Of a stretch of 64,000 nucleotides of DNA, positions 1 to 64,000 are shown piece after piece. The notes under the pieces are model-generated. The model had not been told where the DNA came from, made no database searches, and worked only from the letters and a program-made list of their open reading frames with translations. A program made the translations under genes and the position numbers. The stretch is from Aurantiacibacter gangjinensis (GTDB taxonomy: Bacteria; Pseudomonadota; Alphaproteobacteria; Sphingomonadales; Sphingomonadaceae), in NCBI RefSeq assembly GCF_001886695.1, contig NZ_CP018097.1, forward strand, positions 558,001-622,000, read 5' to 3'. How positions within the stretch are numbered: position 1 is the first letter of the stretch; the number at the start of each line of letters is the position of its first letter.

Positions 1-544
1 GGTGGTCGGCGTCGCGGTGTGGGGCAGTGTCGGTTTCACCGTGTTACGGGCGGGCGGCGTGTCGCTATCCGATTATGCCAATCCTGGCGTCGGCTGGCCC
101 GCCTTCTTTGCCTTGTTCGCCCTGTATTTCGGCATGGGCTATCTGCTGCTCGGATCGATTTTCCTCGCGGTCGGATCGCTCGCCAATACGGTGCGCGAGG
201 TGCAGACTGTCTCCATGCCCGCCACCATGTTCCAGATCCTGGTATTCTTTTTCGCCAGCCTCGCTGTAACCGCCAGGGGGGGATGGATCGAATATACAGC
301 CATGGCATTCCCGCTTTCATCGCCCTTTGCCATGGTCGCCCGCGCCGCCACGGATGAGGCCATCTGGCCGCATCTGCTGGCGCTGGCATGGCAGGCTGTA
401 TGGGTGGCGATTTTCATCCGGCTGGGCGCAAGCCTGTTCCGCCGGCGGGTGATGAAATCCGGTCCGCAGGGGGCTCGAAAGGGCAGCTTGATCGGACGGG
501 CCTTCGCGGGAATGTTCAGGACAGGTTCCAGGACGACCCCGTAA
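1..544 (+). CDS. ABC-2 type transporter permease, C-terminal part (truncated by window start)
   Basis: Only the last roughly 180 codons are inside the window; the reading frame is already open at base 2, so the true start lies upstream. The product has at least four hydrophobic segments (about residues 1-15, 30-62, 70-90 and 120-142), then a basic cytoplasmic tail rich in Arg and Lys. The pattern of a long helix pair followed by a conserved 'GSLANTVREVQT' loop is typical of NatB/YhaP-like ABC-2 permeases that work with a separate ATPase in an exporter. The ATPase partner is not visible and should lie to the left. The substrate cannot be inferred. msrB follows 11 bases later on the same strand. 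Confidence 0.7.
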   Translation, partial: VVGVAVWGSVGFTVLRAGGVSLSDYANPGVGWPAFFALFALYFGMGYLLLGSIFLAVGSLANTVREVQTVSMPATMFQILVFFFASLAVTARGGWIEYTAMAFPLSSPFAMVARAATDEAIWPHLLALAWQAVWVAIFIRLGASLFRRRVMKSGPQGARKGSLIGRAFAGMFRTGSRTTP

Positions 545-554
545 GGCATTTGCC

Positions 555-1055
555 ATGAAAACATCGCTGAAAGACCGCCGCGCCGCACTCGCATGGCTGG
601 GGGCCGGAACATCGGCAACCGCGCTCGCCGCCTGCGGCAGCAGCAAAGAGGTGCGCGCGCGCGACTATCGCATTTCCTATTCCGAAGCCGAATGGCGTCG
701 CCGCCTCTCGCGTGAGGAATATCGCGTGCTGCGCGAAGCCGGCACGGAGCGCCCCTTCTCCTCGCCGCTCGACAATGAAAGCCGCCGCGGCACGTTCGTC
801 TGCGCAGGATGCGGCAACCGGCTCTATTCCAGCGCGCACAAGTTCGACAGCGGCACGGGCTGGCCAAGTTTCTGGCAGCCGGTCGATAGCGGCGCGGTCG
901 GCTATTCGACCGATTACAATCTCGGCTATGCTCGCCGAGAAGTGCACTGCGCCGATTGCGGCGGACATCTGGGCCATGTGTTCAACGATGGCCCGCGCCC
1001 GACCGGGGAGCGGCACTGCATCAATGGCGTGGCAATGGATTTCCGGCCCGGCTGA
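555..1055 (+). CDS. msrB: Peptide methionine-(R)-S-oxide reductase, exported form
   Basis: The product reduces the R epimer of protein-bound methionine sulfoxide. Two CxxC pairs (C83/C86 and C132/C135) are placed as the structural zinc site of MsrB, and C155 in the RHCIN context is the catalytic cysteine. The GTGWPSFW signature lies at residues 100-107. The N-terminus has an RR pair, a short hydrophobic stretch and an LAAC lipobox ending at C27. This suggests export, possibly by Tat, and lipid anchoring, so the enzyme would repair envelope proteins. An exported MsrA is encoded separately at 17,146. Length (166 aa) fits MsrB plus a signal sequence. Confidence 0.93.
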   Translation: MKTSLKDRRAALAWLGAGTSATALAACGSSKEVRARDYRISYSEAEWRRRLSREEYRVLREAGTERPFSSPLDNESRRGTFVCAGCGNRLYSSAHKFDSGTGWPSFWQPVDSGAVGYSTDYNLGYARREVHCADCGGHLGHVFNDGPRPTGERHCINGVAMDFRPG

Positions 1056-1064
1056 TTCCGTGCG

Positions 1065-2807
1065 TTATCGCACACGGTAGACGCGTAGCGATCCCGCGCT
1101 GAAAGTCTCGTCCAGCTCCAGCCATTCTGGCGGGGTATCGGACAATAGAACGTTGGCGAAATTGCCGTCCGCCGCCGTGCGATAGAGCGCGATATCGGCC
1201 GCCGATCCGCAGGCGATCACGTAGTCCGCTCCGTAGCTTTGCACGACGGTCTGGGCCTCGGCAGGCGGTCCCGTAAACGCCAAAAGCACGTCGCGCATCG
1301 GACCCTGATTGCGATGATAGCTGGCGGCGATGATCGTGTGGTTCGTTAATCCAAGGATTTCAGGTCCGGCGTCGAGCGGCACCAGCACCAGTCCCGGCTC
1401 CAGCGAGACGAGGCGACTGTAATCGCATTCCCCGCGCTCGATGAGCGCGAGGACATCGGGCCGCATCGTGGCTGCGGGGAAGCGTGAGTCCAATGGCTTG
1501 GCCAGCGCGCTCGCCGCCATGGGCGTGGCGAGGCCGAACACGGCGAGCGTGGCGAGAATACGCGGCACGGCCGACGCCAGCGCCCGCGCTCTGGGCAGGT
1601 AATGCGCCAGCAGGATCGCCGCAGCAGGGATGGCGAGAAGCTGCGCGATCACGCCGGCGCGCATTAGCAGGAGCGAATAGGCACCCGCTGCCAGCGCGAT
1701 GAGGAAGTAAAGCCGCCATTGGATCGCGCGCTCAGCGCCCAGCCATGTGTCGCGCGTGGTCCACGCTGCCGCCAACACGATAAGGATCGTCCACAGCGTC
1801 ATCAGCATGACCGAGACCGGCTGCCGCCAGGCGGGCAGACCTTCGGTGATGTAGCCATGCCAGTAAGTCTGCAGCACCGGATCGAGCTGCTGCATCGGGT
1901 TGGCGAGGCACGGGCCGAGCGTAAGCCATGCCGCAGGAAGCGCGAAGGCGGGCACCAGCAACAGCGCGAGGAACCGTTTCGCAGGTGTGGCTTGGCCCGG
2001 GATCAGCGGGACAAGAGCGGCGGCTACGGTCGCTGCCACGAAGGCCGTGACGTGGCCGGGCAACAATTCGTCGCAATAGAGCGGCGCTAACATGGATGGC
2101 CCGCGCGTTGCAAAGCCAAGCGCGGAACTGCCGAAAGCCAGAGCGGCGAGGAATGGCGCGAGCAGCCGCTCACCCGTCCATGCATAGCGCAGGCCGTACA
2201 GCCCGGCGATGACCGCTATCAGAGGCAGGCCCTCAAGCGAGATTAGCACCCAAGCCGCGGCGCATACGCCTGCCACAGCTGCGGCCCGTTGCGAGCGCGA
2301 GAGTAGAAGCGCCGCGCATATGAGACCGAGCACGGCTTGCGGGGTGTGATGGTCGATCCGCATGGGCGCGAAACTGGCGGGCAGCAAAGGCATCAGCGGA
2401 AAGATCACGAGGCCGAATGCGATAGCGAGATCGGAGAGGCCCAACCGCAGCATGATAGCGCGCAGGGCGAACAGGGCAGGCAGCAGCCAGAGCAGGGGCA
2501 CGAGCGCCATTGCAATGGTCTCGCCAAACACCAGCGCGAGCGCTGCAATCGGCAGGTCCACCAGCCGCGACCAGTGCATGGAGAATCCCTCGGGCGGGCT
2601 CATACGGTATTGGGTGACGTCCTGGAACGCTTGTCCGTCCAGCCAGCTGCGCACTTGTAGCAGGCGGGTCCAGTCATCGGGGCCGACAGGCTCCCAGCCG
2701 ATCACCGCTTGAACGAGAAGGCGCAGCACGCACCATGCCAGCCCCACTGCCAGAATTGCCTGCGGCGTGCGCACGAATACGCGCCAATCGAACCCCCGAT
2801 ATCCCAT
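1065..2807 (-). CDS. Polytopic membrane protein, probable GT-C-type glycosyltransferase
   Basis: This 580-residue protein has about a dozen predicted membrane segments. The first external loop, after helix 1, carries an acidic 'GPDDW' motif and a 'QYRMSPPEGF' stretch. That layout resembles GT-C enzymes, which use polyprenyl-phosphate sugars and place acidic catalytic residues in the first extracytoplasmic loop. A non-membrane tail of about 130 residues follows the last helix. The gene sits 12 bases downstream of a GtrA gene and two genes downstream of a UGM-like flavoprotein gene, which supports a role in transferring a sugar to an envelope acceptor. No specific family name can be given from sequence alone. 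Confidence 0.55.
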   Translation of the reverse strand: MGYRGFDWRVFVRTPQAILAVGLAWCVLRLLVQAVIGWEPVGPDDWTRLLQVRSWLDGQAFQDVTQYRMSPPEGFSMHWSRLVDLPIAALALVFGETIAMALVPLLWLLPALFALRAIMLRLGLSDLAIAFGLVIFPLMPLLPASFAPMRIDHHTPQAVLGLICAALLLSRSQRAAAVAGVCAAAWVLISLEGLPLIAVIAGLYGLRYAWTGERLLAPFLAALAFGSSALGFATRGPSMLAPLYCDELLPGHVTAFVAATVAAALVPLIPGQATPAKRFLALLLVPAFALPAAWLTLGPCLANPMQQLDPVLQTYWHGYITEGLPAWRQPVSVMLMTLWTILIVLAAAWTTRDTWLGAERAIQWRLYFLIALAAGAYSLLLMRAGVIAQLLAIPAAAILLAHYLPRARALASAVPRILATLAVFGLATPMAASALAKPLDSRFPAATMRPDVLALIERGECDYSRLVSLEPGLVLVPLDAGPEILGLTNHTIIAASYHRNQGPMRDVLLAFTGPPAEAQTVVQSYGADYVIACGSAADIALYRTAADGNFANVLLSDTPPEWLELDETFSAGSLRVYRVR

Positions 2808-2819
2808 CGGGCGGTACTG

Positions 2820-3221
2820 CTAACGGAAAACGACACGGCTGCGAAGAAGCCATGTGGCGGTGAAGCTGACCGCAATCGCCACCAATTTGGCAAGGCGCGG
2901 GTCGAAGCCGCTGGCATCGCCCGCCCACACGATGGCGGTCGTTAGCCCAAGGCCGACCAGAGCGGAGACCACGAACAGCGCCTTTTGCCGCGTGCGCTGC
3001 GCGCCGCGCTCTGCCACATTGCCGATGAAAACCGCGCGGCTGCTCATCAGCCAATGCGCCACGATGCCGAGGCAATAGCCCACCGCCGAGGCGCCCGCGG
3101 CCCACATGCCCAGGGAGAGCAGCGCGAGAAAAGTGCCGACATCCACCGCCAGCGCGCCAACGCTCGCCAGCAGGTACCGCACGAGGCGGATATCGCCCAG
3201 CCGGGAGATCAGCGCAGTCAC
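2820..3221 (-). CDS. GtrA family membrane protein
   Basis: A 133-residue protein with four hydrophobic helices, the typical GtrA size and layout. It begins with a short basic segment before 'VRYLLASVGALAVDVGTF', close to the usual GtrA N-terminus. GtrA-like proteins are thought to help move polyprenyl-linked sugars across the inner membrane. It lies 3 bases after the flavoprotein gene and just before the GT-C-like gene, so the three probably form one transcription unit for an envelope glycan. Confidence 0.85.
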   Translation of the reverse strand: MTALISRLGDIRLVRYLLASVGALAVDVGTFLALLSLGMWAAGASAVGYCLGIVAHWLMSSRAVFIGNVAERGAQRTRQKALFVVSALVGLGLTTAIVWAGDASGFDPRLAKLVAIAVSFTATWLLRSRVVFR

Positions 3222-3224
3222 GCC

Positions 3225-4829
3225 TTATGCCGCTTTCTTGCCGTCAGCCGAAACACGTTCCGGCACATCGCGCATGGAATTGAGCGCCGCAGCCTGATCG
3301 GCGGACACGGTCTTGCGGCCTTCCGGCAGCGCCTTTTCAGCACCCTCGTCGCCCGCTTCGTGATATTCGGCATCTTCGTTGACGCACCACGTGTCGTAAA
3401 CGCGCTCTCCGGCGATGATGTTCTCCACCGTCAGCATGGCGGTCATCATCGCATGGTCCTGATTGTTGTAACGGTGCATGCCATTGCGGCCCACTAGGTG
3501 CAGGGTGGGATGTTTCGCTTCCACCTCCGCGCGCATGGCGTCGACATTGGCGGCATAATCCTCGTCATAGACGGGATAGGCTTTCTCCTGTCGCACCACA
3601 GCGCCGCCGATCACCTTGTCGGGCGAGACAAGCCCGAGAATGTCCATTTCCTTCTTAGCCAGCTCGACCAGGTCGTCATCGTCCATCGACCACAGGCCGT
3701 CCCCTTCGAAACAGAAATATTCGAGGCCGACGCAAGCGACATCCTCATCCGGCACCATTTCGGGCGACCAGCTGCGGAAGTTCTGCACGCGGCCGACCTT
3801 CACCTTGCTGTCGTGAATGTAGATCCAGTTGTCGGGGAACAGGTCTTCCGACTTGATCATCAGGGCGACGGTCAGGAAGTCGCGATATTTGAGATTGCTC
3901 GCTTCCAGCGTCGTCTCGGGCAGCGGATGCAGGCGCGCGGCCAGCTGGCGCATCGGCGCGCTGCTGATCGCGTCCTTGGCGGTGATGACGACATCGCCGT
4001 CCTCGCCGTTGGCCGTCATGCGCCAGCCGCCATTGCCGTCGGCTGCCAGCTGTTTGAGTTCGGCGCCCATGATGAGCTGCCCCTTGCCCGTCGCGACCAT
4101 CTTGTCGCGCGCAGCTTCCCACATCATGCCTGGGCCAAGGCGCGGATAGCGGAAGGTTTCCAGCAGGGTCTTGGCCTGCTTGCCACTGCCGTCGTTCAGT
4201 CTGTTGAGGCCAAGCGAACGCTTCAGCCCGTCCACCACCGCGCTCCAGAGCGAAAGGCCCTTGATGCGCTGGGCGGCCCAATCCGCGCTCATCTCGTTGC
4301 AGGGCATGCCCCACACCTTCTCGGTATAGGTCTTGAAAAAGATCGAATAGAGTTTCTTGCCGAACTGGTTGCTGGTCCAGTCCTCGAAGCTTTTGACCTC
4401 GCGATTGGGAAACACCTTCGCCTTGCCATAACTCAGCATGCACATGGCGCTGCGCCACAGGCCCAGGTTACGCAGCGCCTCGAATGCGCGCAGCGGATAG
4501 CTGTAGAACTTGCCCTCGTAATAGATGCGGCTCATCCGCGGGCGCTGGATGAAATCGTCGGGCAGGATCTCGTTCCACAGGTCCACTACTTGTTGGCTCT
4601 TCGAGAAGAAGCGGTGCCCGCCAATGTCGAAGCGATAGCCTTCATGCTCGACCGTGCGGCTGATGCCACCGACATAGGTTTCGTCTTTCTCGATCACGGC
4701 GACGGTCTTGCCTGCCTTGGTCAGCAGGTAAGCGGCCGTCAGGCCCGCCGGGCCCGCCCCGATAACGGCGACATCGACAGCGATTTCCCCAGTCGTTTTG
4801 CTGGCGCTGCGATCGGTCTTTTCAAGCAT
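3225..4829 (-). CDS. FAD-dependent oxidoreductase, UDP-galactopyranose mutase / protoporphyrinogen-oxidase-like
   Basis: 534 residues. An N-terminal Rossmann fold carries GAGPAG at residues 24-29 followed by 'GGISRTVEHEGYRFDIGGHRFFSK', a signature of the amine-oxidase/UGM-like flavoproteins found in glycan clusters. The YNNQDHAMMTAMLTVEN stretch near the C-terminus is the usual second FAD contact. UGM-type enzymes isomerise nucleotide sugars, and that fits the GtrA and GT-C-like genes directly downstream. The protein is longer than classical Glf (about 370-390 aa), so another redox reaction on a lipid or sugar is possible. It appears to be the first gene of the unit. Confidence 0.75.
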   Translation of the reverse strand: MLEKTDRSASKTTGEIAVDVAVIGAGPAGLTAAYLLTKAGKTVAVIEKDETYVGGISRTVEHEGYRFDIGGHRFFSKSQQVVDLWNEILPDDFIQRPRMSRIYYEGKFYSYPLRAFEALRNLGLWRSAMCMLSYGKAKVFPNREVKSFEDWTSNQFGKKLYSIFFKTYTEKVWGMPCNEMSADWAAQRIKGLSLWSAVVDGLKRSLGLNRLNDGSGKQAKTLLETFRYPRLGPGMMWEAARDKMVATGKGQLIMGAELKQLAADGNGGWRMTANGEDGDVVITAKDAISSAPMRQLAARLHPLPETTLEASNLKYRDFLTVALMIKSEDLFPDNWIYIHDSKVKVGRVQNFRSWSPEMVPDEDVACVGLEYFCFEGDGLWSMDDDDLVELAKKEMDILGLVSPDKVIGGAVVRQEKAYPVYDEDYAANVDAMRAEVEAKHPTLHLVGRNGMHRYNNQDHAMMTAMLTVENIIAGERVYDTWCVNEDAEYHEAGDEGAEKALPEGRKTVSADQAAALNSMRDVPERVSADGKKAA

Positions 4830-4906
4830 GAATGCCCCCGGATTTCGTGTCCTGACCGGGAGTGAAGGAAAATGGTTAGGGGATGGTTAATCCGCCCTGC
4901 GCGGCA

Positions 4907-5524
4907 TCAGTTGTTGCGCTGCAGCCAGCGCGCGATGCGAGCCAGTTCGCCGAACTGCATAGTGTTCTCGAACACCAGGCCGACCTGCCGGCCATCGCGC
5001 CAGCGGACCTTGGCCTGCGCATCGTGCATGCGGCCGATGCGCATCATCACCTGCTGGTCGATCGCATAATGGGTGTTGCAGGTGATGCTCGCGCCCTGCT
5101 GCGAGATATTGGTGATGGTGACATCGTCGATGTGCTCGCAGCGGTGCACTTCCGCCGCTGCCGACAGGTTCAGGCGGATCGGCCGTTTCGAAAAATCGCT
5201 CGGGCTCTGGATGATGCGCGCGACATCGGCAGGCGAGGCAAACTGGAAGCCGGCGCGATCCTCAGCCTGCCACACGACGGTGGCGCGGTGGCGGTCGCCA
5301 TTCTGCAATTCCACCAGCATTTCGCGCCCTTGCGGCACCTCGTGAAAAATGCGCGCGCTCATGCCGCCTTCGGACGCGTCGCGGATTACGCAAAGAAACT
5401 CGCCTTGCGCGGTGATGAGCTTGGCTGCGCGGATCAGCAAAGTGAAACGCTGCGCGCCGCGTGCGTCGCCGGCCCGGCCTTGATGGGCAAGGCCCGTTTC
5501 CTCCTGCCGCAATGCGTCTTGCAT
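4907..5524 (-). CDS. PilZ domain protein with two PilZ-like domains
   Basis: The first domain has an arginine-rich start and a DASEGG motif matching the (D/N)xSxxG c-di-GMP site. The second repeats the arrangement with 'RPIRLNLS' and NISQQG. PilZ domains bind cyclic di-GMP and control motility or exopolysaccharide; the GGDEF-EAL gene at 27,963 could supply the ligand. I place the start at the ATG at 5,524 because a purine-rich gagcaaggga stretch precedes it; the frame stays open about 90 bases further upstream. About 205 residues, no signal peptide, so a cytoplasmic protein. Confidence 0.82.
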   Translation of the reverse strand: MQDALRQEETGLAHQGRAGDARGAQRFTLLIRAAKLITAQGEFLCVIRDASEGGMSARIFHEVPQGREMLVELQNGDRHRATVVWQAEDRAGFQFASPADVARIIQSPSDFSKRPIRLNLSAAAEVHRCEHIDDVTITNISQQGASITCNTHYAIDQQVMMRIGRMHDAQAKVRWRDGRQVGLVFENTMQFGELARIARWLQRNN

Positions 5525-5734
5525 AATGTTCCCTTGCTCCTCGCGGCCCGGCACAAAGACACCGCTGCCATTCCTCGCGAAAGGCTTACGCCAGCCAGCG
5601 TTATGGAGTGCCAAGCCGTGGCTAGGGAGTTCTACGCAAGGGGATGGGAAGGGATACGGTGCGCGCTAGCCTTCGCTTTCGCTCGGAGCGTTTCGGCCGA
5701 AGCCGTCCCCCGGACGCCTTCGAGTCTGAAACGC

Positions 5735-5821
5735 TGGTGCGGGCGGCGGGACTCGAACCCGCACGTCACAAGGGACAGGGGATTTTAAGTCCCCGGCGTC
5801 TACCGATTCCGCCACGCCCGC
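5735..5821 (-). tRNA. tRNA-Leu (anticodon UAA)
   Basis: Reading the minus strand, the acceptor arms GCGGGCG (5,821-5,815) and CGCCCGC (5,745-5,739) pair perfectly. The anticodon loop CTTAAAA is closed by GGGGA/TCCCC and gives anticodon TAA. A long variable arm, as expected for a class II leucine tRNA, and a GGTTCGAGTCC T-arm follow. The CCA end is encoded at 5,737-5,735. All arms are intact, so the gene looks functional. Confidence 0.95.
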
Positions 5822-5876
5822 GCAGCGTCGCAGGTGCCTAACGCCGCTTCCCGGCACTTGCCAGCATCTTGTCCTG

Positions 5877-6308
5877 TCAGGATGGTGTGATCGTGAAGCC
5901 AGCGACGGCACGCTCTTCCACATGGCCGGGATGGTACATATCCATCACCACCGTCTTGGGATCGGCGTCCGGGCATCGCACCTCGTAACCGTCCACGATA
6001 TTCCCGTATGGTCCAAAACCAAAGCTGCCGATACGTTGATAGGCAGGCGTGCTGCCATCCGCACAGCGGAGGCGCGAAAGATAAGCGCGCTGCCCGGAAG
6101 GTTGTGCCGTACGAACCGGGTTCTCTGCCGATCCCAAGGGATGCGCCTCCGCTTCTTCCACGGCGGCTTCAAGCTGCGCACCGTCTGTCTGTGAAAGCCC
6201 CATCAACTGCCGATCAACCGAGGCTCCCAGCCCAGTCTGCCCTTCTTGCGATGTTGCACAAGCTGTTAGTCCGACCAGCAGCGTGGCGGCGAGTATCAAG
6301 CGGCGCAT
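5877..6308 (-). CDS. Hypothetical lipoprotein
   Basis: 143 residues with a clear lipoprotein signal: basic MRR, a hydrophobic core and an LTAC lipobox. The mature part has two cysteines and a 'GSFGFGPYGNIVDGYEVRC' region without a family I recognise. It is probably anchored in the periplasm or outer membrane. It stands alone between the tRNA and ihfB. Function unknown. Confidence 0.75.
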   Translation of the reverse strand: MRRLILAATLLVGLTACATSQEGQTGLGASVDRQLMGLSQTDGAQLEAAVEEAEAHPLGSAENPVRTAQPSGQRAYLSRLRCADGSTPAYQRIGSFGFGPYGNIVDGYEVRCPDADPKTVVMDMYHPGHVEERAVAGFTITPS

Positions 6309-6403
6309 TTATATCCTCCCCCTGTTCCTGACACGAATGGGATGGTCGCCAAGCGTCTGTCTGGCAAGGGTTTTCGCGCGTCTCCGTCAGCCGAGTACGA
6401 AAA

Positions 6404-6431
6404 GGGCGCGCAGCCATTGCGGCGCGCGCCC
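6404..6431 (-). terminator. Rho-independent terminator of ihfB
   Basis: On the minus strand GGGCGCGC (6,431-6,424) pairs with GCGCGCCC (6,411-6,404) around a 12-base loop and is followed by TTTTC. It lies 28 bases past the ihfB stop codon. Confidence 0.75.
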
Positions 6432-6459
6432 TTCGTCCCCTCCAAAGATGTCCTGCGGA

Positions 6460-6741
6460 TTAGTCCGAATTTAGCCGGTCGCGCATTTCCTTGCCCGGCT
6501 TGAAATAGGGTACGCGCTTTGCAGGCACATTTACCGCTTCGCCCGTGCGCGGATTGCGGCCAACGCGCGCATCTCTCTCCCGGGTCGAGAACGTACCGAA
6601 ACCACGGAGTTCCACCCTGCCGCCTTCGGCCAGGCGCTGTGTAATTTCGTCGAAGAAAATGTCGACCACCTGCTCGATATCTTCGGCCCGGAGGTCGGGA
6701 TTGTCATTCGCGAGGGCCTGCAAAAGCTCTGACCTGATCAT
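6460..6741 (-). CDS. ihfB: Integration host factor subunit beta
   Basis: About 93 residues of the HU/IHF family. The DNA-binding arm signature [22 protein letters not shown] is complete and ends in '[15 protein letters not shown]'. The arm and the MIRSELL start fit IHF-beta better than HU. IHF bends DNA in recombination, replication and transcription; it would pair with IhfA encoded elsewhere. The ATG at 6,741 is preferred because GGGGAAAGAC directly precedes it, although the frame is open eight codons further upstream. Confidence 0.92.
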
Positions 6742-6890
6742 GTCTTTCCCCAAGGTGGTCGCCAATTTCCTTTGGCGACGAGGTCTGGAAGGCGCGGACC
6801 CATACGCCTTGTCACACGCGCAAAGTGGCAGAATTGCGCTATTCGCGCAAACCTATTGGCGAAAATTAATTTATGTTTGATTTGACGGGC

Positions 6891-7232
6891 TTACGGAACG
6901 CGGTCGAGCAGGTCGGCCGTTTCAATCCCCAGCCTGTCGATTTTTTCGCGGATGGCGGGCCATTCCTGCTTCACGAAATGCTCGCGTTCCGATGCCAGCA
7001 GCTTCTCCGCCGCACCTTCGCGCACGAACATGCCGACGCCGCGCTGCACGCGGATCAATCCGTCGGCCTGGAATTGCTGGTAAGCCTTCGCCACCGTCAG
7101 GGGATTGGCACCCTGCTCTGCGGCGAACGCCCGCACCGACGGGAGCATCGCCCCTTCTTTATAACGGCCATCGATGATGGCTGCGGCGATCTGCTCGCGC
7201 AGGCGAAGATAGACGGGACGGGTATCGGCCAT
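6891..7232 (-). CDS. GntR family transcriptional regulator, YtrA-like
   Basis: 113 residues: an N-terminal winged helix with 'VYLRLREQIAAAIIDGRYKEGAMLPSVR' and 'NPLTVAKAYQQFQADGL', then a short helical tail of about 40 residues. The short tail is the mark of the YtrA subfamily, whose members usually repress nearby ABC transporter genes. Here it faces away from the POT transporter gene at 7,423; the 190-base gap could hold both promoters. Target and ligand are unknown. Confidence 0.85.
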   Translation of the reverse strand: MADTRPVYLRLREQIAAAIIDGRYKEGAMLPSVRAFAAEQGANPLTVAKAYQQFQADGLIRVQRGVGMFVREGAAEKLLASEREHFVKQEWPAIREKIDRLGIETADLLDRVP

Positions 7233-7422
7233 AAGTGACCCAGTGCCATAATACAGCGGGTCAGGTCAAGGTGGATGGTGGGGAAAGCGAGATGCCTGAA
7301 ATACCGTTTCGGATGCAACTTGGCATCTTCACAGATCGTAAACTCTTGCTAGGGTGCGCGCTTTCACGGGAAGCCCGCGCATAGAACATCAAGGCGCGCG
7401 GGCCTGAAGGGGTCTAAATCAC

Positions 7423-9297
7423 ATGGGTGATCTCAAAGAATTTGCGTTGTGGAACTACGCGGACTGGGCAGCGGCGATTTCCGTCCTCGTCCTTACGGCG
7501 TTCCTTGTCGGCGGTGCCTTGGCAATTACCCGCCCGAAAGAGGAAGTGCTGGGCCACCCCAAGGGCCTCTACATGCTGTTCTTCGCCGAAATGTGGGAGC
7601 GGTTCTCCTATTACGGCATGCGCGCTCTGCTCACCCTTTATCTCGTGAAGCACTGGCTGTTCGACGACAGCTCCTCCAACCTGATCTACGGTGCCTATAC
7701 CAGCCTTGTATACATCACTCCGGTGCTGGGCGGCTGGCTGGCCGACAAATATCTGGGCCAGCGCAAGGCGGTGCTTTTCGGTGCCGTACTGCTGACGGCA
7801 GGCCACTTCTTCATGGCCTTCGAAGGCGACGGGTCGGGCTATGCCAACGACCCGACGGTCAACATCTTCTGGCTGGCACTGGCCCTCATCATCGTCGGCT
7901 CCGGCTTCCTCAAAGCCAATATCTCGGTGATGGTCGGTCAGCTTTACCCGCGTACCGACATCCGCCGCGACAGTGCCTACACCATCTTCTACATGGGCAT
8001 TAACCTCGGGGCCGCCGCAGGCGTGCTGATTGCCGCCTATATCGGTGAGACGGTCAGCTGGGCATGGGGCTTCGGCCTTGCCGGTTTCGGTATGCTGTTG
8101 GGCCTGCTCGTCTTCGTGCTCGGCAAGTCTCTGCTGCGCGGCAATGGCGAGCCGCCCGTGCCCGCCAAACTCAAGGAAAAGGTCGCCGGCATCAATTTCG
8201 AATGGATGCTCTATGCGGTCGGCCTTGTGGGCGTTGCCGTGATCTGGGCGCTGATCCAGTACCAGGAAGCCGTGGGCTGGATCCTGCTCGTCTCGGGCAT
8301 CCTGCTGCTGGGCTATGTGCTGCAGCAGGCGCTGTACAAGCTGCCGGGTGAGGACGGTAAGATGAGCGCGGGGTCGACCAGCACGATCTTCTATGCAGGC
8401 GTTGTCACCTTGCTGGTGACTGCCGGACTGATGATCGCGCAGAACGGAGCCGGTCCGATTTCGAACATCATCGGGATCATCGGCTTGGCGTTGGTTATCG
8501 CAGCGTGTTTCGGGGAAGCGAAGAACCACGACAATTTCGCGCGCGACCGCGTTTTCGCGATGATCTTCGTGATCCTGCTGATGCCGCTTTTCTGGGGCCT
8601 GTTCGAACAGGCAGGCGGTTCGATGAACCTCTACACCGATCGTCACGTCGATCGTGGCGGCATTCCCACCACCTTCTTCCAGTCGATCAACCCGATCTAC
8701 ATCATTATCCTTGCGCCGATCTTCGCTGCCTTGTGGCAGTGGATGGCGCGCAGCGGGTGGGAACCTTCGGCCATCGCCAAGATGGGCCTCGGCATCGTGC
8801 AGATGGGCCTCGCCTTCGTGGTGTTCGTATGGGGCGCACAGCAGTTCAGCGTGACAGGCGAAGCAGGCGCATTGCTGACGCCGGTGCTGTTCCTGTTCCT
8901 GTTCTACCTGCTATCCACCACGGGTGAGCTCTGCCTGTCGCCGGTCGGCCTTTCGGCCATCAACCGCCTTTCCGCACGCCACATGGCCAGCCTCATGATG
9001 GCAGCCTTCTTCTTCGGCACGGCAGGCGGCAACTACGTCGCGGGCTTCATGGGCTCGCTGATGGGCGAAGGCGAAGGCGGCGATATGACGCGCGAGGCTG
9101 CGCTCGAGGTGTACTGGGCCATGGGCCTCGTGGCCGTTGGCGTCGGCATCTTCGTCACCATCGTCAGCCCGCTGGTGAAGCGCCTGATGCATCTCGATGC
9201 CCTGCGCGACGATACAGTCGGCGATGATCTTATGGGCCAGGCCGAAGGGCCGGGCGAAGCACAGGGTGCAGGCATGCACCCCGAAACGAAGGGGTAA
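7423..9297 (+). CDS. Proton-dependent oligopeptide transporter (POT/PTR2 family)
   Basis: 624 residues with about 14 hydrophobic segments. The POT signature ExxERFxYYG (AEMWERFSYYG) lies near residue 52 and carries the proton-coupling glutamates. These proteins import di- and tripeptides with protons across the inner membrane. Two amidohydrolase genes follow, the first only 6 bases downstream and the second overlapping it by 4 bases. That suggests one unit that imports and processes peptide-like compounds. Confidence 0.93.
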   Translation: MGDLKEFALWNYADWAAAISVLVLTAFLVGGALAITRPKEEVLGHPKGLYMLFFAEMWERFSYYGMRALLTLYLVKHWLFDDSSSNLIYGAYTSLVYITPVLGGWLADKYLGQRKAVLFGAVLLTAGHFFMAFEGDGSGYANDPTVNIFWLALALIIVGSGFLKANISVMVGQLYPRTDIRRDSAYTIFYMGINLGAAAGVLIAAYIGETVSWAWGFGLAGFGMLLGLLVFVLGKSLLRGNGEPPVPAKLKEKVAGINFEWMLYAVGLVGVAVIWALIQYQEAVGWILLVSGILLLGYVLQQALYKLPGEDGKMSAGSTSTIFYAGVVTLLVTAGLMIAQNGAGPISNIIGIIGLALVIAACFGEAKNHDNFARDRVFAMIFVILLMPLFWGLFEQAGGSMNLYTDRHVDRGGIPTTFFQSINPIYIIILAPIFAALWQWMARSGWEPSAIAKMGLGIVQMGLAFVVFVWGAQQFSVTGEAGALLTPVLFLFLFYLLSTTGELCLSPVGLSAINRLSARHMASLMMAAFFFGTAGGNYVAGFMGSLMGEGEGGDMTREAALEVYWAMGLVAVGVGIFVTIVSPLVKRLMHLDALRDDTVGDDLMGQAEGPGEAQGAGMHPETKG

Positions 9298-9303
9298 GCG
9301 ATT

Positions 9304-10697
<1,394 letters not shown>

Positions 10698-10701
<4 letters not shown>

Positions 10702-12068
10702 AGCGTCTCTTCTCCCTCTCCGTCGCGGCTTTCGCTCTCGGCGCGACGCCCCTTGCCGCGCAGGATGTCGCCATCACCGGCGCGACCGTGGCGCTGGGCG
10801 ATGGCAGCGACCCGATCGAAAACGCCACCGTCGTCGTGCGCGGTGGGCGCGTGGTGGCGGCGGGCAGCGATGTCGCCGTGCCTGCGGGCGTGCCAACGCT
10901 CGACGGAACAGGCAGCTGGGTGACGCCCGGCATATTCGCCTCCATCACCAATATCGGCCTTGTCGATGTGCGCGCCGTTTCAGCCAGCAACGATGTGGAG
11001 GCAGACGACTCGCCTTTCAGCGCCGCGCTGGACGTGGCGCCAGCCATCAATCCGCAGGCGCAGGAATTCAGCTATAGCCGGGCAGGCGGCGTCACTCGCG
11101 CGACAGTCACGCCGGAAGCAGGCTCGTCCATGTTCGCAGGACAAGGCGCGGTGATCGACCTCGGCGCGGATTTCGACGCCGTGCAGCGCCCGCGCGCGTT
11201 CCAGATGGTCGAATTCGGCGAAACCGGCGCGCGCCTTGCAGGTGGCAGTCGTACCTCCTCGCATGCCCTGTTCCGCAGTGCATTGCGCGAAGCACGTGAT
11301 CTGGGCGAGATGGATGCGCTGCGCACCGTCTCGCAAAACGATCGTGTGCGCAGCGGTGACGATCTGCCGATCGACCCGCGCCTTGCAGGGCGGGCGGAGC
11401 GCGAAGGCGATGTCCTGCTGAGCCGCTTCGATGCAGCGGCGCTGGTGCCTGTGCTGCGCGGCGAGCAGCAGCTCTATGTCCGCGTGCACCGGGCATCGGA
11501 CATTCTTGCCATTCTCGCCCTGCGGGACGAATTTCCGTCGCTCGACATGGTGTTGGTCGGCGTTACCGAAGGCTGGATGGTGGCAGACCGGATTGCCGCA
11601 TCGGGCGTGCCGGTCATTACTGCCGCGCTCAACGATCTGCCTGCCAGCTTCGAACGGCTTGCCGCTACGCAGAGCAATGTCGGGCGCATGGTCGATGCGG
11701 GCGTGACGGTCGCCATCGGCGGCTATGAAAGCAGCGGAGAGCACCCACGCAACCTGCCGCAGCAGGCGGGGAACATGGTCGCGCTGAACCGCGTGCCGGG
11801 CCATTCCGGCCTCAGCTGGGGCGAAGCGTTCGCCGCCATCACATCGGTGCCCGCACGGGTAGCAGGGCTGGAGGATGCAGGCGTGCTGCGCGCAGGCGCG
11901 CTGGGCGACCTTGTCGTGTGGGATGGCGATCCGCTGGAGACCCGCAGCGCGCCGGCGCGCGTGTTCATCGACGGTGTAGAACAGCCGCTGGAGAACCACC
12001 AGACACGCCTGCGCGAACGCTATCGCAGCCTGGACGAGAGCGAGAGGCCGCGTGCTTACGACCCTTGA
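10698..12068 (+). CDS. Amidohydrolase-like protein lacking the first metal motif
   Basis: 456 residues with a cleavable signal peptide (cut near APLAAQD-like 'PLAAQDV'). The family landmarks 'GSWVTPGIFASITNIGL' and 'GDLVVWDGDPLETRSAPARVFIDG' are present. The HxH dyad that normally follows 'TPG' is absent, so metal binding is probably altered. It may act as a partner of the intact amidohydrolase encoded immediately upstream (ATGA overlap). This active/degenerate pairing is seen as two adjacent genes in other sphingomonads, to my knowledge. A diverged copy of its last 35 codons lies at 12,953. Confidence 0.8.
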
Positions 12069-12156
12069 TGGCTAGCGGTAAGAAGATTTGACGGGAAATT
12101 CCCGAGAAACTGCCGCGGAAGCTGTCTAACGACGCTACTCGTTAATCCGTTGCAAA

Positions 12157-12252
12157 ACCGAACCCTGAGAAATCCGGGCTCCACGCCGGGTCGTGTCTCT
12201 GTCCGGCTTGCCCGATGGTGCATTGCACGCGTCCTGATTCTTAGGGTTCGGT
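12157..12252. repeat. Imperfect inverted repeat, 15-bp arms
   Basis: ACCGAACCCTGAGAA at 12,157-12,171 and TTCTTAGGGTTCGGT at 12,238-12,252 are inverted copies with one difference, 66 bases apart. The 295-base gap between the amidohydrolase stop and the barrel gene holds nothing else I recognise. It could be a small non-autonomous mobile element, a regulatory RNA fold or chance. Confidence 0.4.
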
Positions 12253-12363
12253 CGTCGCCGCCAGGTAAAGATTATGAACTACGCGCGCACTCTCTGTTCA
12301 CGCATCCGCAAAATGCAACGCGCAATAGGACAACTCCTTTCAATGGAGCAGAAGGAGAAAAAA

Positions 12364-12882
12364 ATGCACAAGCAGGTCTTTACAGGCGTTATCGGCACAC
12401 TCGGCCTGGCGATAGCCATGCCTGTCGCCGCACAGGATCAAGCGGATCCTTTCGACGGCGCCCATATCGGGACCACTATCGGTTATCACGATATCGACGG
12501 ACCGGCCGACGGTTTCATTATCGGTGCCCGCATCGGATATGATCTCCCGGTCGGCAACGATGTGGTCGTCGGCGCAGAGGCCAATGCCAATTTCGGCACG
12601 GGCGATATTGACGCCGAGTACGGGACAAATGTTCGTATCGGCACGCGTTTCGGCGAGAGGCGCAATGCCCTGCTATTTGCACGCTTCGGCTACCAAGAAG
12701 TCGACTTCGATTTGCCTGACGTAATCGACGATATCGACGAGGTCGATACGACCAGTGGGGACTATATGCTGGGCATCGGTGCGGATTTCGGCATCAACGA
12801 AAGCTCATCCACGCGGCTGGCAATCGATACCATCGGCTTCGACAGCATACGCTTCACCGCAGGCTATACGATCCATTTCTAG
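12364..12882 (+). CDS. Outer-membrane beta-barrel protein (small porin / OmpA-barrel-like)
   Basis: About 172 residues. The ATG at 12,364 follows a strong AAGGAG site; the frame opens 30 codons earlier without a good ribosome site. A signal peptide ends at 'MPVAAQD'. The mature part alternates hydrophobic and polar residues in short strands and ends in 'FTAGYTIHF', the terminal phenylalanine expected for BamA-dependent barrels. Size fits an eight-stranded barrel. It lies in a block of about 880 bases inserted between the amidohydrolase gene and a leftover copy of that gene's end. Confidence 0.8.
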   Translation: MHKQVFTGVIGTLGLAIAMPVAAQDQADPFDGAHIGTTIGYHDIDGPADGFIIGARIGYDLPVGNDVVVGAEANANFGTGDIDAEYGTNVRIGTRFGERRNALLFARFGYQEVDFDLPDVIDDIDEVDTTSGDYMLGIGADFGINESSSTRLAIDTIGFDSIRFTAGYTIHF

Positions 12883-12895
12883 GCTGAGGGGTAGT

Positions 12896-12920
12896 GGCGC
12901 GGGCCAACATGGCTCGCGCC
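12896..12920 (+). terminator. Hairpin after the barrel gene
   Basis: GGCGCGGGCC (12,896-12,905) pairs with GGCTCGCGCC (12,911-12,920), one G-U pair, five-base loop. It starts 13 bases after the stop. No T-run follows, so termination is plausible but not certain. Confidence 0.5.
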
Positions 12921-12952
12921 GCACCGTCCCGATATCTAAACCTGAGCCGGAC

Positions 12953-13060
12953 GTCTTCATCGACGGAGTGGAACAGCCGCTGGAGAACCACCAGACCCGC
13001 CTTCGCGACCGCTATCGCAGCCTCGACGAAAGCGAACGCCCGCGCGCTTACGACCCGTGA
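12953..13060 (+). pseudogene. Remnant of an amidohydrolase C-terminus
   Basis: The 108 bases encode the same last 35 residues as the gene ending at 12,068 with one change (Glu to Asp) plus the stop. By eye there are about 12 base differences, nearly all at silent positions. No start or upstream portion is present, so this is a broken copy. The silent divergence means it is not a fresh duplication: it looks like the end of a homologous gene that was displaced by incoming DNA. Confidence 0.8.
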
Positions 13061-13073
13061 ACGCGCCGCGCTG

Positions 13074-14252
13074 CTAATTCGATGGGCAATTTTGCTGCGG
13101 CACGAAATCTTCGCGCGGCAGGCCATCGACTGTGCCCAGCCGCTCAAAGGGCAAGCGCACCGTTAGCCCGCCCACATCGTAGCTGCCGATAGCGCCCAGC
13201 AAGCCGGCCATCGGCTCGCCGTTAACGCACGCGCCCAGCTCGGCCATACCGATGGCAAGCCCTTCGCCCATCGAGCCCGTCCAGCGCCCGACGCGCACTT
13301 CGACCGGCCCGGCGAAATACCGTCCCTCGCGTGGCAAGACCCATTCCTGCCAGCGCCGGATAATGCCGAATTGCCGCTCTTCGGCGGGAAGCTCATGCAT
13401 TTGGTAGGGCGTTGGCTGCGCGGCAAACCAGCCCATAATGCCGCGCGCGACCGTAGTGTTTCCGCCGCTCGGCGTATTCGTCAGATTGAGCACGAGGCGG
13501 TCACCGTCGCCGAGCCCTTCCATGGCATCGTCGAACGCCGCAACCGTCGCGAAATCACCCAGCGCATCGTTGATGGTGATCGTGACGGTAGTCCCGGAGC
13601 GTTCGGCAGCGATCGCGGGTTGCTCGCTCTCGACATCGTAGAGCGAAGGCAAAGTCACGTCCCTATGCAGGCCGTCCGCGCTTTCGATGGTCAGCTCGCG
13701 TGAGCGGTCCCTTCGCCCGGAGGCCAGAACACGCGCGGCGAAGGCATCGCGCTGTGCCGTTCGCTGCGCGCCGAGATCGGCCCAGAATGCCGCGACGCTT
13801 TCCTCAACGGGCAGCCCATCGATAGCGACGAGCCTGTCGCCCGTTCGTACGCCAGCCAGTGCAGCCGGACTTTCCTCGCGCACCGATGTGATAATGAAGC
13901 GGTTCGCCCGGTTCTCCACCCAGAGATCGGCATAGCTCGGCACCAGCGCATAGCTATCGGCGAAGGATGCGCCGGTATGCGCGTGGTGATCGGCCAGCAG
14001 CATCAGGGCGCGCTCGAGGAAGCGCAGCAGGTCGTTCTCGCTCTGCACAGCCCGCGCCTCGACCTCTAGCGCGGGCGTCAGCGTGAAAGTGCCGCCGGGA
14101 AGCTGTTCGAGATAGGCATATTGCGCATTGACGAGCGCAGGAAAGGCAAGCGCCGCCTGCGCATATTCGCCGGACCGCGTTACGGCGGCAGTTTGGAGCT
14201 CTGGCCGCTCGGCAACCGGCGCGCAGGCGAGGCATGATGCGCTCGCCAGCAA
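13074..14252 (-). CDS. S41 family peptidase (C-terminal-processing-protease-like), exported
   Basis: 392 residues in the TTG-start form. A PDZ-like segment ('IITSVREESPAALAGVRTGDRLVAIDGLPVE') is followed by an S41 catalytic domain. The 'RWTGSMGEGLAIGM' stretch supplies the candidate nucleophile serine. The N-terminus is a truncated-looking signal sequence. Reading back in frame to CTG at 14,273 gives a fuller one, and that CTG overlaps the dxs stop as CTGA, like the ATGA and GTGA junctions elsewhere in the window. It probably cleaves proteins in the periplasm and is co-transcribed with dxs. Substrate unknown. Confidence 0.75.
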   Translation of the reverse strand: MLASASCLACAPVAERPELQTAAVTRSGEYAQAALAFPALVNAQYAYLEQLPGGTFTLTPALEVEARAVQSENDLLRFLERALMLLADHHAHTGASFADSYALVPSYADLWVENRANRFIITSVREESPAALAGVRTGDRLVAIDGLPVEESVAAFWADLGAQRTAQRDAFAARVLASGRRDRSRELTIESADGLHRDVTLPSLYDVESEQPAIAAERSGTTVTITINDALGDFATVAAFDDAMEGLGDGDRLVLNLTNTPSGGNTTVARGIMGWFAAQPTPYQMHELPAEERQFGIIRRWQEWVLPREGRYFAGPVEVRVGRWTGSMGEGLAIGMAELGACVNGEPMAGLLGAIGSYDVGGLTVRLPFERLGTVDGLPREDFVPQQNCPSN

Positions 14253-14269
14253 TGCGAGGCTGGCCCTGA

Positions 14270-16216
14270 TCAGGCGCGCGCCTCTTCGACACGTTCATCG
14301 ACATTGGCGCTGTTGTGCCGCAGCGCGCCCAGCACGGTATCGACGATATGCGGAGCGTTAAGTTTCGCCTCGTCATACTGCTTGGCCGGATCGTCATGGT
14401 CGAGGAATAGGTCGGGCAGGCGCATGGTGCGGATCTTGAGGCCGCCATCGAGTAGACCCTCGTCGCTGGCCATGGTCAGCACGTGGGCGCCGAGGCCGCC
14501 AATGCTGGCCTCTTCCACCGTCACCAGCACGTCATGCGTCGCAGCGAGTTTGCGGATGAGGTCTTCATCGAGCGGCTTGGCAAAGCGCATGTCGGCAATG
14601 GTGGTGGAGAGGCCCTTGGCTTCCAGCTCGTCTGCCGCCTTGCGTGCTTCGCCCAGCCGCGCGCCGAGCGAGAGGATGGCGACCTTGCCGCCTTTTTCGT
14701 CGCCCTTCACGATACGGCCCTCGCCGATTGCCAGCTTCTGCGGCGTCTCCGGCATTTCGACGCCCACGCCATTGCCGCGCGGATAGCGGAAAGCGATGGG
14801 GCCGTCGTCATATTCGGCGGCGGTGTAGGTCATGTGAACCAGTTCCGCCTCGTCCGCGGCGGCCATCACCACGAAATTCGGCAGTGATGCCAGATAGGTG
14901 ACATCGAAGCTGCCGGCGTGCGTCGCGCCGTCTGCGCCGACAAGGCCGGCACGGTCGATGGCAAAGCGCACGGGCAGGTTCTGGATCGCCACATCGTGCA
15001 CTACCTGGTCGTAAGCACGTTGCAGGAAGGTGGAATAGATCGCCGCGAAAGGGCGCATGCCCTGCGCGGCGAGACCGGCGGCGAACGTCACGCCGTGCTG
15101 TTCGGCAATGCCCACATCGAAGCTGCGATCTGGATGCGCGGCGGCGAATTTGTCGACGCCCGTGCCGCTCGGCATGGCGGCGGTGATTGCGCAGATGCGG
15201 TCATCCTTGTCGGCCAGCTTGGCCAGCGTTTCGCCGAACACGTTCTGATAGGCAGGCGCGCCCGGCTTGGACTTCGCCTTTTCACCCGTCACCACATCGA
15301 ATTTGGGCACGCCGTGATACTTGTCGGCGCTGTTTTCAGCAGGGTCATAGCCCTTGCCCTTCACCGTCACGACATGAACCAGGATCGGGCCCTGTTCACT
15401 GTCGCGCACATTCTCCAGCACCGGGATCAGGTGGTCGAGATTGTGCCCGTCGATGGGACCGACGTAGTAGAAGCCCAGCTCCTCGAACAGCGTGCCGCCC
15501 GTCACCATGCCGCGGGTGTATTCTTCGGCCTTGCCCACGGCATCGTGGATGCGGCGGCTGATCTTGCCCGCCACCTTGGAGGCGAGCGAGCGCAGTCCAA
15601 GATATTCGCTTGAGGAGACCATGCGCGCCAGATAGGCGGAGAGGCCACCCACCGGCGGAGCGATGCTCATATCGTTATCGTTGAGGATCACGACGAGGCG
15701 ATTACCCGCCTGTTCGGCATTGTTCATCGCCTCATAGGCCATGCCCGCGCTCATCGCGCCGTCGCCGATCACGGCAATAGCCTTGCCCGGCTTGTCGTTC
15801 AGCTTGTTGGCCACGGCAAAGCCTAGGCCTGCCGATATCGAGGTTGAGGAGTGCGCCGCGCCGAAGGGGTCGTATTCGCTCTCGCTGCGCTTGGTGAAGC
15901 CCGACAGGCCACCCCCCTGGCGCAGCGTCCGGATGCGGTCGCGACGCCCGGTGAGTATCTTGTGCGGATAGGCCTGGTGGCCGACATCCCAGATCAGCCG
16001 GTCTTCCGGGGTGTTGAACACGTAGTGGATGGCTGTGGTCAGCTCCACCACGCCGAGACCCGATCCCAAATGCCCGCCGGTCGACCCGACGGCATCGATC
16101 ATCTCAGTGCGCAGTTCGTCTGCAAGCTGGCGCAATTGCTCGGGTTTGAGCTTGCGAAGTTCTTCTGGCGTGTCGACGGTGTCGAGCAGCGGAGTGTCCG
16201 GACGCGGTGATGTCAT
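14270..16216 (-). CDS. dxs: 1-deoxy-D-xylulose-5-phosphate synthase
   Basis: 648 residues, full length. The enzyme condenses pyruvate and glyceraldehyde-3-phosphate, the first step of the MEP isoprenoid pathway; products feed quinones, undecaprenyl phosphate and, in this group, carotenoids. The thiamine-diphosphate motif GDGAMSAG through '[13 protein letters not shown]' is complete, and [11 protein letters not shown] and '[15 protein letters not shown]' are the usual signatures. It is followed closely by the S41 peptidase gene. Confidence 0.97.
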
Positions 16217-16363
16217 GACGATTCCTTACACGCGGAAATCTGGCGTGTCGATGAACGGTTCATCGACAAAATTGCACAGGTGGTCGCCACTGACAATCCG
16301 ACAAGCGATCCTTAGGTCGTTTTTACCTGTTCTGGCCCATCTCGAGGCGAAGGGGAGGGCCTC

Positions 16364-16630
16364 GTGGGTTCTATTGCATTTCGTCTCAAACTGATAGGCG
16401 TGCTCATCGGCATGTTTGTCGTGTGGCAGGCCGTGCTGGGCGTTACTGTCGAGCCTGCGCTAGAAAGCCATGCCGAGCGATCTGCGGCGATGCTGGAAGG
16501 CGATCTTTCCGAGGCGCCAGCCTATTCGGCGCAAGACCGCGCTCGCCTGGCGGAGATCGAAGCGGAGCTTGCGCGGCAGGCCGAGCAGGACAGGTTCTAC
16601 GAAGGGTTCTCGAGCGCGCCGGAGAAGTAA
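16364..16630 (+). CDS. Small membrane-anchored hypothetical protein
   Basis: 88 residues from a GTG with AGGGGAGG seven bases before it. One N-terminal transmembrane helix (about residues 8-27) is followed by a charged, helical, probably coiled-coil tail rich in Glu and Ala. No family recognised. Its stop lies one base before the end of the convergent Zur-like gene. Confidence 0.65.
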   Translation: MGSIAFRLKLIGVLIGMFVVWQAVLGVTVEPALESHAERSAAMLEGDLSEAPAYSAQDRARLAEIEAELARQAEQDRFYEGFSSAPEK

Positions 16631-16631
16631 G

Positions 16632-17090
16632 TCAGGCGCATTCGCGGCAAACGCCGCGCAATTCCACCACCGGGCGCACGCGCGAATAGCCGTGGTTCTT
16701 GCCCGCATCGCGCAAGGCATTCGTCACCTTGTCGTCGTCGAAGTGCTCTGCCTGTCCGCATTCGTCGCAAATCACGAAAACGCAATCGTGTCGGCACCCC
16801 GGATGGGTGTTGGCAAGATAGGCGTTGGCGCTCTCGATACGATTGGCCAGATTGGTCCGCACGAAAAGGTCGAGAATGCGATAGACGCTATTGGCCGCCA
16901 CGCGCTTGCCGCGACTGTTGCCGACAATTTCGGCCACATCGTAAGCTGAAAGAGGCCGCTCGTGCTCGGCCAGAGCGCGAAACACGTCTTCGCGCATCGA
17001 AGTCCATTGTTCGCCGGCATCGGTCAGCACCTTGCCGGCTTCATCGACGAGCGCATCGCCCGAATGTTCATGGTGGGAATGGGTTGCCAT
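16632..17090 (-). CDS. zur: Fur family regulator, probably Zur (zinc uptake regulator)
   Basis: 152 residues. Winged-helix region 'LSAYDVAEIVG....ANSVYRILDLF' is followed by the metal-binding half. Two CxxC pairs (C108/C111 and C148/C151) form the structural zinc site, and 'HPGCRHDC' supplies sensor ligands. The His-rich N-terminus (HSHHEH) and overall layout favour Zur over Fur. It would repress zinc import genes when zinc is replete; none are in the window, so the specific name is inference. Confidence 0.75.
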   Translation of the reverse strand: MATHSHHEHSGDALVDEAGKVLTDAGEQWTSMREDVFRALAEHERPLSAYDVAEIVGNSRGKRVAANSVYRILDLFVRTNLANRIESANAYLANTHPGCRHDCVFVICDECGQAEHFDDDKVTNALRDAGKNHGYSRVRPVVELRGVCRECA

Positions 17091-17145
17091 GCGCCCCTAC
17101 ATAGGCGCGCATGGCGGTAGCGGCAATGCAGGCCGGTGCGCGCGG

Positions 17146-17820
17146 CTATCCGGTGCGGAAACGCGAGCGGTAAAGGCCGGGAAAGTTCTCGCGCAATGCC
17201 TCCACCTTCGGGGCATCCCAGCGGCGGATGTACCCACTGTTGGGATTATTCAGCATATAATCCTGGTGGTAATCTTCTGCCGGGTAGAAGCGGCGATAAT
17301 CCTCGATACGCGCACGGATCGGATCGTCCCATACGCCCGAGCGGCCCATCTGGCGCAGATAGGCGGTGGCGACGGCGCGCTGTTCGGTGGTGGTCGGCAC
17401 GATGGCCGTGCGATAATGCGCGCCGCGATCGGGGCCCTGGCGATTGTGCAGCGTGGGGTCGGCGCCGACCGAGAACAGGATTTGCAGCAGCTGGTCGTAA
17501 CGCACGATGGAAGGATCGTAGGTGACGCGCACGCTTTCCGCATGATCTGTCAGGCCCGTTGTCACCTGCCGGTAATTAGCCGTGTTGGCGGTGCCGCCGT
17601 GGTAACCCGATACGGCGCTCGTCACACCGCGCGTGTGGCTGAAAATTCCTTCGATGCCCCAGAAGCATCCGCCTGCGAAAATCGCCGTCTGCAAGCCTGT
17701 CTCGCTCGCCTGTCGCGCGGCGACTGGCGCATCGAATACCTCTTCCGCAGAGGCCACGGTCGACATGGCAAGCGCCGCCAGACCAAGCGATCCGGCAGCG
17801 ATCAGCGATTTGAAGGACAT
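17146..17820 (-). CDS. msrA: Peptide methionine-(S)-S-oxide reductase, exported
   Basis: 224 residues. GCFWG at 51-55 holds the catalytic C52. 'GYHGGTANTANYRQV' and 'HHQDYM'-like 'YHQDYMLNNPNSGY' are family landmarks. A signal peptide ends near 'STVASAEE', so it acts in the periplasm and complements the exported MsrB at 555. The start ATG is one base after the stop of a 34-codon ORF (TGATATG), suggesting translational coupling. Confidence 0.95.
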   Translation of the reverse strand: MSFKSLIAAGSLGLAALAMSTVASAEEVFDAPVAARQASETGLQTAIFAGGCFWGIEGIFSHTRGVTSAVSGYHGGTANTANYRQVTTGLTDHAESVRVTYDPSIVRYDQLLQILFSVGADPTLHNRQGPDRGAHYRTAIVPTTTEQRAVATAYLRQMGRSGVWDDPIRARIEDYRRFYPAEDYHQDYMLNNPNSGYIRRWDAPKVEALRENFPGLYRSRFRTG

Positions 17821-17821
17821 A

Positions 17822-17926
17822 TCAGGCTCCCGCGAGTTCCGGGAGGATATTCGCTGCCAGGATCACTGCGGTTACAAGAAAGCCCGCGAAGAAGGAGCGA
17901 TAGAGTTCGGCGTTGAAGAGTTCCAT
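17822..17926 (-). CDS. Small hydrophobic ORF upstream of msrA (34 aa)
   Basis: Starts MELFNAELYRSFFAGF and continues with one hydrophobic helix, ending in 'LPELAGA'. The stop lies one base before the msrA start, and GGGAG inside its last codons can serve as the msrA ribosome site. It may be a real single-pass small protein or a leader that couples msrA translation. It has no strong ribosome site of its own. Confidence 0.4.
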   Translation of the reverse strand: MELFNAELYRSFFAGFLVTAVILAANILPELAGA

Positions 17927-18112
17927 AAGTGTGTCTCGGTCGGAAAGGTCGTGTCTGTCTTTGAGTTCGCCTCAATGTAGGGACCGGTTACTTTCGACCC
18001 ACTGAACCTGATGCTTTCTCATCGTTCAGGAAGCACCATTCGCCGATTGGCGTTAAGGTCGGGTTAGCGATGTTCGCGAAAATGGCCCTGCGGCACAGCG
18101 CCGCGCACGGCC

Positions 18113-19705
18113 TCAGTGATTGAAGTGGCGCATACCGGTAAAGACCATAGCGATGCCCGCCTCGTCCGCCGCCGCGATTACTTCCTCATCGCGCATTGAG
18201 CCGCCCGGCTGGATAACCATGGTTGCACCCGCCTCGACCGCCGAAAGCAGCCCGTCGGCGAATGGGAAGAAGGCGTCCGATGCGACGGCGCTGCCTTTGG
18301 TGCGCGGCGCATCCCAACCTGCCGCCTCGGCCGCTTCGGCGGCGCGCATGGCGGCGATGCGACTGGAATCGCGGCGGTTCATCTGTCCCGCGCCAATACC
18401 GGCGGTCACGCCGTTTTTCGCATAGACGATGGCGTTGGATTTGACGTGCTTGGCCACTTTCCATGCGAACAGCGCATCGGCGATTTCCGTGTCGCTCGGC
18501 TGGCGCTTGGTGACGACTTTCAGATTTTCCGCAGTGACCTGACCGTTATCGCGCGATTGCATCAGCAACCCGCCAGCAATGCTCTTGATCGAAAGACCGG
18601 GGCGCGCCGCGTCGGGGAGTTCGGGCAGCACCAGAAGGCGCAAGTTCTTCTTTGTCGCGAAAATGTCGCGCGCCTCGTCGGATACGCCGGGTGCGATCAC
18701 GACTTCGGTGAAGATCTGCGTTATCGCCTCTGCCGTGGCGGCATCGAGCTCGCGATTGGTGGCGACAATGCCGCCGAAGGCAGACACAGGATCGCAGGCC
18801 AGCGCCTCCCGCCATGCCTCCAGCAAGGTGCCCGCCTGCGCCACGCCGCACGGATTGGCGTGCTTGACGATGACGATAGCCGGATCGCCGCCAGCAAACT
18901 CCGCCGCAAGTTCCAGCGCAGCGGCGGCATCGTTGTAATTGTTGTAGGACAGCGCCTTGCCTTGCAATTGCTCGGCCTGCGGGATGCCTGCGGTCGACGG
19001 GCCGCTGGGCACATAGATCGCGGCCTGCTGGTGAGGATTCTCACCATAACGCAACGTATCGCCGAGCGTGCTGGCCATGGTCAGAGACTGCGGGAATTGC
19101 TGTTGCTGGTCGGCAAAGGCGAACCAGCTTGAAATGGCCGCATCGTAAGCCGCGGTTGCAGCGAAAGCCTTGGCCGCCATGCGCTTCCTGAAATCGGGCG
19201 ATGTCGCACCGTTGCGCTCGCCCAGCTCCGCTTCCAGCGCGCCGTAATCCGCAGGGTCGGTCATGATGGTGACAAAGGCGTGGTTTTTGGCGGCAGAGCG
19301 CACCATGCTCGGCCCGCCGATATCGATATTCTCAATAATCGTGTCGCGGTCCGCACCGCTAGCGACGGTCTGCACGAACGGGTAGAGATTGACCACGACC
19401 AGGTCGATCGCGCCGATATCGTGCGCTTCCATGGCAGCGGCATGCTCTGCATTGTCGCGCACCGCCAGCAATCCGCCATGGACCATCGGGTGCAGCGTCT
19501 TCACGCGGCCATCCATCATTTCGGGAAATTGCGTCAGGTCCGATACGTCGCGCACCACCATGCCGGCTTCGCGCAGGGCGCGCGCTGTGCCGCCGGTTGA
19601 GACCAGCTCGATACCCGCATTGAACAGTTTGGCGGCCAGTTCGACAATACCGGTCTTGTCGGACACCGAGATGAGTGCCCGCTTGATTGCAACGTCCGTA
19701 GTCAC
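18113..19705 (-). CDS. purH: Bifunctional AICAR formyltransferase / IMP cyclohydrolase
   Basis: 530 residues, full length, from a GTG start. It carries out the last two steps of purine synthesis: formylation of AICAR and ring closure to IMP. The N-terminal cyclohydrolase begins '[15 protein letters not shown]' with 'STGGTARAL' and '[11 protein letters not shown]'. The transformylase half has 'KHANPCGVA' and ends in '[10 protein letters not shown]'. It lies 7 bases after the heparinase-like gene in the rpe-hep-purH unit. Confidence 0.97.
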
Positions 19706-19712
19706 GTGAAGT

Positions 19713-21584
19713 CTATCCCATGCGTTTGAGCAGCCAGGCGAAATTGCCGCCGCCGCGAGAGGCGAGTCCCTGAATCACCAGCTGCTGTACCGGATGCGGA
19801 CGGCCATTGCCATCGATCCAGATGCTTTCATCCAGCTCCAGCTTCTCCGCGCCCGTGGCGAATTGCCAAAGCGCCCCGTCGGGCAGGGAAAGGCTGGCGC
19901 TGCGCCCGCCTTCGCCAAGGCTCGCCTCGACATGGCGACCAAGGTGGAAGCGGATGGCATAGGGCACCATGCCCCGCTTGCCCTTGCGCCCGGAGGGCAC
20001 CAGCACATCTTCGCCGCGCAATTCCAGTCCGTCGTCGCGCAGCATCAAGATGCGCTTGTGCAGCAGGCCGAAGCGCGAGGCGTAGCCATCATGGCTGGCC
20101 TCCACGCGCATGGCAGAGCCGTTCTCCAGCGCCACTTGCCGCGTGTCGATCTCGACCTCGCCGACGCCTGCGCCCAGCTTGCCGTCGATCAACACGGCGG
20201 TGGAGTTCGCATCGCCCAGCACCAGCGTCGAATGCGCTGCGGTCGCTCTCAGCCCCTTTTCGATACGCACGGGCACCTGCCCTCCGGCCAGCGCTGCGCC
20301 TCCGCAATTCACGATTAGGCGATTGTCGCCGTGGCTGAATTCGACCGCCAGCGTGGAGGCACAGCCATGGCGCGCATGCTTGCCAAAAGGCGGCGGCGCG
20401 CCGTCGACGATCAGCGTCGCCTTGCGCGCGGTGACACGCTGGTAACCCCAGCCGCTCGGGTCGGCCAGCGGGCGCGTGCGCACGCCGCTTGCCTCGATCA
20501 AGGCGCGTAGTCGGCTAGCTTTGACCGCGCCGGCTCCCTGCCAATTGCCCAGCCCGCCATCGCCATGCGCCAAAGCCAGCAGCGGCGGCACGAGCATTTG
20601 CAGCATCGTTCCGAGCATTCGGGGCGGCTCGCGCCCGCTCGCTTCGTAGCAGGCGCGAAGGTCGATCAGCGCAGCGATGGCCTGCATCTGCGCATCGGGG
20701 CTTCGCGAAAGCACGCCGCCATCCTCGCCCACAGCCTCGCCCAGAGCCCGCACCAGACCAGCTTCGCCAAAGAGGCGGCGCGGCTTGCCCTCGGGCAGCA
20801 GCAATCCGGCAGCCGTGATGGCGCACCAGCCGATGACTTCGCCCAGCCTGTCCTCGGCCTTCGTTACCTTGCGGTCGAGCCAGCGGGCCGTTTGCGCCAT
20901 GGCGTCGAGCGCGCGCTGGCGGAGCGCCTTGTCCTGTCCGGACAGGAGCAGCGGAGCATGCACCAGCCAGCCCAGCAGGCGCAGCCCGGCATTCTCGACC
21001 TTCCACGCCGGACCCTTGCCGACCTTGCGGTTGGCATCGAGCCAGCATGCCATCAGCCGCTCTGCCACGCTGCGGCATTGCGGCAACGTGCCCGAGCTTT
21101 CGAGATCGCGCAGCCAGGTAAAGCCGTGCACAACGCGCTCGACCGGCGGGCTGAGCGTGCCGAGCGGTCCCATATCGACTTGTGCAAATGGCGTCTTGAC
21201 GCCGTAGATGTAGAAATGGCCCGCCCGCAGCGCCATTCCGGCACTGCGATCGCCTGCCAGCGGCGTCTCGACAATCGCCAGAAGGCGCGGGCGCAGCGGC
21301 TTTTGGAAAGGCGCGACGATCGTGCTGCCCGGCACACCCAGCGCATAGGCGGCGCGCATCATCCGTTCGCCCAGATCGGTGGAGGGTGCACTGAAATCGG
21401 TAACGACGAGCGCGCGGTTCGTGGCAAGGACGGCAGGTTCGTCCGGCTCCTGCTCGCCTGCATCCTTGTGCTGGACGACCAGCGCCTCTTCGGGCGCGGG
21501 ATCGAGCGGGATGGCAAGCTGACCTGCATCTTCCAGCGCCTCTTGCGAGGTTCTGCCAGAGAGCTTGGTCATCTCCGCAGTCAC
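19713..21584 (-). CDS. Heparinase II/III family protein
   Basis: 623 residues. An N-terminal alpha/alpha toroid (Trp-rich helices, for instance 'GFTWLRDLE' and '[14 protein letters not shown]') leads into a C-terminal beta-sandwich with 'GFGKHAR'-type and 'VNCGG' motifs usual for the family. Family members are polysaccharide lyases, but the copy next to purH in many alphaproteobacteria has no known substrate. Its start overlaps the rpe stop by 4 bases. No signal peptide is apparent, which is odd for a lyase acting outside the cytoplasm. Confidence 0.85.
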
Positions 21585-22246
21585 CCGCTTTCACCCTTTA
21601 GCGCGGCGATATTGGCGGCGTAGCAGTCCGGCCCACCCTTGAAGGTGGCGCTGCCCGCCACCAGCACATCGGCCCCTGCGTCGACGCACAGTTTGGCCGT
21701 CTCGGCATTCACGCCGCCATCCACCTCGATCATCACATCGAGGCCGGCCTTGTCGATCATGCGGCGCACCGCCTCGATCTTGCGCAGCTGCGAATGGATG
21801 AAGCTCTGCCCGCCGAACCCGGGATTGACACTCATGATGAGCACCAGGTCAATTTCTTCGAGCAGGTAATCGAGCATTTTCGCTGGCGTTGCAGGATTGA
21901 GCGAAATACCCGCTTTCGCGCCTGCCGCCTTCACCGCCTGCACCGTGCGGTGCACATGCGCGCCCGCCTCCGGGTGGACGGTGATGATATCGGCACCGGC
22001 ATCGGCGAACTCGTCGATCCACACATCGACAGGCGACACCATCAGGTGAACGTCCATGACCTTGTCGGTATGCGGCCGCAGCGCCTTGACGACGGCGGGG
22101 CCGATGGTGAGGTTGGGCACATAATGCCCGTCCATCACATCGACATGCACCCAGTCGCAGCCCGCCGCATCGATGGCGCGCACTTCCTCGCCGAGCTTCG
22201 CGAAGTCGGCGGAGAGGATGGATGGCGAGATGAGGGGCCGTGTCAT
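21581..22246 (-). CDS. rpe: Ribulose-phosphate 3-epimerase
   Basis: About 221 residues. Interconverts ribulose-5-phosphate and xylulose-5-phosphate in the pentose-phosphate and Calvin pathways. The TIM-barrel landmarks are '[16 protein letters not shown]', '[13 protein letters not shown]', '[10 protein letters not shown]' and 'EVDGGVN'. ATG at 22,246 preferred; a GTG three codons earlier is possible. First gene of the rpe-heparinase-purH unit. Confidence 0.96.
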
Positions 22247-22468
22247 GGTCAACACCTGCCGTTAAAGATGCGCGAATCGCGCCACAAGCGGCGGCCCCCA
22301 CGTTTTCCACCAATGCTGCATTGCGGCATATCTTCAGCCGCCGTTCAGTGCTTTTGCGCCACAAGGATGCGCAAATCGACGAAATTCGCGGGATTTCAGA
22401 GCGGTATTTGAAGGCTGTCGCAGCCCGAACATGCCGCATCTTGGCTCGCAAAGAGGGTAAACAGGGTC

Positions 22469-22954
22469 ATGAAGAAGACAATTCTTTCAGTTTTGGGCAT
22501 TGCTGCGCTCGCGTTCGGCCTCAGCGCGCCCGCCAATGCGCAGTTTCGCAACGAGCTACGCCATTCGGTCGCGCCGTGCCAGGGCAGCGGGCCTGCCGTC
22601 TGGGTCAATCTGACGGAGGTTTCTTCGTCCCGCGGCACGATCCGCGTGCAGCTGTATCCGGGTAATGGCGATGACTGGCTGGAGCGAGGCCGCTGGCTCA
22701 ACCGCATCGAGGTTCCGGCCCGCGCCGGGTCGATGCAGGTGTGCATGCCGGTACCGCGGACGGGCGATTATGCCATCGCGGTACGCCACGATGTGAACGG
22801 CAACGGCCGGACCGATTTGCGCACCGATGGCGGCGGGATGTCGAACAATCCCAGCATCAATATTTTCAACCTCGGCCGCCCGAGCATCAATCGCACGCGC
22901 TTTTCCGTGGGTCGCGAAGTGCTGCCGATGACCATTCGCATGCGCTATATGTAA
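22469..22954 (+). CDS. DUF2141 domain protein, exported
   Basis: 161 residues with a signal peptide ending at 'APANAQ'. The mature domain has 'GTIRVQLYP', two cysteines that could form a disulfide, and 'YAIAVRHDVNGNGRTDLRTDGGGMSNNP'. This is the DUF2141 hallmark, with an Asp/Asn-rich loop resembling a calcium site. Members are beta-sandwich secreted proteins of unknown role, common in sphingomonads. It stands alone. Confidence 0.85.
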   Translation: MKKTILSVLGIAALAFGLSAPANAQFRNELRHSVAPCQGSGPAVWVNLTEVSSSRGTIRVQLYPGNGDDWLERGRWLNRIEVPARAGSMQVCMPVPRTGDYAIAVRHDVNGNGRTDLRTDGGGMSNNPSINIFNLGRPSINRTRFSVGREVLPMTIRMRYM

Positions 22955-22955
22955 G

Positions 22956-23843
22956 TCAGGATCGGCGTTTCGCGCGCCATACCCTGAACAACACGCCGGG
23001 CGCCGAGAGGATGGGATGCTTCTCGCGCCACGGCGTGACTTCCACTTCCACCCCGGTGTGCCGCTGGACTTTCCAAGCGGCATAACGGCCAGCACCGTCG
23101 AATGTACGCGTGGCGCGCACCAGCCGCGCGATATTGAGCGCCTTGCCCAGCCGCCTGCGTGTGCGCCACCATTTGAGCACGGCCCGCCGCTCGTCATCGG
23201 GCATGGTGGGCGACAGCCCGTCCTTCTCACGCGCATAGTCGATGCCTGCCGCGTCGAGCGCGCATGGAAGAAGACCGGTGAAATGCGCTTCGTTCAGTTC
23301 CAGGATCGAGTTCTCGCGGCCGGGCTTTTCGACGCGCAATTCCGCGCGATAGGTCGCTTGGAACAGAGCGCGCCAATAGTCCCACTCGGCGCCGCTTGCG
23401 GGCCCGACGGCGATCGCCAGCCGCGCGGCGGTGACCGCAGCGTCGGTGATGGCGGCGCGCATTTGCCGCCTCGCATCATCGTCTCTCGTCCACACGAGCG
23501 CGCTCGGCTGCACGAAGCGCGCCCAGATGGTGGTGTCGAGACTATCGCCACGCGCAGCTTGCGCGAATTTGGCAAGCGTCATGGTGGCGATCTTGGCGCG
23601 CAGGCGCTGGCCGTCATGGTCCCATTCGCGATAGGACACGCGCGGCCACAGGCCTTTCTCGGCCGCGCCGTCGGTCAGCACATAGAAATCGATTACCCCT
23701 TCCAGCGATCCGGTGCGCAGGTTCGATCCGTAGAACAAGACAGCCAGCGTATCGGCTTCACCGGCCAGCCGGGCGGCAAAAGCGGTGACGGCCGGATCGA
23801 CAGTGCGGGAGAGCGCCGCATCCACGCGCTCTGCAAGCGTCAC
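22956..23843 (-). CDS. Putative nucleotidyltransferase, possible Tam41-like CDP-diacylglycerol synthase
   Basis: 295 residues from a GTG that overlaps the stop of the lipid-kinase gene (GTGA). The frame runs further upstream but that part is a shadow of the kinase. 'VLFYGSNLRTG...VIDFYVL' has the GS and Asp spacing of a nucleotidyltransferase fold. The later 'KIATMTLAKF...LDTTIWARFVQP' resembles the 'DLxxWxxLYxAGRLxKP' region of mitochondrial Tam41. Coupling to a DAG-kinase-like enzyme supports phospholipid chemistry (DAG to PA to CDP-DAG). Fold assignment moderate, enzymatic role inference. Confidence 0.55.
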   Translation of the reverse strand: MTLAERVDAALSRTVDPAVTAFAARLAGEADTLAVLFYGSNLRTGSLEGVIDFYVLTDGAAEKGLWPRVSYREWDHDGQRLRAKIATMTLAKFAQAARGDSLDTTIWARFVQPSALVWTRDDDARRQMRAAITDAAVTAARLAIAVGPASGAEWDYWRALFQATYRAELRVEKPGRENSILELNEAHFTGLLPCALDAAGIDYAREKDGLSPTMPDDERRAVLKWWRTRRRLGKALNIARLVRATRTFDGAGRYAAWKVQRHTGVEVEVTPWREKHPILSAPGVLFRVWRAKRRS

Positions 23844-24868
23844 GGGACGACGAAGCGCAGTTTCGGTCCGGCGGCGATGCGATAGCGGCCCGCCGGGAAC
23901 GCCTCTCCGTCGAGGATAAAGGCATCCCCCAAATCCACTTCGATCGCGTTGCTGCCGAAGACGTGATAGCCGCGCCGCTGCGTCGCTGCGCTGGTCGTTC
24001 CGCGCGCAATCGCGCCGAAGCGCAGCAAGAGGCCGCGGCGGGGATTGTCGAATACGCCGACGCCCATGGGGCCACCCACCTTGCGGAACGGGTCCAGTCC
24101 GGCGGCGAAGCCTTCCAGGCTTGAAACCAGCAGCAGATAGCGCTCGTCTTCCGGCAAGCCGCCCCTGTGCGGCAGCAGGGAGCCGTCCTCCATGCGGATG
24201 CGCATCTTGCTGCCGCGACGCCATTCATTCGCAGCGCTGCCGAAGAAAGCCTGCAGCAGGCTCCACGCCGCCGTCAGCCCGACGACCGCCGCGTTGAAAG
24301 CGCCCAGCTTGTGGCTGCGCTGGCCGAGCGCGATGGCGCGGTTGAACACGCCTCCGCCCAGCACGAAGCCATGGACCTGCGCGCTCAAATCGTCGCGCTG
24401 CGCAATCACTAGCGGCTGCCGTCGTGCGAACGTGCCGCGCGCAACAGCGTCGATCGCATCGTCGAGCGAGAAATCGGCAGGCAAGCCGAGATCGTGCGCC
24501 AGCGCATTGGTCTTGCCACTGGGCAGCACGATGATAGCCGGCCAGCTCTCGCCGAAAATGCCCGCGCCGGCCGTCAGCACATCACGCACCGTGCCGTCGC
24601 CGCCATCGATGGCGATGCAATCGACACGTTTGGCCGCAAAATCGGATAGGATACCGTGCAATTCGCTTCGCTCGCGCGGCGTGGCGAGGATCACGTTTTC
24701 GCGGCGCTCATCTTCGAGGGCGCGCTGGTGGTTGCGATGGCTGCGGGCGTTTCTGATAAGTCCGATCAATGGGCTTCCCCGCACAGCCGCCGACGCCGAT
24801 CCACTTGCACCACGGCTCGCCGCTTCGAGATGCGGCAGGCGCTCGAACAGGTGGATGGTGCCGGACAT
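23840..24868 (-). CDS. Diacylglycerol/lipid kinase family protein
   Basis: 342 residues. 'AIDGGDGTVRDVL' is the GGDGT nucleotide-binding signature of DAGK/YegS/sphingosine kinases, and 'IIVLPSGKTNALAHDLGLP' matches 'GTxNdfAr'. The C-terminal beta-sandwich ends in 'RIAAGPKLRFVVP'. It phosphorylates a lipid with ATP. Translationally coupled to the Tam41-like gene. Confidence 0.85.
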   Translation of the reverse strand: MSGTIHLFERLPHLEAASRGASGSASAAVRGSPLIGLIRNARSHRNHQRALEDERRENVILATPRERSELHGILSDFAAKRVDCIAIDGGDGTVRDVLTAGAGIFGESWPAIIVLPSGKTNALAHDLGLPADFSLDDAIDAVARGTFARRQPLVIAQRDDLSAQVHGFVLGGGVFNRAIALGQRSHKLGAFNAAVVGLTAAWSLLQAFFGSAANEWRRGSKMRIRMEDGSLLPHRGGLPEDERYLLLVSSLEGFAAGLDPFRKVGGPMGVGVFDNPRRGLLLRFGAIARGTTSAATQRRGYHVFGSNAIEVDLGDAFILDGEAFPAGRYRIAAGPKLRFVVP

Positions 24869-25091
24869 AATCTGCTCGCCTTACACATGGCCACGGGGCC
24901 TTTACTACGGTTTTCCTGCAACAGCGCGCAAACTGTAGCAGTGCAGCCACATCGCTGCGGCGACCTGTTGCATCTTCGCACTTGAAGCCGATGCGGTTAC
25001 CGCGGGTTCAAGCCATAGCTGGTGTCGTATTGCCAGCTTGCAACCGCGCACATTTGGAGCGATTGCTGAAGCTCAAGAGAGGACTTGCCCG

Positions 25092-26294
25092 ATGTTGACC
25101 GAAAACCTGCTCGCCGCTGCCCGCAACCACGAAGGCGAAATAACCGCCCTGCGCCGCGCCATCCATGCCGAGCCCGAACTGGGCCTTGAGACACCGCTAA
25201 CGCTCGCCAAGGTGAAGGAAGCGCTGGCCGACCTGCCGCTGGAATGGCGCGTGGGCACGTCCTGCACCGGCGCCGTCGCAGTGCTGAAGGGTGGTCTCGA
25301 CGGGCGCCGCGTGCTGCTGCGCGGCGACATGGATGCGCTGCCCATGCAGGAGCATACGGGCCTCGAATTCGCCTCGACCATCGACGGTCGCATGCATGCC
25401 TGCGGTCACGATGCGCACACCGCCATGCTGGCGGGGGCGGCACGCGTGCTGGCGGAGCGCAAGGACGATCTGGCCGGGGGAGTGTATTTCATGTTCCAGC
25501 CGGGCGAAGAAGGCTTCCACGGCGCGCGCTTCATGCTGGAGGATGGCCTGCTCGATCCTCTGCCCGATGCCGCATTTGCGCTGCATGTCTGGCCCAATGC
25601 GCCGCATGGCCGCGTGGAAGGTCGTGCGGGCGCGATGCTCGCTTCGGCAGACCAGATTGATATCGTGGTGCGCGGCAAAGGCGGGCATGCATCCATGCCG
25701 TACGATACGGTCGATCCGATTCCGGTGGCTTCGGAAATCGTGCTGGCGCTGCAAAGCATGGTGACGCGCCGTTTCAATGCCGCCGAGGCGACCGTGCTTT
25801 CCATCACCCGTATGGCGGGCGGCACCACGCACAATGTCGTGCCCGACACGGTGGAGCTGATGGGCACGATCCGCACGCTTTCGCCCGAACGCCGACGGGC
25901 CGTGCGCGAACTGGCAGAGCGAACCGCGATGAACATCGCGCAGGCTCACGGCTGCGAGGCGGAGGTAACCATTACCGAGGGCTTCCCCGCCACCATCAAT
26001 GATGGCCGCGCCGTGGAAATCGGCGCGCAGGTCGCGCGCGCGCTGGGCGGCGATGAGAGCTGGGATTATCGCCCGCACCCCACGATGGGCGCGGAAGATT
26101 TCTCCTACGTGCTGGAAAAAGTACCGGGCGCGATGTTCTTCATCGGCGCGGCCGCGGAAGGGGTCGACTGGCAGGGCTGCTGCGGCCTCCATTCCAGCAA
26201 GATGGTGCTGGATGAAAGCGTAATGCCGCGCGGCAGCGCCTTCCTTGCGGGCTGTGCTCTGCAATTTTTGCAGCAGGAATGGGCAGCTGCCTGA
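25092..26294 (+). CDS. M20 family amidohydrolase (hippurate hydrolase / aminoacylase type)
   Basis: 400 residues. Start at ATG 25,092 gives 'MLTENLLAAARNHEGEI', preceded by AGAGAGGA. Di-metal motifs: 'RGDMDALPM', 'MHACGHDAHTAML', 'QPGEEGFHGARFML' and a C-terminal 'HSSKMVLDE'. The 'AHPEPELG'-like start ('IHAEPELGLETPLT') is the AmhX/hippurate hydrolase form. It removes an acyl group from an N-acylamino acid in the cytoplasm. No operon partners. Confidence 0.9.
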   Translation: MLTENLLAAARNHEGEITALRRAIHAEPELGLETPLTLAKVKEALADLPLEWRVGTSCTGAVAVLKGGLDGRRVLLRGDMDALPMQEHTGLEFASTIDGRMHACGHDAHTAMLAGAARVLAERKDDLAGGVYFMFQPGEEGFHGARFMLEDGLLDPLPDAAFALHVWPNAPHGRVEGRAGAMLASADQIDIVVRGKGGHASMPYDTVDPIPVASEIVLALQSMVTRRFNAAEATVLSITRMAGGTTHNVVPDTVELMGTIRTLSPERRRAVRELAERTAMNIAQAHGCEAEVTITEGFPATINDGRAVEIGAQVARALGGDESWDYRPHPTMGAEDFSYVLEKVPGAMFFIGAAAEGVDWQGCCGLHSSKMVLDESVMPRGSAFLAGCALQFLQQEWAAA

Positions 26295-26373
26295 AAGGGC
26301 CGTCCGCCTATGGTTAACATTTCGACAACCTCTTGCCCGTAAGCCGAGCCTGTAACGCCTTCTAGAAACAGGG

Positions 26374-27792
26374 ATGCGCAGGCACGTGAAGCACGAAAAA
26401 ATCGAAGTTGCAGCCGATCCTTCATTAATCGACGCCGTCGCCCGCTCTTGCGGTGAAGTGACCGTGGGGTGCGTCGATGTCGGCGGCCTGGTCGAGGAGA
26501 TCATGACGACCGCGGCCGACATGAAGGAACGCCGCCAGCATCTCGAGCAGGTGATCGCCGAGCTATCCAACGACCAAAAGCGCGTGACCGATGCCAGCGA
26601 CGAGGCGCGGCTGCTGTCCGAGCATGCCCGCGACGACTTGCGCAACAGCACCGCCTTCATTCGCGACAGCGTGGATGAGTTCTCCGACCTGACCGACCTG
26701 ATCGTGGCATTGTCCGAGCATATCACCGGCTTTGCAGGCGCGATGGAACAGGTGCGCCGCGTGTCGCAGACGATCGACACGATCGCGGAAACCACGAACA
26801 TGTTGGCGCTCAATGCCGCCATCGAAGCGCACCGCGCCGGGGATGCCGGGCGAACTTTCGCGGTCGTCGCGCAAGAAGTGAAAAAGCTGGCGCAGGATAC
26901 GCGCATCGCCACGGACGAGATCGCCAGCACGGTGGATTCGCTTGGCGGCGAAGCGGAAACGCTCGTCACCAAGATCAGCACTGGCGTGGAAAAGGGCAAG
27001 CAGGCCCAGCAGAATTTCGCCCGCGTGGACGAGACGGTGAATGGAATCTCCACTTTCGTCGACCGGATCGATGAGCAGAATGCGGGCATTGCCCAAAGCA
27101 CAGCTGCCATCCAGTCCCGGGTCGAAGAAGTGCGAAAGGCGCTGGAAGACTTCGCCGACGGATCGCGGCAGAGCGGCCATAACCTCGAGGCAGTCAAAAC
27201 CCGTGTCGGCGAGCTCGAATTGCTGTCGATGGACATGTTCGATCAGCTCGTGCGCAGCGGCTTCGCGGCAGCGGACCTGGAATTCGTGCAGATCGCCATG
27301 GATGGTCGCGACGAAATGGTCGCCCGCGTCGAGGAAGCCCTGGATGCCGGCACACTCACCGAGGAGCAGGTGTTCGACCGCGACTATCGCGAGATCCCCG
27401 GCTCCAAACCCACCCGCTACGATAACAGCTTCACTGATTTCGCAGACCGTGTGGTGCAACCCATTCTTGATGAGCGGATCGCCTCGCGGACGGAAGTCCT
27501 GTCCTGCGTGGCCTCCAATCAGGATGGCTATTTGCCGACGCATAACTCGGAACGTTCGCAGGCCCCTAATGGCGACCCGGTGCATGACGACAAATATTGC
27601 CGCAATCGCCGCATCGTGCTCGACAGTGTGACGCAGGCCGCCATCGACAAGAAAGACCTACCCTTCAGCGCCAGCTGCTACCGCTACGTGCAAACGGGCG
27701 ACAGCAAGTCACTGGCAGGCAAAAACATCTTCGTGCCCGTCTATGTAAAGGGCAAATACTGGGGCAATTTCGAGATTTTCTACCTCGACTAA
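26374..27792 (+). CDS. Soluble methyl-accepting chemotaxis protein
   Basis: 472 residues without a membrane segment. The signalling tip is 'TTNMLALNAAIEAHRAGDAGRTFAVVAQEVKKLA' (near residues 138-171), close to the canonical sequence but with His where most have Ala. The C-terminal 180 residues ('DGYLPTHNSERSQ', 'CRNRRIVLD', 'YWGNFEIFY') form a domain often seen at the C-terminus of alphaproteobacterial receptors. It would feed the CheA encoded at 32,399, sensing an intracellular cue. The gene ends at a strong terminator. Confidence 0.88.
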   Translation: MRRHVKHEKIEVAADPSLIDAVARSCGEVTVGCVDVGGLVEEIMTTAADMKERRQHLEQVIAELSNDQKRVTDASDEARLLSEHARDDLRNSTAFIRDSVDEFSDLTDLIVALSEHITGFAGAMEQVRRVSQTIDTIAETTNMLALNAAIEAHRAGDAGRTFAVVAQEVKKLAQDTRIATDEIASTVDSLGGEAETLVTKISTGVEKGKQAQQNFARVDETVNGISTFVDRIDEQNAGIAQSTAAIQSRVEEVRKALEDFADGSRQSGHNLEAVKTRVGELELLSMDMFDQLVRSGFAAADLEFVQIAMDGRDEMVARVEEALDAGTLTEEQVFDRDYREIPGSKPTRYDNSFTDFADRVVQPILDERIASRTEVLSCVASNQDGYLPTHNSERSQAPNGDPVHDDKYCRNRRIVLDSVTQAAIDKKDLPFSASCYRYVQTGDSKSLAGKNIFVPVYVKGKYWGNFEIFYLD

Positions 27793-27833
27793 ACGCTTGC
27801 CAGCCAACGCTGGCGTTCGGCGCTTATATCGGA

Positions 27834-27870
27834 AAGGCGGGACCCGCGGATAAGCGGGCCCCGCCTTTTT
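27834..27870 (+). terminator. Rho-independent terminator of the chemoreceptor gene
   Basis: AAGGCGGGACCCGC (27,834-27,847) and GCGGGCCCCGCCTT (27,854-27,867) pair with one mismatch, six-base loop, then TTTTT. Confidence 0.9.
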
Positions 27871-27962
27871 CTGTTCACGGTCTGCGTGCGGACAGTTCGT
27901 GCGATATACAAACACAGAAGCAGCGATGGATTGCGAACTGGCCGAGCGGGCGGAGCCGGCGG

Positions 27963-29498
27963 TCAATTGATCGCGGCGAGTTTCCGCTGCGCGCCGATCT
28001 GCAGGTCGAAATGGCGCTGGATTTCCTCAGGCGGCAGTGCCTTGTAGTAAAGCCAGCCCTGGATCTGGTCGCATCCGGCAGAGCGTACCAGCGTGGCCTG
28101 CTCTTCCGTCTCTACGCCTTCCGCCGTCACGTCCATCTTCAGCGCGCGCGCCATGCTGATGCTGGAAAGCATCATCGCACGAGAGCCTTCATCGGCCTGC
28201 GCATCGGTGACGAGCGACCGGTCGAGCTTCAGCTTCTCGAAGCGGAACTGTCGCAGGAAACCGATGGAGGCATAGCCGGTGCCGAAATCGTCGAGCGATA
28301 CATTCACGCCGAAGCCGCGAATGACATCGAGGCTGCGCTCGGCCTGCACCGGATCGTTGACCAGGCACGTTTCCGTGACCTCCAGCTCCAACCGCTCGGC
28401 CGGAAAGCCCGTTTCCTCGAGGATTTGCCCTAGCAATATGGGAAATTCCACGTCGCGAAGCTGGACCGCGGAAATATTGACCGACAATTTCAGATCGCCC
28501 CAGCCCAGCGCTTCCTCGCAGGCACGGCGGAGAACCCAGATGCCGATGGCGTTGATCAGGCCCGATTCCTCGGCCACCGGCACGAAGATATGCGGGCCGA
28601 CGGGGCCATCGGGCCGCGCATCCCACCGCAGCAGGCACTCCACGGCGACGATATCGCCGGTCTTTGCGCTCACCAGCGGCTGGTAGGCGACGTTGAATTC
28701 GTCATTCGCCAGGGCGGCGCGCATTTCGGCATCGAGATCGCGCATCTGCTCTCGATTGCGGTCGAGCTCCGACTTGTACCAGGTGCAGCGCATTTTGCCG
28801 CATGCTTTGGAGGCATACATCGCCACATCGCTGCGACGCATCGCTTCGCCCGAAGAGATACGGTCCGGCCCCTTGCTGGAGGTGATGCCGATGCTGGCAC
28901 CGATCATGATGCGGCGATCCTGCACTTCGATGGGCTTGCGGAACTGGTCGATGAAGGCGCGGCTTATGCCTTCCACCAATGTTCCCGCCAAGGGACCGAT
29001 CATGCAGATTGCAAATTCGTCACCGCCGAGGCGAAAGGCGTGCGCTTCCCTGCCGCAATGATCGAGCAGGATTTCGGCACAACGCTTGATAACCTCGTCG
29101 CCCACGGCATGGCCGTAATGGTCGTTTACCGACTTGAACCCGTCGAGATCGATGATGGCGACGGCCAGTTCTTCCTGCGTCGCTTTGTGGTTCTGCACAA
29201 AGGCGTGCAGCGCGCGGCGATTGGGCAGCTTGCTGAGGCTGTCGGTGAGACTCCAGCGCTCAAGCCGGCGGATATGCGAAAGGCCGATATGGGCGAGAAG
29301 GGCCGTGGCTGCGGCATAGGTCAGGATACCGCCGACAATAAGCGGCGATGTGATCGAGACCTGCATGGAATCGTTGATGATGAGCAAACCGGCCACGCAG
29401 CCGACGATCAGGCTGAGTACGACAAGCGGCGCAAACACGAAGCCTTGCGAGCCCAAGCTGGATGTCTTGATTTTCCTGAGCAATGGCGGTCCCTTCAT
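27963..29498 (-). CDS. Membrane-bound GGDEF-EAL protein (cyclic di-GMP turnover)
   Basis: 511 residues. Two N-terminal membrane helices (about 18-65), then a GGDEF domain with intact RLGGDEF and an EAL domain. The EAL motif reads ECL in 'VAVECLLRW' but the catalytic glutamate is kept, as are 'DDFGTGYAS', 'KLDRSLV' and 'TAEGVETEEQ', so phosphodiesterase activity is plausible. The RxxD inhibitory site before GGDEF is not conserved (REAH). It may tune motility together with the nearby che genes and the PilZ protein. Confidence 0.92.
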   Translation of the reverse strand: MKGPPLLRKIKTSSLGSQGFVFAPLVVLSLIVGCVAGLLIINDSMQVSITSPLIVGGILTYAAATALLAHIGLSHIRRLERWSLTDSLSKLPNRRALHAFVQNHKATQEELAVAIIDLDGFKSVNDHYGHAVGDEVIKRCAEILLDHCGREAHAFRLGGDEFAICMIGPLAGTLVEGISRAFIDQFRKPIEVQDRRIMIGASIGITSSKGPDRISSGEAMRRSDVAMYASKACGKMRCTWYKSELDRNREQMRDLDAEMRAALANDEFNVAYQPLVSAKTGDIVAVECLLRWDARPDGPVGPHIFVPVAEESGLINAIGIWVLRRACEEALGWGDLKLSVNISAVQLRDVEFPILLGQILEETGFPAERLELEVTETCLVNDPVQAERSLDVIRGFGVNVSLDDFGTGYASIGFLRQFRFEKLKLDRSLVTDAQADEGSRAMMLSSISMARALKMDVTAEGVETEEQATLVRSAGCDQIQGWLYYKALPPEEIQRHFDLQIGAQRKLAAIN

Positions 29499-29589
29499 CG
29501 AACCGCCTTACGTGGCACCGCCTAAATATCGGTTAACCGAGACTTCCGCTTGCTTTTGAATGCCTTGCTATCGTGGTGGCCGGCGCGAT

Positions 29590-30417
29590 TCAGGCACGCA
29601 GATCCGTGTCCGTCCGGCGGTAAAGATTGATGCCGTTGCGCACCGATTTGAGCGGGCTGGCCTTGTCAGCAATCGTCTCGCCCGCGCCAAGCATCAGCCA
29701 GCCGGCGGGATCGAGCCTTTCGACAAGGCGGCCCAGCACTTTCTGGCGCGTCGGCTCGTCGAAATAGAGCAGCACGTTGCGGCACAGGATCAGGTCGTAT
29801 TGCGCGCTGCCGCCGAGCGGCTCGAGCAAGTTGTGCACGCGGAACTGGGTCATCTGGCGAAGCGCATCATTGGCTTCCCATCCCGTCGGCGTTTCGGTGA
29901 AATGCGCCAGCATCTGCGCTACGGAAAGACCGCGCTGCACCTCGAATTGCGAATATACGGCAGAGCGGGCGGAGTTGATTGCGCTTTGCGACACATCCAC
30001 GCCGTCGATCGAGATCGTCCAGTCGGCCCAGCGCGAGCGCTGGTCCTGGAACAGCATGGCGAGCGACAGCGCTTCCTGCCCGGTGGAACAGCCTGCACAC
30101 AGGATCGAGATGCTTTTGGCAATCGCCTTGCGCTCGGCAATGCGGGGCAGGACCTTGGTCGCCAGCTGGTCGAACATGGCGCGGTCGCGGAAGAAATATG
30201 TTTCGTTGTTCAAAAGAGCCTCGACAACCTGTTGAGACAAGATCGCGTGATCGGGCGCATCCAGCAGGCAGACCAGCTGGTCGATGTTGGAAATGCCCTT
30301 CTCGCGGAAGATGCCGGACAAGGCCGTGCCGATGCGCCAGCTGCGCCCCTGCGTCAGTTCCTGCCCGGTCCGGCTTTCCAGCAGCTTTGCTATGAACCGC
30401 TCGGATTCGGTTACCAT
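29590..30417 (-). CDS. cheR: Chemotaxis protein methyltransferase CheR
   Basis: About 275 residues. 'NNETYFFRD' is the CheR signature, followed by the SAM site 'SILCAGCSTGQEALSLAM' and 'YDLILCRNVLLYFD'. It methylates receptor glutamates. The ATG at 30,417 is 2 bases past the cheB stop. A longer frame runs back into cheB but is a shadow. Last gene of the che operon. Confidence 0.94.
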   Translation of the reverse strand: MVTESERFIAKLLESRTGQELTQGRSWRIGTALSGIFREKGISNIDQLVCLLDAPDHAILSQQVVEALLNNETYFFRDRAMFDQLATKVLPRIAERKAIAKSISILCAGCSTGQEALSLAMLFQDQRSRWADWTISIDGVDVSQSAINSARSAVYSQFEVQRGLSVAQMLAHFTETPTGWEANDALRQMTQFRVHNLLEPLGGSAQYDLILCRNVLLYFDEPTRQKVLGRLVERLDPAGWLMLGAGETIADKASPLKSVRNGINLYRRTDTDLRA

Positions 30418-30419
30418 GC

Positions 30420-31520
30420 TCACGCGGCTAATATCCTTCTCGCTGCGACCCATTTCGCCAGTTCTACCGGCGATGCGATTTGTGATGCGATGCCCGCTTC
30501 GGCGATGCCGCGAGGCATGCCCCACACGGCGCACGTTTCGGGGCATTCGGCCAGCATGATGCCACCCTTGTCGACCACTTGCTGGCCGCCGATGCTGCCA
30601 TCGCGGCCCATGCCCGACAGGACGACGCCGATCAGTTCGCCATCCAGCGCGTCTGCCAGAGAGGCCAGCATCGGATCGACCGACGGGCAGCAGCCGCTGG
30701 GCGCGCTCTCATATGTAATCTGAACCACTACCTTATCGCGTTTCTTCACGAAGGTGACGTGGCCATCGCCTGGCGCCACCAGCACCTCGCCCGGTACCAG
30801 CGTCATACCGTCTTCGGCGATGCGGGTGGGGCGGCCGGCCGCGATCTGCACCTGGCTGGCGAAGATCGGCACGAAAGATGTCGGCAAATGCTGGGTGATG
30901 ACGATGGGCGCGGGGTAGTCGCGCGGCAACTGGCCGAGGAACTGGCAGAGCGAATGGATGCCGCCCGTCGAACCGCCGATGGCGAGGCAGCGCACGCTCG
31001 TTTTCGGCGCCTTGCGGATGGCCGGGACAGCATCGGCACGCGCAGGGCGCGCTGCACGCCCCTTCACGATCCCGCTGGCAAGCGCGCGGATACGGTCCGC
31101 CAGCTCGGCACGATAGGCCGAATTGAAATGTCCCGGCTCTGGCTTTTGCACCGTATCGGCAGCGCCCATGGAAAGAGCGGCAATGGTCACTTCCGCGCCT
31201 TTGGCCGTAAGTGCGGAAACCACCAGCACCTGTGCATCGCCCGCTTCCTCGAGGATTGCCGGTAGGCCGGCAAGGCCGCCAATGCCCGGCATCTCGAGGT
31301 CCAGCAGGATGACATCGACATCCACGCCTTTCAGCGCTTCGATTGCCTGCTCAGCCGTATTGGCCGTTGCGGCCAATGTAAGGTCCGGCGCCTTGTCGAT
31401 AATCTTGCACAGCACCGTGCGGGCCGTGAGCGAATCGTCCACGACCATCACGCGAATGGGCTGCGCGCCGGGACGCGCGCTATCGGGCGCAAGATTACGG
31501 GAAGGGCGGGAAGCCATCAC
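30420..31520 (-). CDS. cheB: Chemotaxis response regulator protein-glutamate methylesterase CheB
   Basis: 366 residues. An N-terminal receiver domain has the phosphorylated Asp in 'VILLDLEMPG'. The C-terminal methylesterase holds the Ser-His-Asp triad in 'GGSTGG', 'VITQHLP' and 'VLSGMGRDG'. It removes methyl groups from chemoreceptors and counters CheR, encoded directly downstream. Confidence 0.95.
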   Translation of the reverse strand: MMASRPSRNLAPDSARPGAQPIRVMVVDDSLTARTVLCKIIDKAPDLTLAATANTAEQAIEALKGVDVDVILLDLEMPGIGGLAGLPAILEEAGDAQVLVVSALTAKGAEVTIAALSMGAADTVQKPEPGHFNSAYRAELADRIRALASGIVKGRAARPARADAVPAIRKAPKTSVRCLAIGGSTGGIHSLCQFLGQLPRDYPAPIVITQHLPTSFVPIFASQVQIAAGRPTRIAEDGMTLVPGEVLVAPGDGHVTFVKKRDKVVVQITYESAPSGCCPSVDPMLASLADALDGELIGVVLSGMGRDGSIGGQQVVDKGGIMLAECPETCAVWGMPRGIAEAGIASQIASPVELAKWVAARRILAA

Positions 31521-31531
31521 GGGTTTGCGCC

Positions 31532-31900
31532 TTACTCGAAGCCGATCAGCTGCAGCTTGAGCTCGAGCGTTTCGTGATCGAAGGGCTTCATCACATATTC
31601 GTTCGCACCCGCGCTCATCGCCTCGCGAATGTGGTCGACATCGTTCTCGGTGGTGCAGAACACGACCTTGGGCTCGCCGCCATCGGGGCGCGCGCGCAGT
31701 TCTTTCAGGAATTCGATGCCGTTCATCACCGGCATGTTCCAGTCGAGCAGGATTAGGTCGGGCTTCGCTTCGTCGAAGCGACGCAGGCCTTCCATCCCGT
31801 TTTCGGCATCGGACACCTCGAAGCCGAGGGATTCCAGAATATGGCGCGAGACCTTCCGGATCACGCTTGAATCATCAACAATCAGACATGTGTTGGCCAT
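31532..31900 (-). CDS. cheY: CheY-like response regulator
   Basis: 122 residues, single receiver domain: acidic pair 'IVDDSS', phosphoacceptor in 'LILLDWNMP', Thr in 'VFCTTENDV' and Lys in 'YVMKPFD'. ATG at 31,900 used; five extra codons upstream are possible. It carries the CheA signal to the flagellar motor. It lies between cheW and cheB. Confidence 0.93.
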   Translation of the reverse strand: MANTCLIVDDSSVIRKVSRHILESLGFEVSDAENGMEGLRRFDEAKPDLILLDWNMPVMNGIEFLKELRARPDGGEPKVVFCTTENDVDHIREAMSAGANEYVMKPFDHETLELKLQLIGFE

Positions 31901-31964
31901 TTGGTGGCGCTCCAATTTGCGACGGCTTTGTTTTGTTATTGTGAGCCTGGTTGGGTGGAATGAC

Positions 31965-32402
31965 TTAAGCCGTTACAGGCTCAGCGTTGATAAAGGGTTC
32001 AACCCGCAGCAGAAGGGCGGAGCCGATCTCGGTATCGACAACGCCGGCGGCGACGCGGGTCCAGGCTTTGCCTACCCCGCCCAGCACCTGCTCGGGTGCA
32101 CCGCGCGCTTCGACGACATCTTCGACATCGTCCAGCAGCAGCGCATAGTGGTGGCCGTTATGCTTGATGACGGCGGCCTGGCGTACGCCGGATGAGGCGT
32201 CACTCGACTCTTCCTCGCCCAGCACGCGGGCGCAGTTGATCACGGTCAGCGCCTGGCTTCGCAGGGTGGACAGGCCTTCGACATGGTCCGGCGCGCGCGG
32301 CACCGGCGTGATCCGCTCGATTTCCACGATGGATTCGATCTCGCGCGCGATCAGGGCGACGCGGCGACCTGCAAGGCTGGCGATCAGGATGGGGTCGTTC
32401 AT
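31965..32402 (-). CDS. cheW: Chemotaxis adaptor CheW
   Basis: 145 residues of one CheW domain ('GRRVALIAREIESIVEIERITPVPRAPDHVEGL', 'NCARVLG', 'VEDVVEA'). It links receptors to CheA. ATGA overlap with cheA. Confidence 0.9.
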   Translation of the reverse strand: MNDPILIASLAGRRVALIAREIESIVEIERITPVPRAPDHVEGLSTLRSQALTVINCARVLGEEESSDASSGVRQAAVIKHNGHHYALLLDDVEDVVEARGAPEQVLGGVGKAWTRVAAGVVDTEIGSALLLRVEPFINAEPVTA

Positions 32403-34753
32403 GCCACTGTCCTCCTTCCGGATTTGAGGGCGTTCACCAGCGCCTCACGGTCGTAGCGATAGACGTTGCGTTCACCATCGGTCGGCGCTTCGCGATCGGA
32501 TTGCAACTGGATCACCTGCGCGGCCCGCAGGCTGTCCTGCGATGCCTCGTCCAGAGCGATGGCAATGTCGGCATCTTCCTCTGCGTCGACATCGATTACG
32601 CGGTAACCGGCAGCTTCGACAAGCGGATGCAGGATAGCGCGCGCCCACTGGTCGCTCAGGTCGATCCGGCAGGTCGCCTTCTGCGCGCTTTCCGATGGCC
32701 GACCGCTCTGCGCGAATAGCCAATGACAATCGAGCATTTCGACCGCGCGGCCATCGAGCAGGGCAACGCCTTCCACTTCGCCGCTGGCCTTGTCGGTCAT
32801 CACCGTGCCATCGAGCGCCACGGTGTCGAGCACCCTGTCGATCAGATAGCCGATCTCCGTCTCGCCATCGCCCAGCAGCAGGACGTTTGCCTGCCCTTCG
32901 GGCAATTCGCCATGATTGGCGCCGCAGAGCGGGACGATCACATCGTTCAGCACGAATTGCGGATCCGCAGCATCGAGGCGGAACGCGTCGCTCGGCACTT
33001 TGGTGATGCGATTGACCGAATCCATGCGCACCAGCCGCTGGCGACCGTCGAGGGTGGCAAACAGAACTGCGGGAATTTTCGGACGCTCGGCTTCCTGCTG
33101 CGTAGCCTCGTCCTCGAAGACGCGGCGCTTCTTGATGATGTCGCTGAGCAGGCCTTGCTGAATGGAAATGCCAGCGATGTGCAGCATCAGGACAAGGCTG
33201 CCATCGTCCAGCAGCGATGCACCGGTGTAGAGATTGGATTGCATGACCACATCGGCCAGCGGTTTCACTACGAGGTCTTCATGGCTCAGCACCTGGTCCA
33301 CGACCAGCGCGAACAGGTCGCCGCTGGCAATCTTGATGATGAGCAGGTCGGTATCGCGACCCTGCTCGCCGTCGATCTCCAGCGCGCCTGCCAGCGAACA
33401 GCAGCGCAGTTTCTCGCCGCGATATTCCACGAGGCGGGAGGCACCTGCAGTGGAAAATTCCAGCTTCTCCGACCGTGAGCTGACGATCTCCTCGACATAG
33501 GATCGCGGAACACCGAACCGGTGATCGCCCACCTGTACGGTCAGCGACGGCACGATGCTGAGCGTGGCGGGCAGCGACACGAACAGCCGCGTGCCTTCGC
33601 CCAGCTCGCTGGTCACCGAAATCTCGCCGCCCAACCGCTCGATGTTCGCGCGCACGACATCCATGCCGACGCCGCGACCCGACACCGAAGTCACTTTCGC
33701 TGCGGTGGAAATGCCGGGCTCGAAAATCAGCTCCAGCTTGGCGGCCTGCGACATGGCCTGCACTTCCTCGGCAGTGGCGATGCCGGCATCGACCGCTTTC
33801 TTGCCAAGCCGGTCCGTATCGATGCCCGCGCCATCATCGACGATGGCAATGCTGATGCGATTGCCCGTCTGGCGGGTGAAAATCTCGATCGAGCCGGTCT
33901 CGGCCTTGCCCGCCTTCTTGCGCGCGTCGGGCATCTCGATTCCGTGATCGATAGCATTGCGCAGGATATGCACGATGGGATCGCGCACCAGCTCGATGAC
34001 TTCGCGATCCAGTTCGACCTGGCCGCCTTCGACTTCCAGCGACACTTTCTTGCCCAGTTCGGCGGAAAGGTCGCGCACGAGGCGCGGCAGCGGGCCATAA
34101 AGGTGATCCAGCCGGTGCATCCGCATTTGCGAGATATCCTCGCGCAGGTTCTCGATAATGCCGCTGAGCCGGTCGAAGGTGGAGCCGATCTGCGCCGCGA
34201 CTTCGGCTTCGCGAAGGTGGCGGCCCAATTCGTTGCGCACCAGCACGATGTCGGAAATGCCAGCCATCACGCGGTCCAGCAAATTGACCGGCAACCGGAT
34301 GGAGCGCGCGGCGGGCACAGCCTCCGCTTTCTTGTCCTCATTCTCCGGTTTGGCTGGAGCAGTCTCGGCAGCGGGCCCGGAAACGGTATTGGCATCGAAA
34401 GCGGCAATAAGGTCTGCATCGGACCCCGCCGGGATCTCGCCGCCTGCTTCCAGCGTGTCGACCATCTCACCGATCCGGTCGATGACGGCAAAAATCGCGT
34501 CCACCAGCTTTGCGTCGGTCTGCCGCTTGCCGCCACGAACATCGGCCAGCGCGCTTTCGGCAGCATGGCTGAGCGCGGCGAGGCGCGGCAGGTCGAAAAA
34601 GCCGCAATTGCCCTTTACCGTGTGAACGAAGCGGAAAATCCCATCCAGCTTGGCGCGGTCGGCGGGGTCCGCTTCCCACGCCACCAGCTCCTCCTGCACG
34701 GCCTCGAGCATCTCGCGCGTTTCGGCAATAAATTCTGCGAGCAGATCGTCCAT
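32399..34753 (-). CDS. cheA: Chemotaxis histidine kinase CheA with two CheW-like domains and a tail
   Basis: 784 residues from ATG 34,753. The HPt domain has the phosphorylated His (about residue 44) in 'FVHTVKGNCGFF'. There is no clear CheY-binding P2 domain. Then come dimerisation, the N-box 'HILRNAIDHG', G1 'DDGAGID', G2 'GRGVGMD', a CheW domain (about 395-530) and a second CheW-like domain (about 560-680). The last 90 residues resemble a receiver domain that lacks the acidic pocket and phospho-Asp. First gene of cheA-cheW-cheY-cheB-cheR. Confidence 0.93.
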   Translation of the reverse strand: MDDLLAEFIAETREMLEAVQEELVAWEADPADRAKLDGIFRFVHTVKGNCGFFDLPRLAALSHAAESALADVRGGKRQTDAKLVDAIFAVIDRIGEMVDTLEAGGEIPAGSDADLIAAFDANTVSGPAAETAPAKPENEDKKAEAVPAARSIRLPVNLLDRVMAGISDIVLVRNELGRHLREAEVAAQIGSTFDRLSGIIENLREDISQMRMHRLDHLYGPLPRLVRDLSAELGKKVSLEVEGGQVELDREVIELVRDPIVHILRNAIDHGIEMPDARKKAGKAETGSIEIFTRQTGNRISIAIVDDGAGIDTDRLGKKAVDAGIATAEEVQAMSQAAKLELIFEPGISTAAKVTSVSGRGVGMDVVRANIERLGGEISVTSELGEGTRLFVSLPATLSIVPSLTVQVGDHRFGVPRSYVEEIVSSRSEKLEFSTAGASRLVEYRGEKLRCCSLAGALEIDGEQGRDTDLLIIKIASGDLFALVVDQVLSHEDLVVKPLADVVMQSNLYTGASLLDDGSLVLMLHIAGISIQQGLLSDIIKKRRVFEDEATQQEAERPKIPAVLFATLDGRQRLVRMDSVNRITKVPSDAFRLDAADPQFVLNDVIVPLCGANHGELPEGQANVLLLGDGETEIGYLIDRVLDTVALDGTVMTDKASGEVEGVALLDGRAVEMLDCHWLFAQSGRPSESAQKATCRIDLSDQWARAILHPLVEAAGYRVIDVDAEEDADIAIALDEASQDSLRAAQVIQLQSDREAPTDGERNVYRYDREALVNALKSGRRTVA

Positions 34754-35165
34754 ATGTTCCAACCTGTGAATGTCAGATGGCAGACATGGCCGATCATGGT
34801 TGACGAAGCGTTAAGTCAAGGATGCGGCGATTAAGTATTTTTGCTGCCGACGGCTTTTCGAAAAGATGATGGCGGGACCGACACGATTGCTCCGCCGCTC
34901 GCGCGGCTACGCCGTCTGCACTTCGCTCCGACTGCGAACGAGGTTCGCCGCGTCATAATCCTCTACAAGAAATAGCTGGCAGGAAAGACGGCTCGGTTTA
35001 GGGCCCGAGAGGATCGTCTGATCATGGTGGCGGCAATGGAGATGCGACGCGGATCGAATCATACATTCCCGTTTCTCGCGCGCGCAGCAAAGCCGCGATC
35101 CGACCGATGTACCGCAGAAGCGGATCGCCGAGATTGGCTGGCAAAGTGCGGACTCGCCGATCAGT
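34754..35165. other. Non-coding junction between che operon and accessory cluster
   Basis: 412 bases. It should hold the cheA promoter at its left end. I see no convincing gene, tRNA or transposon end. The change in gene content from core to accessory begins here, so this is the likely left border of the catabolic cluster. Confidence 0.4.
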
Positions 35166-36668
35166 TTATGGTTGATGGTGGTTCAGACTGCGAGAGGGGA
35201 TTTCGACGCGGTCGTCGACAGAGCGAAGGACGACGCGATGGGTCGCTGCTTGCCTCCCTATATTCGCGCCATCAGGGGTCGATGAAGCGAGAAAGGTAGC
35301 GACCATGTCGCTTGTCGCCGCGAGCATGTTCTCACCGTCGACGGCGCCGAGGAGCGGGTTGGGCGCCAGAGTCTTTAGGACAGGCGAGGCCAGGGCGAAG
35401 TCTGTAAAATCCATATGGCTGGCCCCCTCGACCTCGCGATAGATGACGTTCGTCGGAAACGGACGTCCGGCTTCTCGATACATCGTGCCATTGAGCGCCG
35501 GCACATTGCCGCGATCCGACATCAGCACCAGGAGGGGTTTGGAATAATGGACGCCGAAGAAGTCGCCGAACTGGAAACCGTCGAGGTTGATTGCCTTGCC
35601 GCACGGATCGATCTCGGCGCAAGCCTGCGCCGCAACAGCGCCTCCCAGAGACATTCCCACGATGGACAGGCGTGAGAGATCGAAATCGATCTCGAGTCCG
35701 GGGATGCCGCGCTGCTCAAGCGCCTCGACGACCAGTTCCACATCGGCGACCTGACCCCGAAGCGTGGCGTCGGCACCGCGCATCTCGCGCAGAGCTTCTG
35801 CGATTGCGCTGCGTTGGGCTGCCGCGTCCGTCGCAGTGGTAGCGCGGGTAAGTGCTTCGACGCCGCGCTCGTCGGCCAGAAGCGAATCGTTGGCAAACCC
35901 GACGACCCTTCCGTCGGGATAGGCGAGCGCACTCGCGTCGCCAGGCGAACCGATCGATATGACGACATAGCCACGAGACGCCAGATCCTGGGCGAGCACG
36001 GTGCTTTGCGTCGTGAAGGATCGGAAACCCGGCACGAAAAGAACAACCGGCGCCTGCTCGATGCCGTCGAGAAACGGCGCATTTGTCTGACTCTGGGTTT
36101 CTATCAGGCTCAGGTGACCGAATATGAAGGTCGGCATGGTGCCTGACACCATCCCGTCAGCGACTGCGGGATCCATCAGAGGCGCTCGCTCTTTGTCCGT
36201 CGCGTCGGTCGGATACCACACCTGCAGGGACAATTCGCGATTGCCGAAAGCCCCTTCTGCGGTTGGGTCCGGGCGGTCGGGATCGAGCAGTGAAAGCGTT
36301 TGCGTTCCGACCGCCTGTTCGCCCTGAGGTGCCGGAATGTCGAAGAGAGGAAAAAGCAGGGGCGGAAGAAACGCCACGACGAGGACCGACGTCGCCGCCG
36401 CACCTGCCAGGATCGAACGCCACCGACTTCGATCCTTCGGTTCACGCCACAAACGCCAGGCAGCCACGATTGCCGCCAGCACCGCGAGCATAAGTGGAGC
36501 AATCAACTGCCAGCGCCACGGTTCGAAGACAAGGACGAGGACTATCGCAAGCGCGGCAAGCCCGATCGCTCCGATCAGCCACCTTCGCATCCCCTTTCTG
36601 GTCAGAGTTCGGGCGAATAGGAGACATATGCCGCTCGCTACTGCGAGTAGAATGATCGTGAAGGTCAA
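35166..36668 (-). CDS. Membrane-anchored alpha/beta hydrolase, PAF-acetylhydrolase-like
   Basis: 500 residues. Four or so N-terminal hydrophobic helices (residues 1-110) anchor a hydrolase domain. 'PVVLFVPGFRSFTTQSTVLAQDLASRGYVVISI' matches the PAF-acetylhydrolase/dienelactone fold, 'GMSLGG' holds the nucleophile Ser, and 'GASHMDF' the His. It probably hydrolyses a small ester or amide near the membrane. Overlaps the M81 gene by 4 bases (ATGA), so it belongs to the leftward operon of the cluster. Confidence 0.75.
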   Translation of the reverse strand: MTFTIILLAVASGICLLFARTLTRKGMRRWLIGAIGLAALAIVLVLVFEPWRWQLIAPLMLAVLAAIVAAWRLWREPKDRSRWRSILAGAAATSVLVVAFLPPLLFPLFDIPAPQGEQAVGTQTLSLLDPDRPDPTAEGAFGNRELSLQVWYPTDATDKERAPLMDPAVADGMVSGTMPTFIFGHLSLIETQSQTNAPFLDGIEQAPVVLFVPGFRSFTTQSTVLAQDLASRGYVVISIGSPGDASALAYPDGRVVGFANDSLLADERGVEALTRATTATDAAAQRSAIAEALREMRGADATLRGQVADVELVVEALEQRGIPGLEIDFDLSRLSIVGMSLGGAVAAQACAEIDPCGKAINLDGFQFGDFFGVHYSKPLLVLMSDRGNVPALNGTMYREAGRPFPTNVIYREVEGASHMDFTDFALASPVLKTLAPNPLLGAVDGENMLAATSDMVATFLASSTPDGANIGRQAATHRVVLRSVDDRVEIPSRSLNHHQP

Positions 36669-38176
36669 ATGTCCTCCTCCATGGAGAGTATCCTGGGCTG
36701 CGCGGGATCTTCGACCAGGGGCCAGACGTCCGTATCGCGCCGCTCGTATCCGAGCTTATCGTAACGCGGCGATATCGCACCCGGCGTCGCCACGTAGAGA
36801 ATTCGTTTGGCGATCGGTGCGAACCGGGAATGGAAGTGCTGGGTCGACTTCACGGCGACGCAGTGAATGTCCGAAAGCTCCACGCCGATACCCGTGAAGG
36901 CATCCGGAGCAAACACCTGAGCACGAAGCGAACAGATCACGATCGCAACACCCTGCACCTGGACGGCTGCACACCGTCCAAGCGACACACGCGATCCGCC
37001 GAGACCGGTCTGCCAGTGGCTTTCCTTCAGCTGAAGCACTGTAGCGCCCAACGCCAGCGGTTCGCCGCTTAGCTCCCCGTGTCGTCCTCCCAGCCGCAGC
37101 TCGACGACCTCGCCTTCTCCCGCCGCGAAGCAGGCCTCGACGGCTTCGGGGTCGTAGTAGCAACCACTCGCTGCCCTCGTCACCTCGCCTTCCAGCATCG
37201 CTGCGAGTAGAAAAGTGGAATCGGACGGAGCTCCGCCGCCTGCATTGTCCGAGACGTCGGCGAGGACGGTCAGTCCATCTTCGCCCGCTCGCGCAAAATC
37301 GATAGCCTTGTCGAGCGACACGTGCGGCATGGCGGACCTTCCGCGCATAGCGAAGAAGGCCTCGGCCAGCTCCAATGCCTGCGTTTCGGCGAGATCCCGG
37401 TCGGCATCGGCATAGACCAACGCTCTCGATCCGGCATGGGGTACGTCGCCCCAGGGAAAACCGTGGACGAGGGATGCGCTCACGACGTGCTCCTTATGCT
37501 CCACCTGCTTCATTTGCTCGACGAGAGACGTCATCGCTGGCTCGCTCGTCGGCCAAAGCCCTATCATGCGACAATCGGCCACGCCTGCGACAGGATCGAT
37601 CCGACCCTCTACGATGTCGTGAACAAGGACATAGAGTTCGGCGGCACGCTCGACGATGTCGTCGTGCGGATAGTGCTTGTAGGCAACCAGCAGATCGCTC
37701 GCCGCGATCATGGCAGGCGTGAGATGCGCGTGCAGGTCCAGCAGTGCACCTACAGCCACACCCGGTCCCACGATCTCGCGCACTCGCGACAGCAGATCGC
37801 CTTCGCAATCTTCCGTCCCCTCCGCCGTCATCGCGCCATGCAGGTTGAGGAGCACGCAGTCGACAGGACCTGCAGCTCGAAGGTCGAAGAGGATATCGTC
37901 GCGGAGACCGACATATGTGTCGGCCAGGGCTGGGCCTGCCGGCTGAGCGAAGGCGGCGATGCTCTCGGTAACGCGGCATCCGCCGGCTTCGGCCCGCTCC
38001 CGCCAGTGCGTCATCGCGAGGACGTGCAGAGCCTCCGGCGCACGCACAGTCCCGTCACCACGGAAGAGCCCTTGCTCTTCGAAAGAGGTATCGTCGGTCG
38101 GTATTGGAGAGAAGGTGTTGGTTTCCGTCATCAGACCCGCGATGAAGACGTGTCCCATGTCGGCGTCCGGACTCAC
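36665..38176 (-). CDS. M81 family metallopeptidase (MlrC-like)
   Basis: 503 residues from GTG 38,176, which overlaps the upstream stop as GTGA; ATG at 38,158 is an alternative. N-terminal 'AGLMTETNTFSPIPT' and 'NLHGAMTAEG' are M81 hallmarks. The zinc ligands fit D147, H149 ('DLHAHLT') and H171 ('YPHDD'); this D-x-H-x21-H spacing is the same as I recall for MlrC, the enzyme that cuts linear microcystin fragments. A C-terminal MlrC domain follows from about residue 300. Likely a cytoplasmic peptidase for unusual peptides. Substrate inferred from context only. Confidence 0.88.
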   Translation of the reverse strand: MSPDADMGHVFIAGLMTETNTFSPIPTDDTSFEEQGLFRGDGTVRAPEALHVLAMTHWRERAEAGGCRVTESIAAFAQPAGPALADTYVGLRDDILFDLRAAGPVDCVLLNLHGAMTAEGTEDCEGDLLSRVREIVGPGVAVGALLDLHAHLTPAMIAASDLLVAYKHYPHDDIVERAAELYVLVHDIVEGRIDPVAGVADCRMIGLWPTSEPAMTSLVEQMKQVEHKEHVVSASLVHGFPWGDVPHAGSRALVYADADRDLAETQALELAEAFFAMRGRSAMPHVSLDKAIDFARAGEDGLTVLADVSDNAGGGAPSDSTFLLAAMLEGEVTRAASGCYYDPEAVEACFAAGEGEVVELRLGGRHGELSGEPLALGATVLQLKESHWQTGLGGSRVSLGRCAAVQVQGVAIVICSLRAQVFAPDAFTGIGVELSDIHCVAVKSTQHFHSRFAPIAKRILYVATPGAISPRYDKLGYERRDTDVWPLVEDPAQPRILSMEEDI

Positions 38177-39306
38177 GCCGCCGTCTTCTTGCCAAGGCGA
38201 TCCGGAGCCATTGTCGAGGCAAGCGCCCGCTCGCCGAGGTCTAGTTTTTCGCCGAGCAGGAGCCGCGCGCCTAGGTCGGACAAGGCGGGCGCGGTCTGTA
38301 TCCCGTAGCCGCCTTGGCCTGCGAACCAGAAGAAATCGTCGACCCGCGGATCGAATCCGACGACCGGTGTCTTGTCTGGGGTGAAGGAGCGCAGGCCAGC
38401 CCAGCTCGACGCTATGCGCCGCACCGGGAAATCGAGCAGCGACTGCATCCGGTCGATTGCGATCGCAAGATCGAGTTCCTCAGGCGCTGCATCGCAAGCA
38501 TCGGACGGGGTCTCGTCCGCCGGAGAGCAAAGGAGCTTCCCGCTCTCCGGCTTGAAGTAGAACTCCTCGGCAATGTCGATGACCGCAGGCCAGCTGGCCA
38601 TCGCGGCTTGTGAGACCGCAGGCAGCGCATCGACCAGGGCGACCGTTCGACGATGCGGCACGATGCCCTTCGCGCGCACTCCGCAGTCCCGGGCGACCGC
38701 ATCGGCCCAGGCACCTGCCGCGTCGACCAGAATCCTACAGTACAGACGCTCGTCGCCGAGCGCGAGTTTCCAACCGGCAGTAGCGCGCTGGATCTTCGGG
38801 AGGCGTCCGACGGAAAGGGCGACACCGCTTCGATTCGCCGCTCGGAGGAAACCGCCGTGCAGCGCGTCCACATCGATATCCATGGAACCGGGCTCGAACA
38901 GTCCGAAGGCGACAGCATCCTGCCGGAGCGGTGTCACCTTGGCGGCGATCTCCGTCGGTGAGAGGCGCATCATCTCGACGTCGCGCGCTTTAGCTACGTC
39001 GGCCAGGTCCTCCGCCTGCCCGACCTGTTTCGGTTTCACTGAATACAGACAACCGCGCGGGCTGAGCAGCGGACCGTTAAACGGGGAAGGTGGTAACTCG
39101 AAGAAGGTCCGTCCACGCCCAGTAAGCTCGCGAATGGTCGCGTTGCCATAGAGCTCGGTGAAGAGCGCAGCCGACCTTCCCGTGGTGTGATACCCTGGTG
39201 ACGTCTCCATTTCTACGAGAAGGACGCGCGCCTTGTCAGCAAGTCGCGCCGCAATGGATGCCCCTGCTATTCCCGCTCCGATAACTGCTACGTCGTAGTC
39301 CAACAA
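38173..39306 (-). CDS. FAD-dependent D-amino-acid dehydrogenase, DauA-like
   Basis: About 377 residues. Begins 'DYDVAVIGAGIAGAS'; the segment 'PGYHTTGRSAALFTELYG' and the C-terminal 'WAGLRSFTPDKTPVVGFDP...GQGGYGIQTAPAL' closely follow my memory of Pseudomonas D-arginine dehydrogenase DauA. It would oxidise D-amino acids to 2-oxo acids and ammonia. The start is a TTG: GGAGG at 39,316-39,320 lies nine bases before TTG 39,306, whereas the longer form would begin directly at the GGAGG. A 16-bp palindrome lies 35 bases upstream. First gene of the leftward operon after the regulator. Confidence 0.82.
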   Translation of the reverse strand: MLDYDVAVIGAGIAGASIAARLADKARVLLVEMETSPGYHTTGRSAALFTELYGNATIRELTGRGRTFFELPPSPFNGPLLSPRGCLYSVKPKQVGQAEDLADVAKARDVEMMRLSPTEIAAKVTPLRQDAVAFGLFEPGSMDIDVDALHGGFLRAANRSGVALSVGRLPKIQRATAGWKLALGDERLYCRILVDAAGAWADAVARDCGVRAKGIVPHRRTVALVDALPAVSQAAMASWPAVIDIAEEFYFKPESGKLLCSPADETPSDACDAAPEELDLAIAIDRMQSLLDFPVRRIASSWAGLRSFTPDKTPVVGFDPRVDDFFWFAGQGGYGIQTAPALSDLGARLLLGEKLDLGERALASTMAPDRLGKKTAA

Positions 39307-39340
39307 ACAACCCAACCTCCGATTGAAGTCAGGATACGTC

Positions 39341-39356
39341 GTTTCCTATAGGAAAC
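39341..39356. promoter_or_regulatory. Perfect 16-bp palindrome, probable operator
   Basis: GTTTCCTATAGGAAAC lies between the regulator gene and the dehydrogenase gene, 35 bases before the likely dehydrogenase start. The same left half recurs at 40,107 in the divergent promoter. Position and symmetry suit the adjacent XRE-cupin dimer. Confidence 0.65.
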
Positions 39357-39360
39357 AAGA

Positions 39361-39999
39361 CTATTTCTCGGATGGGTCGCGCTCCGGCGCGTCCGAGCGA
39401 GGCGCAAACGACGGATTTCTGGGTTCCAAAGCCTCGTTGATCGTCTCCGCGGGAGCGCTGACGACAGCTAGCGTGCGGCATGTCCCATCGCCCACATTCA
39501 GGTAGGCATGGCCCATATCGCTATCGAGATAAACCGACTGTCCCGCATCGAGGGTGGCGGCCTCGTACAGTTCAGTGAGGACCTGAAGACGACCTTCCAA
39601 TACGTAGAGGAACTCCTCGCCTTCATGGCGGACGAAGTCCCCGAACTCCTCGCGAGTACGTGCAGTGTGCTCGACGACGAGAGGGACCATCTTCTTGTTG
39701 AGTATCTCGGTGTTGAGATAGTGATAGACATAGTTGGACGTCTCGATCGTGCCCGCTGTCGCGTCCCCGCGATCGATACTCCGCCTCCCGGAGAAGCGTG
39801 TCTCGACCGGCGGCTTTTCGAAAAAGGTCGCGATGTCGACGCCCAGTCCCGTGGCAAGCGCCGCAAGCTTGTCGTAGGTCAGGGAGAGGCGTCCGTTCTC
39901 CGCCTTCGACAAGGCCGAGGTGGATATGCCGGTCATGCGAGCGACATCAGCAAGGCTCCAGCCGTTGCGCGAGCGCAAGGCGCGCAACGCCTCGCCCAA
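39361..39999 (-). CDS. XRE family regulator with C-terminal cupin
   Basis: 212 residues in the TTG form. HTH: 'LRALRSRNGWSLADVARMTGISTSALSKAENGRLSLTYDKLAALATGLGV'. From about residue 110, a cupin fold with 'FVRHEGEEFLYVLEGRL' and 'DSDMGHAYLNVG' senses a small ligand. Such regulators (PuuR type) control catabolism of amines and amino acids. The frame is open upstream; ATA at about 40,022 with AAGGGG ahead would add nine residues and has the better ribosome site. It is divergent from the TonB receptor gene and should control both arms of the cluster. Confidence 0.88.
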   Translation of the reverse strand: MGEALRALRSRNGWSLADVARMTGISTSALSKAENGRLSLTYDKLAALATGLGVDIATFFEKPPVETRFSGRRSIDRGDATAGTIETSNYVYHYLNTEILNKKMVPLVVEHTARTREEFGDFVRHEGEEFLYVLEGRLQVLTELYEAATLDAGQSVYLDSDMGHAYLNVGDGTCRTLAVVSAPAETINEALEPRNPSFAPRSDAPERDPSEK

Positions 40000-40106
40000 T
40001 GGATTACGTTCGGTCGCTATCGCCGCCCCCTTCGTGGTGTGTCGATGCGATTTGATCGTGGCAAATCGGACGCATGTAAAGCCCGGGAAGACAAGCTGTC
40101 GAAAAA

Positions 40107-40120
40107 TTTCCTATAGACAA
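40107..40120. promoter_or_regulatory. Degenerate second operator in the divergent promoter
   Basis: TTTCCTATAGACAA shares TTTCCTATAG with the palindrome at 39,341 and differs from it at two positions in the right half. It lies 47 bases before the TonB receptor start and 107 bases before the regulator start, so it could control both genes. Confidence 0.5.
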
Positions 40121-40166
40121 TCTCGTCCATTATGCGAAACATACGCCATGAATGGGAGGGAATGAC

Positions 40167-42389
40167 ATGAATAGCATAGTTCCACGCCGCCTGCTTGCCG
40201 CCGCCTCGCTTCCCGTAGTGGCCGTCGCCACTGCAGCTCAGGCACAGAGCGTGTCACCGGGCGAAAGCGCCTCTCAGGACGAGGTTGCGCCCGAAGACAG
40301 GGTCATCGTCGTTACCGCGCAGAAGCGCGAGCAGGACCTGACGGACGTGCCTGCATCGATCACCGTTTTCGATGGCGAGGCTCTCGAGAACATCGGCGCC
40401 GTCGACTTCGAGGACTATGCCAAATACATCCCGGGTCTAGGCGCATCTTCGCAGGGCGGACCGGGTCAACGCCAGCTCATCCTGCGCGGCGTCAATGCGG
40501 GCGACGATCCCGCCTCGACCGTGGGAGTATATGTCGACGAGGCGCCAGTGGGCTCGTCCACCTCGCTTGCGACCGGCGGGCGTCTGGGGTTCGAGCTCGT
40601 GCCGTTCGACATCGAACGGATCGAGGTTTTGCGCGGGCCGCAAGGAACCATCTACGGAGCGAGCACGCTGGGTGGTTTGCTCAAATACGTCACCCGCGCC
40701 CCCGATCTCGATGAATTCGAAGGGCGGGCCGACGCCAGCGTGTTTGCGGTCGACAACGGCGGACTCAACTACACGGCGAACGCAGCGCTCAACGTGCCGA
40801 TTGCCGGCGTCGCCGGTCTGCGCTTCACCGGCTTCTACGCCAGGGACGACGGCTTCGTGGACAACGTCGTTACGGGGGTCGAAGACATAAATGGCAACGA
40901 GCGGTACGGCGGCCGAGCGCAGCTTCTCGTCGAACCAGGGCCGAACGTCTCGCTGCGCGCGGCTGCGCTATACCAGCGCACCGAACAGGACGACAGCGCG
41001 CTCGTGCGCTACGATTTCGCGACGGGCGAACCTGTCTTCGGCGAACTCGAGAACGACCGGACGGTCGCGGCGCAACTGACGCAGGACTTCCAGCAATATT
41101 CACTTACCGCCGACTTCGACTTCGGCTTCGCGACGCTGACCTCCGTTTCGGCGTATTCGGAACTTGAGACGCCGGCGATCGGTGACGCGACTGCCAGTTT
41201 CGGAGCCGCGTTCGGCTCCACCGCGGTCGCGCTGCTGCGCGCGGCGGAGACAGAAAAGTTCGTGCAGGAACTACGGCTCACATCGGCGTCGCGCGCAGAC
41301 GGCATGCCGCTGGAATGGCAGGTCGGCCTGTTCTACACCGAAGAGGACAGTCTGAACGACCAGATTCTGACGGTGCGAGACGGTCCGTTCGTGCCGCTCA
41401 ATCCGGCGGCGGTCGTCGAACTGCCGACGAGCTATGAGGAATTCGCCGTATTCGCGAACACCACAGTATTCTTTGGCGACCGCGTGTCGCTCAACCTGGG
41501 ATTGCGTATCGCGGAGAACGAGCAGTCGTTCAGCCAGAGCACCAGCGGCCCCGCGGTCGGTCTGCCTCCTGGCGTCGTGTCGACGGTGACGAACGAGTCG
41601 AGCGACGGAACGGCGACCTTCGTCGTCGCGCCAAACTGGCAAATCACCGACGACGTGACCCTTTATGCCCGTGCCGCATCCGGATATAGGCCAGGTGGCC
41701 CGAATGCGATCCTGCCCGATCCCGCCAATCCAGGCGAAAGCCTCGTCCCGCTCACCTTCGATCCGGACACGCTGTGGAATTACGAGGCAGGGGTGAAAGG
41801 CAACTTCGGCAATTCCGGCACGTTCGGTCTGGCAGCGTTCCGCATCGACTGGGACGACATCCAGATCATCCAGATCGTGAACGGCGCCACATTCCGCGGG
41901 AACGGCGACACTGCCCGAAGCCAAGGCGTCGAGGCCGAAATCGCCTTCGAGCCGGTCGAAGGTCTGACGCTCGGCGGGAACGTCGTCTACACCGATGCCG
42001 AGCTTACTGCCGACACCGGGGTGGTCGTAGGCGGCCGCGACGGCGACCGTCTTCCGCTCGTTCCCGAATGGGCGGCTACCGCCTTCGCCGACTACACCTT
42101 CCCGCTTTCGGACACGATTATAGGCAATGTCGGTGCGACCGTCAGCTACACCGACGACCGGCGATCGGGCTTCCCTGCAAGTTTAACCAATCCGTCCTTC
42201 ACGCTCGACGACTACCTCGTGGTGGATCTCAGGGCGAGCGTAGACTTCGACAGCTTCAGCGTCTCTGCGTTTGCCAAGAACCTCACGAACGAGATACCGC
42301 AGCTCGGCGCGACAAACGTAGGCGGTCGACTTGATGTCGCGGTAGGCCGTCCAAGGGCGTTCGGACTGCTCGTCGCGGCCGATTTCTGA
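40167..42389 (+). CDS. TonB-dependent outer-membrane receptor
   Basis: 740 residues. ATG at 40,167 follows GGAGGG by six bases. A signal peptide ends near 'ATAAQAQS'. The TonB box region 'DRVIVVTAQKREQDLTDVPASITVF' leads into the plug ('VEVLRGPQGTIYGASTLGGLL' type) and a 22-strand barrel that ends in 'FGLLVAADF' with terminal Phe. It would import the cluster's substrate across the outer membrane with TonB energy. First gene of the rightward operon, 167 bases from the divergent regulator. Confidence 0.95.
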   Translation: MNSIVPRRLLAAASLPVVAVATAAQAQSVSPGESASQDEVAPEDRVIVVTAQKREQDLTDVPASITVFDGEALENIGAVDFEDYAKYIPGLGASSQGGPGQRQLILRGVNAGDDPASTVGVYVDEAPVGSSTSLATGGRLGFELVPFDIERIEVLRGPQGTIYGASTLGGLLKYVTRAPDLDEFEGRADASVFAVDNGGLNYTANAALNVPIAGVAGLRFTGFYARDDGFVDNVVTGVEDINGNERYGGRAQLLVEPGPNVSLRAAALYQRTEQDDSALVRYDFATGEPVFGELENDRTVAAQLTQDFQQYSLTADFDFGFATLTSVSAYSELETPAIGDATASFGAAFGSTAVALLRAAETEKFVQELRLTSASRADGMPLEWQVGLFYTEEDSLNDQILTVRDGPFVPLNPAAVVELPTSYEEFAVFANTTVFFGDRVSLNLGLRIAENEQSFSQSTSGPAVGLPPGVVSTVTNESSDGTATFVVAPNWQITDDVTLYARAASGYRPGGPNAILPDPANPGESLVPLTFDPDTLWNYEAGVKGNFGNSGTFGLAAFRIDWDDIQIIQIVNGATFRGNGDTARSQGVEAEIAFEPVEGLTLGGNVVYTDAELTADTGVVVGGRDGDRLPLVPEWAATAFADYTFPLSDTIIGNVGATVSYTDDRRSGFPASLTNPSFTLDDYLVVDLRASVDFDSFSVSAFAKNLTNEIPQLGATNVGGRLDVAVGRPRAFGLLVAADF

Positions 42390-42414
42390 TGACGGTCCGG
42401 GAGACATTAGGAGC

Positions 42415-43749
42415 TTGACCTCCGCCACCGAAGCCCAGCCGGACATGGACGCCTCGTCCTACGCGAGGCCTGCATACGCCTGGTATGCGCTCGGCCTCTT
42501 CGTGCTGACGATCCTGCTCGCATTCATCGACAAACAGATCATATCTCTGATCGTCGAACCGCTGCAGGCGTCGCTGTCGATCTCGGATACGCGGATCGGC
42601 GTGCTGCAGGGATTGGCGTTTTCGCTGTTTGCCGCGATTGCCGCACTTCCACTTGGGCGCCTCGTCGATCGTACACACCGGGTCCGCATGCTTATCATAT
42701 GCATGCTGATCTGGTCGACGATGACGATACTGTGCGGGTTCGCGCAGAGCTTCGCTCAGCTCTTCGCCTTCCGCGTGGGCGTGGGAATCGGAGAAGCGGC
42801 GATCATGCCGCTGATCTATTCTCTTCTCGCCGACTTCTTCCCACGGGGAAAGCGCGCGACGGCGATGCTCGTCTTCTACCTGACCGTCGTCGTTTGCGCG
42901 AGCCTCTCGGTCAGCCTCGGCGGCCTCGCGCTCGGTGCCCTCGCTTCGGGCAGTATAACTCTGCCCGGTCCCCTGGCCGACTTCGACGACTGGCGTGCCG
43001 CCTTCATCATCGTGGGCATCCCGGGACCGATCGCCGCAGTGCTCATCGGCCTCACCCTACGCGAACCCGAACGGCACGACCTGGCCAGCGTGAACGGACA
43101 GGGTCTCACAGTGCGGCAGGTCGCCGACTATCTGGCCCAGCGCAAGGGACTGTTCCTTCCACTGGTCTTCGGTTCAGCCGCCGCGCTATCGGTCGGCAAC
43201 GCCATCAACAGCTGGCATCCGACGATCATGATCAGGGAGTTCGACTGGCTCGCCTCGACTGCCGGAATCCGGTATGGCCTCGCGGCGGCCATCTGCGCCG
43301 GCGTCGCAGTGCCGTTCGCGATCGTCATGGAGAAACGTCTGCGCAAGCGAGGTGCAGGCCAGGTGGCGACGCTACTTCCGGCAGGGGCGGCACTGTCGCT
43401 GCTGGTGGTGCTCGTCGTGCCGCTCCTCGGCGATGCGAACGTGGCTCTTTCACTCGGTGCCGGACAGCTCTTCGGCCTCTACTGGATCGTAGCTCTGACG
43501 CCGGTGCTCATACAGGAGGTCGCTCCAAACGAGATGCGCGGGCAGATCCTAGCCCTTTCCACGCTGATATCGACGATCCTGCAAGGCTTCAGCCCGGTCG
43601 CGACCGGTTTCTTCTCAGACGCAGTCTTCGACGGCGACAGGGCGCTGAGCCTCTCGGTCGCGGCGACCGCCTTGCCGATACTCGTAGTCGCGATCGTCCT
43701 CTACCTTCCGATGCGGCGCCGTTTCGCAAAGGAAGTGGAGCCGTCATGA
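42415..43749 (+). CDS. MFS transporter, Spinster-like
   Basis: 444 residues with about 12 membrane helices. 'LLAFIDKQIISLIVEPL' and 'GRLVDRTHRVRMLIICMLIWSTMTILCGFAQSF' are the usual first-helix and loop 2-3 signatures of the Spinster/sphingosine-1-phosphate group that accompanies TonB receptors in sphingomonads. TTG start assumed; ATG at 42,445 is an alternative. It should carry the substrate across the inner membrane. Its stop overlaps the next start (ATGA). Confidence 0.9.
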   Translation: MTSATEAQPDMDASSYARPAYAWYALGLFVLTILLAFIDKQIISLIVEPLQASLSISDTRIGVLQGLAFSLFAAIAALPLGRLVDRTHRVRMLIICMLIWSTMTILCGFAQSFAQLFAFRVGVGIGEAAIMPLIYSLLADFFPRGKRATAMLVFYLTVVVCASLSVSLGGLALGALASGSITLPGPLADFDDWRAAFIIVGIPGPIAAVLIGLTLREPERHDLASVNGQGLTVRQVADYLAQRKGLFLPLVFGSAAALSVGNAINSWHPTIMIREFDWLASTAGIRYGLAAAICAGVAVPFAIVMEKRLRKRGAGQVATLLPAGAALSLLVVLVVPLLGDANVALSLGAGQLFGLYWIVALTPVLIQEVAPNEMRGQILALSTLISTILQGFSPVATGFFSDAVFDGDRALSLSVAATALPILVVAIVLYLPMRRRFAKEVEPS

Positions 43750-45254
43750 AGCCGCAAGACGTCGAACGAACCCTGGCTGAATTCCTGACCAGCCTCGGGG
43801 TCGCGGACGCGCCCGGCCTGTCGGTCGCGATCGCCTATGGCGAGGAACAACCGATCTGCGGGCAGACCGGACGTCTGGGCCCTTCGGACAGTCGACCGAT
43901 AACTGAAGACACCCCCTTCCGCATCGGATCGACGACGAAGCAGTTCACCGCCGCAGCGGCGCTGCTTCTAGCGCAAAAGGGCCGCCTCGATCCGGACGCG
44001 TCGATCTGCGACGGCCTTGGCGAAACGAGCCAAGTGCTCGGCGAGGTCCGCCTGCGCGACTGCCTCACCTGCACATCGGGAATACGCGACGAACTGGATA
44101 TCTGGCTGTTCTCGCGTGGGCCGTCCTTCATGTCGGGTGCCGAGGGTGTCCGGCGAGCGCTGGCACGTCGCTCCATCAATTTCCGACCCGGCACTCGGTT
44201 CTGCTACAACAACACCGGCTTCGCACTCGCATCGCTGGTCATCGAGCGGACAGGGCCAGGAAGTTTCGAAACCGTGCTTCGGGAGAAGCTGTTGGAACCT
44301 GCCGGTCTTGCGGATACCGCTCTCTTCGCGAACGACGCCCATCTGCCCGATCGATGCGCAAGGACCAGCCTACCCGATGGCGACGGTCACGCCCTGGCTA
44401 GCTTCCCCACCGAGATCACCGGAGAAGGCGGCCTGATCGCCACTCCGAAGGATTTGGTTCGATGGAACCGTTGGCTGCGCGCAGTGGAGGATGGCGCGAT
44501 CTTCGAACGGATGACCGCGCCGACGTCGCTCGACCGCGGTGGAGCAAGCGCCTACGGCTTCGCTCTGATCCGGGAATTTTCGCGGGGGGTGGAAAGGATA
44601 CACCATCCAGGCGGCGTCATCGGCGGATCGGCCCAACTCGTGTTCTATCCGAAGGCGGGCTGCACCATCGCGGTCGCCTCGAACAACGGGACCCTGTCCG
44701 CTCCCGACATCGCGGACCGGTTGGCGGAGCGGCTCTGCATCCTGCCTCCTGCGCCACCACCGGCGCACACCGGTCCGGTCGGTGACTTCATCGAGCCGAC
44801 GAGCGGAAGGGGGTTCTCGCTTCGAGCGGGCGCGCTCGATCTGCACGTTCACACGCTACCTCTCGTCGAGCGATCCGACGGCTCGGTCGCAGCCGAGAGT
44901 GCGGGGCTCGGACAGATCGCCTTCGGCAAGAGGGGCGGAAAGACATTCCTTCAAGAACACGGTCAGGTCCGTTTGTTGGACAAGATCTCTTGTGGACCGG
45001 TCGATGCCGATGCGAGCGGAGCGTTCGTCCGAGGCGACGTCCGGATCGACATCGAAGCGAAGGAGATGCGTATCTCGGCACCGGAAGGCGAAACCTATTA
45101 CGCGCTCACTTCGATCGGCGCCGACAGCTGGGCGGCCGTCCCACGCTCCGCCATACCTCTCTATGCCACCGTGCAGCGCACCGAGCGCGGTGTCAGCGTC
45201 TCGACGCTGCGCAACTGGAACCTGGCGTTCGAACCGATCGGCACCGGGACATGA
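43746..45254 (+). CDS. Serine hydrolase of the beta-lactamase/S12 family, D-aminopeptidase-like
   Basis: 502 residues. SxxK is S62-T-T-K65, the Tyr motif is Y154-N-N156 and HxG is H287-P-G289. From memory these fall on, or within one residue of, the active-site positions of Ochrobactrum D-aminopeptidase DAP (S62, K65, Y153, H287), which is also about 520 residues with two extra beta-barrel domains. The last 160 residues here have that beta-rich look. It would release N-terminal D-amino acids. No signal peptide, so cytoplasmic. MlrB of the microcystin pathway belongs to the same superfamily. Both junctions are ATGA overlaps. Confidence 0.8.
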   Translation: MKPQDVERTLAEFLTSLGVADAPGLSVAIAYGEEQPICGQTGRLGPSDSRPITEDTPFRIGSTTKQFTAAAALLLAQKGRLDPDASICDGLGETSQVLGEVRLRDCLTCTSGIRDELDIWLFSRGPSFMSGAEGVRRALARRSINFRPGTRFCYNNTGFALASLVIERTGPGSFETVLREKLLEPAGLADTALFANDAHLPDRCARTSLPDGDGHALASFPTEITGEGGLIATPKDLVRWNRWLRAVEDGAIFERMTAPTSLDRGGASAYGFALIREFSRGVERIHHPGGVIGGSAQLVFYPKAGCTIAVASNNGTLSAPDIADRLAERLCILPPAPPPAHTGPVGDFIEPTSGRGFSLRAGALDLHVHTLPLVERSDGSVAAESAGLGQIAFGKRGGKTFLQEHGQVRLLDKISCGPVDADASGAFVRGDVRIDIEAKEMRISAPEGETYYALTSIGADSWAAVPRSAIPLYATVQRTERGVSVSTLRNWNLAFEPIGTGT

Positions 45255-46435
45255 CGGCACTGGACCGCGCCCACAACATTGAAGACCTGAGGCGTCTCGC
45301 AAAACGGCGTCTGCCGCAGGCCATGTTCGACTATATCGACGGAGGTGCCGAGGACGAGGGTACGATGCGGGGTAACCGGGACGCATTCTGCGAGGTCAGC
45401 TTGATACCTCGCCAACTCGTCGATGTCTCGAAGGTCGATCCGAAGACGACGGCGTTCGGGTGCGATATCGACCTGCCGTTCATGATCGCCCCGACGGGCA
45501 TGTCGGCGATGTTCCATCCGGATGCGGAGCGAGGCGTTGCCCGCGCAGCCGGCCGGTCCGGCACGCTCTATTCGCTATCGACGATGGGATCGACCAGCAT
45601 AGAGGACGTGGCGGCGTCCTCGAGCGGGTCGAAGGCTTTCCAGATCTACGCCTTCCGCGATCGCGCGCTGACGTCGGAATTCATCGAACGGGCACGCTCG
45701 GCGCGATACGATGCGCTCATCCTGACCGTGGATGTTCCAGTCGCCGGCAATCGGGAGCGCGACCTCAGGAACGGTATGACGCTCCCGCCAGCGCTCGGTC
45801 TCATGGGCATCCTCGACATCGCGAGGCACTGGCGCTGGTCGCTCGACTATGTGCGGGCGCCGCGCATGACGCTCGCCAACGTCGCGCATCGCATCGCGGA
45901 GGCGAACGCGGACATCTCGACCTTGAGCGGCTACATCGCGAACCAGTTCAGTTCGTCCATGACCTGGGACGACGCCCGCAGCATAGCAGAGGAGTGGGGT
46001 GGTCCCTTGGCGATAAAGGGTGTCCTTCATCCGGACGATGCACGGCGAGCCGTCGATGCAGGGGCGAGCGCCGTCGTCGTCAGCAACCATGGCGGACGCC
46101 AGCTCGACGGAGCCATCGCGTCGATGGACGCGCTTCCCGGAATCGTGGACGCGATCGGTGATAGATGCGAGGTCTTCCTCGACGGAGGAATTCGACGCGG
46201 TAGCGACATTGTGAAGGCGATCGCCCTCGGTGCGAAGGCTTGCTTCGTCGGACGACCCTATCTCTATGGTCTTGGCGCTGCGGGCGAAGCCGGGGTGGAA
46301 GAAGCCTTGACTATCCTTGCCTCCGAGACGCGGCGCGTAATGGCTCTAATGGGCGCGACAGCACTCGGCGATCTCGATCGCACCTGTCTTTCGCACAGAA
46401 CTCTTGCCGCTTCATCGCATCAGCGCGGGGAGTAG
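45251..46435 (+). CDS. FMN-dependent alpha-hydroxy-acid dehydrogenase
   Basis: 394 residues. Starts 'ALDRAHNIEDLRRLAKRRLPQAMFDYIDGGAEDE' as in the lactate/mandelate/glycolate oxidase family. K256 ('AIKGVL'), H280 and R283 in 'SNHGGRQLDG' are the catalytic residues, and 'GGIRRGSD' with 'GRPYLYG' binds FMN phosphate. It oxidises an L-2-hydroxy acid to the 2-oxo acid. Alongside a D-amino-acid dehydrogenase it could process hydroxy-acid units of a depsipeptide; that link is inference. ATGA overlap with the preceding gene. Confidence 0.92.
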   Translation: MTALDRAHNIEDLRRLAKRRLPQAMFDYIDGGAEDEGTMRGNRDAFCEVSLIPRQLVDVSKVDPKTTAFGCDIDLPFMIAPTGMSAMFHPDAERGVARAAGRSGTLYSLSTMGSTSIEDVAASSSGSKAFQIYAFRDRALTSEFIERARSARYDALILTVDVPVAGNRERDLRNGMTLPPALGLMGILDIARHWRWSLDYVRAPRMTLANVAHRIAEANADISTLSGYIANQFSSSMTWDDARSIAEEWGGPLAIKGVLHPDDARRAVDAGASAVVVSNHGGRQLDGAIASMDALPGIVDAIGDRCEVFLDGGIRRGSDIVKAIALGAKACFVGRPYLYGLGAAGEAGVEEALTILASETRRVMALMGATALGDLDRTCLSHRTLAASSHQRGE

Positions 46436-48593
46436 AGCGCTGATCGCAAGCATAAGATCCGACGAGGAAAATCGCAGCAAAGAACCGCCTGGCGATCGAG
46501 ATGCCGGCCGGAAACAGCGAGCGGCGCTCATTTGCGTAACCACCTTCTGGTGTAGTCTCGGCATAATTGCGGCCTACGCGCTGCTTACGGACCAACGCCT
46601 GTTGGCGGCTGGCTCCATCTTGCTATTCCTTGTCGTTGCCGCCGCTACGGAGCGCCATCTTAGCCGATGGATTGGCCTCATCAGCGGGAGCCTGATCGCA
46701 GCTACGCTCAGTTATCGCTCGCAATTCTGGGCAGGTCCGACCTTCGGCGAAGGCTTCGCCGCTGCCTCACTCGTTCTGGGCGCTGCACTGCTATGCGTCG
46801 TCGCCGTGAGCGCGGGAAGTTTCTCGCGCAGACGCCTTGCCGTGCCTGCGGTCGTCGCAGGTGGCATCGTCGCTACGATTGCCAGTATGTCGGCCTACGC
46901 CCATGCCGGTCCGACGACGCGTCATTCGATCGCTATAGCCAGCCACGACGGAACGCTTCTCGCGGCGGACATATATCTGCCACGCTCCATCCCTGCGGAC
47001 GGTCTATCGGCCATCCTCATGCAGACCCGATACAACCGCGGATGGTCGGTGCGATGGCCATGGCGCTTCGTCCTGACAGGCGACGCTCCTCTCGCCGATG
47101 CATTCACACGCGGGGACTTCGCTTACGTAGCCGTCGACGCGCGCGGGTCGGGCGCTTCAGAAGGCGAGCAGGCAGTGTCCTTCTCTCCGGAGGAACGGGC
47201 GGACGGTCCGGCACTTGCAGGCTGGATACGCCGGCAGTCTTGGTCTAACGCCACCGTGTATGGCGAGGGCATCTCCTATGCAGGCGTGGCGACCGATCTC
47301 GCATGGTCGCAAGGCGCGCTCGATGGGGCGGTCGTGGCCTTCGCGCCCTACGACATCCTACGCGACACCGTCTGGCCCGGTGGCCTCCTGGCCGAAACCT
47401 TCGCGCGCCGCTGGTCCCTCGTCACCACTAGTCTAGACGCGGGTGAGCCGGAACGGGTCTTCGCATCACTCGCGAGGTTCGTGTCCGGGGTGCGCCCGCT
47501 CGACTCCGATCCAGACGGAACCGCACTAGCCGCACTGATCGCTTCGCGACGGAACTACGTACCATACGACCTGTTCGCCTCCGCACCGTTCCGCGGCGAC
47601 CTGGTAGAAGGACAGGACGTGTGGTCTCGTGCGAACTTCACGTATCGAGCGCCTCAAGGCGCGCCACCGCGTCTGGTGATCGGGGGCTGGTATGATGGTG
47701 GCAACACCAATGCTGCGCTCCGGCGCCTCATCCACGATCCCGGATCGCATCTCCTCATCGGCCCATGGGACCACGGAGGGCGGCAGATCATCAGCCCGTG
47801 CGAGGACGACGAGGCGAAGGTTCTCGACTATCCGCGTGTGGTCACCGACTTTCTCCGAAGCTCCTCCACTACTACCGGGCAGTCCCGTGTGAGATATTTC
47901 ACGATGTGCGGAGGCGGCTGGAAAGAATCTTCAAGTTGGCCCGTAGCCGACGTCCGATCGCAGACCTTATATCTGTCCGGAACGTCGCTTAACTCACGAG
48001 CCGCTCCCTATTTTCCACGAACCCTCATCGTGGATCCTTCGGCCACGACCGGGAAGGGAAGCCGGTGGCTTAGCCCTGCAAACTTCGACGGTACACTTAT
48101 AGAATACACAGAGCTTTTCGACCAGTCGCAGCATAGGCTGACATTCGAAACCGGCCCCCTTCGAAATGACATGATCTTGACCGGCAACGCCGTGATTGAG
48201 ACAGCGATCACGGCCGACGCGGCAGATGCTTCAGTCTTCGCATATCTTGAGGACGTCGGACCCGCTGGCGATGTTCGCTACATTACCGAAGGTCAGATCC
48301 GGGCATCACACGCGGCGTTGGCGATCGGCCGCGACGCCCTTTATGAGGACGTCATCCCGCACCGAACCTTGCGCGCCGAACATCGGAGGGCTCTGTCACT
48401 CGACGAACCGCTGATCTTGCGTTTCGGCATGCAAGCGACTTCCTACCGGATCGCTGCCGGCAGGCGCCTTCGCCTGTCCTTCGCAGGAGCGGACCACGAC
48501 AATTTCGCCGCCGTGCCCGACGGAGCATCGCGCATCACCTTCCATTCCGTCGACGGACGCGCGCCGACCTTAGATCTCCCGATCGAACAGTGA
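46404..48593 (+). CDS. Membrane-anchored CocE/NonD (S15) family hydrolase
   Basis: 729 residues in the longest form. The first 165 residues hold about five membrane helices, unusual for this family. The catalytic half has 'VAVDARGSGASEGE', the nucleophile S291 in 'GEGISYAG', Asp in 'IGGWYDGG' and His in 'GPWDHGG', then a C-terminal jelly roll. Relatives are Xaa-Pro dipeptidyl peptidases, cocaine esterase and glutaryl-acylases. The start is unclear: TTG 46,404 overlaps the previous gene by 32 bases, while CTG 46,440 lies seven bases after GGGGAG. Confidence 0.85.
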   Translation: MPLHRISAGSRALIASIRSDEENRSKEPPGDRDAGRKQRAALICVTTFWCSLGIIAAYALLTDQRLLAAGSILLFLVVAAATERHLSRWIGLISGSLIAATLSYRSQFWAGPTFGEGFAAASLVLGAALLCVVAVSAGSFSRRRLAVPAVVAGGIVATIASMSAYAHAGPTTRHSIAIASHDGTLLAADIYLPRSIPADGLSAILMQTRYNRGWSVRWPWRFVLTGDAPLADAFTRGDFAYVAVDARGSGASEGEQAVSFSPEERADGPALAGWIRRQSWSNATVYGEGISYAGVATDLAWSQGALDGAVVAFAPYDILRDTVWPGGLLAETFARRWSLVTTSLDAGEPERVFASLARFVSGVRPLDSDPDGTALAALIASRRNYVPYDLFASAPFRGDLVEGQDVWSRANFTYRAPQGAPPRLVIGGWYDGGNTNAALRRLIHDPGSHLLIGPWDHGGRQIISPCEDDEAKVLDYPRVVTDFLRSSSTTTGQSRVRYFTMCGGGWKESSSWPVADVRSQTLYLSGTSLNSRAAPYFPRTLIVDPSATTGKGSRWLSPANFDGTLIEYTELFDQSQHRLTFETGPLRNDMILTGNAVIETAITADAADASVFAYLEDVGPAGDVRYITEGQIRASHAALAIGRDALYEDVIPHRTLRAEHRRALSLDEPLILRFGMQATSYRIAAGRRLRLSFAGADHDNFAAVPDGASRITFHSVDGRAPTLDLPIEQ

Positions 48594-48990
48594 TGCTGAG
48601 CTTTTGGAAAGAGAAGCCTGCGAGACTATGAACTACGTGCGGAGCTTGTCGATAGCGCTCCTTATTCCCAGTCTCCAAGGCTTCGATAGATCAGCTTGCC
48701 GGAGCGGCGGCGATTGCGGCCTCTCGCGTCCTTCTCGACCCCGTGACATGATCGAGCGCGGTGTCGGCCGGCTCGAAGTCGGAAGAGTATATGCTGTTGG
48801 CAGTCTTCGCCGTCGTTCCGGCGCTGATCGCAACTGCCGGATGCATCGCCAGCGTCCGGCCGAAGCGTTCCGTGTGAAGATTCTTGCGGACCCCATCGCA
48901 ACCCGGATCGTTCATTCTCGTCCGATTGGCACATCCTGCTTGCGGTGACACCAACGACACAAACGCGATGCCCGTAAATAAGGAAAGAAC
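48594..48990. other. 397-base gap without a convincing gene
   Basis: Several short frames overlap on both strands, none with a ribosome site or a recognisable domain. It may be an eroded gene. It separates the tight rightward operon from the flavin monooxygenase gene, which probably has its own promoter here. Confidence 0.35.
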
Positions 48991-50319
48991 ATGGACCGCG
49001 CAGACAACTTTCCCAAGAAGATCCGCATCGGGATCATCGGAGCCGGACCGGCGGGCCTGACGACGGCGCTTGCGATCGAGTATTATGATCGAAAAAAGCG
49101 GTTCGAGGTCACGTTGTTCGAACGCAACAGCTCACCGACAGACTATCCCGGTGTCGAATACGGCATACAAGAGCGGGCGTGCCGCGCGTTCGAGCGGATC
49201 GGTATCCGCGAGAAGGCGTTACACCGCAGCCTGCGCGCCCGGAAAATTACGTTCTATAATTCGCGGCTCGAGAAAAAGTTCAGGCCAATCGAGCTCGATG
49301 GCGATTGGACGCGTCATGTTGTGCGGCAGGAATTCGTCGCCGACCTGGTCGGGCTGGTGAAGAGGGCAAAGCTGCTGACGAACCATGAGATAGTCAGCGT
49401 CAGGCCGAATGAAGACCGATCCGTCACTCTGAAGGCAAACATCGGAGAGGGGCGGAATGAGGAGTTCACCTTCGACGCCGTCCTTTCCTGCGACGGCTCA
49501 TCTTCCACGACGCGCTCGCAATTGTTCCCCATGCAGGACGAGAAGCGCGATCAGGGTTTCTCGTGCATCTACATGATGCTCGAGGCCGAGAAGCCTCTGG
49601 AAGCGGAGGAACGCTACCTCGCGATGACAAACGCCGGGGTCAGCAACCTCATCATGGGCGAGGAGGCGACCCTCACGACGTTTCCGCTCGGAAAGGGGCG
49701 CGCGGCATATGGCATAGGCTTCGATCATCAGAGCCGAGGACACCTCTGGTCCCGGTTCGATCTCGATCCGGACACCGAATGGGCGGACATACCTGCAAAT
49801 ACACGTGAGGCGCTGGCCCGCCGTCTCGTCGAAGATGCCTGCGCGCACGATCCATTCTATGCCGAGATGCTCAAGCACGTGCAGGACTGGATGAGCCCTC
49901 GCGTCTATCTATGGGCCATGGAGGATACCGATCCGCTCCATCCGCCCTATGGCGAGACGGGCAATGTCCTCGCGATCGGCGATGCGGCGCACGTGCTTCT
50001 TCCAACGATCGGCATGGGCGCGAGCACAGCGATCGAGGACGGCGAGATGCTCGGACGATTTCTAGTCGAGGGATCGGCGGGCGTTCCCGGTCCCGAAGTG
50101 TTCCGGCAGCAATTCGCCGATAGCGTCGCGAAACCCTACGCCGCCGAACGCACGGAAGTCTGGGACGATCTTGTCCGACGCGCCCGAACGGCGGCCGAGA
50201 TCAACTTCACCGATCAGCACGAGCGCAAGCGCTTCGCGGTCGGACCGCAAATTCCTCATCGGACTGCGTCAAGACTGGTCAGCGCAATCGAAAAGGCCGC
50301 GCGTGCTGCGGGAGTCTGA
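48991..50319 (+). CDS. FAD-dependent aromatic-type monooxygenase (PHBH fold)
   Basis: 442 residues. 'RIGIIGAGPAGLTTALAIE' binds ADP, and 'NVLAIGDAAHVLLPTIGMGASTAIEDGEML' is the GD motif that binds the ribityl chain. The layout fits salicylate- or kynurenine-hydroxylase-like group A monooxygenases, which hydroxylate with NAD(P)H and oxygen. 'CDGSSSTTR' is the usual DG motif region. Its link to the cluster is by position only; it may act on an aromatic residue of the substrate. Confidence 0.85.
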   Translation: MDRADNFPKKIRIGIIGAGPAGLTTALAIEYYDRKKRFEVTLFERNSSPTDYPGVEYGIQERACRAFERIGIREKALHRSLRARKITFYNSRLEKKFRPIELDGDWTRHVVRQEFVADLVGLVKRAKLLTNHEIVSVRPNEDRSVTLKANIGEGRNEEFTFDAVLSCDGSSSTTRSQLFPMQDEKRDQGFSCIYMMLEAEKPLEAEERYLAMTNAGVSNLIMGEEATLTTFPLGKGRAAYGIGFDHQSRGHLWSRFDLDPDTEWADIPANTREALARRLVEDACAHDPFYAEMLKHVQDWMSPRVYLWAMEDTDPLHPPYGETGNVLAIGDAAHVLLPTIGMGASTAIEDGEMLGRFLVEGSAGVPGPEVFRQQFADSVAKPYAAERTEVWDDLVRRARTAAEINFTDQHERKRFAVGPQIPHRTASRLVSAIEKAARAAGV

Positions 50320-50469
50320 AAAGCCAGAGAGGTTTCCCGACAATCAATGTCCGAAATCGACGCTCCCGGATGATATGAGCCAATAACTCTCGAGAATCCG
50401 GATGGAGTGTCGATCGACCGAGAAGAAGAACTTCTGGGACTGCCTGAAAACCTAAATCGTTAAAAAGGG

Positions 50470-50492
50470 ACGCTCGCGCGAGCGTAGTTTTT
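50470..50492 (+). terminator. Rho-independent terminator closing the accessory cluster
   Basis: Perfect palindrome ACGCTCGCGCGAGCGT (50,470-50,485), then AG and TTTTT. It lies 150 bases after the monooxygenase stop. Confidence 0.85.
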
Positions 50493-50996
50493 CACTGCTA
50501 CGCTTGAAACGCGTTCGACGTGAGACCGATAATGGGATGCCAGCGCGCTAGCGACGGTTCACAACTATGGAACATATTGCCGATGCGTCTCGAAACGGCT
50601 CGCTCGACCCGGTCGCGCGAGCCATCAACCACGCACCTTCCATATTCATCACTGCCGCTTTCGCCATCAGCATCGCGTCGCTTTCCTACGGCAGGTCGCC
50701 GCGAACTATTGTGCCGATGTTGATCTGATATGGGGGCGTATAGATCAGGCGCTTGACTGACACTCTGCAGCACGGCGCAATGCTCCGTACGGAGCCACAT
50801 GTGACATCAACTAACTCCGAGCCGCTGAAGCACCTGAGGCTCGAACCCCCAAGCACCGTGCGAGTGAATGGGGCGACGGATGTTCTAGTGCGTCCGAATG
50901 AGCGACTTACCTCTGGAGAATGGCCACGTAAACACCGCGTAAGCACTGTTTCCCGATAAGCGGAAATTTCTAAGGCCGTGATTTTATGGAGAGAAA
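50493..50996. other. Gap between accessory cluster and integrated element
   Basis: No convincing gene. A 53-codon frame at 50,567-50,728 on the plus strand (starts MEHIADASRN, has a hydrophobic 'IFITAAFAISIASL' stretch) looks protein-like but lacks a clear ribosome site. The rest shows nothing I recognise. Confidence 0.3.
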
Positions 50997-51045
50997 TGGC
51001 GCACCCGACAGGATTCGAACCTGTGGCCTCTGCCTTCGGAGGGTA
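50997..51045 (-). repeat. 3' half of tRNA-Arg(CCG): probable att site of an integrated element
   Basis: Read on the minus strand: anticodon loop CTCCGAA, 3' anticodon stem GGCAG, variable bases, T-arm ACAGG-TTCGAAT-CCTGT, acceptor CGGGTGC, G and CCA. The D-arm and 5' acceptor strand are absent, so it is not a functional tRNA. Truncated 3' tRNA copies mark the distal end of islands inserted by tyrosine integrases. The orientation places the element to the right of this site. Confidence 0.8.
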
Positions 51046-51157
51046 GCGCCTAGTGACGAAAATGGCGGAAAACCGATGTTTACACGAACGGAATGTTCGG
51101 AACATTCGACGAACAAAGCAAGAATAGCGGATATTTTCGCCGGAGTTTCGCCGGAGC

Positions 51158-53500
51158 TTAGCGGGCAGCCGATTGGCCGTCCGAAAACAAATGCCGCTGA
51201 ATATCCAAAAAGGCAGAGCGGATGTCGCCGGTCGATCCGAGCTTCCTTTTCGCATCGTTCATGCTGCCGTAGCGGCTGCGGATGAAGTGGCTGAGGCGCT
51301 GTGTGTCGAGTTCGCGGATGCCGTCCTTCGCGTAGGAGCCTAGGACGTAATCGAGGAATTCTCGCATCTCCTCCTCATAGCCATCCATGCCTGTCGCCTT
51401 CGCCGTTTCGACGCGTTCGGCGCGAGCTAGGGGTGCTAGGGTGAAGCGGATGTAGCCGAGCACGTCGAAGATATCCGAGTTCGGCGCGTCGATCAGGCGG
51501 CGCATGTCCGCGAGGCGCTCGCGGTCGTAGCCCATTTCAGTCAGGCGCTGGAGAAAAGCGTTACGGCGATCGGGATCACTCCAAATCTCGCGCAGTTCGT
51601 CTTCGCTTGTAACCAGCGTGCCCAGATCGCCGAACAGATGGTCCATGAACTCCTGCGCCGTGATGGGCCGGCCGTTGAACATGTATGTCGTTGCGCCGAC
51701 GTAGCGGATCTTGCGCTCCTTGCCGTCGGCCAACTTCACGATGACCTTCTCGGTCGGCTCCTTCGGGTCTTCGGGATCCTCTGGATCGTCCGGCCCATCG
51801 GGACCGCCAGGACCGGGAAGCGGAGGTCGGGGATCCGCAGGGTCTTCCGGTTCGCCGTCCCACTCAGGATCGTTGAAGTGCTCATAGGCTTTCACGAAGT
51901 CGTAGATCGTGAAGAAGTCCTTGCCGTCGAAAGTGCGCGTGCCCCGGCCAATGATCTGCTTGAACTCGATCATCGAGTTGATTGGCCGCAGCAGGACGAT
52001 GTTCCGCACGTTGCGCGCATCCACACCCGTCGAGAGCTTCTGCGACGTCGTCAGGATGGTCGGCAGTGTCTTTTCGTTGTCCTGAAATTCGCGCAGGTGC
52101 TGCTCGCCCAGCTTGCCATCGTCGGCCGTGACCCGCTCGCAATAGTGCGGATCGGGATTGTCCTTAATCTGGTTGATGAAGTTGCGGACGCGGGCGGCGT
52201 GATCCTGCGTGGCGCAGAAGACCAGCGTCTTCTGGCGCTGGTCGATCTGGTCCATGAACTCTTGCACACGGCTCATCTCGCGCTCGTCGATAATGAGCTT
52301 GGTATTGAAATCGGCTTCCTTGTATTCCTTGTCCGGGTCGATCTCACCCGCGATCACGTCGTCCTCGTCGCTGAAGGTGTAGGTGTCCATGGTGCTCGCC
52401 ATCTGGCGCACCTTGAAGGGCGTCAGGAAGCCGTCGCCGATGCCTTCCTTCAACGCATAGGTGTAAACCGGCTCGCCGAAGTACTTGTAGGTATCGGCGT
52501 TGGTGTCGCGCTTGGGTGTGGCCGTCAGGCCGAGCTGCACGGCGGGCGAGAAATATTCGAGGATCGCACGCCAGGTGCTTTCATCCCGCGCACCCCCGCG
52601 ATGGCATTCGTCGATCACGATGAAATCGAAGAAGTCGGGCGCGTAGCCTTCGAAGGTGAACTCGGTCTCGCCATCCTTCCCGCCGGTCATGAAGGTCTGG
52701 AAGATTGTGAAGAAGATGTTGGCGTTGGTGGGCACGCCGCCGCGCTTGCGCACTTCCTCCGGATCGATGCGGACGAGCGCATCTGGCGGGAAGGCGCTGA
52801 AGGCGTTGTAGGCCTGATCGGCAAGAATGTTGCGATCGGCAAGGAACAGGATGCGCGGGCGACGAACCGGCTCGCGGCTGAGATTCCAGCTGGACTGGAA
52901 CAGCTTCCATGCGATCTGGAAGGCGATGCTGGTCTTGCCGGTGCCGGTGGCGAGCGTCAGCAAGATGCGCTTGTCGCCCTTGGCGATCGCTTCGAGCACG
53001 GCGGTGATGGCGTTGTGCTGGTAATAGCGCGGCTGCCACTTGCCGCCGCCGGTCTCGAACGGGACAACGCCAAACCGCTCGCGCCAATCATTGCCATGCG
53101 GGAAGCAACGATTCCAGAGTTCGTCCGGCGTGGGAAAGGGAAGGTCGTGATCGCCCTCCTTCCCGGTGTTCATGTCTATGCCATACCAGCCGAGCCCGTT
53201 GGTCGAATAGGCGAAGCGGGTTTCGAGGCGGCGAGCGTAGTCTTTCGCCTGTCCGACCCCAGCCGTGTGGCCGAGCCCGGCGCGCTTGGCCTCGATCACC
53301 GCCATGTGGCGGCCTTTGTAGGTCAGGACGTAGTCGGCGGAGAGGGCATTGGCCCGCTCACCGCCTGCCAGAATGCGACCTGGTGCGATGGTGTATTCAC
53401 GCGAAATCGAAGAGCCTTCGACCACACCCCAGCCCGCTTCGCGCAGGATGGGATCTATGCGGTTAGCGCGTGTGTCGGCTTCGGTTTCCACTTGGGGCAT
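51158..53500 (-). CDS. hsdR: Type I restriction enzyme, R (endonuclease/translocase) subunit
   Basis: 780 residues. The N-terminal nuclease has D56 and E70-A-K72 of the PD-(D/E)xK site ('ADYVLTYKGRHMAVIEAKR'). The superfamily 2 motor has Walker A 'ATGTGKT' (184-190), DECH (297-300), 'LTATPKR' and 'QIIGRGTR'. A Pro/Asp/Glu-rich low-complexity linker lies at about residues 545-590, then an EcoEI-type C-terminal region. It cuts DNA lacking the methylation set by HsdM/HsdS. ATG directly follows the stop of the HEPN-like gene. Confidence 0.95.
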   Translation of the reverse strand: MPQVETEADTRANRIDPILREAGWGVVEGSSISREYTIAPGRILAGGERANALSADYVLTYKGRHMAVIEAKRAGLGHTAGVGQAKDYARRLETRFAYSTNGLGWYGIDMNTGKEGDHDLPFPTPDELWNRCFPHGNDWRERFGVVPFETGGGKWQPRYYQHNAITAVLEAIAKGDKRILLTLATGTGKTSIAFQIAWKLFQSSWNLSREPVRRPRILFLADRNILADQAYNAFSAFPPDALVRIDPEEVRKRGGVPTNANIFFTIFQTFMTGGKDGETEFTFEGYAPDFFDFIVIDECHRGGARDESTWRAILEYFSPAVQLGLTATPKRDTNADTYKYFGEPVYTYALKEGIGDGFLTPFKVRQMASTMDTYTFSDEDDVIAGEIDPDKEYKEADFNTKLIIDEREMSRVQEFMDQIDQRQKTLVFCATQDHAARVRNFINQIKDNPDPHYCERVTADDGKLGEQHLREFQDNEKTLPTILTTSQKLSTGVDARNVRNIVLLRPINSMIEFKQIIGRGTRTFDGKDFFTIYDFVKAYEHFNDPEWDGEPEDPADPRPPLPGPGGPDGPDDPEDPEDPKEPTEKVIVKLADGKERKIRYVGATTYMFNGRPITAQEFMDHLFGDLGTLVTSEDELREIWSDPDRRNAFLQRLTEMGYDRERLADMRRLIDAPNSDIFDVLGYIRFTLAPLARAERVETAKATGMDGYEEEMREFLDYVLGSYAKDGIRELDTQRLSHFIRSRYGSMNDAKRKLGSTGDIRSAFLDIQRHLFSDGQSAAR

Positions 53501-54139
53501 CTAAGCGCCTTGCTTCCTTTCGCGGGCGACGGCTTCGAGGGACCGGATCATGTTGTCGACGCCAATTTGATAAAATTCAGCAAGATGAAATGACCAGCTA
53601 TCGGATACGCCCTGCTCATGTTCGTGTAGTATGTTGATGATTTCGTTCGCCAGGGCAATCATCGCTTCATCTGCGAGCGGAAAGTCATCTTCTGCAGCCT
53701 CGGGATCGAAAAAATACTTCCTGTCGAGATGCGCAATCACCTTGTCCCTTCGGCCCCGAATGCTCGCAATAATGTCGGAGTGAGCGGCGAGCGCGGACTT
53801 GTGCTTAAACGCCACGGCCTCGGAAAACTTACCATTCTTCCAGACAATCCTGCCGGAATTCGCTGCGCTAAAATCAAGAAATTTCTCTAGGTTGCCCCAG
53901 CTCCGTTTCTTCTCTTCAAGGATTCGAGCCAAGGCCAGCAGCACATCGCTCTGCATTGCCCGCGCAAAAAAATAGAGTGGGGGTGAGATTTCCCAAAGCC
54001 CTTCGCCGCGCTCTCGATAATGCCGCACTACCTCCCTGAAGATGGCAAGCTTGGCTATCAGCCCTTCTTGCCCGTGCACCAACACGAGAAAACGTTGCAA
54101 TCGCTTTTCGTAATCGTCTTGGGGGCTTAGTTCTGACAT
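53501..54139 (-). CDS. AbiU2/HEPN-like protein embedded in the hsd operon
   Basis: 212 residues, mostly helical. 'RRDKVIAHLDRKY' contains R131-x5-H137, the HEPN RNase motif (R-x4-6-H), in the context typical of AbiU2-like proteins; 'FREVVRHYRERGEGLW' and the long helices fit that group. HEPN proteins are often toxin or abortive-infection RNases. It overlaps the hsdS stop by one base and abuts hsdR, so it is co-expressed. It could be an extra phage-defence effector or a brake on the complex. Role is inference; no antitoxin is visible next to it. Confidence 0.65.
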   Translation of the reverse strand: MSELSPQDDYEKRLQRFLVLVHGQEGLIAKLAIFREVVRHYRERGEGLWEISPPLYFFARAMQSDVLLALARILEEKKRSWGNLEKFLDFSAANSGRIVWKNGKFSEAVAFKHKSALAAHSDIIASIRGRRDKVIAHLDRKYFFDPEAAEDDFPLADEAMIALANEIINILHEHEQGVSDSWSFHLAEFYQIGVDNMIRSLEAVARERKQGA

Positions 54140-55347
54140 TACACGAGTCGCCCACTAAACGCTTCAGCGAGTAGAGAGCGGCGCAAGCTTTCTAGATCGG
54201 CGATCTGCTTCCGATACGATTGCTTGAGCTTTTCGACCGCGGATAGCTTCTGGTTCAATCGCTCCACTATTTTCTTCTGGGTATCAGTCGAAGGCAATCT
54301 GATTTCAAAAGCATTTAGTTGGCCACCGCTAACGTGCGGCACGCCGAGACCGGTCTGGATGTCGAGAACATAGCGTTCGAACAATGGGCTACCAATCCAA
54401 AACCCGAGGAAGCGCGGAAGCAGTCCAGCCTTTGGGCGCAGTCGCGCAACTCGCTGCACGAGCAGGCTCGGCAAGGCTTCTTCGTCCACGATCGCAAACT
54501 TGATCCCGGCGCTCACCCACGTGCGATCCATTGCGACCAGCACGTCATCTTTCTGCAGTTCATACTTCGCATATGTAGCGCGATCGCTGGCAGGCCAGCG
54601 CTTTACGCCGTCCCAGCGGAAATCGCCTTGCACGATATTATCGCCGCGTATGAGCCGAATATCTGACTCCTTGTCAGTGTAGCCGCGGCTCTTGAATGCG
54701 AAGCCTGTCAGCAGATCAATGTGAGGCCCAACAGGCTCCAATTCGCCCAGCTCTGCCGCGCCCAATTCGCTTTCTAGAAGTTGCGTTGTCAGCTCGTCGG
54801 CATCCGCCAGATTGGCCTCAGCGTTGGCGCGGGCGCGATCGAGGGCGGCGAAGGCCTGATCGAGCACCGCGACGATCCGCTTCTGCTCCTCCAGCGGGTG
54901 GAGTGGAATTTCGATTTCTTTCAGCTTTGATGCATTGAATCCGCCTTGCGCGCTTCCCGACGAACCCTGCTTTATAGATTCCCAATACGTGGAGGTCTGA
55001 AAAAACAAAGCCACATATTCGGGCATCAACTTCTCGTCAGTAATCCGAAGCCTGATCAGGTAAGAGGCTGGAACGCTCGCGGGTGGCTCCCGAACTAAGA
55101 AACTCTTGCCGGTTGTCGCGCCCGTGCGTGCGAAGACAATATCGCTTGCTTCGAGCTTGTGCTTGTCAAAATCTCTTTGATTGATTTCGCAGTAGGGCAC
55201 CGCTGTCCAGTCAACATTGCCTTCCTGAATGTCTGTGATGCGTAGAAATTTCGGGCCAATAGCTTCGGAAGATGCACTTTCCGTGTAACCATAATTGACC
55301 GAAGCAACCTGACCCAGCTTGACATTATCAACCATGCTGCCGCTCAC
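54139..55347 (-). CDS. hsdS: Type I restriction-modification specificity subunit
   Basis: 402 residues with two target-recognition domains (about 5-150 and 205-350). Each is followed by a conserved helical spacer: 'HPLEEQKRIVAVLDQAFAALDRARANAE' and 'LPSTDTQKKIVERLNQKLSAVEKLK'. They define a bipartite target, not predictable from sequence. GTG start overlaps the hsdM stop (GTGA); ATG 55,335 is an alternative. Confidence 0.93.
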   Translation of the reverse strand: MSGSMVDNVKLGQVASVNYGYTESASSEAIGPKFLRITDIQEGNVDWTAVPYCEINQRDFDKHKLEASDIVFARTGATTGKSFLVREPPASVPASYLIRLRITDEKLMPEYVALFFQTSTYWESIKQGSSGSAQGGFNASKLKEIEIPLHPLEEQKRIVAVLDQAFAALDRARANAEANLADADELTTQLLESELGAAELGELEPVGPHIDLLTGFAFKSRGYTDKESDIRLIRGDNIVQGDFRWDGVKRWPASDRATYAKYELQKDDVLVAMDRTWVSAGIKFAIVDEEALPSLLVQRVARLRPKAGLLPRFLGFWIGSPLFERYVLDIQTGLGVPHVSGGQLNAFEIRLPSTDTQKKIVERLNQKLSAVEKLKQSYRKQIADLESLRRSLLAEAFSGRLV

Positions 55348-56810
55348 AGCATCCCTCGAATATCCTCGAGGATATTCGCCGTCTCCTCGTCCCGCGCGAG
55401 CATCGCATCGATAATCTCCGCGGGTTCACGCAGCGGTTCTTCATCCGGCGTGTTCGGGTTTCGGACCGTCAAGTCCCACGTGACCTGATTGAGGTCATCG
55501 GCCATCACCGTCCAGCTCTTGTCGCTGTCGGCCTTGCTCGCCTTTAGCTCCACGAATTCCTTCAGGTCGTCGTCGTTGAGCGGGTTGGTCTTGCCCAGCG
55601 AACGGCCGGGATCGAGCTGGTAATACCAGATCTCCCTCGTCGGCGTGCCCTTGTTGAAGAACAGCACCACCGTCTTCACGCCAGCGCCTTGGAACGTGCC
55701 GCCTGGGCAGTCGAGCACGGTATGCAAATTGCAGGTCGCCAGAAGTTCCTTACGCAGCTCCACGCTGGCATTGTCGGTGTTGCTGAGGAAGGTGTTCTTG
55801 ATCACCACCGCTCCGCGCCCGTGCGAGAAACGTCCCTCCGCCTTCAGCTTGCGGATGAAATGCTGCAAGAAGAGGTAGGCCGTCTCGCCGGACTTGATCG
55901 GGAAGTTCTGCTGCACCTCGCGCCGCTCGCCACCGCCAAATGGTGGATTGGCCAACACGATGTCGTGACGGTCGGCCTGCTGGATATCCATCACGTTCTC
56001 GGTGAGCGTGTTGGCATGGCGGATCGTCGGCGCCTCGATCCCGTGCAGGATCATGTTCATTACGCCCAGCACGTAGGCGAGAGACTTCTTCTCCTGCCCG
56101 TAGAAGGTCCGGCGCTGGAGCGTTTCCCACTCCTCGCCGGACAGATCCGGGCGGCGCAAGTAATCCCACGCCTCGCACAGGAAGCCCGCCGACCCGCAGG
56201 CGCCGTCGTAGATCGTCTCGCCGATCTTGGGATCCACGACCTGGATCATGGCGCGGATCAACGGGCGCGGTGTATAATATTCGCCGCCATTGCGCCCGGC
56301 GTTGCCCATCCGCTTGATGCGGGTTTCGTAGAGGTCGGACAGCTCATGCTTGGCATCGGTGCTGCCGAAATCGAGCGTATCGACGATGTCGATCACCTCG
56401 CGCAGCGAATAGCCGGAGCGGAACCGGTTCGCGAGTTCAGAGAAGATCTCGCCGACCTTGTATTCCAGCGTATCCACGTCGGCATCGCTGGTGTTGAAGG
56501 TCTTCAGGTAAGGGAACAGCTTGCCATTGACGAAGTCGATCAGGTCCTGCCCAGTCTTCGCGGCATTGTGGTCGAGTTCACCATCCTCATCCTTCGGCGC
56601 GGCCCAAGTCTGCCAGCGATATGCCTCGTCGAGGATCGGCGTGTAGTCGCGGCCTTCCAGTTCGGCCTGATCCTGCCGCTCCTGTTCCAGATCGTCGAGA
56701 TACTTGAGGAACAGCAGCCAGCTGGTCTGTTCGGCGTAGTCCAGTTCCGACGACAGGCCCTCGTCATTGCGCATGGCCCGATCGATATTGTTGAAAGCGT
56801 TCTCGAACAT
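55344..56810 (-). CDS. hsdM: Type I restriction-modification methyltransferase subunit
   Basis: 488 residues. SAM-binding 'GACGSAGF' (203-210) and catalytic NPPF (288-291) make it an N6-adenine methyltransferase. N-terminal helical domain 'MFENAFNNIDRAMRNDEG' is the usual HsdM start, so the ATG at 56,810 is chosen; AGGGGC precedes it. The longer open frame upstream has no support. First gene of hsdM-hsdS-HEPN-hsdR. Confidence 0.96.
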   Translation of the reverse strand: MFENAFNNIDRAMRNDEGLSSELDYAEQTSWLLFLKYLDDLEQERQDQAELEGRDYTPILDEAYRWQTWAAPKDEDGELDHNAAKTGQDLIDFVNGKLFPYLKTFNTSDADVDTLEYKVGEIFSELANRFRSGYSLREVIDIVDTLDFGSTDAKHELSDLYETRIKRMGNAGRNGGEYYTPRPLIRAMIQVVDPKIGETIYDGACGSAGFLCEAWDYLRRPDLSGEEWETLQRRTFYGQEKKSLAYVLGVMNMILHGIEAPTIRHANTLTENVMDIQQADRHDIVLANPPFGGGERREVQQNFPIKSGETAYLFLQHFIRKLKAEGRFSHGRGAVVIKNTFLSNTDNASVELRKELLATCNLHTVLDCPGGTFQGAGVKTVVLFFNKGTPTREIWYYQLDPGRSLGKTNPLNDDDLKEFVELKASKADSDKSWTVMADDLNQVTWDLTVRNPNTPDEEPLREPAEIIDAMLARDEETANILEDIRGML

Positions 56811-56910
56811 TGATGCCCCTTGTGTCGCGCAACTGACTATTCTGATTGGCTGAATCGGGCAAGTTGTAGGCGGGGAATGCGCCGCCAGCGTGACCGCGGG
56901 CAATATACTC

Positions 56911-56923
56911 GAATATGATATTC
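56911..56923. promoter_or_regulatory. Palindrome in the hsdM / 57,093 divergent promoter
   Basis: GAATATGATATTC is a perfect 6-1-6 inverted repeat in the 282-base gap between two divergent genes. It may bind a regulator that balances methylase and nuclease. It is short and AT-rich, so chance is possible. Confidence 0.35.
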
Positions 56924-57092
56924 TCGTCGCAATCCTGTTGTAAAGATCGGCGGTTCTGCTATTGCTCGCATATAGCGATGCAAACACAACGGAATAGCAA
57001 TGTAATGGCGCGTCACGGAACGCAGTCAGCAGCGCACACCTAGCGAGCGGCTTGGGCGCTAGACGCACCAAAATGCATCGGAGATCGCCACT

Positions 57093-57980
57093 TTGGCTAC
57101 CATCATCACCCGCAAGAATCCCAAAACTGGCAAGACTGAGCGTCCCTATCGCGACAAGCAGGGCAACTTCGTCCTGGGCGATCCGGCCTTCGGGAGCGAA
57201 CTGCATCACCGCAAGAATGCAATCCTGACCACGGATTATGACGATGCATTGCGGCTCGTGCGCAACGGCTTTTCCATCCGCATGTCGGCAGGTGATGGCA
57301 CGCCAGCCTCGTTAATCAGCGCAAGAAAGCTGACCCTTAACAACATCGATGAGCCTTCCCCTGAGGATATCCCGGCTGAAGGTCCCCTAACGCCGTTTTC
57401 GCGTGACGACGTCATGCATGACCTGCGCAAGGCCTTGGTCGCAAAGGCAGCCATGGTCGCCCGCTGGGGAAGTTACGATGCGGCCGAGGCTTTTCTGGGC
57501 TTCCCGCCATCCGACGACGCCGGAGAACCATACGACGACGCAGATCCTTCGGAGGTCGACCTTTCTCGCTTCCGCGCTACCCCATTGATCGATGCCATCT
57601 ACGACTGGGCTTTCCAGACCGGCAAGCACGAGGCGTTACGCCCTGACTTGTGGGACGACCTTGGCTCGCTCATGGACAGTGCCTCCGCCGGTACGATCAG
57701 CATCCTATCCCCAATGGCAAACGCGGACAGTCCATTGCGCGTGACCATCGGCACCGCGTTCGCGCGGCGGAAGTTCGAGTTTGAGCGCGGCACGCTGCTG
57801 TCGGTGCGAGACCTTGCCTACCTCGCCCAAATGACCGAAGTCGCCGCGCGGAATGCTCTCGCCAAAGCAGGCATCAAGGGGCGTGGCGGCATCGGCAACG
57901 ACACCGCTCGGGAATGGCTAGCTCAGCGACAGAAGTTCGTGCCGACGCGAACGGATCTTCTGCCGATCGAAGAATCGTAA
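57093..57980 (+). CDS. Unknown protein divergent from hsdM
   Basis: 295 residues from TTG with GGAG nine bases before. The N-terminus is basic ('TRKNPKTGKTERPYRDKQG'), the middle acidic. Near the C-terminus 'LLSVRDLAYLAQMTEVAARNALAKAGI' looks like a helix-turn-helix. No family recognised. Position suggests a regulator or accessory of the restriction system or the mobile element. A 9-bp perfect hairpin follows the stop. Confidence 0.65.
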   Translation: MATIITRKNPKTGKTERPYRDKQGNFVLGDPAFGSELHHRKNAILTTDYDDALRLVRNGFSIRMSAGDGTPASLISARKLTLNNIDEPSPEDIPAEGPLTPFSRDDVMHDLRKALVAKAAMVARWGSYDAAEAFLGFPPSDDAGEPYDDADPSEVDLSRFRATPLIDAIYDWAFQTGKHEALRPDLWDDLGSLMDSASAGTISILSPMANADSPLRVTIGTAFARRKFEFERGTLLSVRDLAYLAQMTEVAARNALAKAGIKGRGGIGNDTAREWLAQRQKFVPTRTDLLPIEES

Positions 57981-57992
57981 CGGCGTTTCGAA

Positions 57993-58014
57993 CCTCCGGT
58001 CGGCTGACCGGAGG
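57993..58014. terminator. Hairpin after the 57,093 gene
   Basis: CCTCCGGTC and GACCGGAGG pair perfectly around GGCT, 12 bases after the stop. There is no T-run, so it is a weak terminator or a structural site. Confidence 0.45.
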
Positions 58015-58208
58015 ATATCCTGCTTGCGATATGCCGGACCGAAACACGTGTCCGAAGGCCCGATGCTCTCGCATAAACACTTGTTTAGCAGCGTGACCAT
58101 CGTCCCGATGCTCTTACATAGTTTCCGGGATTTAGAGCAGACCAACCGCCTCACTGCAGTTCGAGGGTTGGCAAGGGCTAACTGCCCTAAATTAGTAGGC
58201 GCAATAGG

Positions 58209-58241
58209 GCAGGAAGGTCCTCCTGCGTCGGACCTTCCTGC
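58209..58241. repeat. 11-bp perfect inverted repeat upstream of the relaxase gene
   Basis: GCAGGAAGGTC (58,209-58,219) and GACCTTCCTGC (58,231-58,241) flank an 11-base loop. It lies in a 400-base gene-free stretch just before a MobA/MobL-type relaxase gene, the usual place for an origin of transfer. No nic site can be assigned. Confidence 0.45.
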
Positions 58242-58385
58242 GCTTGATGCGTATGAACCGTCAAATGCGATGCACGTAATGCTAATAACGGACCACATGA
58301 GTGATCCGGACATTTCCGCTTTGGAAAGTGAAATCGGCCGTTTTCGGGGTTTTTCCACCTTACATCGGTGTCGATATTGCTTAGC

Positions 58386-61300
58386 ATGTCCGGCAACACA
58401 CTCTCGCCTGCTGAAGCACTTCAAAAGCTGCAACTCACCAAGGAGATAGCAGCAGCAATCATGTGCGGGCCCAATATCGATAGCATTAGCGCTACGCAGA
58501 TTAGGAAGGGAGGCTGCTCCGCCGGGACGCTTGCGCGATTGAACATGGCCGAGACAATCATCAAAAGTCCGACCCTTTTTCGTGACCCGTTGAACAAAGA
58601 CAGCCACATCACGGGTCAGGTTGGCGGACGCGCTAAAAAAGCATCGCGCCCCATCACATGGGGAAACCCAGGGGGGAACTCCAATCAACCAAACCTGATG
58701 TACCCCGCCTCCCGCCCTTCCAGACCGATTGGCGACGGCGGGGCTCGCAGCTTTCATCTCGCAGAGGAACTCGCCCACACCAAGCCGACGGCTTCAAAGT
58801 CAGGAGCGAAGGCCAGACAGAACTACACCTTAGACGCGAGCAAGGTGCCGATCGTGGAAGCAGAGCTTGCAGGCCTCGCGCTCCAGCGCGGCCTCTATCT
58901 TTTTCGAGACGCGGTCAAAGTCGAAAAGGAAGGCCTTCGCCTCGCAATTACGAACATGGGCTCCAACGATGAGACTGTTGTGGCGAGCTGGAAACTCATT
59001 GAAGAGACCGAGACGCGGAAAGTGGATAAGATTATCCTTCCGCACCTCAGCATCAATAAATTACAATCTGAAAATCATGAGTTTTGGGACCGACTTCTTC
59101 GCGAACCTGATGTTCCCATCGACTTGAAGGAATTCCTCAATAGCAAAGACGCAGCGGCTGTCTCTTTCATGGGGGATCGTCTCAAGCCCATCGAGTGCTT
59201 CTTACGGAAAAATGGCTGGCACGATCGCTCGAACGGAAAAACTCGCCCTGACGTCAAATTTCATGCGGGGCGCAATCCTATCTCGCAGAGGCGATTGGTC
59301 CTTGAGTTACCCAGTGGACTCAGTTTGGAAGCAGTCGAACGAGTGATTCACGAGCTCGCAAACGAATTTCACAAGCGCGACCTTCCCTTCGTCTTGGTCG
59401 TCCATCGCCCTGATGAGACCAATCACGAGAAAAATTGGCACATTCATCTCGATTACCATCACCGTCCCATGAAGCGGTTCGACCCAGCCAATTACGTCTT
59501 GCCGAATGCACCTATGGAGACGGAGACCAAGAGGTCTGCCCAACATGCGATCAAGAAAAGGGCGCTAGCCAATCCGGACCCTAGTTGGACCGGGAAATGG
59601 GATGCCGAGATTGAATTCGAATATCGGACGGATAGCGGCCGGAAGAAGGTGTCGCGTCCATTTCTCCAGGATTGCCACCCTGATGTGAACGAAGACAGCT
59701 GGCTTGGAAACCTTCGGTGCCGGTATTCGGAGATCGTAAATACCGAGCTTGAGAAATTGGGATCGGCCATTCGTTTCGATCCGCGAAGTCTGGAAGAAAG
59801 GGGTATCTCAAAAATCTCGGACGAGCATCTCGGGCTGAAAAAATCGCACCGCGAGCGATGGGGCAAACCGACCAAAAAGGGTGCTCAGAACGAACAGAAC
59901 CAATGGGATTTTGAACATGCGGAACTGCTTCGTCTTTATCCGGAGGGTGACAGGCCGGATGGAAAACCTGAGCATGTCACTGGGTATGTTACCGGCTTCC
60001 TGAAGCTCATTCACCAAAGGCTCCAGTCGCGGCCGAAATATGTGAGCTACTACGCGCACCGGCAGACAGATGCGGATGACCAAGCCAACCCTACGCCCAG
60101 CACGATACGCCGAAATAAGCGGAGAGACTATCGGGTAGAATGGCTTGCTGAACAAGCTGATCGCGCGCTCGACAATATCAACGAAGCGTGGATGGGAATA
60201 TCGTCATGGGCTGCAGATATGACTATCAAGCAGGATCACGAACCGAAGATCAAAAGAGACGGTGTTCGTTCGCAGACGCCCCAGTCGAAGTCAGAGCACT
60301 CGACACCCCGCAGCTCAAGTATCACGGACGATACTGTCGCAAAGGCCCAGCCGGACGATCTGAAACCCGCTGAGCTTAGGTCCGCTCATCGTGCCCGGGT
60401 CAAGTCCGCGAGCGAGACGGCATCGGAGTCCGGCACCGCAGATCGGAAGTCGCTCTCCTTCGAAGATAAACTGGCTGTGCTGCGCAAGCATCAAGTCCAA
60501 TTCAAGATTGGACGTGCCACCATGCCGAATAGTGGTTGGGCGCTCACCGCGAACCTAAGCGATGCCGATGCTGAGAAACATGCGTTGCCTACAAAAATCG
60601 TCGCACACAGATCTGAGGAACGTCGGCTGCTTCTCGACCTTCACCGAGAGCTATGCAAACCAAGGGAAGAGCCTATTCGTCTCACGGCGAAGGCTCCTGC
60701 TGAGCAGCATGGCAGGCCACAGCGAGAGCAACGCGGCTCGGCGCCGGATTCGCGCCAGCTTTTCGACGCCAAACCATTCTCCTTCGATGCGGTGTTTCCT
60801 CATGACCTTCGGGATCAGCCGACGCCTAGGCTTTCGGGAATGCTGCCTCGTGCCAATGGAGGTGCTGATGAGCACACTGCGGTCGAGGGAGATGCGGCGC
60901 CGACTTCAATAGTCGAAGGCACACAGGGCAAGACCATCCAGCCTCAGCCCCGCGACACGCCGACCGCCGCCGCTGGCACGGCCAAGGAGTCTCCGACCCT
61001 CAAAGGCTCGGAAGACATAGCCTGGGCCTTCGATCTCATCGCAAATGGCAAGCTTCGAAAAACCGTCATCTGCCCAATGTCGGACGAAAAGGTGCTTGTC
61101 TGTGGACCGGATTCCGACACGCGCACGGTCGCTCTGGCGGGACTTCCGGCCGCGCTTGCAGCGGACCTGCTGGTGCTAGCCGACACACAGGAGCTCGAGT
61201 TGCAGCGGATAGCAAATTTTATTGCCCGCAACTCAGCCCAGCTGTCCATGGAAAGATGGAGAGAGGCGCTGCCCAAATCCGAGACCGGGATGGAGATGGG

Positions 61301-61706
61301 CGAGATCTTCGATCGCTGGTCTGAGAATGCCGACTTCCGTCGAGCAGTAGACCGAGTGAAGATGCTGTCGGTCTCGGACGATACGGATGCTCAGGCTATC
61401 GACGAACACAAAAGGGCGTTTTTCATGCTCATGTTCAGGGATCCGGAAGCCGAAAGCCTGCTCGACGGATTAGCCAATCGTACAGCATCGCCTGGCGCCA
61501 AACAAATCGATGAAGTCAGTCCCAAGAACTGCGCCGCTCCCCTCGGCGGTGCTGCGACAACGCCGGCGGTTCCGGTTGGCGAAGGGGCTAATGCGGTCGA
61601 TGCGGCTGAGAAAGCTACATCGACAACCGAAGCTGACGCTAATCCGCCATTGCCCAAGCCATATCGCGGGCCATTCAATCCGTTCGAGCAAGGGTGGGAT
61701 CGATAG
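58386..61706 (+). CDS. Large MobA/MobL-type relaxase
   Basis: About 1,106 residues. A domain near residues 300-370 has 'ISQRRLVLELPSGLSLEAVERVIHEL' and 'VVHRPDETNHEKNWHIHLDYHHR', matching the MobA/MobL pattern with three metal-binding His (about 340, 352, 354). Unusually this domain comes after about 290 residues of unknown sequence instead of at the N-terminus, so the catalytic Tyr is not obvious. The C-terminal 500 residues are low-complexity and charged, with no helicase or primase motif. It would nick oriT to mobilise the element. GTG 58,368 is an alternative start; neither has a good ribosome site. Confidence 0.7.
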   Translation: MSGNTLSPAEALQKLQLTKEIAAAIMCGPNIDSISATQIRKGGCSAGTLARLNMAETIIKSPTLFRDPLNKDSHITGQVGGRAKKASRPITWGNPGGNSNQPNLMYPASRPSRPIGDGGARSFHLAEELAHTKPTASKSGAKARQNYTLDASKVPIVEAELAGLALQRGLYLFRDAVKVEKEGLRLAITNMGSNDETVVASWKLIEETETRKVDKIILPHLSINKLQSENHEFWDRLLREPDVPIDLKEFLNSKDAAAVSFMGDRLKPIECFLRKNGWHDRSNGKTRPDVKFHAGRNPISQRRLVLELPSGLSLEAVERVIHELANEFHKRDLPFVLVVHRPDETNHEKNWHIHLDYHHRPMKRFDPANYVLPNAPMETETKRSAQHAIKKRALANPDPSWTGKWDAEIEFEYRTDSGRKKVSRPFLQDCHPDVNEDSWLGNLRCRYSEIVNTELEKLGSAIRFDPRSLEERGISKISDEHLGLKKSHRERWGKPTKKGAQNEQNQWDFEHAELLRLYPEGDRPDGKPEHVTGYVTGFLKLIHQRLQSRPKYVSYYAHRQTDADDQANPTPSTIRRNKRRDYRVEWLAEQADRALDNINEAWMGISSWAADMTIKQDHEPKIKRDGVRSQTPQSKSEHSTPRSSSITDDTVAKAQPDDLKPAELRSAHRARVKSASETASESGTADRKSLSFEDKLAVLRKHQVQFKIGRATMPNSGWALTANLSDADAEKHALPTKIVAHRSEERRLLLDLHRELCKPREEPIRLTAKAPAEQHGRPQREQRGSAPDSRQLFDAKPFSFDAVFPHDLRDQPTPRLSGMLPRANGGADEHTAVEGDAAPTSIVEGTQGKTIQPQPRDTPTAAAGTAKESPTLKGSEDIAWAFDLIANGKLRKTVICPMSDEKVLVCGPDSDTRTVALAGLPAALAADLLVLADTQELELQRIANFIARNSAQLSMERWREALPKSETGMEMGEIFDRWSENADFRRAVDRVKMLSVSDDTDAQAIDEHKRAFFMLMFRDPEAESLLDGLANRTASPGAKQIDEVSPKNCAAPLGGAATTPAVPVGEGANAVDAAEKATSTTEADANPPLPKPYRGPFNPFEQGWDR

Positions 61707-61872
61707 CGATGCCCAGCTAATTTTTGGATCTGCATCGGACGCCTATTCCTACTGTCCCCTTCTTCGCTTCCTCGTGTCACCACACTGGGAAAACGCCATC
61801 CGGCCAACGTCGCTGTCCGAGGTCGGTAGGTAGAGGGGAAAAGTCCCTTGGCCGGCCTCGTGACATGAGGCA

Positions 61873-62778
61873 ATGATGAACAAACTTAACGAACAGCCGG
61901 ACGAAACCGGCACTGATAACAACCAACATAGCGACAGGCGCATCCTTCACCCAGTCCGCAGCCGGAACGACTGGCCCCGCATAGCGCCAGAAGGGGAGGC
62001 AATGCGGCGTATCGCCGTGGTCGACACCGAAACGACGGGCCTTGCCGTAGAGCATCACCAGATCATCGAACTGTGCATGGCAGTCGTGCTGGTGAACGAT
62101 GCCGGACGGATTGCCGCTGTCGAAGTTGTCAGAAGTGGGCTGGTCGATCCCGGTCATCCGCTGACAGCAGAAATTGCCGAACTAACCGGGCTGACGGATC
62201 AGGATCTGGCCGGGCGGTCGATCGACGAGGAACAGGTCGCAGAGATGCTGGCATCCTGCGACGGGGTGGTGGCATACAATGCGGCGTTCGACAGGCCCTT
62301 CGTCGAAAAGATGATCGACCGGCATGTGCCTGTCCCGTGGGGCTGCGCAATGGCTGACATGCCGTGGCGCAAACTTGGGTTCGAGTCGGGACCGCAGGGC
62401 TACCTTCTCAATCAGGCTGGTTACTACATGCCTTCAGCCCACCGCGCGAAGGACGATGTCCTCGCCTTGATCCAGCTGCTCGATCACGTCTGTGCTGATG
62501 GCGAAACCGTTATGGCCAAGACTCTGGCAGCTATGGACGCTCCAGCGTGGAGGTTCGAAGCGCAGGGAGCACCATACGGTTACAAGGACGATCTGCGTGA
62601 GCAACGTTACCGTTGGGCGTGGGGGCGGCTGCACGATGTGTGGCACAAACATGTGCGCGCCGAGGCCTACCAGGCCGAGCTTGATTGGTACGTGTCAACC
62701 ATCGGGAAGGACCCGGTGATCGTCCCGCTACCCGCGAGCGAGCGGTATCGCTTCCATACGACTTGGACACAGGCCTGA
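61873..62778 (+). CDS. DnaQ-like 3'-5' exonuclease
   Basis: 301 residues. ExoI 'VVDTETTG', ExoII 'YNAAFDRPFVEKM' and ExoIII 'HRAKDDVLAL' supply the DEDDh residues. The C-terminal 100 residues ('FEAQGAPYGYKDDLREQRYRW') are not a known polymerase part. Similar stand-alone exonucleases are common on sphingomonad plasmids and islands. The core begins at about residue 44; ATG 62,002 is an alternative start. Confidence 0.85.
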   Translation: MMNKLNEQPDETGTDNNQHSDRRILHPVRSRNDWPRIAPEGEAMRRIAVVDTETTGLAVEHHQIIELCMAVVLVNDAGRIAAVEVVRSGLVDPGHPLTAEIAELTGLTDQDLAGRSIDEEQVAEMLASCDGVVAYNAAFDRPFVEKMIDRHVPVPWGCAMADMPWRKLGFESGPQGYLLNQAGYYMPSAHRAKDDVLALIQLLDHVCADGETVMAKTLAAMDAPAWRFEAQGAPYGYKDDLREQRYRWAWGRLHDVWHKHVRAEAYQAELDWYVSTIGKDPVIVPLPASERYRFHTTWTQA

Positions 62779-62877
62779 GAAGCATAGACCTCAAGAAGGC
62801 AAGGAACGTGAGCCATCCGGCTGAACGGAAAAGAGCTCCGGCCGATAGGCCGCCATCCACACAACAAGGAATTACGA

Positions 62878-63417
62878 ATGATCGATCTCGATATCGGCGG
62901 GGCATGCCCCCGCCAGCAGTTGACCTGTGCCCTGTCGCAAGCGCTGGGTCTGCCCACCGACCCCGGCGCCGGCACCGATGCTCTGACAATCGGCACGATG
63001 GACTATCCATCCGAACCCGCGCTCGAAATGGTCGCCCGGGCGGCGATGCAAGCAAGGCAGGACTCGCTGCTGGCGCTGTTCGCCAACGACCAGACCAGCA
63101 TCTGCGGCGGTCTCGCACTGATTTACCGGACGCGGGACGGTGCGCGGATCATGCAGGTCGAGCCGTGCCGCCTGAGCAGTAGCAAGCCGATCATTGTGAT
63201 CACCACCGATCGTCGCCAGGCCTTCCGTCTCGACAAACGGTGCCTGCTGCGATCGTGCGCCGTGCCATCGCGAGCGAAGGTCGAGCGCGGCGTCGAACGC
63301 GCATGGCAGGACATCCGCGCTGCGATGAGCACGGTCGAGGTCGACCCTGACCAGTGGGAAGCCGGCTATTTCAGCCTGTTCACGGATGCGCAGGCCTTCG
63401 CCGACTTCATGGCCTGA
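62878..63417 (+). CDS. Unknown protein, 179 aa
   Basis: Starts 'MIDLDIGGACPRQQL' after AAGGAATTACGA. Soluble, with a 'GGLALIYRTRDGARIMQVEPC' strand region and 'YFSLFTDAQAFADFM' at the end. Two cysteine clusters are too sparse for a metal site. No family recognised; part of the element's backbone or cargo. A hairpin follows its stop. Confidence 0.6.
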   Translation: MIDLDIGGACPRQQLTCALSQALGLPTDPGAGTDALTIGTMDYPSEPALEMVARAAMQARQDSLLALFANDQTSICGGLALIYRTRDGARIMQVEPCRLSSSKPIIVITTDRRQAFRLDKRCLLRSCAVPSRAKVERGVERAWQDIRAAMSTVEVDPDQWEAGYFSLFTDAQAFADFMA

Positions 63418-63451
63418 CCGGCTTCACATCTTCCATCACCACTACACAGAC

Positions 63452-63473
63452 GGCGTCTCCAACCGGAGGCGCC
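63452..63473 (+). terminator. Hairpin between the last two genes
   Basis: GGCGTCTCC and GGAGGCGCC pair with one G-U around AACC; a weak T-rich stretch (gtcttgtttc) follows. Confidence 0.45.
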
Positions 63474-63506
63474 GCCTGTCTTGTTTCTCAGAACAGGATT
63501 TTCAGC

Positions 63507-64000
63507 ATGCCCCATCCCCATAGGCGCCATCCGCGGGTGCTATGCTCGCTCGCGATCATCCGCGATCCCGGCGAAAGCAGCCCCCGTTCGGCTATTCGTT
63601 CGACCGCCATCTTCACCGTCACCAGTGAGCAAAAAGGCGGCGCAAGGTTCGCTATCGATCACCGCGCCTTCGATCGGACAGCGAACCGGGCCGATATTCT
63701 GGCCGGACTAGCCGATCGCATTCCGGAAGGAGCGACCGTGATCGCGCGCGCATCCCGGACATCACAGCATTACCTTCGGCACGCATTCGCCGCTGGCGGA
63801 CCGCTGCCACCAGCGGACTTGCAGCTGCTCCAACGGGATCGCCCGGACCTCGATATCCTTCCGCTCCAATGCGCGAACGGCGTGCTCGAAGAGATTGCAG
63901 CCGCATATCGGATCGAGCGAGCCGGGCCCGGTTCGAACGTCCTGTCGCGATCGCGCGGGGCACCGGACGAAGCACAGTGCCTGTGGGCAGCGTTCCTGTG
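63507..64000 (+). CDS. Unknown protein, cut by the window end
   Basis: ATG at 63,507 opens a frame that stays open to base 64,000 (about 164 codons). It begins MPHPHRRHPRVLCSLAIIRD and contains 'ARFAIDHRAFDRTANRADILAGLADRIPEGATVIAR', which has the strand-helix rhythm of a nuclease-like fold but no certain motif. It follows the 179-aa gene with the same orientation. Function unknown. Confidence 0.6.
   Translation, partial: MPHPHRRHPRVLCSLAIIRDPGESSPRSAIRSTAIFTVTSEQKGGARFAIDHRAFDRTANRADILAGLADRIPEGATVIARASRTSQHYLRHAFAAGGPLPPADLQLLQRDRPDLDILPLQCANGVLEEIAAAYRIERAGPGSNVLSRSRGAPDEAQCLWAAFL

Follow-up and report, generated by a model that had tools for sequence, protein, structure and literature searches.

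The eight genes designated A-H (35166-46435) in the window, a 64,000-bp stretch of the Aurantiacibacter gangjinensis genome, probably form an XRE-cupin-controlled catabolic unit for small D-amino-acid peptides or N-acyl peptides (rough probability 0.6), a reading based on the gene set, its conservation, operator-like sites, active-site residues and co-location statistics. The theme of D-residue peptide catabolism, already put forward in the earlier note, is well supported by context, and depsipeptide or hydroxy-acid chemistry we only infer. M81 enzymes besides MlrC seem to have little function assigned in the literature searched, and the cluster offers a concrete, testable link between them and the catabolism of D-amino acids, and its operator-like sites and neighbouring genes can guide assays. 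If true, this reading identifies a pathway through which environmental bacteria could consume D-residue peptides resisting ordinary proteases.

Gene content and extent of the cluster

The cluster includes ten genes in two divergent arms (35166-50319, Table 1), with D-C-B-A on the minus strand, E-F-G-H-I on the plus strand and J set apart. All ten open frames and the families named for them in the earlier note were confirmed with Pfam, NCBIfam and PDB comparisons. The accompanying statement that most junctions are 4-base overlaps proved too broad, as only four of the eight within-arm junctions are of this kind given the chosen start codons (A/B, B/C, F/G and G/H). Of the remaining ones, C/D and E/F are separated by 45 and 25 bp and I/J by 397 bp, and H/I overlap by 32 bp. 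The start codon of E may be the ATG at 40167. Two membrane-anchored hydrolases had been predicted, which agrees with the four hydrophobic N-terminal segments detected in each of A and I by a simple hydropathy scan; no such segment was found in G by hydropathy scan. The nearest solved structure for A is 5yae, described as 'Esterase' (E 5e-21), and J is an aromatic-type monooxygenase according to the PDB comparison.

Table 1 Features of the cluster and its right-hand boundary (G009, the genome carrying the orthologous cluster)
Feature	Description	Position	Strand	Remarks
A	esterase-type alpha/beta hydrolase (PAF-AH II family), GMSLG motif	35166..36668	-	four N-terminal hydrophobic segments; 60% identical in G009
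B	M81 metallopeptidase (MlrC family)	36665..38176	-	PF07364 + PF07171; 7ylq MlrC E 1e-96; four zinc ligands
C	DauA-like FAD D-amino-acid dehydrogenase	38173..39315	-	DAO PF01266; 3nyc DauA E 3e-72
O1	putative operator, perfect 16-bp palindrome GTTTCCTATAGGAAAC	39341..39356		upstream of C, just after D
D	XRE-cupin transcription regulator	39361..39999	-	HTH_3/HTH_31 + Cupin_2; 77% identical in G009
O2	putative operator, TTTCCTATAGACAA	40107..40120		upstream of E; identical in G009
E	TonB-dependent outer-membrane receptor	40152..42389	+	PF07715 + PF00593; 86% identical in G009
F	MFS inner-membrane carrier	42415..43749	+	PF07690; 80% identical in G009
G	S12 serine hydrolase, overall length as D-aminopeptidase DAP	43746..45254	+	PF00144; profile match to 1ei5
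H	FMN-dependent 2-hydroxyacid dehydrogenase family	45251..46435	+	PF01070 461 bits; 76-81% identical in G009
I	CocE/NonD (S15-type) hydrolase, N-terminal hydrophobic segments	46404..48593	+	TIGR00976 215 bits, cut-off 66
J	FAD_binding_3 monooxygenase	48991..50319	+	Pfam
Left repeat	attachment-like, 52/53 identical to tRNA-Arg end	50997..51049		neighbouring integrative element; right limit of cluster context

Genes A-H are found in identical order in G009, which belongs to a different genus of the same family, with protein identities of 53-86%, and the retention of this order between genera points to more than chance. Neither I nor J was found within the G009 stretches read, and I gave no match at E <= 1e-30 in any of the six genomes searched, G009 included, in a search run without a positive control. 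Because the sole orthologous cluster found has neither the CocE hydrolase nor the monooxygenase, the unit is taken to be A-H and not A-J, so that the extent proposed in the earlier note stands for the first eight genes and not for the last two. I is an accessory gene absent from the orthologous cluster, and J probably lies outside the unit.

A single mobile island spanning the whole region was considered and rejected, because the 53-bp tRNA-Arg repeat bounds an element lying right of J and nothing at the left edge of the cluster matches the tRNA-Arg stretch a second time. The restriction-modification genes on the right are part of a separate element associated with tRNA-Arg.

Conservation of the unit and its operator-like sites

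Conservation of the neighbourhood had been set beforehand as a refuting test for the reading, and A-H indeed proved to be syntenic in another genus, the exact cluster being found in two genomes only (its own and G009). A six-gene core consisting of the M81, DauA-like dehydrogenase, XRE-cupin, TonB receptor, MFS and S12 genes recurs in two more genomes; it is contiguous in G360 (L062/L123) and lies within about 12 kb in G555, which is from another family of the class. A search with receptor E through 396 genomes of the order yielded four matches at E <= 1e-140 including its own, the best of the others being 44% identical; this is no proof of absence elsewhere, since scoring was limited to two candidates in each genome and G009 is not among the results (not drawn or not scored). 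In an M81 search with at most three scored candidates for each genome, the M81 counts are likewise lower bounds. The S12 protein, searched for in named genomes, gave a single weak match with 23% identity in a planctomycete. A mosaic origin of the unit, in which the enzymes would be older than the receptor and carrier, was considered and found unsupported, the fourfold-site identity being 24-41% in seven of the eight genes (F excluded), which is read as saturation.

The gene company of M81 was compared between 25 M81 loci and 39 control stretches. S12 genes were present at 18/25 M81 loci (2/39 controls), DAO at 10/25 (1/39), XRE-cupin at 9/25 (0/39), TonB at 21/25 (12/39) and MFS at 8/25 (2/39). 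At the 11 M81 loci outside the training set the corresponding numbers were seven, four, four, eight and six. In a class-wide sample, 5/46 M81 copies lie no more than 5 kb from a DauA-like gene, with 0.11 expected. The other 41 of the 46 copies have no DauA-like gene inside 5 kb, which counts against the D-peptide reading and means that M81 is not bound to DauA everywhere. The same reading is weakened by the five plasmid loci read, where a D-like gene is present at three and a C-like gene at two, and by the sugar kinase, isomerase and sulfatase neighbours at some M81 loci, which point elsewhere.

Two TTTCCTATAGNNAA sites, the sole two in the 2.72-Mb genome, lie on either side of the regulator gene; in G009 one of them is identical and the second has mismatches. 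No O1-like palindrome was detected in the gaps examined beside more distant XRE-cupin genes, so operator-like sites are shown for two orthologous clusters only. The XRE-cupin gene D together with the putative operators O1 and O2 bears out the earlier claim that the cluster has its own regulator, and unit A-H is probably switched by it. According to published work, the dbu operon of Pseudomonas putida (DbuR/DbuA/DbuB/DbuC) likewise has an XRE-cupin gene beside a D-amino-acid oxidising gene and a palindromic site. The dbu regulator is divergent, however, whereas D and C both run along the minus strand, none of the ten genes is of the Rid family (Rid2), and the cluster adds peptide hydrolases and a TonB receptor. 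As described there, a ligand of DbuR was not found and D-amino-acid induction is independent of DbuR, so dbu is no direct model for the proposed switch by D.

Active-site residues and relation to characterised enzymes

Both M81 domains are present in B and all four zinc ligands of MlrC are kept, these being invariant across all 22 aligned M81 proteins, B itself and 21 others picked from the collected loci. B shares H133, D332 and D341 with MlrC, and of the MlrC pocket residues it keeps N41, E70, F96, D341, S392 and R492, but the positions W59, F67, Q468 and S485 are changed and its score of 352 bits does not reach the MlrC cut-off of 999 (NF041767). E70 has been proposed in the literature as the MlrC general base; the conservation pattern does not support this, with Glu in only one and Asp in two of the 21 other M81 proteins, although the loop alignment is uncertain.

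C belongs to the family of DauA, the D-arginine dehydrogenase of P. aeruginosa. In PMC11193025, R222 and R305 are described as binding the carboxylate, Y53 as the gate and E87 as binding the guanidinium of D-arginine. R222, Y249, R305, Y53 and E246 are kept in C, but H48 is replaced by Leu and E87 by Cys (Cys89), so the D-arginine residue is not matched. Since E87 is missing and R222, Y249 and R305 are kept in 13/13 DauA-family proteins compared, C included, the pattern suggests that C favours neutral D-amino acids.

For G, the D-aminopeptidase DAP of Ochrobactrum anthropi (1EI5) served as the reference, with active-site residues taken from PMC9053604. All six of them (S62, K65, Y154, N156, H287 and G289) are present in G, and the set is kept in 5/5 sequences. 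The four-sequence S12 profile matches DAP over positions 4-483, corresponding to DAP residues 3 to 472 of 520, and leaves the active-site loop with Asp481 outside the alignment; among the three alignments shown, only that of DAP covers the C-terminal part. DAP is the first PDB match (147.4 bits), level with 2qmi (147.3). Several points here count against the D-peptide reading: G scores 86.1 bits, about one fifth of the 443-bit D-aminopeptidase equivalog cut-off (NF009622), the profile matches a PBP-related protein equally well as DAP, and the S12 family includes many esterases. H scores below the L-lactate dehydrogenase cut-offs (340 vs 376 for NF008398 and 292 vs 550 for NF033901).

At the family level, the cluster shares an S12 hydrolase, an MFS carrier and an M81 enzyme with the mlr cluster of microcystin-degrading sphingomonads. 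In contrast to mlr, A-H lack a gene of the MlrA family and add a TonB receptor, an XRE-cupin regulator, DauA-like and FMN dehydrogenases and a membrane esterase. MlrB is given as a periplasmic protein carrying a signal peptide in PMC12474180, which also describes MlrC as cleaving the Adda-Glu bond; in G, by contrast, a hydrophobic N-terminal segment is lacking. No PF02517 match (MlrA-type Rce1/CAAX) was found among the ten genes, the single one in the genome (C1:1014072) being about 0.4 Mb away. It was correctly pointed out in the earlier note that MlrA is missing, and judging from its genes the cluster is not the known mlr pathway, yet it shares the S12, MFS and M81 logic.

Proposed route and alternative explanations

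In the preferred reading, receptor E would carry the peptide across the outer membrane, A, as a membrane-tethered hydrolase of esterase type, may act on an ester or acyl link in the periplasm and open it, and F would carry the peptide across the inner membrane. Once the peptide is in the cytoplasm, G, which resembles DAP, would free N-terminal D-residues and B, by analogy with MlrC, would cut acyl- or aminoacyl-D-amino-acid amide bonds; the Glu of the bond cleaved by MlrC is the D form. The DauA-like C would then convert neutral D-amino acids to 2-oxo acids and H may oxidise an L-2-hydroxy acid, originating either from the substrate or from the 2-oxo acids made by C, which is the weakest step. 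D could keep both arms repressed by acting at O1 and O2, up to the point where its cupin domain binds a ligand.

A special case of this explanation is a non-ribosomal depsipeptide substrate composed of D-amino acids and L-2-hydroxy acids, with A or I opening esters, G and B cutting amides, and C and H oxidising the products. Valinomycin and cereulide contain both kinds of residue. Such a substrate would agree with the esterase-like nature of A, with the place of H in the plus arm, where it is joined by a 4-base overlap and conserved alongside the unit, and with locus L061 of another genome, where DAO, FMN_dh and a CocE/S15-family hydrolase gene adjoin M81. However, H may use any L-2-hydroxy acid, no observation points to the non-ribosomal nature of the substrate, and FMN_dh is present at only 2/25 M81 loci and an A-type hydrolase at 1/25, which also counts against the D-peptide reading in general, so this special case is considered unlikely.

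Scavenging of muropeptides, with peptidoglycan stem peptides being imported, M81 cutting an L-Ala-D-Glu type bond and C oxidising D-Ala, is quite improbable. On a Sphingobium plasmid, a gene of the enolase superfamily, which includes Ala-Glu epimerases, comes after a related TonB-S12-MFS triad, and the bond cleaved by MlrC also fits this explanation. Despite that, the amidase, NagZ, Mpl and LD-carboxypeptidase families are absent among the ten genes (Pfam), an esterase-like hydrolase would be unexpected, and PaDADH leaves D-Glu unoxidised according to PMC11193025.

It is even less probable that the cluster degrades esters or xenobiotics, the S12 and alpha/beta hydrolases being esterases and the D-amino-acid theme borrowed from distant homologues. 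A and I do belong to esterase-like families, the profile of G also matches solved esterases and the monooxygenase type of J would fit, but I and J are outside the conserved unit, and the M81 and DauA-like genes beside one regulator, recurrent in several genomes, are left unexplained. A degenerate or variant mlr pathway is highly improbable. MlrB, MlrD and MlrC do belong to the S12, MFS and M81 families, respectively (PMC12474180), and six MlrC pocket residues are kept, but the Rce1/CAAX gene, the MlrC-level score and four pocket positions are not.

Returning to the D-peptide reading, it may tentatively be extended to M81 enzymes in general as hydrolases for D-residue peptides, with MlrC being a specialised member. 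Alphaproteobacterial D-peptide loci would then be widespread and re-shuffled, with a core of XRE-cupin, DauA-like and M81 genes and interchangeable importers (TonB with MFS, TRAP, Dpp-type ABC) and D-peptidases (S12, M55, M19), and the window would hold a TonB-fed, hydroxy-acid-equipped form for a peptide natural product. Other D-residue enzymes at M81 loci also speak for the D-peptide reading of A-H itself. An M55 D-aminopeptidase is found at the M81 loci L030 and L066, a gene carrying the annotation D,D-dipeptide ABC permease at another one, and at L120 there is a dipeptidase of the M19 family, which accepts D-residues.

Gene content and extent of the conserved unit

All ten reading frames, A to J, of the cluster described in the earlier note were confirmed in the window, with A–D forming the minus-strand arm, E–I the plus-strand arm and J set apart. 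The 4-base overlaps that it reported for most within-arm junctions are present at four of the eight.

Genes and putative operator sites of the cluster (window positions)
Feature	Position	Strand	Description
A	35166-36668	-	PAF-AH-type alpha/beta hydrolase
B	36665-38176	-	M81
C	38173-39315	-	DauA-like DAO
O1	39341-39356		perfect 16-bp palindrome, between D and C
D	39361-39999	-	XRE-cupin
O2	40107-40120		between D and E
E	40152-42389	+	TonB receptor
F	42415-43749	+	MFS
G	43746-45254	+	S12
H	45251-46435	+	FMN_dh
I	46404-48593	+	CocE/NonD
J	48991-50319	+	FAD monooxygenase

In G009, a genome from another genus of the same family, A–H were all found with the order and orientation of the window and protein identities of 60% (A), 61% (B), 62% (C), 77% (D), 86% (E), 80% (F), 53% (G) and 76–81% (H). 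The genes 3′ of H are unrelated there, and I was also without a match at E ≤ 1e-30 in all six genomes of a search run without a positive control, G009 included. The conserved unit is A–H, and the single neighbourhood claimed for ten genes is reduced to these eight, I and J being absent from the G009 stretches read around the cluster.

M81 proteins are uncommon in the family: with up to three candidates scored per genome, matches to B at E ≤ 1e-60 were obtained in at least 15 of 397 genomes, host included, and in none of the 11 listed same-genus genomes. Because of this rarity, and because G009 is the only one of the 15 matching genomes in which A–H were seen, the unit looks acquired. Same-genus synteny stops just left of A, at 34754–34816, in the two genomes compared, which were those with the best CheA match (26 searched, 10 matched).

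The left flank (27963–34762) contains GGDEF/EAL-type, CheR-, CheB- and CheA-like genes, named from translations only, and its 30.8–34.8 kb part is conserved in the compared stretches of the same-genus genomes G542 and G499. To the right of J, a 53-bp tRNA-Arg-end repeat (52 identical) at 50997–51049 and at 11464–11516 of stretch L110 (window-equivalent 75464–75516) encloses about 24.5 kb whose genes encode a MobA/MobL relaxase, type I restriction-modification enzymes, a thymidylate-synthase-like protein and an integrase-like protein recognised by a SAM-like domain match alone; A–J lie just outside it. In G009 (L039 2568–13000) a large DNA-methyltransferase-like gene comes after the cluster and a resolvase-like gene lies farther on, both named from translations only, so both cluster copies are located near defence-type or mobile genes.

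Active-site residues and candidate substrates

The best reading of A–H is the uptake and breakdown of a D-residue peptide, which would be imported by E and then F and cut in the cytoplasm by G and B, with oxidation by C following; H may handle a 2-hydroxy acid, and A may act on an ester or acyl bond outside.

B keeps MlrC residues E39, D167, H169, H191, H133, D332 and D341, all invariant in the 22 aligned M81 proteins (B and 21 chosen from the loci studied), as well as the substrate-pocket residues N41, E70, F96, D341, S392 and R492, with changes at W59, F67, Q468 and S485 (residue roles from PMC9982164). E70, the published proposal for the MlrC general base, is not conserved across the M81 family, and H133, D332 and D341 are (21 loci). 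D-aminopeptidase (DAP) residues Ser62, Lys65, Tyr153, Asn155, His287 and Gly289 (PMC9053604) are kept in G and its four relatives. Against solved structures, a four-protein G profile placed DAP first with 147.4 bits, level with 2qmi (147.3), in an alignment spanning DAP residues 3–472 of 520, the Asp481 loop lying beyond it.

In C, DauA residues R222, R305, Y249, Y53 and E246 are kept, E87 is replaced by Cys and H48 by Leu; E87 is missing in all 13 DauA-family proteins compared. According to PMC11193025, the guanidinium group is bound in PaDADH by E87, whose ionisation is dispensable for D-leucine. Due to the replacement of this guanidinium binder, neutral D-amino acids are the predicted substrates of C. 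The host genome has a second DauA-like gene (G000:C1:236972-238036, in L125), 48% identical to C, with E246 missing and no M81 gene within about 9 kb on either side.

Muropeptides are a fair rival substrate, since the glutamate whose amide MlrC cleaves is in the D form. A depsipeptide, a special case of the D-residue peptide reading, seems unlikely, and pure esterase chemistry accounts poorly for B and C. Membership in the microcystin-degrading mlr pathway is excluded, as the earlier note had it: the cluster is without an MlrA-family gene and B scores far below the MlrC cut-off, although the S12, MFS and M81 logic is common to both systems (PMC12474180). According to PMC6167471, the additional mlr genes mlrE and mlrF have no known function. 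No link between M81 and D-amino-acid dehydrogenases was found in the literature searched, whose coverage leaves out most subscription journals, and we rate the unit as a peptide-utilisation locus of known families in a combination not found in that literature.

Recurrence of the families around M81 genes

Scans with profiles of the window's families covered 25 M81 stretches and 39 controls, most of the latter taken from those same genomes; not counted among the 25 are the short contigs L023 and L024, a third M81 copy in G411 that is partial, loci on plasmids and stretches added later. In these 25, which include some near-duplicates and the orthologous cluster itself (L021), S12 was found in 18 versus 2 of the 39 controls, DAO in 10 versus 1, XRE-cupin in 9 versus 0, TonB in 21 versus 12, MFS in 8 versus 2, FMN_dh in 2 versus 0, A-type hydrolase in 1 versus 0, and I- and J-type genes in none of either. 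Fourteen of the 25 belong to the training set of the multi-sequence profiles; the 11 outside it gave S12 in 7, DAO in 4 (one weak, 58 bits), XRE-cupin in 4, TonB in 8 and MFS in 6. Among 142 genomes drawn from across the class, with at most 13 DAO and 10 M81 candidates scored per genome, 5 of 46 M81 copies (host's own excluded) had a DauA-like gene within 5 kb versus 0.11 expected, and 41 had none.

The six families of D, C, E, F, G and B are contiguous in G360 (L062/L123). In G555, from another family of the class, all six fit into about 12 kb that also carries an M19 dipeptidase gene, the S12 gene there being truncated by the edge of the stretch. In G486 an aminotransferase precedes a row of MFS, TonB, DAO, FMN_dh, M81, CocE-type hydrolase and GMC oxidoreductase genes. 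TonB-S12-MFS triads with no M81 within the stretch occur in G081 and a Sphingobium plasmid. Among plasmid records, 281 match B; the five loci read, all from the 20 matches listed, include three with a D-like XRE gene and two with a C-like gene. M55 D-aminopeptidase and Dpp-type ABC genes are present at the Phyllobacterium locus, TRAP genes at that of Sulfitobacter, and S12 and MFS genes at that of Paracoccus; the Aureimonas locus showed no D-like and no C-like gene. In L030 (8707–12653) and L033 (8123–11965, assigned by clustering with L030), two M81 genes adjoin an S12 hydrolase and a TonB receptor; both stretches contain an HpcH/HpaI aldolase family gene and one for a PLP-dependent enzyme, and L030 has an M55 D-aminopeptidase as well.

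Putative operators and control

The pattern common to O1 and O2, TTTCCTATAGNNAA, occurs at these two sites alone in the 2.72-Mb genome, in which its reversed control has none; one-mismatch matches average 0.02 in the shuffled window. G009 has an identical O2 and, at the O1 position, a version with two mismatches. Judging from these sequences, D probably binds both putative operators and governs both arms. A promoter search of the surrounding 1 kb gave no sigma-70-like candidate. A published XRE-cupin/D-amino-acid-oxidase pair is DbuR/DbuA of P. putida; no DbuR ligand was found in that study, and D-amino-acid induction was independent of DbuR (PMC12724383). P. aeruginosa XRE-cupin regulators are reported to control functions tied to the uptake and processing of amino acids or small molecules (PMC7901475).
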